Source of the DNA: Bacteroidota bacterium
GTDB lineage: Bacteria; Bacteroidota; Bacteroidia; Bacteroidales; UBA5342
DNA length: 35,105 bases
Assembly (NCBI GenBank): GCA_003249935.1
Contig: QKHT01000312.1
Span: 1-35,105, forward strand
Reading direction: 5' to 3'
Of this stretch, positions 1 through 35,105 are shown in pieces. The stretch's first letter is position 1. The number at the start of each line of letters is the position of its first letter. Below the pieces are notes generated by a model. The model saw only the letters and a program-made list of their open reading frames with translations, was not told the origin of the DNA and did not search any database. The translations under genes were made by a program, and so were the position numbers.

Positions 1-254
1 AGTCTTTTGTGGTTTTAAATGGTAAACCGGCTAAAAACTAAAAAGGCAGGAAATCTGCCCAAAGCCGATTCCTACCTTTTCTGCTAACCTTAAATCTAAT
101 ACTATGAAAAAAATCCCACTGCAAACGTACAACATTTTTATGTTGTACAACATGATAATATGGTTAAAAAGATTGAAATACCTGTTAAATAACATGTATT
201 TGTTGTTGCATAATTCAAAAAGAGTCATTTTTGATGCACAAATGATTGTTGTTT
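1..254 (+). other. Non-coding start of window, possible remnant of a SusC-type leader
   Basis: No convincing full gene is visible before mnmD. A small hairpin (GGCAG, 5-base loop, CTGCC) lies at 45-59. A 9-bp inverted repeat (GTACAACAT / ATGTTGTAC, 4-base loop) lies at 127-148. An ATG at 104 opens a 56-codon frame starting MKKIPLQTYN and closing at 274, inside mnmD. The opening, and the stretch before it (CTAACCTTAAATCT then ATGAAAAAA), resemble the leader and N-terminus of SusC/TonB-dependent receptor genes in Bacteroidota, but the frame soon loses any resemblance to a signal sequence. It may be a decayed receptor start or chance. I infer this from memory of the family only. Confidence 0.25.
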
Positions 255-911
255 ATGCAAATCGTAATTACTGAAGATGGTTCGAGTTCGGTTTATTTGC
301 CGGAACTTAATGAGCATTATCACTCAACGCATGGGGCAATACAGGAATCGGCACATGTTTTTATAGAAAATGGGCTTAAAAAAATAATTGGGGATCAAAT
401 CGTCATTCTTGAAATAGGATTTGGTACTGGTTTAAATGCATTACTTTCCTTACAGTATGCGATCAAAAACAACCTAAGAATATCTTATTATTCGCTCGAA
501 AAATTTCCGGTAGATCAGTCAATTTGGCGACAACTCAATTTTGCCGAGCTGTTGAATGATCATTTGGCGGTTCAGTTCGAAAAATTGCATACCTGCAACT
601 GGGAAACAATGGTATCAATTCATCCTAATTTCGAAATAATGAAAGTTAAAACCGATTTGGTAGATTTTTCGGCTGAACCTGATTTTTATGATCTGATTTT
701 TTTTGATGCTTTCGGACCGGATAAGCAACCCGAGATGTGGATCGAATCGCATTTACAAATGTTATTCCATTCGCAAAAGTCTCAGGGCGTTTTTACTACA
801 TACTGTGCAAAGGGTGAGGTGCGTCGCCGTTTACAGCGAAGTGGCTATGTGGTTTCGCGCTTGCCCGGACCGCCTGGTAAACGCGAAATGCTGAATGGTG
901 TAAAGCCTTAA
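255..911 (+). CDS. mnmD: tRNA (5-methylaminomethyl-2-thiouridine34) methyltransferase, MnmD type
   Basis: The 218-residue product is the stand-alone form of the methyltransferase half of MnmC (DUF752 family). It uses S-adenosylmethionine to methylate the aminomethyl group on wobble uridine 34 of certain tRNAs, in the cytoplasm. The SAM-binding loop EIGFGTGLNALL is at residues 53-64. The family block FFDAFGPDKQPEMW is at 149-162, TYCAKGEVRR follows near 182-191, and the C-terminal GPPGKREM is at 205-212. The length matches single-domain MnmD; the FAD oxidase half of MnmC is absent, as is usual outside proteobacteria. I chose the ATG at 255 rather than upstream TTG codons at 246 and 249 because the family starts just before the short beta strand QIVITEDGS. 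The gene appears to be monocistronic. MnmE, which makes the precursor modification, is also in this window, about 15 kb away. Confidence 0.93.
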   Translation: MQIVITEDGSSSVYLPELNEHYHSTHGAIQESAHVFIENGLKKIIGDQIVILEIGFGTGLNALLSLQYAIKNNLRISYYSLEKFPVDQSIWRQLNFAELLNDHLAVQFEKLHTCNWETMVSIHPNFEIMKVKTDLVDFSAEPDFYDLIFFDAFGPDKQPEMWIESHLQMLFHSQKSQGVFTTYCAKGEVRRRLQRSGYVVSRLPGPPGKREMLNGVKP

Positions 912-1232
912 AAATAAGTAAATTATTGCGTTTTTGAGGTTTTATACCTAATTTTGTGCGCGAAATTATTTTATGCATAATTTCTGAAATATTAGTGTGT
1001 TAACAAATTATTGAAAACTTTTTGGAGATATACTAAGTGTTTAACCTTCAATAATTCAGTGAGTTAATCCCAAATATTTGTTTACGGTGTTGCTGTTGGT
1101 GTGATTTCATTTGATTTTACATCCATAAAATGCCAAATTTGTATAAAGTCAGTTTATGAAAAATGGCTTGGATAAAAGATTTCACGCTGTTTTAAACTGG
1201 TATTAAAAATTGCTAATTAAATACTTTCGTAC
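912..1232. other. 321-base intergenic region with an orphan promoter-like motif
   Basis: No coding frame is supported here. A Bacteroidota-type promoter can be read on the plus strand: TTG at 926-928 and TAATTTTG at 949-956, spaced by 20 bases. It lies about 275 bases before the next gene. An inverted repeat GAAATTAT / ATAATTTC (962-969 and 977-984, 7-base loop) follows directly but has no T-run, so it is not a convincing terminator. The remainder is AT-rich and I see no tRNA or known small RNA fold in it. Confidence 0.3.
1222..1229 (+). promoter_or_regulatory. -7 promoter box candidate for the TPR gene
   Basis: TACTTTCG matches the Bacteroidota TAnnTTTG box at all fixed positions but one, and ends only 3 bases before the ATG at 1233. 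A transcript starting the usual few bases after this box would have almost no leader. I see no clear -33 TTTG at the expected distance, so this rests on one motif. Confidence 0.35.
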
Positions 1233-2654
1233 ATGAATAAGGGCTTTTCGAACGACGATGAGGAACTTGACCAACTGGCTAAGAAATTCGAGTCGATGAT
1301 GTCGAACAAACATGTCGGGTATTTCGATGTGGGAGAATATGAGCATCTGGCGAATCACTACCTGATGATTTTGGATATTTCCAAGGCTAAAACTGTAATT
1401 GAACAGGGGCTGAGACAACATCCTGCATCCGGCGAACTCCATTTGCTAAAAGCCAAGTGTATCCTCATGCAAGGTAATGTTAAAGAAGCGTTAATGTATC
1501 TTACAAATAATGAGTCGCAGTTCGAAAAAACGGATGCCGATTATTGGCTTTTATTAGGTGAGTTATGGCTCGAAACCGATAAAGAGGCTAAAGCCTTAGA
1601 CGCGTTTTCTCATGTAATGGCATTAAGTGCTGATGATTTTGATGAAACAGCATTAGATATTGGTATTGCTTTAGTGGGGCACGAACAGTACTCTCACGCC
1701 ATTCGTTTTTTGTTAAAGGGAATGGCGTTTAATCCCGAAAATCCGGGTATTCTTAATGAACTGGCGGTATGTTACGAGTTAATGAATATGGTTGAAAAGG
1801 CCATAGAATACTATAATAAACTGTTGGATGTTGATCCTTACAACGATGGTGCATGGTTCAGTTTGGGCTCCCTTTTACAACAACACGAAGCCTATAATCA
1901 GGCACTTGAAGCGTATGATTTTGCATTAGCTATTTCAGATTCGAACGAAATGGTTCTCATGAATAAGGGCATTGTGCTAATGAAACAAAAAAGATATGAT
2001 GAAGCAATTGATATATTTAAGAAGCACGGGCAGATTACCGGACAAGCCCAGCACGCTCTGATGCTAATTGCGGAATGTTTTGAGGAGACCGGGGATTTTG
2101 ATAAAGCTGCTTTTTATTATAGTGAAGCGGTTAACGAAAATCCTAAATACGAAGAAGCATGGCTTGGTTTAGGTTATTGCCGGTTCGAAACCGGGGCCTA
2201 TGATGAAAGTGCATTGTACTTTAAAAAAGCACTTCAGTTAAACAAAAAAAGCGACGAGGCATGGGCTGGTCTTGGTGATGCTTATGGCGCACTTGGTCTC
2301 GATGAAGAGGCCGTTGCTTCTTATCAGACTGCTATCACTATTAATCCCAATCTGGAAGATGTTTGGTCTTTATTGGCCGGGATATACATCGACAAACGGA
2401 ATTTTGTAAAAGCCGAATCTGTGCTGTCGCAAGCTTGGAATATTCACCCAACCAATATGGAAATTGGATTTGGGATGGCCATGTGTAAATACAAAAACGG
2501 ATTAAAAAACGAAACACTTAATTTGTTGAAATTACTACCCGGTTTAGATGCATCCCTGGCCGATAAATGGTTCGAAATTTTTCCGGATTGTAATAACGAC
2601 GAAGAGATCTACGAAACAGTTAAACGGATTGCAGTAAACCCCGGATTTAATTAG
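1233..2654 (+). CDS. Tetratricopeptide-repeat protein
   Basis: The 473-residue protein consists almost entirely of TPR helical hairpins of about 34 residues. Clear units include those around AEEDYAxFGSLLQQH-like positions 190-230, PKYEEAWLGLGYCRFETG near 310 and SDEAWAGLGDAYGALG near 340. TPR proteins are scaffolds that bind other proteins; no enzyme domain is visible. No signal peptide or membrane segment is present at the N-terminus (MNKGFSNDDEELDQLAKKFE), so it is probably cytoplasmic. Its stop codon overlaps that of the convergent tamB gene (2651-2654). Similar TPR proteins are common and of unknown role in Bacteroidota. The partner cannot be inferred from the sequence. Confidence 0.85.
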   Translation: MNKGFSNDDEELDQLAKKFESMMSNKHVGYFDVGEYEHLANHYLMILDISKAKTVIEQGLRQHPASGELHLLKAKCILMQGNVKEALMYLTNNESQFEKTDADYWLLLGELWLETDKEAKALDAFSHVMALSADDFDETALDIGIALVGHEQYSHAIRFLLKGMAFNPENPGILNELAVCYELMNMVEKAIEYYNKLLDVDPYNDGAWFSLGSLLQQHEAYNQALEAYDFALAISDSNEMVLMNKGIVLMKQKRYDEAIDIFKKHGQITGQAQHALMLIAECFEETGDFDKAAFYYSEAVNENPKYEEAWLGLGYCRFETGAYDESALYFKKALQLNKKSDEAWAGLGDAYGALGLDEEAVASYQTAITINPNLEDVWSLLAGIYIDKRNFVKAESVLSQAWNIHPTNMEIGFGMAMCKYKNGLKNETLNLLKLLPGLDASLADKWFEIFPDCNNDEEIYETVKRIAVNPGFN

Positions 2655-5600
2655 TTTTTGTTTGTTATTGCACTTGTGTTGGTTGTATCGGTCTTGTTCG
2701 GACTGTTCGGTTTTTGCCTTTTAAGTTTTTCGCGCATAGCCTTAAAAAGGTCGCTAAATGAGTTGAAATCCTTCTTATACATAATGCCTAAACCTTGAGT
2801 GGTTGGCGAAGTTTCGTAAAGAATGTTTTCGTTAGATCTTGAATAGGCTTTGAACATCAAACCCGGGGTGTTTTTAACCTTGTAAGTCACATCAAAATCA
2901 CCGATTATGTTTTCATTTGCAGTGGCTTTGTTGCTTCGGTATCCAACGTTTGTGTTAAACGAAAGACGATCATCGAGGATTTGTGTCGATAACATTACGT
3001 CAACCTCCTGATTCGACAATTCGTCCGATGGGCGATAGTTTACCCCAAGGTTAAAATCGTTCGAAATTTGTCCAAGCCAATTAGATAACTGACTGGATAA
3101 TAGTTCGGAAGCAGTGGAGAGTGCCGTGGTTTTAGATTGATTAATTGCCGATGCCTGGGTATTGTTTCCTCTGATATAATCGGGGGTATAAAACTGGTTT
3201 CGCATCAACAAAAATACTATCTGTCGGTTCATTTCCTCGTCGGAATTGATGACATTTCGAACACTTTGACGCGTCCCATCATCCATCGAAGGCAACTCTA
3301 TATCGAAAGTTATTGCCGGACTCAGCAAATTGCCATTCAGTTTCATCTTGGCTAAAACATCGGTTCGCCGGTTGGCATTCGCATTTCCATAGGTTTCTCC
3401 AAGCAAATCGTATAACGAGGCGCGGGTTCTGTAGTACGCGTTAATGTCCATTTGGGCTGTTAATAAGCCGCCGCTCCATTTTATTGTACTTCCTTCCTCT
3501 ACCTCAAATTTTTTGGTCATAATACGTTGAAGCGTAAATAAATAGTCTCCTTTAGTCACCGTATACGTACCATACATTTTTACATCAGTCTCTTCCGAGT
3601 CGAATATTACATTAATATTGCCTGTCCCATTTCCCCGAATAATATCTCCCATTTTTTCGTCAAAAATCAATTCTGCGGTTGCATCAGGTGTGGCTTCAAC
3701 CGAAAGGTTCACCAATACGCCTTTGGATAGCTGACGAGCCGAAATCGGATCTGTAATTTTATTTACGGCTGAACCGGCTTTGGTGGCCGAAGTAAATATA
3801 ACAAAACTGTTGTCCGATGCTTTTGTTTTATCCGAAATTGGAATACTAAGCGAGGAGTTTGGCATTGTTTTCATTTTAATGTCGAGTGTGGCTTTTTGAT
3901 TTGGATTTGTGATGTTTAAAATGCCGGAAGCAAATACATTTCCAAAAAGCGGTAACTTATCGGGTTTTGAAGTATTGAGAACATTAAAGTTATCTACCGA
4001 TAGTTTAAGGTCGAATACCATATTTTTAAATACATCGTGGTTGATATAGCCTGAGAATTGCCCTTTATTTCCGTCTTTATCGAAAATATGCATGTTTTTG
4101 AATTTAATTTGGTGCGGTTTAAGTTCAATGCTGTCTGTTAAGTTGTATGTTGTACCAAGCAGATCGATATCAACAAAGGCATTTTGCATGAATACCGCAC
4201 CGTCGAATTGTGGTTTTTTAAGTGAACCAATTAGTTTCATTTTACCCGAAGCCAGTCCCCTGATATTTTGAACCACACCATCGAGATAAGGTTTTAAAAA
4301 GTCGATTTTAAGCTTGTCGAGTTTCATATTAAGATGAACGCTATCTGCTTCGGGGCTGTAAATGCCTGTTACATCAAGTGGAACAACGTTCCCTTTTTGA
4401 TTTTTTAGCGAAACGTCCACAATCTTTCGTGTATTATCGTAATTCGAATGAATATAAAAGTCGCCATAAAAAACGTTGTTCACATATGCATCATTGTAAA
4501 TAAGGTCTATATTGAGTTTAGGAGATTGTAAAACCGATGACATGCCAATGTTCCCTGAAAGTTTACCTTGTAATTTTGGATTTTTGAGTCCGGCCATTGT
4601 GCTCAGATATTCGAGTTCGACGCCATTAAGTTTTACTCTCATTGTATCTTCCGCCAGCCCGGAAACCACACCGTCGATATTCAGAAAAAGGTTGTCGTGG
4701 CTCATTTTAAGCGAATTTACTTCATATCTCTTTTTTTGTAGTATTAAGGTAGCCGGTTCAATTTGCCAAAGAGAATCGCCAAGCATTATTTTGGATGAAT
4801 TTAGCTTTACATTATAGACCATATTGTTCTTCTCTTCGTCCAAAGCAATGGTTGTATTCATTGAAATGTTCCCTCCAAAGTCCTGGTTTGAATTGCTCCA
4901 TACTATTTTAGAATAAAGCACATCCGAAGCTATATCATTAATCAGCGTAATGTTTTTTAATTCGCGGGTCCCCAATCTCAGGTTTTTAGCTCTGATGTCG
5001 AGTTTTCCCCCTGTTTTTTCTCTTGAGTTAAACATTAGGTCGAGGTTTTGAACATCGCCTTTGCCAAATGATAATCCATCGGATTTTAATAGCATTTCGT
5101 AGCGTTTTTCAGCGTCAAACACGTTGGCCCTAACCTCCACCGGAGCGGTATTAAACGATTTTATTTCGAGAACTTTAGCTATGTTTTCGAGTGGTTTTAT
5201 GTTGGCATACAATGTAAAAGCATTTTGACCTAATTTTGGGTCGATCGTGTATTTTTGTTTTACTGAGGGTATGTGTTGAAATAGATTTGCAGGTATGGTT
5301 TGTGCCATTGCCTTAAAGTTGTATGGCCCCGATAATCTTATTTCGCCTACGGAAGAGAGTAGTTTTATTCCCGGAATCAGTCCATTGGGGTTCAGCCATA
5401 ATGAAAGAGAGTCGAGGTTGAACTTTCCATTATTATTGTTGTAATTCAAGCGTTCAATTTTAATATTTCCGGTTAAATTATCGATACTATTGCCCGAAAT
5501 GTAGGTTGATACGCTGGCATTAAGAATACCTTCGGGGAATTTTTTCCAGAGATTGAGATTTGAAAAATTAACGTGGTGAAGGTTTGCTTTAAAGTCATAA

Positions 5601-7138
5601 AGGGGTAGCGTATTTGTAAAGTCGATGTCGCCGGCAAAATTAAGATCTATGTTAGGGTCGCTGATATTCAGATTGCCACTAAACATCTCGTCTTCGAAAT
5701 ATCCGTTTATGTCTACATTTTTATAAGTATAGTCCATAAATTCTATTTCAGAAACCTGTCCGTTAGCATCAAAAGTAAGTTCTTTATCTACACTGTTGTA
5801 TTGGCCATGTGTCGAAATCTTCATGTTGAGTTTTCCTACCTTATCGTTATTTAAAAGCTGGCCTAACCTTACATTTTCGGTAGAAAGGGTGCCTGAAAAA
5901 GATGCCTCACCTTTTTTGCTGATATTGATACTTACATCCGAACCTATGTTGCCAAGTTTTGAAATCAATTTGCCATAACTTACAATCTGATCGGTAAAAC
6001 CTGTGAGTTTACCCGTATATCTTAATTCGCCTAAAGTGTTGAATATTTTGTCGTTAGTAATGGGCTTAGCGGCAAGTTTGTTGTATAGAGATGGAAACTT
6101 GTCTGCTTTAATTTGCAGATTGCTGAAATTAAAATGGTAAAATACATTCTTCATTACCGGCATTCCGACTAAATTTCCATCGAACGAAAAATCGAGCAAG
6201 TCGCTGTAAGTAAGGTTAAAATCAGAAAATTTTATGTCGTTTACAGTCCCCTTCGTTTTCCCGGTCAGGCGTAACGCTTCATCCAAACCGTTAAGTTTTG
6301 CATTGAAAAACCGAAAGTCGGAAGGTGTAATGCGTACTTCATTTAAATCGATTGTAAACTTTAGTTTTTCAATGCTTCTTACTTTCGATAATAGTGAGTC
6401 GGAGGAGAGGGATAACGAGGTGAGATTGATGATTGATTGAGGGAATTGTGCAAATATTTCCTTCATTACCACCGCTTTGGACGAAACCGTAGCCGAACCG
6501 AAAAGCTTGTTGAGAATCAGTCCATCGTTTCCGGTAAAACTTAATTTGGATATTTCGAAATTGGTGCTGTCCTTGGCAAGTATTTCTATTCCCGACGATA
6601 GATTAATGGCCTGAATGTTATACGTTTTGGCCGTTGAATCGGAATTGTTTTGCATAAAAAAGCGGCCATTTGTAATTTTTAACCGGCCGGGGTGTATAAT
6701 CCAATCGCTTTTTGTTGTGTCTTTTTTTGAAAATTGTTCTCGCAGAAATGAAAAATTCCAATGGGCCGAATCGAGCTTTACCAGTTTTACCAAAGGATTT
6801 TCAAGTTCAACTGACCTGATTTTCAGCTTTTTTTCTTTTAGGCTGAACCCGCCGAGCGCAATTCGGATTGTTGGTATAAATGCAATGGTGTCATTGTTTT
6901 GGTCGCTTAAGTATACCTCTTTAAGGCTAAGAGTTCGCAGAAAATCGAGGTCGATATACTTTATAGTCATTTTATTTCCCAATCTGTAACTCAATTCTCC
7001 CAAAATGAATTTTGAGGCCACAGTTTGCAACCTGCTGTTACTTAACAGAAATACTATGATTATCGGAACCGAAATGGTTGCGAGTAAGAAACGGCCAAAT
7101 ATTTTGCGTTTATTTTTAATATCTTTGTTCGGTTTTAT
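2651..7138 (-). CDS. tamB: TamB-type translocation and assembly module protein (DUF490)
   Basis: This very large protein belongs to the AsmA/TamB group of bridge-like proteins, which span the periplasm from an inner-membrane anchor and help outer-membrane assembly or lipid transport. Most of the chain is repetitive beta strands of the form 'xLxLxGxV', as expected for a long hydrophobic groove. The C-terminal third carries the TamB domain, including RQIVFLLMRNQFY and a late LSSQLSNWLGQISNDFNLGVNYRP segment. The first TTG start would be at 7030, giving 1459 residues, but the frame stays open upstream and there encodes a good membrane anchor (FGRFLLATISVPIIIVFLL). No ATG, GTG or TTG precedes that anchor. 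I extended to an ATA codon at 7138, just after a promoter box, giving about 1495 residues. The true start could instead be the ATT at 7120-7118. The gene is divergent from tsaD. Confidence 0.8.
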   Translation of the reverse strand: MKPNKDIKNKRKIFGRFLLATISVPIIIVFLLSNSRLQTVASKFILGELSYRLGNKMTIKYIDLDFLRTLSLKEVYLSDQNNDTIAFIPTIRIALGGFSLKEKKLKIRSVELENPLVKLVKLDSAHWNFSFLREQFSKKDTTKSDWIIHPGRLKITNGRFFMQNNSDSTAKTYNIQAINLSSGIEILAKDSTNFEISKLSFTGNDGLILNKLFGSATVSSKAVVMKEIFAQFPQSIINLTSLSLSSDSLLSKVRSIEKLKFTIDLNEVRITPSDFRFFNAKLNGLDEALRLTGKTKGTVNDIKFSDFNLTYSDLLDFSFDGNLVGMPVMKNVFYHFNFSNLQIKADKFPSLYNKLAAKPITNDKIFNTLGELRYTGKLTGFTDQIVSYGKLISKLGNIGSDVSINISKKGEASFSGTLSTENVRLGQLLNNDKVGKLNMKISTHGQYNSVDKELTFDANGQVSEIEFMDYTYKNVDINGYFEDEMFSGNLNISDPNIDLNFAGDIDFTNTLPLYDFKANLHHVNFSNLNLWKKFPEGILNASVSTYISGNSIDNLTGNIKIERLNYNNNNGKFNLDSLSLWLNPNGLIPGIKLLSSVGEIRLSGPYNFKAMAQTIPANLFQHIPSVKQKYTIDPKLGQNAFTLYANIKPLENIAKVLEIKSFNTAPVEVRANVFDAEKRYEMLLKSDGLSFGKGDVQNLDLMFNSREKTGGKLDIRAKNLRLGTRELKNITLINDIASDVLYSKIVWSNSNQDFGGNISMNTTIALDEEKNNMVYNVKLNSSKIMLGDSLWQIEPATLILQKKRYEVNSLKMSHDNLFLNIDGVVSGLAEDTMRVKLNGVELEYLSTMAGLKNPKLQGKLSGNIGMSSVLQSPKLNIDLIYNDAYVNNVFYGDFYIHSNYDNTRKIVDVSLKNQKGNVVPLDVTGIYSPEADSVHLNMKLDKLKIDFLKPYLDGVVQNIRGLASGKMKLIGSLKKPQFDGAVFMQNAFVDIDLLGTTYNLTDSIELKPHQIKFKNMHIFDKDGNKGQFSGYINHDVFKNMVFDLKLSVDNFNVLNTSKPDKLPLFGNVFASGILNITNPNQKATLDIKMKTMPNSSLSIPISDKTKASDNSFVIFTSATKAGSAVNKITDPISARQLSKGVLVNLSVEATPDATAELIFDEKMGDIIRGNGTGNINVIFDSEETDVKMYGTYTVTKGDYLFTLQRIMTKKFEVEEGSTIKWSGGLLTAQMDINAYYRTRASLYDLLGETYGNANANRRTDVLAKMKLNGNLLSPAITFDIELPSMDDGTRQSVRNVINSDEEMNRQIVFLLMRNQFYTPDYIRGNNTQASAINQSKTTALSTASELLSSQLSNWLGQISNDFNLGVNYRPSDELSNQEVDVMLSTQILDDRLSFNTNVGYRSNKATANENIIGDFDVTYKVKNTPGLMFKAYSRSNENILYETSPTTQGLGIMYKKDFNSFSDLFKAMREKLKRQKPNSPNKTDTTNTSAITNKN

Positions 7139-7142
7139 TGCA

Positions 7143-7150
7143 CAAAAATA
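7143..7150 (-). promoter_or_regulatory. -7 promoter box candidate for tamB
   Basis: On the minus strand 7150 to 7143 reads TATTTTTG, a perfect TAnnTTTG box. The expected start of transcription, about 5-7 bases on, falls near 7136-7138. This is where the in-frame ATA codon proposed as the tamB start lies, so the mRNA may be leaderless. Confidence 0.45.
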
Positions 7151-7195
7151 GCAAAAAGAACAGTATGTTTTTCAATCGTTTCCGATAGTTTTTAT

Positions 7196-8215
7196 ATGAG
7201 TATTACAATTTTAGGTATTGAGTCGTCGTGCGATGATACATCGGCTGCGGTGATCCGCGACGGGGTTATTCTTTCGAACGTGGTTGCAGGGCAGGATGTT
7301 CACATTACTTACGGCGGTGTGGTACCCGAATTGGCCAGTCGTGCGCATCAGCAAAGTGTTGTGCCAGTGGTTGATGCTGCAATTAAAGCCGCAGGAATTG
7401 ATTGCTCCGAATTGTCGGCTGTGGCCTTTACCCGTGGGCCCGGTTTATTAGGCTCACTTTTAGTCGGCAGTTCATTTGCAAAAGGTTTGGCCCGTGCGCT
7501 CGATATTCCTATCATTGATGTAAACCACTTGCAAGCGCATGTTTTAGCACTTTTTATACAACAACCAGATAAAAAAACAGATACGCCGCGTTTCCCGTTC
7601 CTTTGTTTACTGGTATCGGGTGGAAATTCGCAAATTATTTTAGTGAAAAGCGAACTCGATATGGAGGTTATCGGGCAAACAATTGACGATGCCGCCGGCG
7701 AAGCATTCGATAAATGTGCAAAAATTATGGGACTACCTTATCCCGGAGGCCCTCTGATTGATAAATATGCATTGGATGGCGATGCCACAAAGTTTGAATT
7801 TGCCAAACCCCGAATGGAAGGGTATAATTATAGTTTTAGCGGATTAAAAACGTCGTTTCTCTACTTTTTGCGGGATCGATTAATTGAAAATCCCGATTTT
7901 ATTCAACAAAATCTGGCTGATTTATGCGCTTCACTGCAAAAAACAATCATAGATATATTGTTGAATAAACTTAAAAAGGCAGCCAAAGATTTAAATATAA
8001 ACCAAATTGCTATTGCGGGCGGCGTTTCGGCGAATTCCGGACTACGTAATGTGCTTACGCAAATGGCTGTAAAACAACGTTGGGAAGTGTTCATTCCGCC
8101 TGTTGCCTATACCACCGATAATGCGGCAATGGTGGCTATTACCGGTTATTACCGATTTATTGCCGGGCAGTTTGCAACGTATGATATGACTCCGTTTTCG
8201 AGAACTGTAATTTGA
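7196..8215 (+). CDS. tsaD: tRNA N6-adenosine threonylcarbamoyltransferase TsaD
   Basis: TsaD transfers the threonylcarbamoyl group from TC-AMP to adenosine 37 of ANN-decoding tRNAs (t6A), working with TsaB and TsaE in the cytoplasm. The 339-residue length is normal. The ASKHA-fold start GIESSCDDTSAAV is at residues 7-19. The metal-binding histidines are H111 and H115 in NHLQAH. The phosphate loop VSGGNSQ follows near 143-149, and IAGGVSANSGLR and TDNAAMVA are near the C-terminus. The ATG at 7196 gives the usual N-terminus with no extension. It is divergent from tamB with 57 bases between proposed starts. TsaB and TsaE are not in this window. Confidence 0.97.
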   Translation: MSITILGIESSCDDTSAAVIRDGVILSNVVAGQDVHITYGGVVPELASRAHQQSVVPVVDAAIKAAGIDCSELSAVAFTRGPGLLGSLLVGSSFAKGLARALDIPIIDVNHLQAHVLALFIQQPDKKTDTPRFPFLCLLVSGGNSQIILVKSELDMEVIGQTIDDAAGEAFDKCAKIMGLPYPGGPLIDKYALDGDATKFEFAKPRMEGYNYSFSGLKTSFLYFLRDRLIENPDFIQQNLADLCASLQKTIIDILLNKLKKAAKDLNINQIAIAGGVSANSGLRNVLTQMAVKQRWEVFIPPVAYTTDNAAMVAITGYYRFIAGQFATYDMTPFSRTVI

Positions 8216-8385
8216 TGAACAGATCGTTAGATTTAACAAGGTTCGATGGTCGAAAAAATTTTACAGGCACATTAGCAATAATTTGTGAAAACAGCCTCTG
8301 ATATTAATGGTTTGAGCACAATGGATAATAAAAATATGTTGAGTTATTATTAATAAAATTCGTACTAATTTAATAATTATACATT

Positions 8386-8964
8386 ATGGAAAAAAGTTTA
8401 AAGGGAACGCAAACAGAAAAACACCTGATGATGGCTTTCGCAGGCGAATCTCAGGCGCGCAACAGGTATACCATGTACGCAAAAATTGCCAAAAAGGAAG
8501 GGTATGAACAAATTGGTTCAATTTTTTTACAAACGGCCGATCACGAAGCCGCTCATGCTAAACGTTTTTACCGTTTACTTGGTGGGGGAACGGTTGAAAT
8601 TACGGCCACCTTCCCGGCCGGACCAGGAGGAACCACCATCGAAAATCTGATGGAATCCATTCATGGCGAGAGCGAGGAGAGCCACGAGTTATATCCCTAT
8701 TTTGCTAAAGTTGCTGCCGAAGAAGGTTTTACCGCTATTGCCTCAGCTTTTAAGGCGGTTGCAAAAGCCGAGCAGACGCATGAAAGCCGTTTTACGAAAT
8801 TGCTTGCAAATATTCAGGCCGATTGCGTGTTCGAGCGCGATGAAGTGGTTAAATGGATGTGCACTAAATGTGGTTATGTTCACGAAGGCAAGAAAGCACT
8901 GGCCAATTGTCCGGCGTGTCTGCACCCAAAAGAGTATTTCGAAATTCTTGCAGAGAACTATTAA
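8386..8964 (+). CDS. rbr: Rubrerythrin (peroxide-reducing diiron protein)
   Basis: Rubrerythrin reduces hydrogen peroxide to water and is typical of anaerobes and microaerophiles. The 192-residue protein has a ferritin-like four-helix domain at about 1-145 with the diiron ligands: E21 in AGESQARNRY, E54 and H57 in HEAAH, a further Glu pair around E97-E98, and E129 and H132 in EQTH. A rubredoxin-like Fe(Cys)4 domain follows, with C159/C162 and C175/C178. All ligands are present, so it should be functional. It stands alone with a 170-base upstream region and is followed by a strong terminator shared with the convergent pgl gene. Its presence fits an organism with limited oxygen tolerance. Confidence 0.96.
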   Translation: MEKSLKGTQTEKHLMMAFAGESQARNRYTMYAKIAKKEGYEQIGSIFLQTADHEAAHAKRFYRLLGGGTVEITATFPAGPGGTTIENLMESIHGESEESHELYPYFAKVAAEEGFTAIASAFKAVAKAEQTHESRFTKLLANIQADCVFERDEVVKWMCTKCGYVHEGKKALANCPACLHPKEYFEILAENY

Positions 8965-8980
8965 TCTGGGAATTAAATAA

Positions 8981-9009
8981 AAAAGGCAGTCCGTAATGGA
9001 TTGCCTTTT
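8981..9009. terminator. Bidirectional intrinsic terminator between rbr and pgl
   Basis: A 12-bp stem with one G-U wobble (AAAAGGCAGTCC 8981-8992, GGATTGCCTTTT 8998-9009) encloses a 5-base loop. A T-run follows on the plus strand, and an A-run precedes it, which gives a T-run on the minus strand. It lies 16 bases after the rbr stop and 27 bases beyond the pgl stop, so it can end both convergent transcripts. Confidence 0.85.
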
Positions 9010-9036
9010 TGTATTATCGTGTTATTTTCATTGAAT

Positions 9037-9789
9037 TCAAAGCATTGATGCAGCCGCTTTGTCGATACACCAGATAAGTTTACCTGCTTTTGGTTCAACC
9101 AAAGAAACCGGATATTGGGAAAATGTACCTTCTTCAAAAACCACTTTACGTATAATATCTGATTTTTCTTTTCCGGTAACCAGCATAAGAACGTTCTTTG
9201 CCGAATTTATTACCGGTCCGGTTAGTGTAATACGGTTTTGTTTGCTTTGTGGGTGAACCACGGAGGCCACATTTAGTTCGCTTTCGAAAAGATCGGTTCT
9301 GTCGGGAAAGATCGATGCTGTATGTCCATCGGTTCCCATCCCCAACAGGATGTAGTCGAACTGTGGCCGGCCATTTATCTTGGGCAATATTCCATCCAAA
9401 ACCCGTGCGTAGCGCGCTTGTTCGGTAGTTGGATCATCTTCGCCCCAAATTCTGAAAACCGATGCAAAATTGGTGGATACATGGTCGAAATAGTTTTCGC
9501 AAGCCAGTTTAAAATTACTCTCTTTATCTGTTGGCCGAACCATACGTTCATCGCCCCAAAACCAAAGGATATTACGAAGGAATACGTTGCGAGGATCGCT
9601 TTTGGCCAGTTCGCGGAATAAGCTAACCGGTGTGGTACCACCCGAAAGAGCACACGAAACCATGCCTGCTTCATTGTTCATAGAGGCATCAATAAGCCGT
9701 TGTGTTACATACTTACTCATATCCTCCACTGTGTCGAAAATGTAAATCTCTCCTCTTTTGTATTTAATAACCTTATATGTTGTTTCCAT
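9037..9789 (-). CDS. pgl: 6-phosphogluconolactonase
   Basis: The enzyme hydrolyses 6-phosphogluconolactone to 6-phosphogluconate, the second step of the oxidative pentose phosphate route. It is the 250-residue DevB/SOL type with a NagB-like fold. Recognisable blocks are SGGTTP at residues 49-54 (phosphate loop), WGDER at 78-82 followed by ESNF, and GMGTDGHTAS at 150-159. It lies 137 bases downstream of zwf on the same strand, so the two consecutive enzymes are probably co-transcribed, though the gap is long enough for a second promoter. The third gene of the usual Bacteroidota cluster, gnd, is not adjacent. Confidence 0.95.
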   Translation of the reverse strand: METTYKVIKYKRGEIYIFDTVEDMSKYVTQRLIDASMNNEAGMVSCALSGGTTPVSLFRELAKSDPRNVFLRNILWFWGDERMVRPTDKESNFKLACENYFDHVSTNFASVFRIWGEDDPTTEQARYARVLDGILPKINGRPQFDYILLGMGTDGHTASIFPDRTDLFESELNVASVVHPQSKQNRITLTGPVINSAKNVLMLVTGKEKSDIIRKVVFEEGTFSQYPVSLVEPKAGKLIWCIDKAAASML

Positions 9790-9926
9790 AATTTTAATCG
9801 TTCGTTAAACTTATATAATACATTGATTTTAAGAACATTACATCATAGTGTGAATATTTGCAAATAACTGTATATGAGCCTCTTAGATCTCGTCGAACGT
9901 CGAAAATCTAACAATCTGTTGTAATT

Positions 9927-11450
9927 TTACAATTCACAATATTCATCGCTGTTCGAAAGGTTTTTACATGGGAATCGCCAATTCATTCCGGGAATTTCAA
10001 TCATTCGTTCTGCTTCAATTGGACCCCATGTGCCGGCCGGATAGCCATAAAGCGGTACGGTAGGGTCCGATGTCCAGCGATCGAGAATGGGCTGCACAAA
10101 GCGCCATGCGGCTTCTACGGTATCGCCGCGAGCAAACAGTGTGGCATCTCCAAGCATACAGTCGAGTAAAAGCCGTTCGTATGCCGAAGGCAAATACACC
10201 TGGCTCAAATCGGAATAATGAAAATCCATGCCTACGTTTTTTACCCTGTAACCGGCTCCCGGTAGTTTCATTCCGAAATTAAGAAGAATGCCTTCGTCGG
10301 GTTGTATGCGGATAATAAGCTGATTATTTGTATTTAATATCGACTCGTTTTCGTGAAATAAGTGATGTGGTGTGGGTTTAAAGTTGATTACCACCTCCGA
10401 AACGCGTGTTGGAAGTCTTTTTCCCGTACGCACATAAAATGGTACACCCGACCATCGCCAGTTGTCGATAGTAAGTTTAACTGCTGCAAAGGTCTCTGTA
10501 CGGCTATCTGCCGGAACGCCTTCTTCTTCACGATAACCATTGGTCTTTTCTCCCCGAATCAGCGATGAAGTATACTGACCCCGTATAACTTCATTGTTAA
10601 AGTTGCTCTCGCTAATGGGACGCAATGCCTGAATTACCTTTAGCCCTTCGGTGCGGATGCTTTCGGCATCGAGTAGCGTAGGGGGCTCCATAGCAACATA
10701 GGTAAGTAGTTGTAATAAGTGGTTCTGAAACATATCGCGCAAGGCACCCGAATGGTCGTAATAACCTCCGCGACTTCCAATTCCCAGACTTTCGGATGCC
10801 GATATTTCAACATGCGAAATGTAATTTCGGTTCCATAATGGTTCAAAAATACTATTCGAAAAACGGGTAACCATTAGGTTTTGAACCGTTTCTTTGCCCA
10901 AATAGTGGTCGATACGGTATATTTGGTGTTCCTTAAATGCTTTGGATAAGTGCGTATTGAGATAAATTGCACTCCCGAGGGTTGTTCCAAACGGCTTTTC
11001 GATAATAATTCGCCGATAGCCGGTGTATTTACTCTCTTTTGCCAAACCCTGTATGTGCAGGGCACTTGGAATGGTAACAAACAAGTCGGGCGGGGTAGCG
11101 AGATAGAAAATAATATTGTCTTCTACACCGGTTTCTTTTATTTCTTCGAGGCGGCTTTTTAGTGCCTGGTAGGCATCTACATTGCTGGTATCGAGCGATA
11201 AGTATCCGATTTTATTGTAAAAAGATTCGTTCTTTTCCTTGATCTGTGCAAATTTTTCGACACCTGTTCTAATTTTGTTTACATATTCATCGTGTTCAAA
11301 TCCGGTTCGGCCTACACCCAAAATGTACACGTTTTCGGGCATCATTTTCTGAACATAGAGGTCGTATATAGCAGGCATAAGTTTACGCCATGCCAAATCG
11401 CCCGATGCACCAAAAATAACGAGTATGTGTGATTCTGGTCTATTCTCCAT
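9927..11450 (-). CDS. zwf: Glucose-6-phosphate 1-dehydrogenase
   Basis: Zwf oxidises glucose 6-phosphate to 6-phosphogluconolactone and makes NADPH. The 507-residue length is normal. The dinucleotide-binding GASGDLA is at residues 14-20, EKPFG at 151-155, and the active-site signature RIDHYLGKE at 179-187 with its histidine at 182. The second catalytic-type histidine is H244 in DMFQNH. The ATG at 11450 places the Rossmann motif at the normal distance from the N-terminus. It faces away from nadK, whose product supplies the NADP this enzyme reduces. The 186-base divergent region between them probably carries both promoters. Confidence 0.97.
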   Translation of the reverse strand: MENRPESHILVIFGASGDLAWRKLMPAIYDLYVQKMMPENVYILGVGRTGFEHDEYVNKIRTGVEKFAQIKEKNESFYNKIGYLSLDTSNVDAYQALKSRLEEIKETGVEDNIIFYLATPPDLFVTIPSALHIQGLAKESKYTGYRRIIIEKPFGTTLGSAIYLNTHLSKAFKEHQIYRIDHYLGKETVQNLMVTRFSNSIFEPLWNRNYISHVEISASESLGIGSRGGYYDHSGALRDMFQNHLLQLLTYVAMEPPTLLDAESIRTEGLKVIQALRPISESNFNNEVIRGQYTSSLIRGEKTNGYREEEGVPADSRTETFAAVKLTIDNWRWSGVPFYVRTGKRLPTRVSEVVINFKPTPHHLFHENESILNTNNQLIIRIQPDEGILLNFGMKLPGAGYRVKNVGMDFHYSDLSQVYLPSAYERLLLDCMLGDATLFARGDTVEAAWRFVQPILDRWTSDPTVPLYGYPAGTWGPIEAERMIEIPGMNWRFPCKNLSNSDEYCEL

Positions 11451-11612
11451 TTAAATATTTTATTGATATTAACAATTCAAACTCCAAAAGGATTACAAGC
11501 GGGTAAAAATATCAACAATTTACCAGTTTACCGCTGTTCACGGGTTTTTTATTTTTGAACCGGTTGTTTAAAGCAATGGGGCGGCTCGTTTTTCACTTTA
11601 GCTGTTTAGTTG

Positions 11613-11620
11613 TATCTTCG
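11613..11620 (+). promoter_or_regulatory. -7 promoter box candidate for nadK
   Basis: TATCTTCG is one base from TAnnTTTG and lies 16 bases before the nadK ATG. The upstream -33 region is T-rich (TTTTTC near 11589-11594) but has no exact TTTG, so the assignment is moderate. Confidence 0.45.
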
Positions 11621-11636
11621 CATAAAATAACAAAGC

Positions 11637-12515
11637 ATGCAAATTGCACTTTTTGGTCGTTCGTTTGGAAAATCGTCGGCTGTACTTATTTCAGGTTTTT
11701 TCAGCAATCTTCAGGAAAAGGGCTGTAAAGTATATGTGCATGAACCTTTAGTATCCTGTTGTATTGATGCCGGTATTTCTGTTCCAAATTCATTTGGTGT
11801 ATTTAAGCGCGAGGAAATGCCTTGTGGATGCGATTTTGTATTTAGTATTGGTGGCGACGGTACTTTTTTAAGGGCTGCACAACTGGTTCAACCCAAAAAT
11901 ACTGCATTGGTTGGCATTAATACCGGCCGGCTGGGGTTTTTGGCCGATATTGCCATGAAAGATGCTACAACCGTATTGGACGAAATTATTAGTGGCCATT
12001 ATATTATTGAAGAGCGCACCGCTTTGGCTTTGAGTTCGGCAAATGGCCATAGTGTTTCGTATTTCTCGCTGAATGAAATTGCTGTTCTTCGTCGCGATAC
12101 CTCGTCGCTTATTGTGGTTAATGTATACTTAAATAATCAGTTTTTAAGTGCCTACTGGGCCGATGGTCTCATCATTGCCACTCCAACCGGTTCTACGGCG
12201 TATTCGCTGAGTGCCGGCGGGCCAATATTGCATCCTTCTAGTGCTAATTTGGTCATTACACCCATAGCACCACATAGTCTCACGGTTCGGCCATTGGTAA
12301 TCCCCGACGATGTAAAAATCAGACTCGAGATCGAAAGCCGTTCGCCGAATTTTCTGGTATCGGTCGATTCGCAGTCGTATGCATTTGATACGAATCAGAT
12401 ATTGGAAATAGAACGTAGTACTGTGAAAGTAAAAGTGGTTCAGCGCCTTACAAATAATTTTTACGAAACGATGCGCAACAAACTGATGTGGGGAAAGGAT
12501 ATAAGAAATGAATAG
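11637..12515 (+). CDS. nadK: NAD kinase
   Basis: NadK phosphorylates NAD to NADP using ATP or polyphosphate. The 292-residue protein has GGDG at residues 72-75, NTGRLGFL at 95-102, and the later block TPTGSTAYSLSAGGP that forms the NAD site. These are the diagnostic family motifs and all are intact. The ATG at 11637 gives the usual short beta-strand start MQIALFGR. It is the first gene of a plus-strand cluster, with fmt starting 6 bases after its stop, which implies one transcript. It is divergent from zwf. Confidence 0.96.
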   Translation: MQIALFGRSFGKSSAVLISGFFSNLQEKGCKVYVHEPLVSCCIDAGISVPNSFGVFKREEMPCGCDFVFSIGGDGTFLRAAQLVQPKNTALVGINTGRLGFLADIAMKDATTVLDEIISGHYIIEERTALALSSANGHSVSYFSLNEIAVLRRDTSSLIVVNVYLNNQFLSAYWADGLIIATPTGSTAYSLSAGGPILHPSSANLVITPIAPHSLTVRPLVIPDDVKIRLEIESRSPNFLVSVDSQSYAFDTNQILEIERSTVKVKVVQRLTNNFYETMRNKLMWGKDIRNE

Positions 12516-12521
12516 TTGGAT

Positions 12522-13499
12522 ATGAATAAAGCGGATTTACGAATTGTGTTTATGGGAACGCCCGAATTTGCGGTGACGATTTTGAAAACACTTGTAGAAC
12601 AAAAATATAATGTGGTAGGGGTGGTTACCGTACCCGATAAACCTGCCGGCCGGGGTCTTAAGATACACGAGAGCGATGTAAAAAAATACGCTGTGTCGGT
12701 TGGGTTGCCTGTGCTTCAGCCTGTGAAGATGAAGGACCCTGATTTTTTACATGCCCTATCGGCATTAAATGCTAATCTTCAAATTGTGGTGGCATTTCGG
12801 ATGCTGCCCGAAGTGGTTTGGGCTATGCCATCGTTGGGCACGTTTAATCTGCATGCTTCGTTGTTGCCGCAATACCGTGGTGCAGCACCTATAAATCATG
12901 CGATTATTAATGGTGAAAACAAGTCTGGTGTAACAACTTTTTTAATTGATAAAGAAATAGATACCGGAAAGATAATGTTTTCGGAAGCAGTGGATATACC
13001 GTTTGACTATTCGGCCGGCGATTTGCATAACGATCTGATGAAGGTTGGTGCGACCTTGGTGGTGAAAACCGTGGATGCGATTGTTGCCGGTGACGTTTCG
13101 CCAAGAAATCAGACCGAAATGTCCGAAAATATGGTGCTTAAAACAGCACCAAAAATTTTTAGAGAACATTGTAAGGTAGATTGGACCAAAGGTTCAACCG
13201 AAATACATAACCAAATACGTGGATTATCACCTTATCCGGCGGCATGGTCGTTATTTAGACAAAATTTAGAATCGCAACCCATTGAGTTTAAAATATTTAA
13301 GGCTGAACCATTGGCTGAACCCCATCAACTGGAGGTTGGATCGGTTATTACCGATGGGAAACGGTTTATTAAAGTGGCTGTAAATGATGGGTTTATAAAT
13401 TTAAAGGAACTTCAATTGGCTGGAAAAAAGCGACTATCTGCTGAAGAATTGTTGCGTGGCTTTAAATTTTCGGCGACCGCCTTAGTATTGGTACATTGA
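12522..13499 (+). CDS. fmt: Methionyl-tRNA formyltransferase
   Basis: Fmt formylates initiator Met-tRNA with 10-formyl-THF for translation initiation. The 325-residue length is normal. The N-terminal formyltransferase domain holds the catalytic triad N109, H111 (in NLHASLLPQYRGAAP) and D147 (in DKEIDTG). A C-terminal OB-fold domain follows from about 205. The ATG at 12522 is preferred over a TTG two codons upstream. It begins 6 bases after the nadK stop, so the two are almost certainly co-transcribed. Confidence 0.97.
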   Translation: MNKADLRIVFMGTPEFAVTILKTLVEQKYNVVGVVTVPDKPAGRGLKIHESDVKKYAVSVGLPVLQPVKMKDPDFLHALSALNANLQIVVAFRMLPEVVWAMPSLGTFNLHASLLPQYRGAAPINHAIINGENKSGVTTFLIDKEIDTGKIMFSEAVDIPFDYSAGDLHNDLMKVGATLVVKTVDAIVAGDVSPRNQTEMSENMVLKTAPKIFREHCKVDWTKGSTEIHNQIRGLSPYPAAWSLFRQNLESQPIEFKIFKAEPLAEPHQLEVGSVITDGKRFIKVAVNDGFINLKELQLAGKKRLSAEELLRGFKFSATALVLVH

Positions 13500-13581
13500 T
13501 GCAATTTTAATGATTTCTTATTAAACATAGCTTGTTATTTGGTGTTTATATTCTCAAATTTGTAAAAACATAAAACACTGA

Positions 13582-13962
13582 ATGATGAATAAGAAAGAAG
13601 TAGTTGTGCCGTATTTGTTAGCCGGGAGTCTGGCATTTGTAACACTTGTGCTGGGTTTTTCGTGGTTAACCGAAGGGGCGAGAATCCGTCCCGAAATGTT
13701 GTATTATACGATTCCATTTTTGTGTTGTATCAGCATTGCTGCAATCTTTTTTTGGTTGTTGTCGTTTAAAAAACAAAAACAAATCAAAGAATTAACAATG
13801 GCCGAAATTGAGTTGAAATACGCAAATTTTAAAAAGGCCTATCACGAAAATCCAAATAGCCCCGAAATGTTTGAAGCCTTTCGTAAGAATTTCAATCATG
13901 CCGAAATTAACGCCTTGGTGAAATTAGGTTTTGTTAAAACAACGATCGCGCAATTGCAGTAA
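13582..13962 (+). CDS. Small two-helix membrane protein of unknown function
   Basis: The 126-residue product begins with two adjacent ATG codons (13582 and 13585). It has two hydrophobic stretches, about residues 11-29 (YLLAGSLAFVTLVLGFSWL) and 42-63 (TIPFLCCISIAAIFFWLL). A charged, probably helical cytoplasmic tail follows from 65 to the end. I recognise no family. It follows fmt by 82 bases on the same strand and may be a weakly linked third gene of that cluster. Coding character is supported by the hydrophobic pattern and the clean start. Function is unknown. Confidence 0.65.
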   Translation: MMNKKEVVVPYLLAGSLAFVTLVLGFSWLTEGARIRPEMLYYTIPFLCCISIAAIFFWLLSFKKQKQIKELTMAEIELKYANFKKAYHENPNSPEMFEAFRKNFNHAEINALVKLGFVKTTIAQLQ

Positions 13963-14192
13963 CCTGTTTTTGATTAGATTGTATTTTGCCTATTGCCATA
14001 AAGTAATCCGGAATTTTGTTGGCCAACGGTTCTGTTTTAAACAAGGGCAACATCATTGTATTATATCTTTTTCCCCTAAGTTTATTCGCCTTGCCAATTT
14101 GTGATTCTTCACCAGAGGATTCGTATTTAGAAAAGGTATTGCTCTTGCTTATATATTTTGTTCTTATTTTGTTTGTCGATTGTCGTTTGTTA

Positions 14193-15260
14193 TCAAAATG
14201 AAATACCAGCAGTTAAAGTCATAAACTGAAAGAAATCGTGAAACCGGATATTTGTTGTTATCCGAAACTTTTGAAGGTCATAATCCAAGCCACCACCTAG
14301 AACTAATGATGGTCTGAAATGCATGAAATTTGATTTGTAATAATCTTTTCCTATTATATAAGCTTCAATACCTGTACAATACGACAGATTGTATTGTTTG
14401 AAATTGTAATAGCGGTTCACCAATAGCGGTATGCTTAAAAAGGTGATTTTTTTTCTTTCATTTGATGGTAAATATTTAGCAGAACCGAAGAGCTTTTCGT
14501 AGCCAATTTCGAAGGAGTATCGGCCAAATGATGAAGATGGAAAATAGTTGAGATTTACGCCAATATTGTGGATAGTGCTGTTGTCATAATTAGCATCATC
14601 TTTTGCATTTATTGCGGCACCGGCATATATTCCAATATACACATTCCCTTTATTTTTGTGTGTAATAGCTTTATTTTTTGAATCTTGAGCATTGTTATAC
14701 TTTAAAACAATTGACGATAAACTAAACTTGTTGAATTCTGTTTCGTTGAGTTCCGATGAATTTATATTCCCATCAGTAAACATATAAGCTAACTCACCAA
14801 TATATCTTTTGGGGCCTGCAAGTACATTGCTTCTTCTTTCTTCATCGTATTTTACAATCCTGTCATCTCTTAATTCTCGTAATCCCACTCCTTCTTTTTC
14901 AACAAAATAGTGCACCATCAATTGATAGTCGAGGTAGTAATATAAATTTACTTTGCCACTTACCAAACTGGTTAGTAGTAGGTTTCTTTCGGTATTGTTT
15001 TCTAATAGTTTAGTTGGAACCAATATTGCGTTGCCAACGATGCAATATTTGGAATTGGAAGCATTGTAAACCAACGTGTCAGTTGATATAGTTGTTTTTT
15101 TGTAATAGATACAATCGGAAAACTCATCGAATTTGAATGCAAAAACACCAGTAATTGTGTCGTTGTCTTTGGTAATTAATAAACCTGGCTTAAAAAATTC
15201 CTGTGCCGTCAAAAATTGTGTAAATACAACAAAAATGAGAATGAATTTGCTTGTTTTCAT
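14193..15260 (-). CDS. Predicted outer-membrane beta-barrel protein, unknown function
   Basis: The 355-residue product has a signal peptide ending near TAQ at residues 18-20 (MKTSKFILIFVVFTQFLTAQ). The first half of the mature chain is a mixed domain. The C-terminal half (from about 205) shows alternating-hydrophobic strands such as YIGIYAGAAI, YSFEIGYEKL and FRPSLVLGGGLDY, and it ends in an aromatic strand, TLTAGISF, as outer-membrane barrels do. I do not recognise a named family. It looks more AT-rich than its core neighbours. It is transcribed away from mnmE, with 164 bases between their starts. Confidence 0.7.
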   Translation of the reverse strand: MKTSKFILIFVVFTQFLTAQEFFKPGLLITKDNDTITGVFAFKFDEFSDCIYYKKTTISTDTLVYNASNSKYCIVGNAILVPTKLLENNTERNLLLTSLVSGKVNLYYYLDYQLMVHYFVEKEGVGLRELRDDRIVKYDEERRSNVLAGPKRYIGELAYMFTDGNINSSELNETEFNKFSLSSIVLKYNNAQDSKNKAITHKNKGNVYIGIYAGAAINAKDDANYDNSTIHNIGVNLNYFPSSSFGRYSFEIGYEKLFGSAKYLPSNERKKITFLSIPLLVNRYYNFKQYNLSYCTGIEAYIIGKDYYKSNFMHFRPSLVLGGGLDYDLQKFRITTNIRFHDFFQFMTLTAGISF

Positions 15261-15412
15261 GATTTCGTCTAATGTGTCAATAATTCCTATTTTTTTAACG
15301 GTTCGAAGATAATGTTTATCTTTAAAATATGGAGCTGAATTGGAAGCTTTCTGATATAACTGTTTTCGATTCCATAGTCTTTTGCTGTTTTTACCTTTCC
15401 AACTCTTTTGTC

Positions 15413-15420
15413 TATTTTTG
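15413..15420 (+). promoter_or_regulatory. -7 promoter box for mnmE
   Basis: TATTTTTG is a perfect TAnnTTTG box. It ends 4 bases before the first of two consecutive ATG codons (15425 and 15428). Transcription would therefore start at or next to the start codon, which supports these ATGs over the longer frame open to 15329 and suggests a leaderless or nearly leaderless mRNA. Confidence 0.5.
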
Positions 15421-15424
15421 CACC

Positions 15425-16825
15425 ATGATGAACCAAAGAGATACTATTTGTGCCATTGCTACCGGCGGACAAGCTGGTGCTATTGCTGTACTCCGGGTTT
15501 CGGGGCCCGAAGCCATTACAATTACTTCCAAATGCTTTAGGCCTTCGGTTCAAACCAAAACACTGGCAAATTGTAAAGGCGGAACCGTGGTGTTTGGGCG
15601 TATTATGGATGGAAGTGAGATTGTAGATGAAGTGTTGATTTCGGTTTTTCGTGCCCCACGTTCGTTTACCGGAGAGGAAACAATTGAAATTGCCTGTCAT
15701 GGTTCAGTTTATCTGCAACAACGTATTCTGGAGCTGTTGCTGAAAATGGGTGCAAGACTTGCATTACCGGGTGAGTTTACGCAAAGGGCTTTCCTTAATG
15801 GCAAAATGGATCTTAGTCAGGCCGAAGCCGTGGCCGATCTTATCGGAGCCTCGTCCAAAGCCTCGCACCGCATTGCTATGCATCAGATGCGGGGTGGTTT
15901 TGCCGGTGAACTCACGCTTCTTCACGACGAGATGGTAAAAATAAGTGCGTTGCTCGAACTTGAGCTCGATTTTTCGGAAGAAGACGTGGAATTTGCCGAC
16001 CGAACGCTGCTTTTAGATATTGCGACCCGTATTCGGCATAAGGTTCAGTCGTTATCTCAATCGTTTAAAGTAGGCAACGCCATTAAAAACGGCATTCCGG
16101 TGGTTATTGCCGGCGAAACCAATGTGGGCAAAAGCACTTTGCTGAATGCTCTGCTTAAAGAAGAGCGAGCCTTGGTTTCTGATATTCATGGTACTACACG
16201 CGATACAGTGGAAGATACCATTACTCTGGGAGGTATTCATTTCCGATTTATTGATACCGCAGGTTTGCGCAATACGGTTGATGTGGTGGAGCAGATGGGC
16301 ATAGACCGCACCCGAAGCAAACTTGGCATGGCCGAAATTGCCCTTGCTGTGGCCGAAATTACCTTGCCTTTAGAGGTAATTTTGGCAAAAGTACAGGAAA
16401 TAAAGAATCACAGTGCCGAGGCAAGCGTGGTGTGTATTCTGAATAAAGCAGATAAACTTTCTGATGACGATGTACAGGCACGGGTGGAAATCGTAAAGCA
16501 AAAGCTTGATTTACCAGTGGTCGCTATTTCTGCCAAATTCTTTATTGGTATTGACGAACTCGAATCGTTACTTGTAAAAGTGTCGGGAGCAGCCGATGTG
16601 GGCGAGAATACCCTCGTGGTGTCTAATTTGCGTCATTATGAGGCACTTGTAAAGGCTGGCGATGCGATTGACCGTGTAATATCAGGGTTGAACCAAGGAA
16701 TTACCGCCGATTTTATAGCCATGGATATTCGCCAGTGCCAACATTACCTTGGTGAAATCACAGGCACATTTACGAATCACGAAATACTCGGATATATCTT
16801 CAAAAACTTTTGTATCGGGAAATAA
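15425..16825 (+). CDS. mnmE: tRNA uridine-5-carboxymethylaminomethyl modification GTPase MnmE
   Basis: MnmE, with MnmG, installs the (carboxymethyl)aminomethyl group on wobble U34. From the ATG at 15425 it is 466 residues. The N-terminal formyl-THF-binding domain is at about 1-120. The G domain has Walker A GETNVGKS at 230-237, DTAG at 277-280 and NKAD at 340-343. The protein ends in the invariant FCIGK with C463. All key residues are intact, although the 3' end of this gene is the apparent insertion site of the adjoining island. The integration event therefore leaves or rebuilds the complete coding end. The frame continues upstream to 15329, but those 32 residues do not resemble the family start and lie before the promoter box. 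Confidence 0.97.
   Translation: MMNQRDTICAIATGGQAGAIAVLRVSGPEAITITSKCFRPSVQTKTLANCKGGTVVFGRIMDGSEIVDEVLISVFRAPRSFTGEETIEIACHGSVYLQQRILELLLKMGARLALPGEFTQRAFLNGKMDLSQAEAVADLIGASSKASHRIAMHQMRGGFAGELTLLHDEMVKISALLELELDFSEEDVEFADRTLLLDIATRIRHKVQSLSQSFKVGNAIKNGIPVVIAGETNVGKSTLLNALLKEERALVSDIHGTTRDTVEDTITLGGIHFRFIDTAGLRNTVDVVEQMGIDRTRSKLGMAEIALAVAEITLPLEVILAKVQEIKNHSAEASVVCILNKADKLSDDDVQARVEIVKQKLDLPVVAISAKFFIGIDELESLLVKVSGAADVGENTLVVSNLRHYEALVKAGDAIDRVISGLNQGITADFIAMDIRQCQHYLGEITGTFTNHEILGYIFKNFCIGK
16796..16825 (+). other. Probable left attachment site (attL) in the mnmE 3' end
   Basis: These are the last ten codons of mnmE, including the stop (IFKNFCIGK). Core chromosome genes stop here, and a tyrosine recombinase with mobility genes begins within 260 bases. 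The mnmE/trmE 3' end is an established attachment site for integrative elements in proteobacteria (for example SGI1). I found no good second copy of the sequence in the window, so the right end should lie beyond 35105. This is inference from layout. Confidence 0.6.
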
Positions 16826-16941
16826 CCCCCAAAACCAACAATCGAATAAAATTATTACTATCCTGAATTTCAATATAATAAACAAATAATTTTATAATTT
16901 TTCTATCCTTTCCTATTGTTTTATATGGGAATTTTGTGTAA

Positions 16942-17028
16942 ATTTGTACCGTATTTGTACCACGAAAATACAAATACTATTAATCAAATCCAATATTATG
17001 TAGTGTTTTTACAAACACATACAAATAC
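16942..17028 (+). repeat. Short direct and inverted repeats at the island's left end
   Basis: ATTTGTACC occurs twice, at 16942-16950 and 16953-16961, 11 bases apart (one helical turn). ACAAATAC occurs at 16970-16977 and 17021-17028, with its inverse GTATTTGT at 16951-16958. An inverted repeat GTGTTT / AAACAC lies at 17004-17019. The region lies between the presumed attL and the first island gene. Such clusters are typical of recombinase arm sites, excisionase sites or operators. The 12-mer TTTGTACCACGA here (16954-16965) recurs at 20458-20469. Confidence 0.5.
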
Positions 17029-17081
17029 AAACAAAGATTGATTAAAAATAAAACCGAATTTATCCAAAGTATAAGCAATAG

Positions 17082-17987
17082 ATGCCTGGGAAATTTGAAT
17101 ATAAGAAGGTCTGTAAATTATGCGGTAATCCCTTTACGGCACAGAAAAGCACGACAAAGTATTGTAGTGAAACTTGTGCCGGCCGTGCAAACAAAGCAGA
17201 AAAACGCCAGGAACGGTTACAGGCTGAAAGTGAGTTTATCCAAGAACACAACCGACAAAACTTGCTTTCGCAAGAAAATTTGTCGCTTACCGATGCCGCC
17301 GTATTACTTGGCATATCACGCCCCACATTATACAAATTACTAAATGACCGGAATATAAAGCTTTTGCGAATTTCAAAGCGTACTATCAGAGTCAAGAAGT
17401 CCGACTTGATGGATTTATACCAAAATCAATCCGAAAAGCCTGCTCCGATCAATACTCCTATTGCTGAAATCAACAAAAAACAAGAAGAGCACATAACAGT
17501 TGCCGAAGCCCTCCAACTTTTCAAAATCTCAAACACATACCTATACAATAAAATCAGAGCAGAACAAATTCAGTCTGTTATCATTAAGGGCAAAGCACAT
17601 TATCCCAAGAATGTTCTAAAAAGATTATTTGCCAAAAATCAGTATGCCAATATTTCAGAATGGTACACTGTAGCCGAAATAATAGAAAAATTCGGTGTAT
17701 CTCAGCAGTATGTTTATGAATACACGAGCGACCATAAAATGCCGAAAAAGCGGGAAGGAAAAACCGTTTTAATCTCAAAATATCATTGGGATAAATCCAG
17801 AGGATTAGACCAAACCGAAAGCGAAAATTACTACACAGTTTCGCAAGCTACTGAAAAATTTGGCATTGGACGAAGTCATTTATACGACTTAATTCGGACA
17901 CACAAACTCCCTAAAATCAAACGTGGACAAAGCATTTTAATTCACTGTCAAGAGTTAGACAACATTATGAATAACCGGAAAAGGTAA
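17082..17987 (+). CDS. Zinc-motif protein with four tandem excisionase-type HTH units
   Basis: The 301-residue protein opens with a zinc-ribbon-like motif, C11-x2-C14 and C28-x3-C32. A short charged helix follows, then four consecutive HTH_17 (MerR/excisionase-like) units at about 66-114, 137-184, 194-237 and 249-296. Each has the pattern 'TVxEAxxxFxIxxxxLYxxI...K...R.G...xI...ELD'. Units 3 and 4 share WYTVAE/YYTVSQ starts. Single units of this type occur in phage and transposon excisionases; four in one chain suggest binding to a long array of sites. It lies 5 bases upstream of the recombinase gene and is probably co-transcribed, so it may act as recombination directionality factor, repressor or both. 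It is most likely a DNA-binding regulator of integration and excision. Exact role is unknown. Confidence 0.8.
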   Translation: MPGKFEYKKVCKLCGNPFTAQKSTTKYCSETCAGRANKAEKRQERLQAESEFIQEHNRQNLLSQENLSLTDAAVLLGISRPTLYKLLNDRNIKLLRISKRTIRVKKSDLMDLYQNQSEKPAPINTPIAEINKKQEEHITVAEALQLFKISNTYLYNKIRAEQIQSVIIKGKAHYPKNVLKRLFAKNQYANISEWYTVAEIIEKFGVSQQYVYEYTSDHKMPKKREGKTVLISKYHWDKSRGLDQTESENYYTVSQATEKFGIGRSHLYDLIRTHKLPKIKRGQSILIHCQELDNIMNNRKR

Positions 17988-17992
17988 AAATT

Positions 17993-19117
17993 ATGTCAGC
18001 AACCAAAGTAACATTAAGAAAGCGTGAATTGCCAAGTGGCAAAATCACACTTTACCTTGATTTTTATCCGCCAATCAGGAACCCGCGCACAATGGAAATG
18101 AGTCGTCGCGAGTATTTAGGCATTTATATTATAAAAAAACCAAGAACACCCGAAGAGCGTAATATCAATGCAGAAAAGCTTAAACAAGCAGAAGCAATCC
18201 GGGCGCAGCGGGAACTTTCCACTATCAATGAACAGTTTGGATTTATTGATAAAGCCAAGCAGAAAATGGATTTTCTGGCATATTTCAAGGAAAAGTTACC
18301 TAATCAGGATCAAAAGTGGGAGAAAATCTACAAGCATTTTTACAGGTTTGTCAATGGTAAATGCACGTTTTCCGATGTTACCGTTGATTTATGCAATAAC
18401 TTTCGCGCCTATCTTTTAAACGCCAGGCAATTAAAACACGACAAACGCACATTGTCGCAAAATTCGGCTGCAGGTTATTGGTCCACATTCCGTGGCTTAT
18501 TGGCAATTGCTTATAGGGACAAATACCTGTTGGAAAATATAAACGAACACCTTGATAAGATTGATACGCAGGATACTCGCCGCCATTTTCTTACAATCGA
18601 AGAAGTCCAGGCGTTACACAATACACCATGCCAGGAACCGGTACTTAAAGCTGCTTCCCTTTTTTCTTGTCTTACAGGGTTGCGGTTTAGCGACATAATA
18701 GCTTTACGGTGGGAAAACTTTGAAACCTATCCCGATGGCGGCCATTGTATCCGTTTACGAACAGAAAAGACCGATACCGAAGCCTTTAACCCAATCAGCT
18801 TGGAAGCTTTCGAACTCTGTGGCGAAAAATCTACCGGATTAGTATTTCAAGGTTTCAAAAAATCAATGCTTCAAAATATTCTACCTAAATGGCTACAAGC
18901 AGCAGGAATTACAAAACACATTACATTTCACTGTTTTAGACACACTTTCGCAACTTTACTTGTTTCTAATGGAAGCGAAATCTACACGGTAAGTAAAATG
19001 CTCACTCATAAAAATGTTTCCACGACACAAATTTATGCCGATCTGATTGATGAAAAGAAACGAGAAGCAGCAGAAACTATAAAAATTAAAAATAGAACTA
19101 CCCTAAAATCAATGTAA
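17993..19117 (+). CDS. Tyrosine-type site-specific recombinase (integrase)
   Basis: The 374-residue protein has the Bacteroidota integrase layout: an N-terminal arm-binding segment, a SAM-like core-binding domain at about 90-185, and a catalytic domain from about 198. The catalytic residues are all visible: R231 in TGLRFSD, K259, H313-x-x-R316 in HCFRHTFA, H339 in LTHKN and nucleophile Y348 in TQIYADL. It should therefore be active. It presumably inserts the island at the 3' end of mnmE, about 1.2 kb upstream. It starts 5 bases after the four-HTH protein. The neighbouring small HTH proteins are candidate excision partners. Confidence 0.95.
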   Translation: MSATKVTLRKRELPSGKITLYLDFYPPIRNPRTMEMSRREYLGIYIIKKPRTPEERNINAEKLKQAEAIRAQRELSTINEQFGFIDKAKQKMDFLAYFKEKLPNQDQKWEKIYKHFYRFVNGKCTFSDVTVDLCNNFRAYLLNARQLKHDKRTLSQNSAAGYWSTFRGLLAIAYRDKYLLENINEHLDKIDTQDTRRHFLTIEEVQALHNTPCQEPVLKAASLFSCLTGLRFSDIIALRWENFETYPDGGHCIRLRTEKTDTEAFNPISLEAFELCGEKSTGLVFQGFKKSMLQNILPKWLQAAGITKHITFHCFRHTFATLLVSNGSEIYTVSKMLTHKNVSTTQIYADLIDEKKREAAETIKIKNRTTLKSM

Positions 19118-19149
19118 TCAAATAAATAAACTTTCAATTTAATACTCAC

Positions 19150-20409
19150 ATGCATGTAAATAACATTTTCAATTCAAAAAGTGATTTTAAAAACTTCACT
19201 ATGAGCGAAAGAGCCGCCTTTGGTGTTGTTATTAGATTTTACCAGAATGAAACCGAAACTACCGAACGGATAAAAGAAAATTCGCTCTCTCAAACCACAC
19301 TTTTCAATTGCGTTAGTACAATTACAGAAAAATTAAAAAGTGAAGAATTCCCCGAAGCATTTGTAAATGAAATTTGGGACGATATCAAACACATTCGGGG
19401 CAAAAAGAATGATGATATCCAAAATCAGCCGATTAGAAACATGCTCAACCTCGATTATGAATACAATGCGAATCGCTGGTATGAAGCTACGGTAATTTTT
19501 GCATGTGTTTATATGGTTTTGGCTTTAGATTGCCCCAACAAAGAAAGTTGTTTGACACTGATTAAAGAAAAAGGAGCTTACAATGAAGATGCTAAACCTT
19601 ATTTCGAACCATTCGAGCACGCAGTTTTAGAGCTCAAAGACAATCAAGCCAAACACCCTTCCGCCTACGACATTGAAGCGGATCAACCAAAAGAGGAACT
19701 GAAAAAACTTTCAGAAGCAGAGTGGTTAGCCAGCGAAAAACATTTCTCCTGGAAGTTTGATAAATTACGCACCATACTTGCTTGTAAACCGCACGAAGAA
19801 CAGTTCCTTGAATATGTCGAAGAATGCAAAAGAGAAGAAAATCTGCCCAATCCAAGCAAAGCCTATTTAGATCTGCTCAGAATGCAGATTCAATACCTTC
19901 AAAAGCAAATATCTCAAAAGGGCAATCCAACAGTCAATGTCAACGATATTGTTGACGCACTCAAAGATCACCAGTTCCCCAACGAACGAGCTGCAGAACT
20001 ACTGGAAATTATCAACTACGCCCTATATTCCAAACAATACCCGGAAGATATTTGCGGAAACCTCGAAAACAGAATCAAACTCTTTCGCCAGGCAGCTACA
20101 CTACAAAGCGAAAAAGATACCAACCAGAATAACGGTGAGATTTTAGACAAACCAGCTTCTAAGGTGAAATCCGTTGCAATAATGGAGCTTCTAAAACTAT
20201 TAGATAAAGGAACCGCCCATAATGATCTTACAGACATTTGTAAATTCATTGCATTTCTTACTGGCAATTCCCATAAAAGCATTTACAATGATGCTCAGAA
20301 TGGAATCACTTTCAGCCCTAAACACCACGCTCAGGACATTGAAAGAGCAAACGAATTATTCAAGTCTCTAAACATGTCAATATCAATAGACAAGCAAAAG
20401 CAATACTAA
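19150..20409 (+). CDS. Island protein of unknown function (419 residues)
   Basis: I do not recognise a family. The protein is hydrophilic and mostly alpha-helical, with no signal peptide or membrane helix. It has a Trp-rich central stretch (RWYEATVIFACVYMVLAL, then EWLASEKHFSWKFDKL). The C-terminal segment near 350-419 (LLKLLDKGTAHNDLTDICKF to the end) has the compact helical look of the C-termini of RteC-like and other conjugative-element proteins in Bacteroidota, but I cannot assign it. It follows the recombinase by 32 bases on the same strand and ends before a strong terminator at 20463, so it closes the first operon of the island. It may regulate or assist mobility, but this is only positional inference. 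Confidence 0.7.
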   Translation: MHVNNIFNSKSDFKNFTMSERAAFGVVIRFYQNETETTERIKENSLSQTTLFNCVSTITEKLKSEEFPEAFVNEIWDDIKHIRGKKNDDIQNQPIRNMLNLDYEYNANRWYEATVIFACVYMVLALDCPNKESCLTLIKEKGAYNEDAKPYFEPFEHAVLELKDNQAKHPSAYDIEADQPKEELKKLSEAEWLASEKHFSWKFDKLRTILACKPHEEQFLEYVEECKREENLPNPSKAYLDLLRMQIQYLQKQISQKGNPTVNVNDIVDALKDHQFPNERAAELLEIINYALYSKQYPEDICGNLENRIKLFRQAATLQSEKDTNQNNGEILDKPASKVKSVAIMELLKLLDKGTAHNDLTDICKFIAFLTGNSHKSIYNDAQNGITFSPKHHAQDIERANELFKSLNMSISIDKQKQY

Positions 20410-20414
20410 ATCCC

Positions 20415-20431
20415 CAACCGGTTGTACAACC
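20415..20431. repeat. Overlapping perfect palindromes between island operons
   Basis: Two perfect palindromes overlap: CAACCGGTTG (20415-20424) and GGTTGTACAACC (20420-20431). An imperfect third, ACAACCAGTTGT, runs into 20437. Repeated GGTTG/CAACC half-sites suggest an operator or a replication/excision protein site. They lie between the first and second island operons, just before a terminator and the excisionase-like genes. Confidence 0.4.
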
Positions 20432-20462
20432 AGTTGTAGGGTATTGTTTTGTATTTTTTTGT

Positions 20463-20500
20463 ACCACGATTTCAATTGAAGTCGTGGTTTTCTTTTTATT
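20463..20500 (+). terminator. Intrinsic terminator of the first island operon
   Basis: ACCACGATTTCAA (20463-20475) pairs with TTGAAGTCGTGGT (20476-20488) as a 13-bp self-complementary stem with one G-U wobble; the innermost bases will form the loop. A T-rich tail (TTTCTTTTTATT) follows. It lies 53 bases after the 419-residue protein's stop and separates it from the excisionase-like genes. Confidence 0.8.
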
Positions 20501-20539
20501 GGCACAGAAGGAAGCCCAATCGCCGAAAACTATATCAAT

Positions 20540-20893
20540 ATGTTTTCAGAACAAATTTCTTTCAACGAATTGCCTCAGGCAATAGTTTATCTTATCCAGA
20601 AAGTTGAAAATCTGGAAGCTCTCGTAGCTAAGGGACAATCGGAAACACATGAATCGGATCGCTGGTTTAATATGAAGGAGTTTCAGGATTACCACCCCGA
20701 CCACCCGGCAGCACCTACAATTTACGCGTGGGTTGGACAAAGGCTCATTCCGAATCACAAACATGGGAAAAAACTCATGTTCCTTAAATCGGAAATTGAT
20801 GAATGGCTTAAATCCGGCAAGCGAAAAACCGCAGCTGAACTAAGAGCAGAAGCAGCAGAATTTGTAGCTAAAAAAGGGAGGATTGTAAAATGA
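20540..20893 (+). CDS. Excisionase-like HTH protein, 117 residues
   Basis: The protein has a short N-terminal coiled-coil-like helix (about 12-33) and then an HTH_17 type domain at 42-92. The pattern is a Trp-Phe-Asn-Met start, a recognition helix around AAPTIYAWVGQRLIP, and the wing and end LMFLKSEIDEWLKSG. The SEIDEWL ending is characteristic of excisionase-like DNA-binding proteins. A basic C-terminal tail follows. It is the first gene of the second island operon, and its stop overlaps the start of the next gene (ATGA at 20890). A role in excision or in control of the replication genes downstream is likely but not shown. Confidence 0.75.
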   Translation: MFSEQISFNELPQAIVYLIQKVENLEALVAKGQSETHESDRWFNMKEFQDYHPDHPAAPTIYAWVGQRLIPNHKHGKKLMFLKSEIDEWLKSGKRKTAAELRAEAAEFVAKKGRIVK

Positions 20894-21240
20894 CAGACAA
20901 TAAACAGCCCCAACGATTAGCTGACATTCTGAAAGATTATTTTCAGAACAGCAACGAGCCCTTGGCCGTTGACTTCCGCAAACATTTTGCCGGAACAGAC
21001 AACCCGCTTTTAGCTCCAAAGCCAGTCGAAGATACTTCTCTTGAAGATTGGCTCGACAATCAGGATGTAATGCAAGCATTACACGTGTCTCCCCGAACAC
21101 TTCAAACGCTACGTTCCAATGGCCTATTGCCATTTTCACGTATTGGCAACAAGCTTTACTATCGCCGTCAGGATATTATCAAAATCCTATCTGACAATTA
21201 CACAATGCGTAAAATTCAGAATTATGGGAGAGATAAATAA
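20890..21240 (+). CDS. Second excisionase-like HTH protein, 116 residues
   Basis: An HTH_17 domain occupies about residues 54-101: LDNQDVMQALHVSPRTLQTL, the turn NGLLPFSRIGNKLYY and the closing helix RRQDIIKIL. The first 50 residues are acidic and probably flexible. The gene overlaps the preceding one by 4 bases and its own end overlaps the start of the primase gene by 17 bases, showing tight translational coupling. Paired small HTH proteins directly upstream of a primase gene are a common arrangement in Bacteroidota mobilizable elements. Probable roles are excision or replication control. Confidence 0.75.
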   Translation: MTDNKQPQRLADILKDYFQNSNEPLAVDFRKHFAGTDNPLLAPKPVEDTSLEDWLDNQDVMQALHVSPRTLQTLRSNGLLPFSRIGNKLYYRRQDIIKILSDNYTMRKIQNYGRDK

Positions 21241-22213
21241 ACTGGCAATATTGTCTAAAACGCATTATGGCATTGGAATTTATGCCCATATTTTGAGTTT
21301 GTATTATCCGAATCAAACAGTCCTCTCCCTTTCGGGGAGGACTTGTTTGCCAACTAAAAACCCATTCAATGCCGATAAACCGACATTGAATATTCTCATT
21401 GAGAAAGAGAATATATTGGGCAATGCTTGGGATAAAGAGTTTGCACGACATGAGGATGCCCAAAACGCTATCCCTGCCGGTGATTCGTTCGACTTTGCCG
21501 AACTTCATTACAAACAGTCAGGAGATGAGTTGCTGCAAACGCTAAATAAAGAAATGAACCTTCATATTGGTGAGAAATTCGATTTTTACAAAAACCGAAT
21601 TTCGAATACTGAAATTCAAAATCAGAGTAATCACAACAATCAAACAAATCACAGTTCAAACATTGTGGTGAGGCATTTCTCTTTCTTCAAAGCTCCGGTT
21701 CGGAATACCATTCCTCACAAGTCAATTTCCTTGCTTGACGCCTACAATTACATTGTCGGCGATTATGCTAAACAGCGAACGGAAAAACTGAGGGGTATAA
21801 AAGACCAAAAGCAAGCCCGGCAGTACAAAGCCTCAACATTCGATTACTGTACTTTTTCAGGAATGTTTCAAACCAGGAACGATAAAGCACTCATAAGCCA
21901 TTCCGGCTTATTGTGTATTGATTTTGACCATTTGCAAAGCGTTGATCTGCTTCGCAACCAACTTTTGCGTGACGAATACTTTGACACGCAAATGCTTTTC
22001 GTTAGTCCTTCCGGCGATGGATTGAAATGGATAATCCCGATTGATACCAAACAAACAACACACAGCAACTATTTTGCTGCGGTTGCAAATTACATTCAAC
22101 AAACCTACGGTGTTGAAGTCGATAAATCAGGGCGGGACATATCCCGCGCCTGCTTTCTGCCATACGACCCAATGGCTTACATTAATCCACTTTACAAACC
22201 TTCAACTGTATAA
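21224..22213 (+). CDS. AEP-type primase, VirE N-terminal/BT4734-like, with extra N-terminal domain
   Basis: From the ATG at 21224 the protein has 329 residues. The frame is open back to 21119, but that stretch lies inside the preceding gene. Residues about 150-329 match the BT4734-like (VirE N) domain, an archaeo-eukaryotic primase fold. Motif I is LLCIDFDHL with D233 and D235. Motif II is SPSGDGLKW at 261-269, and motif III is SGRDISRACFLPYDP at 302-316. The first 150 residues form a separate domain with a conserved-looking VLSLSGRTCLPTKNPF block (33-48) and DFAELHYKQSGDELL (90-104). I have a sense of this block from other Bacteroidota element proteins but cannot name it. It presumably primes replication of the excised element together with the DUF3987 ATPase, which starts 5 bases downstream. 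Confidence 0.75.
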   Translation: MGEINKLAILSKTHYGIGIYAHILSLYYPNQTVLSLSGRTCLPTKNPFNADKPTLNILIEKENILGNAWDKEFARHEDAQNAIPAGDSFDFAELHYKQSGDELLQTLNKEMNLHIGEKFDFYKNRISNTEIQNQSNHNNQTNHSSNIVVRHFSFFKAPVRNTIPHKSISLLDAYNYIVGDYAKQRTEKLRGIKDQKQARQYKASTFDYCTFSGMFQTRNDKALISHSGLLCIDFDHLQSVDLLRNQLLRDEYFDTQMLFVSPSGDGLKWIIPIDTKQTTHSNYFAAVANYIQQTYGVEVDKSGRDISRACFLPYDPMAYINPLYKPSTV

Positions 22214-22218
22214 TCAAT

Positions 22219-24018
22219 ATGAGCAAGAAAACATTTAACCCGACAGACTGGCAACCCACAGAAACCAATAAGATTGAATCGCAAAAATCTCATAATTCAG
22301 ATGCACTTTCCCCCTCTCCACTTGGAGAGGGGTCAGGGGTGAGGTCTGATATTGAAGAAATTACAAGAAGAATTGAATCCGCCTCCATTGATATTGCCCC
22401 CAATTATGCCGATTGGCGCGACCTGGGCTTTGCCCTCGCTGACGCTTTGGGCGAAAGCGGCCGGAATTATTACCACCGTCTAAGCCGATTTTATCCGTCT
22501 TATTCACAAAGCGAAACCGACAAACAATACTCCGCTTGCCTTGCTTCGCACGGACACGGGGTTACTATCAAAACACTTTACCACCTGACTAAATCAGTTG
22601 GCATAAGTATTTCTATTCCTCAACCCTCAAAACAAACACCATTAGAAACAAAGCAAGTAAATATACCCCAAAAAGAAGAAATGGAGGATTTGGAGGATAT
22701 TCAGGAAACGAACCTTCCAACATTTCCCGATGATATTTATGCCGACCTTCCGGGCATTCTTCAAAAAGTTGTTGCAAAATCCAATTCGCCCGAAGATAGA
22801 GACCTTCTTCTACTTGGTTCGTTGGTGGTAATATCTGCATGTTTGCCTAAGATTTTCGGCATTTATGCAGAAAGAGAAGTTTATCCGAATTTATTTCTAT
22901 TCGTTACGGCTCAGGCTTCCGCTGGTAAAGGTCGTTTAACGCTTTGTCGCAAACTGGTTGACCCCATACACAGGTCATTGCGTGAGGTTTCAAAACTCGA
23001 ATTTGATGAATACCAAAGAGCTCTCACCGAGTACGCAGCAACCAAGAATAAAGCTGAAACAGAGAGACCCAAAGAACCACCTGTAAAAATGTTGGTCATT
23101 CCGGCCAACAACAGCGCAACAGGGTTATTTCAGATTTTGAATGACAACAACGGCTCAGGGCTAATGTTTGAAACCGAAGGAGATACGCTTGCACTCACAT
23201 TTAAAAGTGAACACGGAAATTATTCCGATGGTTTCCGCAAAGCGTTCCACCACGAAACAATTTCATACAACAGGCGTAAAGACAGAGAATTTGTCGAAAT
23301 CGATAATCCCCGTTTATCTGCCCTCTTATCGGGTACACCAAAACAGGTTTCGGCACTTATACCAAGTGCCGAAAACGGCTTGTTCAGTCGTTTTATTTTC
23401 TATTTTATGAATATCCGTCCGGTGTGGAACGATGTTTTTGCCAATTCCTCAGACCAAACACTCGATAGTTATTTCAATCACCTTGGAATGCAATTCTTTG
23501 ACCTTTACAGGCATTTAGAATATCAAGCCGAACCAATACGCTTTTGTTTGACTTCGGGGCAACAACAGGCATTTAATACCTATTTTGCCCAAACGCAAAA
23601 CCAGTACCTTTGTTTGTATGGAGCTGACTACCTCGCCACCGTTCGGCGGCTCGGTCTCATTACTTTCCGAATCGCGATGATACTCACAGCTCTTCGGATT
23701 ATGGATGATGGGGATATTCATTCTCCTTTGGTTTGCAGAGATAGTGATTTTAATACAGCATTATCAATGGTAAAAATACTTGTTCAACATGCTTCTATGG
23801 TATTCCAACAATTACCTTCCGAAGCTGTTACAACAGCCCCTAAAAATCAAAAGCAACAGTTTTTAGATGAACTCCCGTCGGAGTTCTGCCGAAAAGACTA
23901 TTTGGCAGTTGCTCAAAAATTAGGCATACCCGACAAGACTGCCGAGAAACACATAAAACGCTTTGCAATCAATGGATTAATTAATCACTTTGCTCACGAC
24001 AGATACAAAAAACCTTGA
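22219..24018 (+). CDS. PriCT-2 / DUF3987 replication ATPase
   Basis: The 599-residue protein has a primase C-terminal 2-like domain at about 60-128 (NYADWRDLGFALADALGE and later YHRLSRFYPSYS). A DUF3987 ATPase follows from about 170: P-loop AQASAGKGR (231-239, K237), acidic Walker B-like GLMFETEGDTL (314-324), LLSGTPKQV (369-377), and an Arg-finger candidate R391 in GLFSRFIF. A helical C-terminal part ends in a winged-helix-like tail (SEFCRKDYLAVAQKLGIPDK). With the primase upstream it looks like a split primase-helicase for element replication. Residues 30-43 (LSPSPLGEGSGVRS) come from a palindromic insert in the gene. The next step in such elements, a relaxase gene, is replaced here by an IS. 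Confidence 0.8.
   Translation: MSKKTFNPTDWQPTETNKIESQKSHNSDALSPSPLGEGSGVRSDIEEITRRIESASIDIAPNYADWRDLGFALADALGESGRNYYHRLSRFYPSYSQSETDKQYSACLASHGHGVTIKTLYHLTKSVGISISIPQPSKQTPLETKQVNIPQKEEMEDLEDIQETNLPTFPDDIYADLPGILQKVVAKSNSPEDRDLLLLGSLVVISACLPKIFGIYAEREVYPNLFLFVTAQASAGKGRLTLCRKLVDPIHRSLREVSKLEFDEYQRALTEYAATKNKAETERPKEPPVKMLVIPANNSATGLFQILNDNNGSGLMFETEGDTLALTFKSEHGNYSDGFRKAFHHETISYNRRKDREFVEIDNPRLSALLSGTPKQVSALIPSAENGLFSRFIFYFMNIRPVWNDVFANSSDQTLDSYFNHLGMQFFDLYRHLEYQAEPIRFCLTSGQQQAFNTYFAQTQNQYLCLYGADYLATVRRLGLITFRIAMILTALRIMDDGDIHSPLVCRDSDFNTALSMVKILVQHASMVFQQLPSEAVTTAPKNQKQQFLDELPSEFCRKDYLAVAQKLGIPDKTAEKHIKRFAINGLINHFAHDRYKKP
22311..22332 (+). repeat. Palindromic repeat inserted in frame in the DUF3987 gene
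   Basis: CCCCTCTCCA (22311-22320) and TGGAGAGGGG (22323-22332) form a perfect 10-bp stem, followed by TCAGGGGTGAGG. It encodes about LSPSPLGEGSGVRS at residues 30-43, in a linker before the first folded domain. I recall peptides of the form LSPxPxGEGxGVRS scattered in unrelated proteins and intergenic regions of many bacteria. This fits a dispersed palindromic repeat rather than native coding sequence. Confidence 0.6.
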
Positions 24019-24054
24019 TAACACCAATGAACATACATGTTTGCTGTTATTTTA
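24019..24054 (+). terminator. Weak terminator candidate after the DUF3987 gene
   Basis: TAACA (24019-24023) pairs with TGTTA (24045-24049) and AACAT (24030-24034) with ATGTT (24037-24041), separated by internal loops. A T-rich tail follows. The stem is interrupted and AT-rich, so the call is tentative. Confidence 0.3.
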
Positions 24055-24065
24055 TTTAATAATTC

Positions 24066-24080
24066 ACCCGTAGTGCATTT
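24066..24080 (+). repeat. Left terminal inverted repeat of the IS982 element
   Basis: ACCCGTAGTGCATTT, perfectly inverted relative to 25031-25045. Its last two bases overlap the transposase stop codon. Confidence 0.9.
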
Positions 24081-24954
24081 AGACTACAAGTGTTTTAATA
24101 TTGTTTATATTTCTATTTAAAAGTTTGTTTATCAATTGAATGACTGTCAAAGCCGTGATTTTAGATAAAATTCTGTTTTTGTATCCGTCAAAAGACTTAG
24201 CGTAGTTTCGACGAATCAAGAACTGGTCGCAAAGTTGAGAAAAAAGTGTTTCAATACGTTTTCTTGTTTTTCTAAAGATGTAAGGCTGTTTTTCATAATC
24301 GTGTTGGTTAACACGCATTGGCACTTCCAATTTTATATTGTTAGAAGTAAATAAATCCAATTGATAATCAGCACTTAAATAGCCTTTGTCTCCTATTAAA
24401 ACACATGAATAAAGATTGGTTTTTATGTTTTTCAAATAATGTATGTCATGCACAGCAGCTTGAGTTAGCTCAAAGTTTGAGAAAACCCCACTAACACTAC
24501 ATACAGCATGTAATTTGTAGCCATAAAAATGCAATTTCTGACTGGCACAATATCCTTTAGAAGGGCTTGTTAAGTAATCTTCTTTACAGATTGTTGTTCT
24601 AGAAGACCGAGATAACTTACATATTTCCAATGGCATACTGTCTACAATAAAGTGGTTTTCCGTTCCAATCAGTTTATCCGACATCGCTTTGCGGATTCGC
24701 TCTTTAATAAAAAATAATTTTCGTCTGCGACGATTATATACACTTCGTTCAATGCGTGAACTTAGTGAACTTGGCAAAACTCTAAATAATTGATATTCAG
24801 AATCTATGCCTAATGATTCTGCTGTCAGATCAAGAGCGATTAATTCGATATCGCTCAAACGTGGACAACGAATTTGATTCAGAAAGTTACTTTTTGTCTC
24901 AAATTGTTTTAATATCTCGAGAATTTTCACGTACTTTGTATTAAAGTTGTTCAT
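24079..24954 (-). CDS. IS982-family transposase
   Basis: The DDE transposase catalyses movement of the surrounding IS. From the ATG at 24954 it has 291 residues, typical of IS982. The catalytic residues are D105 in FIVDSMPLE, D189 in VLIGDKGYL and E235 in RIETLFSQL. The latter is followed by the usual C-terminal helix with RRNYAKSFDGYKNRILSKI. The frame continues to a TTG at 24978, but the ATG start is simpler. No frameshift or internal stop is visible, so the enzyme may be active. Base composition is visibly more AT-rich than the neighbouring primase and ATPase genes. Confidence 0.93.
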   Translation of the reverse strand: MNNFNTKYVKILEILKQFETKSNFLNQIRCPRLSDIELIALDLTAESLGIDSEYQLFRVLPSSLSSRIERSVYNRRRRKLFFIKERIRKAMSDKLIGTENHFIVDSMPLEICKLSRSSRTTICKEDYLTSPSKGYCASQKLHFYGYKLHAVCSVSGVFSNFELTQAAVHDIHYLKNIKTNLYSCVLIGDKGYLSADYQLDLFTSNNIKLEVPMRVNQHDYEKQPYIFRKTRKRIETLFSQLCDQFLIRRNYAKSFDGYKNRILSKITALTVIQLINKLLNRNINNIKTLVV

Positions 24955-25030
24955 AATATTTAATTGATTGGTAGTCAAACAAATATACGGATTTTTTCCA
25001 AAATGAACAACTTTTTTATTACTATTTTAC

Positions 25031-25045
25031 AAATGCACTACGGGT
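25031..25045 (-). repeat. Right terminal inverted repeat of the IS982 element
   Basis: Complement of the left repeat, perfect over 15 bases; it sets the right boundary of the IS at 25045. Confidence 0.9.
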
Positions 25046-25136
25046 ATCTAAAAATAACAATTTGTACTTTCTGTGAATGTCATTGTTTACTCCAATTCTC
25101 AATAGACGACAAAATGCAGTATTAAAAAAATAATCG

Positions 25137-25148
25137 TAATTTTGCAAC
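25137..25148 (+). promoter_or_regulatory. Promoter box of the first Fur gene with overlapping operator half-site
   Basis: TAATTTTG at 25137-25144 is a perfect TAnnTTTG box. A TGCAAC half-site (25143-25148) overlaps its end. The same half-site forms the inverted repeats after both Fur genes. The second arm of a full repeat is not recognisable here. If bound, it would allow weak autorepression. Confidence 0.45.
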
Positions 25149-25181
25149 CAATAGTTTAGGACTGTTTTAATTGAATATAGT

Positions 25182-25592
25182 ATGAAAGATACTGATGACA
25201 AACTGATAAATAGGAACATGAAACCTACCGCCATGCGTGAATTGGTTTTAGATGCATTGCTCGAACAGAATGTTGCGGTTAGCTTATCCGACTTGGAAAA
25301 GAAATTTGATAAAGCTGACAAAGTTACTTTATACCGGACACTGAAAACATTCGAAGAAAATAAACTTATTCACAGCATTGACGACGGCACAGGCTCGGTA
25401 AAGTATGCTTTGTGTGCCGAAAATTGCCAATGTAACCCACACGACCTGCATGTGCATTTCTTTTGTACCGAATGTAAACACACCTACTGTTTAAACGATA
25501 CTCCTATTCCGTCTGTCACATTACCACTTGGTTTTGAAATCAAAACCATTAATATGGTCGTAAAAGGCACATGTGCAAACTGCAAGAAATAA
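25182..25592 (+). CDS. Fur-family metal-responsive regulator (copy 1)
   Basis: The 136-residue protein has a winged-helix domain at about 14-65 (PTAMRELVLDALLEQ to LYRTLKTFEENKLI). A dimerization/metal domain follows with DDGTGSVKYALC, H87/H90/H92 and two Cys pairs, C95-x2-C98 and C131-x2-C134, the structural zinc site of the family. Extra cysteines C78, C82, C84 and C103 may add a sensing site. It is clearly a Fur/Zur/PerR relative, but the metal cannot be read from the sequence. The closest relative in the window is copy 2 (32683-33117), which shares the C-terminal VTLPxGFExKTINxVxKGxC and CKK blocks. A palindromic operator follows its stop codon. By context it controls the heavy-metal genes on its right. 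Confidence 0.88.
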   Translation: MKDTDDKLINRNMKPTAMRELVLDALLEQNVAVSLSDLEKKFDKADKVTLYRTLKTFEENKLIHSIDDGTGSVKYALCAENCQCNPHDLHVHFFCTECKHTYCLNDTPIPSVTLPLGFEIKTINMVVKGTCANCKK

Positions 25593-25595
25593 CTT

Positions 25596-25631
25596 TGCAA
25601 CTTGGTTGCATAAACTTTTATATTATCTTTG
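25596..25631 (+). promoter_or_regulatory. Operator and promoter for the His-rich protein gene
   Basis: TGCAAC-TTG-GTTGCA (25596-25610) is a perfect inverted repeat with a 3-base spacer. It is followed by a -7 box TATCTTTG at 25624-25631. A -33 TTG at 25602-25604, 19 bases upstream of that box, lies inside the repeat. A bound repressor would therefore cover the promoter. A near-identical arrangement occurs at 33099-33133. The likely binder is one or both Fur-family proteins; this is inferred, not shown. Confidence 0.65.
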
Positions 25632-25662
25632 CGGTTGTTCTAACAGTTGTAATCAGATTTCT

Positions 25663-26058
25663 ATGAACAGAATGGTGAAAAATAGTAAGTTTGTATTAGT
25701 ATTGCTGGCTGGTCTGGTAATACTGCTTCATGCTACTATCCCTCATCACCATCACCTCGATTCGAGCTGCGACCATAATTCTACAAAATCCGGTACAATT
25801 CAAAGCCATGGGGAATCTTCGACGGAAGCCGATAAGCATTGTCACGCTCTCAATACTATTGTTATACAAAAAGTCAACCCAAGATTTTTTGATAACAAAA
25901 CTGCGTCTAATTCCCTTTTACTTTTTATTACGGCCAATGAGGAAGTAAAATTCCACAACAAAGTTTCATTAACTTTCCACACAATTAAAGATATTGTTGT
26001 ATTAAAACAGTATCTTTCATCCGAACCATCCTTTAGAGGTCCTCCTGCCTTAGTTTAA
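25663..26058 (+). CDS. Exported or membrane-anchored His-rich small protein
   Basis: I chose the ATG at 25663 because it lies downstream of the promoter box and opens directly into a hydrophobic segment (about residues 9-22, KFVLVLLAGLVILL). The frame upstream to 25573 overlaps the Fur gene. The 131-residue product then has HATIPHHHHLDSSCDH (23-38) with four consecutive His, and further His/Cys near 49 and 59-61. This is a likely metal-binding site outside the cytoplasm. The family resembles small His-rich proteins found beside metal efflux genes in Bacteroidota, but I cannot name it with confidence. It is the first gene after the Fur operator and is followed by a terminator-like hairpin, so it may be expressed more than the genes after it. 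Confidence 0.7.
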   Translation: MNRMVKNSKFVLVLLAGLVILLHATIPHHHHLDSSCDHNSTKSGTIQSHGESSTEADKHCHALNTIVIQKVNPRFFDNKTASNSLLLFITANEEVKFHNKVSLTFHTIKDIVVLKQYLSSEPSFRGPPALV

Positions 26059-26079
26059 TTTCACTTCGCATTTTAACTC

Positions 26080-26102
26080 CCTGATAGAAATATCAGGTTT
26101 TT
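26080..26102 (+). terminator. Intrinsic terminator or attenuator after the His-rich protein gene
   Basis: CCTGATA (26080-26086), loop GAAA, and TATCAGG (26091-26097) form a 7-bp stem with a GNRA tetraloop, followed by five T. It lies 21 bases after the stop at 26058 and 26 bases before the next start. It would partly separate expression of the small protein from the efflux genes. Confidence 0.65.
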
Positions 26103-26128
26103 GTTCATGTTTTAAATTAGGCTCTAAG

Positions 26129-26596
26129 ATGAGTAAAAAGAAACTTACAAAGAGGGAATTACAGGAGAGGCAAATCTTTGAAGATAAAAAGAATAAACGA
26201 ACGTTGCGAATTAGTTTTGGTTTGCTTTTCGTTTTTATAATTTTATACTTAGTGTTTCATACTTTTTGGTACGACACCAAATTCGCCTACCGTCAATATG
26301 CATTTTATGGCAAGGAAGTTCCGACGGAACTTGTTTGTATGAATGGTGACAAGCTGCTTAATCATAAAAGTTTAAAACTTAGTTATAAAGGAAAAGACTA
26401 TTTCTTCTGTAACCGTGACTGCTATGAACATCTTGTTAATCACTATAAGGAAGATGCATTTATCCCGGATCCCTTATCAGGTGACACTATTTGCAAAGCT
26501 AATGCTTTGATTGGATTGAAAAATCGGGGCGAACCTGAGATTGTTTATTTCCAAAATATAGAAACATTCAAGCAGTATTATAATTCAAGCAAATAA
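26129..26596 (+). CDS. Membrane-anchored TRASH-like metal-binding protein
   Basis: The 155-residue protein has a charged N-terminus (MSKKKLTKRELQERQ), one membrane helix at about 28-46, and an outer domain with C70, C94-x3-C98 and C122. The spacing C-x23-C-x3-C with FFCNRDCYEHL resembles TRASH/YHS-type copper or heavy-metal-binding modules found in metal chaperones and sensors. The C-terminal part (DPLSGDTICKANALIGLK and YFQNIETFKQYY) is repeated, in degraded form, directly after the stop codon. It lies between a His-rich protein and the efflux genes and probably binds the exported metal at the membrane surface. Metal identity is unknown. Confidence 0.7.
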   Translation: MSKKKLTKRELQERQIFEDKKNKRTLRISFGLLFVFIILYLVFHTFWYDTKFAYRQYAFYGKEVPTELVCMNGDKLLNHKSLKLSYKGKDYFFCNRDCYEHLVNHYKEDAFIPDPLSGDTICKANALIGLKNRGEPEIVYFQNIETFKQYYNSSK

Positions 26597-26743
26597 GCCT
26601 ATTTGAAAGATGCACTGACGGGTAAAATTATACTCAAATCCAATGCAATTATTGGGTTTAAATCTAAAAATAACCCCGACGTTGTGTGTTTTGAAAACAA
26701 GCAAAACTTTATAAATTATTATTCGAATTCAAAAAACAATTAA
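26597..26743 (+). pseudogene. In-frame remnant of a second C-terminal unit of the TRASH-like protein
   Basis: Directly after the TAA at 26594-26596 the same frame stays open for 48 codons to a TAA at 26741. Its translation (YLKDALTGKIILKSNAIIGF, then FKSKNNPDVV and ENKQNFINYYSNSK) aligns with the last about 45 residues of the preceding protein (PDPLSGDTICKANALIGLK to NIETFKQYYNSSK). It has no start codon of its own. It is best explained as part of a duplicated or once longer gene cut off by the stop. The Cys of the first unit (C122) is replaced by Leu. Confidence 0.7.
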
Positions 26744-26754
26744 ACTGTATTATT

Positions 26755-27009
26755 ATGTCAACATATAAATTTAAAAATATAACAAGTGTCCTTTTTTTAA
26801 TTATGATAAGTGTAGCTGTATTTACTAGCTGCAAAGAAAAAAAAACTAACGACCATGACCATGCTCCTGGAACCCATATCGAAACTGAAGAGCACAAACA
26901 TTCCGAAGGTGATGGACATGACCACTCCAAACACGAGAAAGAAACTAAACATGTAGAAGGCGATGGACACGACCATGGTAGTGAACACACCGAAACAAAT
27001 AAAAAATAG
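26755..27009 (+). CDS. Small His-rich lipoprotein
   Basis: The 84-residue product has a lipoprotein signal with lipobox FTSC and C26 as the modified cysteine. A short mature part follows with 12 histidines among acidic and basic residues, including two GDGHDH units (52-57, 69-74). It has no folded domain, so it is probably a metal-buffering tail held on the membrane. Both signal and His-rich stretch are clearly related to the N-terminus of the adaptor protein encoded 24 bases downstream. DNA matches of about 20 bases (for example 26911-26931 and 27217-27237) show recent local duplication. It may be a metal chaperone for the efflux pump. Confidence 0.75.
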   Translation: MSTYKFKNITSVLFLIMISVAVFTSCKEKKTNDHDHAPGTHIETEEHKHSEGDGHDHSKHEKETKHVEGDGHDHGSEHTETNKK

Positions 27010-27033
27010 TTTAATAAATAAAACAGAAACAAA

Positions 27034-28314
27034 ATGATAAACAGAATTAAATCTTTTTCAACAAAGAGTACATTAAAATATAGTATCGTTTTTTTGACAA
27101 TGATATGTGTAGCTGTTTTTACTGGCTGCAAAGGAAAAACTGACGAACACGGACATGCTGCTGACACCCATGCCGAAGCTGGTGAAAAAGAGGGTGAGCA
27201 TGACCACTCGGAAGGCGATGGGCATGACCACTCCAAAGATGAAGAAGGAGTTAAACATGAAAAAGGCGAAAGTCCAGAAAATAGTGAACACGCCGATGAA
27301 ATAGCCTTCTCAGAAAAACAAGCAAAATTAGCAGGGCTTACTACCGAAACTGTTTCTCCCGGAACTTTTTATAATGCCATTAAAACAAGTGGACAAATAC
27401 AAGCACCACAGGGAAATGAAGTAGTTATTGCAGCTACCTCAAATGGAATTGTTTCATTTACAAATTCCTCAATTACTGAAGGTACTGCCGTGAGTGCAGG
27501 TCAATCAATTGTTACGATATCAGCAAAAAAGCTGTTAGAGGGTGACCCTGCCGCAAAAACTAAGATTGCTTACGAAACAGCGCTTAAAGAGTATAAACGT
27601 GCCGAAGGTCTTGCTAAAGACCAGATTATTTCTACAAAAGAGTTTGAACAAGTTAAACTTAGATACGAAACGGCTAAAACAACTTATGATGCACAAGCTT
27701 CCAATAATACGGCAAAAGGTGTTAGTGTAACCTCTCCTATCAGTGGATACCTGAAAAACAGGTTAGTATCTCAGGGTGAGTATGTTTCTGTTGGGCAAGC
27801 CATAGCTACAGTTTCACAAAACAAACGTTTGCAATTAAGAGCAGAGGTGACCGAGAGCAATTTCAAAATACTTAAAAGCATAAAAACTGCCAATTTTAAA
27901 CTCTCTTACGATAAAACTGTATATAAACTTTCCGATTTAAATGGCAAGTTGTTATCCTATGGAAAATCATCAGGTGATAATACTTTTTACATTCCGGTAA
28001 CTTTTGAATTTGACAATATTGGTGATATTATACCGGGTGCATTTGCAGAAGTTTATCTTTTATCAAGCCCTCAAAACAATGTAATCTCTATTCCTGTATC
28101 TTCAATAACGGAAGAACAAGGATTGTTTTTTGTCTACTTGCAGTTAGATGCAGAAGGATATAAAAAGCAAGAAGTTGAACTTGGAGAGAATAACGGTGAA
28201 AGAGTACATATTCTTTCAGGATTAAAAGTTGGTGATAAGGTCGTTACCAAAGGTGTGTATCAAGTAAAACTGGCTGCTACTTCATCGGTTATGCCAGAAG
28301 GTCACAATCATTAA
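27034..28314 (+). CDS. czcB: CzcB/CusB-type RND efflux periplasmic adaptor, lipoprotein with His-rich N-terminus
   Basis: The 426-residue membrane-fusion protein joins the inner-membrane RND pump to the outer-membrane channel. It begins with a lipoprotein signal (lipobox FTGC, C32), then a His/Asp/Glu-rich stretch (about 38-88, including HDHSEGDGHDHS). A barrel-sandwich/lipoyl domain follows in two halves around a helical hairpin (near 175-230; VTSPISGYLKNRLVSQGEYV after it). The C-terminal beta-barrel and membrane-proximal domains end at SGLKVGDKVVTKGVYQVKL and a final GHNH. The terminal histidines may also bind metal. It is followed by the czcA-like gene after 20 bases. Confidence 0.92.
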   Translation: MINRIKSFSTKSTLKYSIVFLTMICVAVFTGCKGKTDEHGHAADTHAEAGEKEGEHDHSEGDGHDHSKDEEGVKHEKGESPENSEHADEIAFSEKQAKLAGLTTETVSPGTFYNAIKTSGQIQAPQGNEVVIAATSNGIVSFTNSSITEGTAVSAGQSIVTISAKKLLEGDPAAKTKIAYETALKEYKRAEGLAKDQIISTKEFEQVKLRYETAKTTYDAQASNNTAKGVSVTSPISGYLKNRLVSQGEYVSVGQAIATVSQNKRLQLRAEVTESNFKILKSIKTANFKLSYDKTVYKLSDLNGKLLSYGKSSGDNTFYIPVTFEFDNIGDIIPGAFAEVYLLSSPQNNVISIPVSSITEEQGLFFVYLQLDAEGYKKQEVELGENNGERVHILSGLKVGDKVVTKGVYQVKLAATSSVMPEGHNH

Positions 28315-28334
28315 TTTTTAAAACATGAAATAAT

Positions 28335-31300
28335 ATGTTAAATAAAATAATAAGATTTTCGCTGAACAACCGAATGGTTGTTTTAGTGGCTTCCGTATTG
28401 TTAATGTTGGCGGGAACCTATACTGCCACTAATATGGAAGTAGATGTGTTCCCGGATTTAAACGCACCAACAGTAGTCGTAATGACAGAAGCTAAAGGTA
28501 TGGCTCCCGAAGAAGTTGAACGCTTAGTTACATTTCCGGTGGAAACTGCATTGAATGGAGCTACTAACGTGCGTCGTGTTCGTTCATCTTCTACTACCGG
28601 GTTTTCTGTTGTGTGGGTTGAATTTAATTGGGGAACGGATATTTATCGCAATAGGCAGATAGTTTCAGAAAAATTGTCTGTAGTGCAAGACGCATTGCCT
28701 TCAAATGTTGGCAACCCTACTTTAGGACCGCAATCATCCATAATGGGAGAAGTTATGATTGTTGGTCTTACAGCAGATTCCACTTCTTTGCAGGAATTAA
28801 GAACTTTAGCCGACTGGACTATCCGCCCACGATTATTATCCACAGGGGGAGTGGCACAGGTTACGGTGTTGGGAGGAGAGATTAAAGAATATCAGATATT
28901 ACTTAATCCTGAGAAAATGAAGCATTATGGCATTGGGATGGATGAAGTAATTGGTGTAGTTACCAAAATGAATCAAAATACAGCCGGAGGTGTTTTATAC
29001 GAATATGGAAACGAATATATCATTAGGGGAATACTTTCCACCAATAAAATTTCGGAATTGGGTAAAGCTGTCATAAAAACAACAAATGATATACCGGTAT
29101 TACTTGAAAATATTGCTGATGTGAAAATTGGCAATAAAGCTCCTAAACTGGGTATTGCTTCTAATCGTGCAAAGGCAGCTGTTTTACTAACAATAACCAA
29201 GCAGCCTTCAACCAGCACATTAGAGTTAACGGATAAATTAGACACATCGTTAGGTGAGCTTCAAAAAACATTACCTGCCGATGTAAAAATCGCTACCGAT
29301 ATTTTCCGCCAAGCCCGTTTCATTGACAATTCAATTAATAACGTGCAAAAATCTTTATACGAAGGAGGGATTTTTGTAGTAATCATATTGGTTATCTTTT
29401 TGATGAACGCCCGTACAACCGTTATTTCGCTTGTTACGATTCCGCTTGCATTAGTTTTTGCCATACTTTCCCTTAAATTCATGGGTTTGACTATCAATAC
29501 CATGAGCTTAGGCGGTATGGCTATTGCTATCGGTTCTTTGGTCGATGATGCTATTGTGGACGTTGAAAATGTATTTAAACGATTGAGAGAAAACAGGCAA
29601 AAACCACTGGAGGAGCAAAAAACAATAATGACAGTTGTTTTCGAAGCGTCAAAAGAAGTACGGATGCCTATTCTTTACTCAACGCTTATCATTATTGCCA
29701 GTTTTGTTCCTCTGTTTTTCCTTTCAGGAATGGAAGGACGTATGCTTGCTCCTCTGGGAGTAGCATTTATCATGGCATTGATTGCCTCTACGGTTGTTGC
29801 TCTTACGCTTACACCTGTATTGTGTAGCTATTTATTAGGTAAACCCCGAAAAGGAGACAAACCCGAACGTGAGCCTTATATTGTCAGGAAAGTGAAAATT
29901 GTATATGAAAAAGCCCTAAAATGGGCACTCACTCATAAAAAATGGGTACTTGGTATAACAGGTGGTGTTCTGGTGGCTGCTGTAATCATGTTTTTTACAT
30001 TAGGTAGAAGTTTTTTACCCCCATTTAATGAGGGCTCATTTACAATTAACATCAGTACAATTCCGGGAATTTCAATTGAAGAGTCGGACAAAATCGGGCG
30101 TATAGCTGAGGATATTTTACTCTCAATTCCCGAAATAAAAACTGTAGCACGAAAAACCGGACGTGCGGAATTAGACGAACATGCTTTGGGTGTGAATGTA
30201 TCGGAAATAGAAGCTCCGTTTGAACTTGACAAACGCTCAAAAGATGAAGTATTGGTTGAAATTCGTGAAAAAATGAAAGTATTACCTGGTGTAAATATCG
30301 AGATAGGACAACCTATTTCCCACCGTATCGATGCTATGCTATCAGGAACACGAGCCAATATTGCTATCAAGTTGTTTGGTACTGACTTAAACAAAATGTT
30401 TTCATTAGGAAACCAAATCAAAGCTTCTGTTGAGGGCATTGAAGGTATTGCCGACCTGAATGTAGAACAACAGATAGAACGCCCACAATTAAAAATTGAA
30501 CCAAAAAGGGAAGCAATGGCTAAATATGGTATAACGCTGCCCGAATTTGGCGAGATTGTTAATGTCATGTTGGCAGGGGAGGTTGTTTCACAGGTTTATG
30601 AAGGAAATAGATCTTTCGATCTTACCCTGAAAGTAAGTGACGACAGCAGGGCAACCGCCGACAGAATCAAAAACTTGATAGTAGATGCCAATGGACGAAT
30701 GATACCACTGGGAAATATTGCGGAAGTTACTTCATCAACAGGTCCAAATACAATCAACAGAGAAAATGTTTCCCGAAAGATTGTTATTTCTGCCAATGTG
30801 GCCGGGCGTGATTTGCGGGGCGTGGTAAATGATATTCAGAAAACGGTAAACGAAAAAATAACGTTGCCCGAAGGGTATCATATAGAGTATGGCGGTCAGT
30901 TTGAAAGTGAACAAGCAGCATCGCGAACGCTTCTTATAACTTCTATTTTCTCAATCATGGTAATATTCTTGCTGTTATTTGCTCAATTCAGAAGTGTAAC
31001 ACAATCTGCAGTTATTTTATTGAATTTACCGTTAGCACTTATTGGTGGCATATTTACCATATTTTTTACTAGCGGAATAATAAGTATACCTGCAATTATA
31101 GGTTTTATTTCTCTTTTTGGAATTGCTACGCGAAACGGTATGTTGCTCATTTCTCGTTATAACGACTTGCAAGACGAAGGTTATTCGAAATTCGACAGTG
31201 TTATGCATGGGTCTTTAGATCGTCTGAATCCAATCCTGATGACAGCATTAACTTCCGGTCTTGCGCTTATTCCGCTTGCTTTAGGCGGTGATCTTCCGGG

Positions 31301-31460
31301 TAATGAAATACAAAGCCCGATGGCGCAGGTTATTCTCGGAGGATTATTAACATCAACATTATTAAACGGTTTTATCATTCCTATTATGTATCTTCTTACA
31401 AACAAAAAAATTGTAAGAGAAGTAATGCAAGATGATGAGATAGCCGAAAAACAAGAATAA
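28335..31460 (+). CDS. czcA: CzcA/CusA-family heavy-metal RND efflux pump
   Basis: The 1041-residue inner-membrane pump exports metal ions using the proton gradient. The N-terminal helix (about 13-31), the porter domain start MEVDVFPDLNAPTVVV, TM2-6 from about 345, and a second half with TM7 near 540 and TM8-12 from about 870 are all visible. The TM4 block AIGSLVDDAIVDVENVFKRL has acidic D404, D405, D409 and E411, which carry protons in this family. The DD and third Asp differ from the Cu/Ag type DAAxxxxEN and from the classical Zn/Co/Cd type DGAxxxVEN. The substrate is therefore uncertain, with divalent cations more likely. It lies 20 bases after the adaptor and 1 base before the TolC-like gene. 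Confidence 0.93.
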   Translation: MLNKIIRFSLNNRMVVLVASVLLMLAGTYTATNMEVDVFPDLNAPTVVVMTEAKGMAPEEVERLVTFPVETALNGATNVRRVRSSSTTGFSVVWVEFNWGTDIYRNRQIVSEKLSVVQDALPSNVGNPTLGPQSSIMGEVMIVGLTADSTSLQELRTLADWTIRPRLLSTGGVAQVTVLGGEIKEYQILLNPEKMKHYGIGMDEVIGVVTKMNQNTAGGVLYEYGNEYIIRGILSTNKISELGKAVIKTTNDIPVLLENIADVKIGNKAPKLGIASNRAKAAVLLTITKQPSTSTLELTDKLDTSLGELQKTLPADVKIATDIFRQARFIDNSINNVQKSLYEGGIFVVIILVIFLMNARTTVISLVTIPLALVFAILSLKFMGLTINTMSLGGMAIAIGSLVDDAIVDVENVFKRLRENRQKPLEEQKTIMTVVFEASKEVRMPILYSTLIIIASFVPLFFLSGMEGRMLAPLGVAFIMALIASTVVALTLTPVLCSYLLGKPRKGDKPEREPYIVRKVKIVYEKALKWALTHKKWVLGITGGVLVAAVIMFFTLGRSFLPPFNEGSFTINISTIPGISIEESDKIGRIAEDILLSIPEIKTVARKTGRAELDEHALGVNVSEIEAPFELDKRSKDEVLVEIREKMKVLPGVNIEIGQPISHRIDAMLSGTRANIAIKLFGTDLNKMFSLGNQIKASVEGIEGIADLNVEQQIERPQLKIEPKREAMAKYGITLPEFGEIVNVMLAGEVVSQVYEGNRSFDLTLKVSDDSRATADRIKNLIVDANGRMIPLGNIAEVTSSTGPNTINRENVSRKIVISANVAGRDLRGVVNDIQKTVNEKITLPEGYHIEYGGQFESEQAASRTLLITSIFSIMVIFLLLFAQFRSVTQSAVILLNLPLALIGGIFTIFFTSGIISIPAIIGFISLFGIATRNGMLLISRYNDLQDEGYSKFDSVMHGSLDRLNPILMTALTSGLALIPLALGGDLPGNEIQSPMAQVILGGLLTSTLLNGFIIPIMYLLTNKKIVREVMQDDEIAEKQE

Positions 31461-31461
31461 T

Positions 31462-32640
31462 ATGAAAACAATATTAATTAGTATTATAGTATTTTTTGCA
31501 AGTATTTCGCTTTATGCCCAAAACAGTGTAGCTACTGTATTGAAAGCTGTTGAGGATAACAATACCACCTTAAAAGCACTTAAAGAGACTGCTAATGCAC
31601 AAAAGTTAGAAAACAAAACGGGAATATATCTTTCGAACCCGGAGGTTGAATTTAACTATCTTTGGGGAAATCCTTCGGCTATTGGGAATCGCACTGATTT
31701 TAATATCTCTCAAACTTTTGATATTCCTACCATAACGGGTATGAAAAGAAAAATGGCAGATGAACGTAATGGTTTAGTCGAGTGGCAATACAAAGCTGAA
31801 AGAATGAATATTCTGTTGGAAACAAAACAGTATTGTCTGGAACTAATCTATTTGAATGCTTTGAAAAAAGAGCTAGAGATAAGGTTACAACATGCCCAAA
31901 CCATTGCTTTTGGATATCAAAACCGTTTAAATAGTGGAGATGCCAATAAGTTGGAGTTTAACAAAGCGCAATTAAGTTTATCTACAATAACAGGCGAAAT
32001 GGCTCGTATTGATGTTGAACGCAATACACTGTTGTCTCAACTTAAAAGGCTGAATGGAGGCTTGGATATAAGCATGGATGACTATCGATTTGATCAGGAA
32101 CAGCTTCCGCTTAATTTTGACGATTGGTATCAACAGGCAGAACAAAAAAATCCTATTCTGGCATATGTCAAACAAGAAGTTTTAGTAAGCCAAAAACAGG
32201 TTTCATTGACCAAAGCAAAGGGCTTACCAACATTTTCGGCAGGCTATATGAGTGAAAATGTTGTTGGACAAAGATTCCAGGGACTTGCATTGGGTGTTTC
32301 AGTCCCATTGTGGGAAAACAAAAATCGTGTAAAACAGGCAAAAACAGCGGTTGTTGCAGCCCAGGCACGCGAAACGGATAGTAAGCAACAATTTTATAAC
32401 CAGCTTCAAATTCAGTACAACCGTGCTTTAGGGTTGAAAAACACAGCAGAAGCATACCGAAAATCGTTAACAATGACAAACAGCACCGAGTTGCTCAAGA
32501 AAGCACTTGATGCGGGTGAAATTTCATTGTTAAATTACATGGTGGAATTGGGTTTCTACTACAATATGGTGAACCAAACATTGGAAGCAGAACGCGATTA
32601 TCAAAAGGCACTTGCTGAACTGTCCGCTGTCGAGTTGTAA
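31462..32640 (+). CDS. TolC-family outer-membrane channel of the metal efflux system
   Basis: The 392-residue protein has a signal peptide ending near LYAQ (residue 20). It is rich in long coiled-coil helices with the internal repeat of the TolC fold. The first half includes LKETANAQKLENKTGIYLSN and the second SQKQVSLTKAKGLPTFSAGY followed by SVPLWENKNRVKQAKT, a typical outer-membrane-factor segment. It completes the tripartite pump with the two genes before it; its start is 1 base after the pump's stop. It is slightly shorter than most CzcC proteins. The gene name czcC is plausible but not proven. Confidence 0.88.
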   Translation: MKTILISIIVFFASISLYAQNSVATVLKAVEDNNTTLKALKETANAQKLENKTGIYLSNPEVEFNYLWGNPSAIGNRTDFNISQTFDIPTITGMKRKMADERNGLVEWQYKAERMNILLETKQYCLELIYLNALKKELEIRLQHAQTIAFGYQNRLNSGDANKLEFNKAQLSLSTITGEMARIDVERNTLLSQLKRLNGGLDISMDDYRFDQEQLPLNFDDWYQQAEQKNPILAYVKQEVLVSQKQVSLTKAKGLPTFSAGYMSENVVGQRFQGLALGVSVPLWENKNRVKQAKTAVVAAQARETDSKQQFYNQLQIQYNRALGLKNTAEAYRKSLTMTNSTELLKKALDAGEISLLNYMVELGFYYNMVNQTLEAERDYQKALAELSAVEL

Positions 32641-32682
32641 AACGTGTTAATTCTGAAAAAAATCAAGATTCACTTTCGTAAC

Positions 32683-33117
32683 ATGATAAATGAAAAACTT
32701 GAAAAAAGACTTGAAAAAAATGGTATCAAACCAACAGCCAATAGGCTGTTGGTTCTTGATGCCATTTCTAATAAGACAGAGATTTTTAGTTTGTTAGATT
32801 TGGAAGCCGAATTGGAGACCATTGATAAGTCAACCCTATTTAGGACTTTGACACTATTTCTGAACCATTTAATAGTACATACGGTTGATGATGGCTCTGG
32901 GTCATTGAAATATTCGGTATGCGTTGAAGAGTGTGATTGCAGCACTGCATGGCAACATGTCCATTTTTATTGCTCCGTATGTAATCGTGCGTATTGTTTA
33001 AGAGATATTTCGATACCTAAAGTTACGTTACCTGTTGGATTTGAAACAAAAACAATAAATTATGTTATTAAGGGAGTGTGCAACCACTGTAAGAAGTTTG
33101 CAAACAAGTTGCATTAA
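32683..33117 (+). CDS. Fur-family metal-responsive regulator (copy 2)
   Basis: From the ATG at 32683 it has 144 residues (an upstream start at 32644 would add 13 residues unlike the family). The winged-helix domain is at about 15-66 and the sensor domain follows, with DDGSGSLKYSVC, H92/H94 and Cys pairs C97-x2-C100 and C133-x2-C136; C84, C86 and C105 are further candidates. It is a diverged paralogue of copy 1, sharing the VTLPVGFETKTIN block and the Cys positions. The recognition helix region differs (STLFRTLTLF against VTLYRTLKTF). It closes the efflux operon, 42 bases after the TolC-like gene. The last six codons (FANKLH) are made by DNA that also forms the operator at 33099-33113. Confidence 0.88.
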   Translation: MINEKLEKRLEKNGIKPTANRLLVLDAISNKTEIFSLLDLEAELETIDKSTLFRTLTLFLNHLIVHTVDDGSGSLKYSVCVEECDCSTAWQHVHFYCSVCNRAYCLRDISIPKVTLPVGFETKTINYVIKGVCNHCKKFANKLH

Positions 33118-33133
33118 ACATACATTACTTTTG
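33099..33133 (+). promoter_or_regulatory. Operator and promoter inside the end of the second Fur gene
   Basis: TGCAAA-CAA-GTTGCA (33099-33113) is an inverted repeat, imperfect by one base. Read on the other strand, it differs by one base from the repeat at 25596-25610. It lies within the last codons of the Fur gene. A -7 box TACTTTTG follows at 33126-33133, 12 bases after the repeat, against 13 at the first site. It should drive the barrel-protein gene at 33158. Confidence 0.6.
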
Positions 33134-33157
33134 CCATAAATATAAAATAATTGAGTC

Positions 33158-33862
33158 ATGAAAAAAAGTAGAAACTTATTTAAAGTATGTGTTGTAATTG
33201 CCGGAATGTTTTTTATTACCGGCAAGGGTTACGCCCAGGAGTGTGGTCCTAATTGTCCGGCATGTTCGGGCGGTAGCAGTGGCGGTATTATTGCTAAAAA
33301 CAATTTGGTAGTATCGGTTTTAGGAATGCCTACATCCGATGACGAATACACTGTTGCAAATGTTCGTTATGGTGTATTCAAATGGATGGATGTGGGAGTA
33401 GGTTACGCCTTCAAGGCTAACAAACCAATATGGAGTTTGCGCATTAAGGCATTAGCTGAAAAAGAAGACAAATGGTATCCGGGCGTAATTGTAGGTACGG
33501 GAAGTGTGCGTACAGGTGGAAACGACCAATCAGTATATGGGATGCTGACAAAAACTTTTGAGTTTAACGAGAAAGTTGCATTACAAGGTTATGTGGGCGC
33601 TGCATCTGTATTTAAGGATTTAGACCAACCATTTTTCCTTTCGGGCTTATCTGCTATCTTCTTTGAAAAATTCACTGCTTTTGTTTCTTATGACGGTAGA
33701 AACTTTCATGAAGGATTATCATGGACTGCCACAGATAATCTTACGCTTACAGCTCTCATGATAGAAACCCTTTATCCGGCATTATCGGTGAGTTATAGAT
33801 TCGATTTAGGTAAAAAAATGAAAAAGATAAATAGCCAAAAGGCATTTCTTTCTGCGAACTGA
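33158..33862 (+). CDS. Outer-membrane barrel protein with Cys-rich mature N-terminus
   Basis: The 234-residue product has a signal peptide ending near GYAQ (residue 27). The mature chain opens with a Cys cluster, C29-x3-C33-x2-C36 (ECGPNCPACSGGS). The remainder is alternating strands (YGVFKWMDVGVGYAF, VGTGSVRTGG, ALQGYVGAASVF, LSVSYRFDLG) as in an 8-10 strand outer-membrane barrel. I cannot name the family. It begins just after the Fur-type operator and lies between the efflux operon and a metal ATPase. It may therefore bind metal at the periplasmic face or let it leave the cell. Function is inferred only from context. Confidence 0.7.
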   Translation: MKKSRNLFKVCVVIAGMFFITGKGYAQECGPNCPACSGGSSGGIIAKNNLVVSVLGMPTSDDEYTVANVRYGVFKWMDVGVGYAFKANKPIWSLRIKALAEKEDKWYPGVIVGTGSVRTGGNDQSVYGMLTKTFEFNEKVALQGYVGAASVFKDLDQPFFLSGLSAIFFEKFTAFVSYDGRNFHEGLSWTATDNLTLTALMIETLYPALSVSYRFDLGKKMKKINSQKAFLSAN

Positions 33863-33978
33863 AAATGACAACAGCCAACTTCCAACTAAACAAACAGTGG
33901 TATATTTACAGTCAAAAAATACAAATAGAAATGACTAACTATTCACAAAATCGAACATTTTCGTAAAACAGAACAAAT

Positions 33979-35105
33979 ATGAAAAAATATAAATTGAATA
34001 ACTTGGATTGCGCATCATGTGCATCTAAGATTGAAAACAGCCTGTCAAAAATGGAAGAAGTGAAATTCGTATCGGTAAATTTCGCAAACGCCACCATGAC
34101 AATTGATGCAAATAATATCGAAAAAGTCAAAGCCAAGATTAAAGCAATTGAACCGGACGTTGAAGTTCAAGATATTGAGAAAGATAAAACCTTGGTGTCA
34201 GTAAATGAACTTGCCGAAAATAAAGGAACTATAATTAAGGCCGTCTCTGCCTTGGTCTTACTGGTTATAGGGGTAATATTTGAAGATAAACTACACAATA
34301 CGCCTTTTCAATTAGCTGAATACGCTGTGTATGTCACTGCCTACCTTATTGTGGGTTGGAACGTCATAGCTTCAGCTGTAAAAAATATCATTAGAGGACA
34401 ATTCTTTGATGAACAATTTTTAATGTCCATAGCTACACTTGGAGCTTTTGCAATACATCAAATGCCCGAAGCCGTGGCAGTGATGCTGTTTTATGTGACA
34501 GGTGAATTGTTTCAGGACATTGCAGTGGGGCGGTCACGCAAGTCAATCAAATCACTGTTGGAAATTAAACCCGATTATGCCAATCTGAAATCAGGTGAGG
34601 AGGTAGCCAAAGTTTCTCCCGAAGAGGTAAAAGTTGGGGACATCATTATCGTTAAGCCGGGCGAGAAAGTACCACTCGATGGAACAGTACTTGATGGAAC
34701 TTCGTTTGTTGATACCGCAGCACTAACAGGCGAAAGTGTTCCCCGAAAAGTATCTGAAAAAGATGAAGTAATGGCAGGAATGATTAATCAGTCGGGCTTA
34801 CTTACTGTAAAAGTCAACAAATTATTTGGAGAGTCGTCTGTCTCAAAAATTCTTGAATTGGTAGAAAACGCCACTTCACAAAAAGCGGAAACCGAGAAAT
34901 TCATTACAACATTTGCCCGGTATTATACACCGATAGTAGTTATTGGTGCTTTGTTGCTGGCTATAGTGCCACCGCTTATATTTAGTGGCCAAACCTTTGG
35001 CGATTGGATTTACCGCGCACTGGTTGTATTGGTTATTTCTTGCCCTTGCGCTTTAGTTATAAGTATTCCCTTAGGCTATTTTGGCGGAGTTGGGTTAGCT
35101 GCCCG
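33979..35105 (+). CDS. zntA: Zn/Cd/Pb-type P1B ATPase, 5' part only
   Basis: The gene starts at the ATG at 33979 and runs off the window after about 375 codons. Visible parts are an N-terminal heavy-metal-associated domain with C11-x2-C14 (LDCASCASKI), transmembrane helices from about 85, and the FFDEQFLMSIATLGAF segment typical of Zn/Cd exporters. The actuator-domain TGES is at 250-253 and the CPC metal site at 355-357 (SCPCALVIS). The phosphorylation and nucleotide domains lie beyond the edge. It pumps metal from the cytoplasm to the periplasm, where the CzcA-type system could take over. It is 116 bases after the barrel gene and may share its promoter. Confidence 0.93.
   Translation, partial: MKKYKLNNLDCASCASKIENSLSKMEEVKFVSVNFANATMTIDANNIEKVKAKIKAIEPDVEVQDIEKDKTLVSVNELAENKGTIIKAVSALVLLVIGVIFEDKLHNTPFQLAEYAVYVTAYLIVGWNVIASAVKNIIRGQFFDEQFLMSIATLGAFAIHQMPEAVAVMLFYVTGELFQDIAVGRSRKSIKSLLEIKPDYANLKSGEEVAKVSPEEVKVGDIIIVKPGEKVPLDGTVLDGTSFVDTAALTGESVPRKVSEKDEVMAGMINQSGLLTVKVNKLFGESSVSKILELVENATSQKAETEKFITTFARYYTPIVVIGALLLAIVPPLIFSGQTFGDWIYRALVVLVISCPCALVISIPLGYFGGVGLAA

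Follow-up and report, generated by a model that had tools for sequence, protein, structure and literature searches.

A predicted metal-efflux control module of Bacteroidota built on a cysteine-rich Fur subfamily

Results

The 35,105-nt stretch of DNA analysed here (hereafter the window) very probably carries a control module in which a subfamily of Fur proteins, a predicted operator, a locked promoter spacing and linkage to metal-efflux genes belong together. We conclude from sequence comparison that the subfamily is a dedicated regulator of efflux, with its canonical metal ligands largely replaced and cysteines gained. The whole explanation that we favour, in which this efflux module acts as a metal-loaded activator, stands in our judgement at an even chance. 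The features that an earlier note had described, namely two fur genes, a palindrome and a TAnnTTTG box following each, and a gene for an exported protein downstream of both boxes, are all present (Table 1), and both exported-protein frames have hydrophobic N-termini.

Table 1. Features of the window that bear on the predicted Fur module
Feature	Position	Strand	Basis or remark
Fur1, 136 aa, eight-Cys Fur subfamily	25182..25592	+	PF01475 38.0 bits (cut-off 23.1); C78, C82, C84, C103 signature
Operator 1, TGCAACTTGGTTGCA, predicted	25596..25610	.	3 nt past Fur1 stop (25592); equivalent position in relatives
TAnnTTTG (-7) box	25624..25631	+	13 nt downstream of operator 1
Small exported protein, first gene past operator 1	25663..26058	+	Weak DUF6769 match, under Pfam cut-off
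YHS-like protein with hydrophobic stretch	26129..26596	+	Pfam match under cut-off
84-aa His-rich ORF	26755..27009	+	Resembles CzcB N-terminus
CzcB-type periplasmic adaptor, His-rich N-terminus	27034..28314	+	TIGR01730 155 bits (cut-off 94.9)
CzcA/CusA-type RND metal efflux pump	28335..31460	+	TIGR00914 810 bits (cut-off 701)
CzcC-type outer-membrane efflux protein	31462..32640	+	PF02321 105 bits (cut-off 22)
Fur2, 144 aa, same subfamily as Fur1	32683..33117	+	PF01475 30.2 bits (cut-off 23.1); tree
Operator 2, TGCAAACAAGTTGCA, predicted	33099..33113	.	Within last Fur2 codons (stop ends 33117)
TAnnTTTG (-7) box	33126..33133	+	12 nt downstream of operator 2
234-aa exported protein	33158..33862	+	No family match in profile searches
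Zn/Cd/Pb-type P1B ATPase, cut by contig end	33979..35105	+	PF00122 and PF00403

The reverse complement of operator 2 differs from operator 1 by one base. Leader frames related to the first gene past operator 1 follow the operator in many relatives, and fur2 is probably part of the efflux operon, since it starts 42 nt past the end of czcC. The gene past operator 2 leads into a Zn/Cd-type P-type ATPase truncated at the contig end; its top NCBIfam matches, to models of zinc/cadmium ATPases, fall under the cut-offs, which is no surprise in an incomplete protein. The half-site previously noted over the Fur1 promoter exists but is not conserved (TGCAAC or GTTGCA within 110 nt upstream in 5 of 98 eight-Cys Furs, one of them Fur1), and autoregulation through it was dropped. 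A recent fur duplication inside the island was dropped as well, Fur1 and Fur2 sharing 49% identity and holding separate places in the tree.

Within the window only, the motif of the earlier note had 16 matches at up to two mismatches, a count equalled by 6 of 100 shuffles and thus not significant. The genome as a whole (4.27 Mb) contains 40 copies of the bare palindrome TGCAAN5TTGCA and none of the reversed control. Twenty-two of these lie in 41-bp tandem arrays on contigs C139, C179 and C212 and were set aside as unrelated repeats; four lie at Fur stop codons; and 14 lie elsewhere, of which 13 were inspected, 12 overlapping an open frame of at least 80 aa and one (C257) being intergenic. None of the exact palindromes is on C159, the contig of the genome's classic Fur. 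Palindrome and TAnnTTTG box together occur exactly four times (reversed control 0), once at the stop of each of four Fur paralogues and always ahead of metal-efflux genes, so the motif with its box is not randomly placed.

Outside this genome, at least 150 Fur matches were found in 395 Bacteroidota genomes (four from the window's own genome), of which 82 were taken with their flanks in 80 stretches. Adding 81 Furs from the best 80 of 408 loci of relatives and the four of the window's genome gave a set of 167, with near-copies kept and the classic Fur on C159 left out. Between positions -40 and +60 relative to the stop codon, 82 of 98 eight-Cys Furs have the palindrome, a count that leaves out one further Fur with fewer than 25 nt past its stop; shuffles of these regions gave a mean of 0.12 of 97 and a maximum of 1. 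It is found in 18 of 51 seven-Cys Furs (C78/C82/C103 only) and in none of 17 others (0/8 without C82, 0/9 without C78). Where it is absent from the stop (16/98 eight-Cys and 33/51 seven-Cys Furs), some loci have the site elsewhere and in others none was found. One locus (L107) scored as a miss in early counts of relatives (frame break) has, in a later scan, an operator 4 nt past the stop. Across the phylum the palindrome with its promoter box is thus specific and goes together with this Fur subgroup, as the co-occurrence proposed at the outset would have it (167 Fur genes; 395 genomes); the common site is the ordinary operator of the whole subfamily and nothing that sets the Fur1/Fur2 pair apart.

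The consensus from relatives, TGCAAYYNRRTTGCA, is 15 bp long with a 7-1-7 palindrome geometry, a form that the excerpted text of PMC6103462 gives for some Zur boxes. Its place, 0-6 nt past the stop codon in 66 of 72 loci, could also be that of an RNA hairpin that weakly terminates or attenuates transcription past fur rather than serving as a protein site, and the palindrome could form a 6-bp stem with a T-rich tract starting several nt further on. We consider this extremely unlikely: the palindrome lies upstream of the promoter box, overlaps the end of the fur coding sequence in Fur2 and others, and stands with the same box and spacing ahead of efflux genes that are not preceded by fur.

Spacing between palindrome and TAnnTTTG box is tightly held, at 12 nt in 39/80 sites and 13 nt in 29/80 (68/80 together; shuffles 0.15 and 0.1), and recurs at separate RND-operon promoters in 6 of 11 loci with fur inside the efflux operon (type B). 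This spacing would centre the operator near -32 (about -33) relative to the transcription start. A -33 TTG is missing from 67 of 75 distinct efflux promoters; these were picked by the 12-13 nt pattern and are therefore no evidence for the spacing, which rests instead on the stop-site counts such as 68/80. The missing -33 element was rejected as proof of activation, since 31 of the 39 boxes upstream of the Fur genes themselves lack it too. Among 15 loci of more distant Furs, five have the palindrome box 1-6 nt downstream of a forward-facing -7 box, where an ordinary repressor would sit, and in six there is also a palindrome upstream of a divergent -7 box on the other strand, at a distance of 15-18 nt. 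Lying upstream is therefore no peculiarity of efflux promoters, whereas the 12-13 nt lock is. The papers listed by a literature search on promoter spacing were all unrelated.

A motif-only search of the 395 genomes found 46 sites in 35 genomes (reversed control 1), and 39 of the sites have this Fur, or a P1B-ATPase or CzcA/CusA efflux gene, beside them (three classed from fur-locus data). All 29 genomes with efflux- or Fur-adjacent sites have a Fur match at E<=1e-3, versus 168/395 overall, and 27 of them at E<=1e-30, versus 63/395 (hand counts throughout). Binding of the operator by Fur is a prediction, and a different regulator might use the site, with Fur a mere neighbour; one genome (G230) has an operator-ATPase site and only a weak Fur match (E 8.9e-7). 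The co-occurrence in 29 of 29 genomes, the 7-1-7 geometry described for Zur boxes in part of PMC6103462, and the same box carried by more distant Furs ahead of their own genes make such a regulator very unlikely.

Recognised neighbours of the subfamily's fur genes, with seeds that took in no uptake genes, are efflux genes, unlike the zinc-uptake genes that Zur represses. Seven of the 11 type-B relatives have an operator at the promoter of the fur-containing operon, and five of these seven carry a second at the fur stop, which places a single fur gene between two operators, with the caution that several of these genomes hold further Fur matches. Eight of 18 matching plasmid loci were fetched, and seven of them contain a single palindrome, with efflux genes downstream either immediately or past other ORFs; a near-identity plasmid search with 25182-28400 gave no match. 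The public records inspected name these proteins just 'transcriptional repressor' or 'Fur family transcriptional regulator', and our full-text literature searches listed no paper describing this subfamily and operator module.

Fur1 and Fur2 both exceed the curated PF01475 cut-off and so belong to the Fur superfamily. In a quick-method tree of 164 of the 167 Furs (three identical or short rows left out), all 97 rows with a stop-site palindrome fall in one group of 124 (SH-aLRT 99). An AlphaFold2 model, made for Fur1 only (pLDDT 82.4, pTM 0.71), has a winged-helix and dimerisation fold, and nearly all of the 50 PDB matches listed for it are Fur, PerR, Zur or Mur proteins by name (highest TMq 0.68, Zur 4mtd); residues 81-90 have a mean pLDDT of 60, and the model was kept out of ligand placement. 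The two CxxC structural zinc motifs (C95/C98 and C131/C134) are invariant in a 41-row alignment, and in the wider set two Furs (L054, L061) lack one. The regulatory metal ligands of classic Fur and PerR are His, Glu and Asp. Here the classic H, E, D, E and H align with A32, A76, V91, C103 and T122, and C78, C82 and C84 are added; compared with the classic Fur of this genome, five of seven regulatory positions are replaced, so that the Fur/PerR ligand set is not retained. A mycobacterial Zur (2o03) has a Cys aligned with C78, but here C82, C84 and C103 occur as well.

Discussion

Sequence comparison shows the subfamily, its predicted operator, the spacing, the efflux linkage and the ligand replacement, and it suggests how the window might work. 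Fur1 and Fur2 would recognise the 15-bp box 12-13 nt upstream of TAnnTTTG, and because the box is common to both, each could act on both operators. Cross-regulation within the window, as first proposed, is accordingly likely given an operator common to the subfamily; T49, R52 and T53 of the recognition helix are kept in both proteins. A leader-YHS-czcBAC-fur2 transcript would be under operator 1, with the exported protein and the P-type ATPase under operator 2. Excess Zn/Cd-like ions may bind a site rebuilt from C78, C82, C84 and C103 with H90/H92, and the loaded dimer at about -33 would then help RNA polymerase to initiate efflux transcription.

Whether the metal-loaded protein activates is, to our minds, roughly a toss-up. 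The locked upstream place suggests an action other than repression, as the ordinary repressor place is seen in 5 of the 15 distant-Fur loci, and there are precedents in which metal-loaded Zur activates efflux (excerpts of PMC6103462 and PMC5472717). Counting against activation, a site centred near -32 would block RNA polymerase too; Zur boxes overlap -35 in ordinary repression, according to part of PMC6103462. Derepression is a serious possibility, if somewhat short of even: metal-free Fur1 or Fur2 on the operator would block transcription until excess metal at the new Cys site released it, an allostery the reverse of classical Fur. The operator centre overlaps the polymerase site; Corynebacterium glutamicum Zur, with its sensory sites unfilled, keeps two efflux genes repressed through a site that overlaps -35 (excerpt of PMC6103462); operators ahead of the fur-containing operon in 7/11 type-B loci would give negative autoregulation; and replacement of the canonical ligands makes altered allostery plausible. 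A blocking repressor, however, needs no 12-13 nt lock, with the box of distant relatives at varied distances either side of -7 boxes, and it demands DNA binding by the apo-protein, unusual in the Fur family. Returning to activation, we put forward tentatively, at rather less than even confidence, that this Bacteroidota subfamily is a metal-loaded efflux activator that recruits RNA polymerase at -33, senses soft metals through a four-Cys site and does a MerR/CzcR-like job, and that the window's pair shares operators and may heterodimerise.

The Bacteroidota are a major phylum in gut, soil and metal-polluted habitats, and their metal-efflux control is poorly described in the literature searched. 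Regulator, 15-bp operator and fixed-spacing promoter box offer a ready-made predictor of metal-efflux genes, and with the module it can be tested cleanly whether a metal-inducible activator at -33 can be a Fur protein. If the Cys site senses soft metals, it would be a second metal-sensing solution inside a classic family.

Among known systems, the Zur proteins of Streptomyces coelicolor (zitB) and Xanthomonas campestris (a CDF exporter) are alike as Fur-family regulators that raise a metal exporter gene at high zinc (excerpts of PMC6103462 and PMC5472717), the direction being proposed here. In those excerpts a single, global Zur represses uptake genes as well, and the activating box lies upstream of -35 in S. 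coelicolor and is GC-rich in X. campestris, whereas here a separate subfamily with extra cysteines adjoins RND and P1B efflux genes, with its box near -32 at locked spacing. C. glutamicum Zur (zra, zrf) likewise controls efflux from a site overlapping -35, as is predicted here, but is a global Zur with a 10-1-10 direct repeat in the excerpt of PMC6103462, in contrast to a 7-1-7 palindrome and a dedicated efflux regulator. Classic Fur/PerR, represented by the fifth Fur of the genome (C159:1997-2461), shares the family, the structural cysteines C95/C98/C131/C134 and the HxH. MerR-type activators switch on P1B-ATPase or RND efflux (Zn/Cu/Pb) from a promoter-proximal palindrome at fixed spacing, with a protein fold unrelated to Fur and sites inside the -35/-10 spacer. 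The task is that of the Fur module proposed here; the fold and the position of the site differ.

Results and discussion

Four Fur genes share one predicted operator arrangement

Both palindromes, both TAnnTTTG (−7) boxes and both Fur genes that an earlier note had read in the window lie where it placed them (see table). The Fur1 stop codon is followed after 3 nt by site 1 and, 13 nt further, by TATCTTTG, while the last codons of Fur2 contain site 2, with TACTTTTG 12 nt beyond it. Within the window alone, the note's loose motif gave 16 matches (≤2 mismatches), a number not beyond chance (6 of 100 shuffles gave as many); the case depends on the window's own genome and on relatives.

That genome (4.27 Mb in 326 contigs) yields five matches to PF01475, four of which form one subgroup (Fur1, Fur2 and genes on contigs C132 and C154). 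At each, TGCAAN5TTGCA just after or overlapping the stop codon is followed by TAnnTTTG, a small exported ORF and efflux genes. The fifth, on C159, is a classic Fur, and its contig holds none of the genome's 40 exact palindromes (reversed control, 0). Tandem arrays of 41 bp hold 22 of these 40. Operator plus box occurs at exactly four places, the four subgroup genes (control matches, 0), and a looser form (TGCA-N7-TGCA, box at 11–14 nt) finds only the same four; taken together with its promoter box, the motif thus lacks the random placement that the earlier note had seen as fatal to its reading.

Features of the window and palindrome arrays elsewhere in its genome (G000)
Feature	Position	Remarks
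Excisionase-like, tyrosine-recombinase-like and primase/VapE-like genes	17082–24018	upstream of efflux island; named by reading
IS982 stretch	24041–25060	~0.92 kb including transposase gene, between 599-aa gene and Fur1
Fur1	25182–25592 (+)	
Site 1	25596–25610	palindrome
RND metal-efflux operon (czcB, czcA, czcC)		between the two Fur genes; first genes encode small exported protein and YHS-like protein
Repeat of YHS protein C-terminus	26600–26743	in frame, degenerate, past YHS stop codon
84-aa His-rich ORF	26755–27009	likeness to CzcB N-terminus
Fur2	32683–33117 (+)	
Site 2	33099–33113	palindrome
Exported protein, then Zn/Cd-type P-ATPase		3′ of site 2; ATPase cut by contig end
Tandem arrays, unit ~41 bp, 7–8 copies each	C139:8598–8853; C179:60785–61046; C212:76969–77270	TGCAAAACTTTTGCA-like palindrome in each copy; no tie to Fur or −7 box

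The 84-aa ORF is apparently a partial tandem duplication turned free small protein. The IS982 stretch is absent from the same place in the related contig L044, and is therefore probably a recent insertion ~120–140 bp upstream of Fur1. Genes of equal lengths (599, 364 and 117 aa) precede the Fur of L044, and the efflux island appears to be carried by an integrative element, going by gene functions named by reading.

The predicted operator marks a Fur subfamily

Among the best 80 of 408 relatives from a peptide-based scan of GTDB genomes, 72 carry TGCA-N7-TGCA within −60 to +250 of the stop, 66 of them after a gap of 0–6 nt, and 64 of all 72 are followed by TAnnTTTG, 37 at a distance of 12 nt and 27 at 13 nt; the consensus is AACTT-TGCAACYCRGTTGCA-TNAACTTTT with TATCTTTG. 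A phylum search added 82 matches of decreasing similarity, fetched as 80 stretches, for 167 Fur ORFs in total. A palindrome within −40 to +60 of the stop accompanies 82 of 98 Furs with C78+C82+C84+C103 (eight-Cys), 18 of 51 with C78+C82+C103 (seven-Cys), none of eight with C78+C103 and none of nine with other signatures, counts that are inflated by relatedness and near-copies. After dinucleotide shuffling, the eight-Cys regions yielded a mean of 0.12 in 97 (maximum 1). Closely related modules on contigs labelled as Synergistaceae, Clostridia and Ignavibacteriaceae MAGs (L065, L072, L094) reflect either horizontal transfer or binning error.

Because of this inflation, two further tests were made. 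Scanning 395 Bacteroidota genomes for TGCAMN5TTGCA-N12,13-TAnnTTTG found 46 occurrences, spread over 35 genomes (one in the reversed control). Their surroundings were read (three sites being judged from loci already gathered), and 39 adjoin a P1B-ATPase or CusA/CzcA gene, the small ORF that leads it, or a subfamily Fur; seven lack such neighbours (G257, G363:C19, G272, G287, G164, G337, G203:C72), five of these lying inside open frames. By hand count, an efflux-type site occurs in 29 genomes, every one of which has a Fur match at E ≤ 1e-3, vs 168 of 395 overall; at E ≤ 1e-30 the figures are 27 of 29 vs 63 of 395. As an independent set, eight of 18 plasmid records with a Fur1 relative were fetched. 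In five, the palindrome lies at the Fur stop, followed directly or past one other ORF by P-ATPase or CDF genes; in Bacteroides finegoldii it directly precedes a P-ATPase, in Bernardetia it lies ~0.6 kb before CusA, and the Pontibacter locus has none. TAnnTTTG follows at 12–13 nt in four of the seven, and the eight loci (65,933 bases, one strand) contain no further copy.

A quick maximum-likelihood tree was built from 164 proteins. One group of 124 (SH-aLRT 99) takes in all 97 with a palindrome at the stop, 26 others in it having a palindrome neither there nor upstream; among the remaining 40, none has it at the stop, and in seven it precedes the protein's own gene. Two changes of the label are required instead of a single one, since L231, a long branch with an upstream site, falls inside the group. 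Full-text literature, judged by titles and abstract openings and mostly excluding subscription papers, yielded no description of a Fur subfamily for efflux control in Bacteroidota or of its operator, which does not prove absence.

Two operators and putative cross-regulation

Loci follow two orders, fur-[operator]-small exported ORF-(YHS)-RND (type A) and RND-fur-[operator]-(small ORF)-P-ATPase (type B); the window is type A then type B. Fur1 groups with 95–96% identical proteins from other Bacteroidales, and Fur2 with L156, L158, L164 and L176 (SH-aLRT 97; long branches meet there), three of which adjoin a P-ATPase. The two genes seem to have been brought together and not to stem from a recent duplication. 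Eleven type-B stretches reach the RND operon start: an operator is present there in seven (six with the box at 12–13 nt) and absent in four. Five of the seven have a palindrome at the fur stop as well (G107, G277, G002, G049, G064); G103 and G343 do not by the pattern used. A single fur between two operators is thus a recurrent layout, and several such genomes have other Fur matches. T49, R52 and T53 are kept in both Fur1 and Fur2; at position 51 Fur1 has Y and Fur2 has F, a substitution that recurs in other subfamily members. Given these kept residues and the recurrent layout, the cross-regulation suggested in the earlier note would be expected, each protein acting on both predicted operators.

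Direction of control and metal site

Taking TAnnTTTG to be roughly −11 to −4, the operator centre falls near −32. This position fits derepression, in which Fur on the operator blocks polymerase and is released for efflux, a reading we hold to be possible at somewhat short of even chances; it equally suits an activator that would replace the −33 contact. The locked spacing (the box exactly 12 or 13 nt away in 68 of 80 sites, and at both kinds of efflux promoter) favours activation of efflux transcription, to which we give an even chance. Missing −33 elements were rejected as a deciding point, being no help between the two.

Fifteen loci carry more distant Furs (L190 is a seven-Cys member), often beside a gene for a small membrane protein that we take to be MerC-like. 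Relative to −7 boxes, the same palindrome is variably placed in them: five have it 1–6 nt downstream of a forward box, where a simple repressor belongs, six have it 15–18 nt upstream of a divergent-strand box, and in L190 it precedes fur's own box by 12 nt; in a few no box placement was found. Upstream placement as such is therefore shared with distant loci; the fixed 12–13 nt is unique to efflux promoters. Nine distant Furs lie near the MerC-like protein (L219–L222, L225, L226, L229, L231, L232), all except L226 with a TGCAAC-type palindrome, in some with an altered end base, ahead of fur. The MerC-linked Furs are possibly the Zur branch of Bacteroidota.

Where the genome's classic Fur has H, E, D, E and H, the subfamily has A32, A76, V91, C103 and T122; it retains H90, H92 and the structural cysteines C95, C98, C131 and C134, and has gained C78, C82 and C84. 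A structure model of Fur1 (pLDDT 82; C82/C84 loop weakly predicted) matches Fur, PerR and Zur structures. A thiol-rich site for Zn/Cd/Pb-type ions is inferred. Among known systems, a mycobacterial Zur has a cysteine that aligns with C78, and C. glutamicum Zur, as reviewed (PMC6103462), acts at efflux genes by blocking polymerase, a mode that the operator position here would fit.
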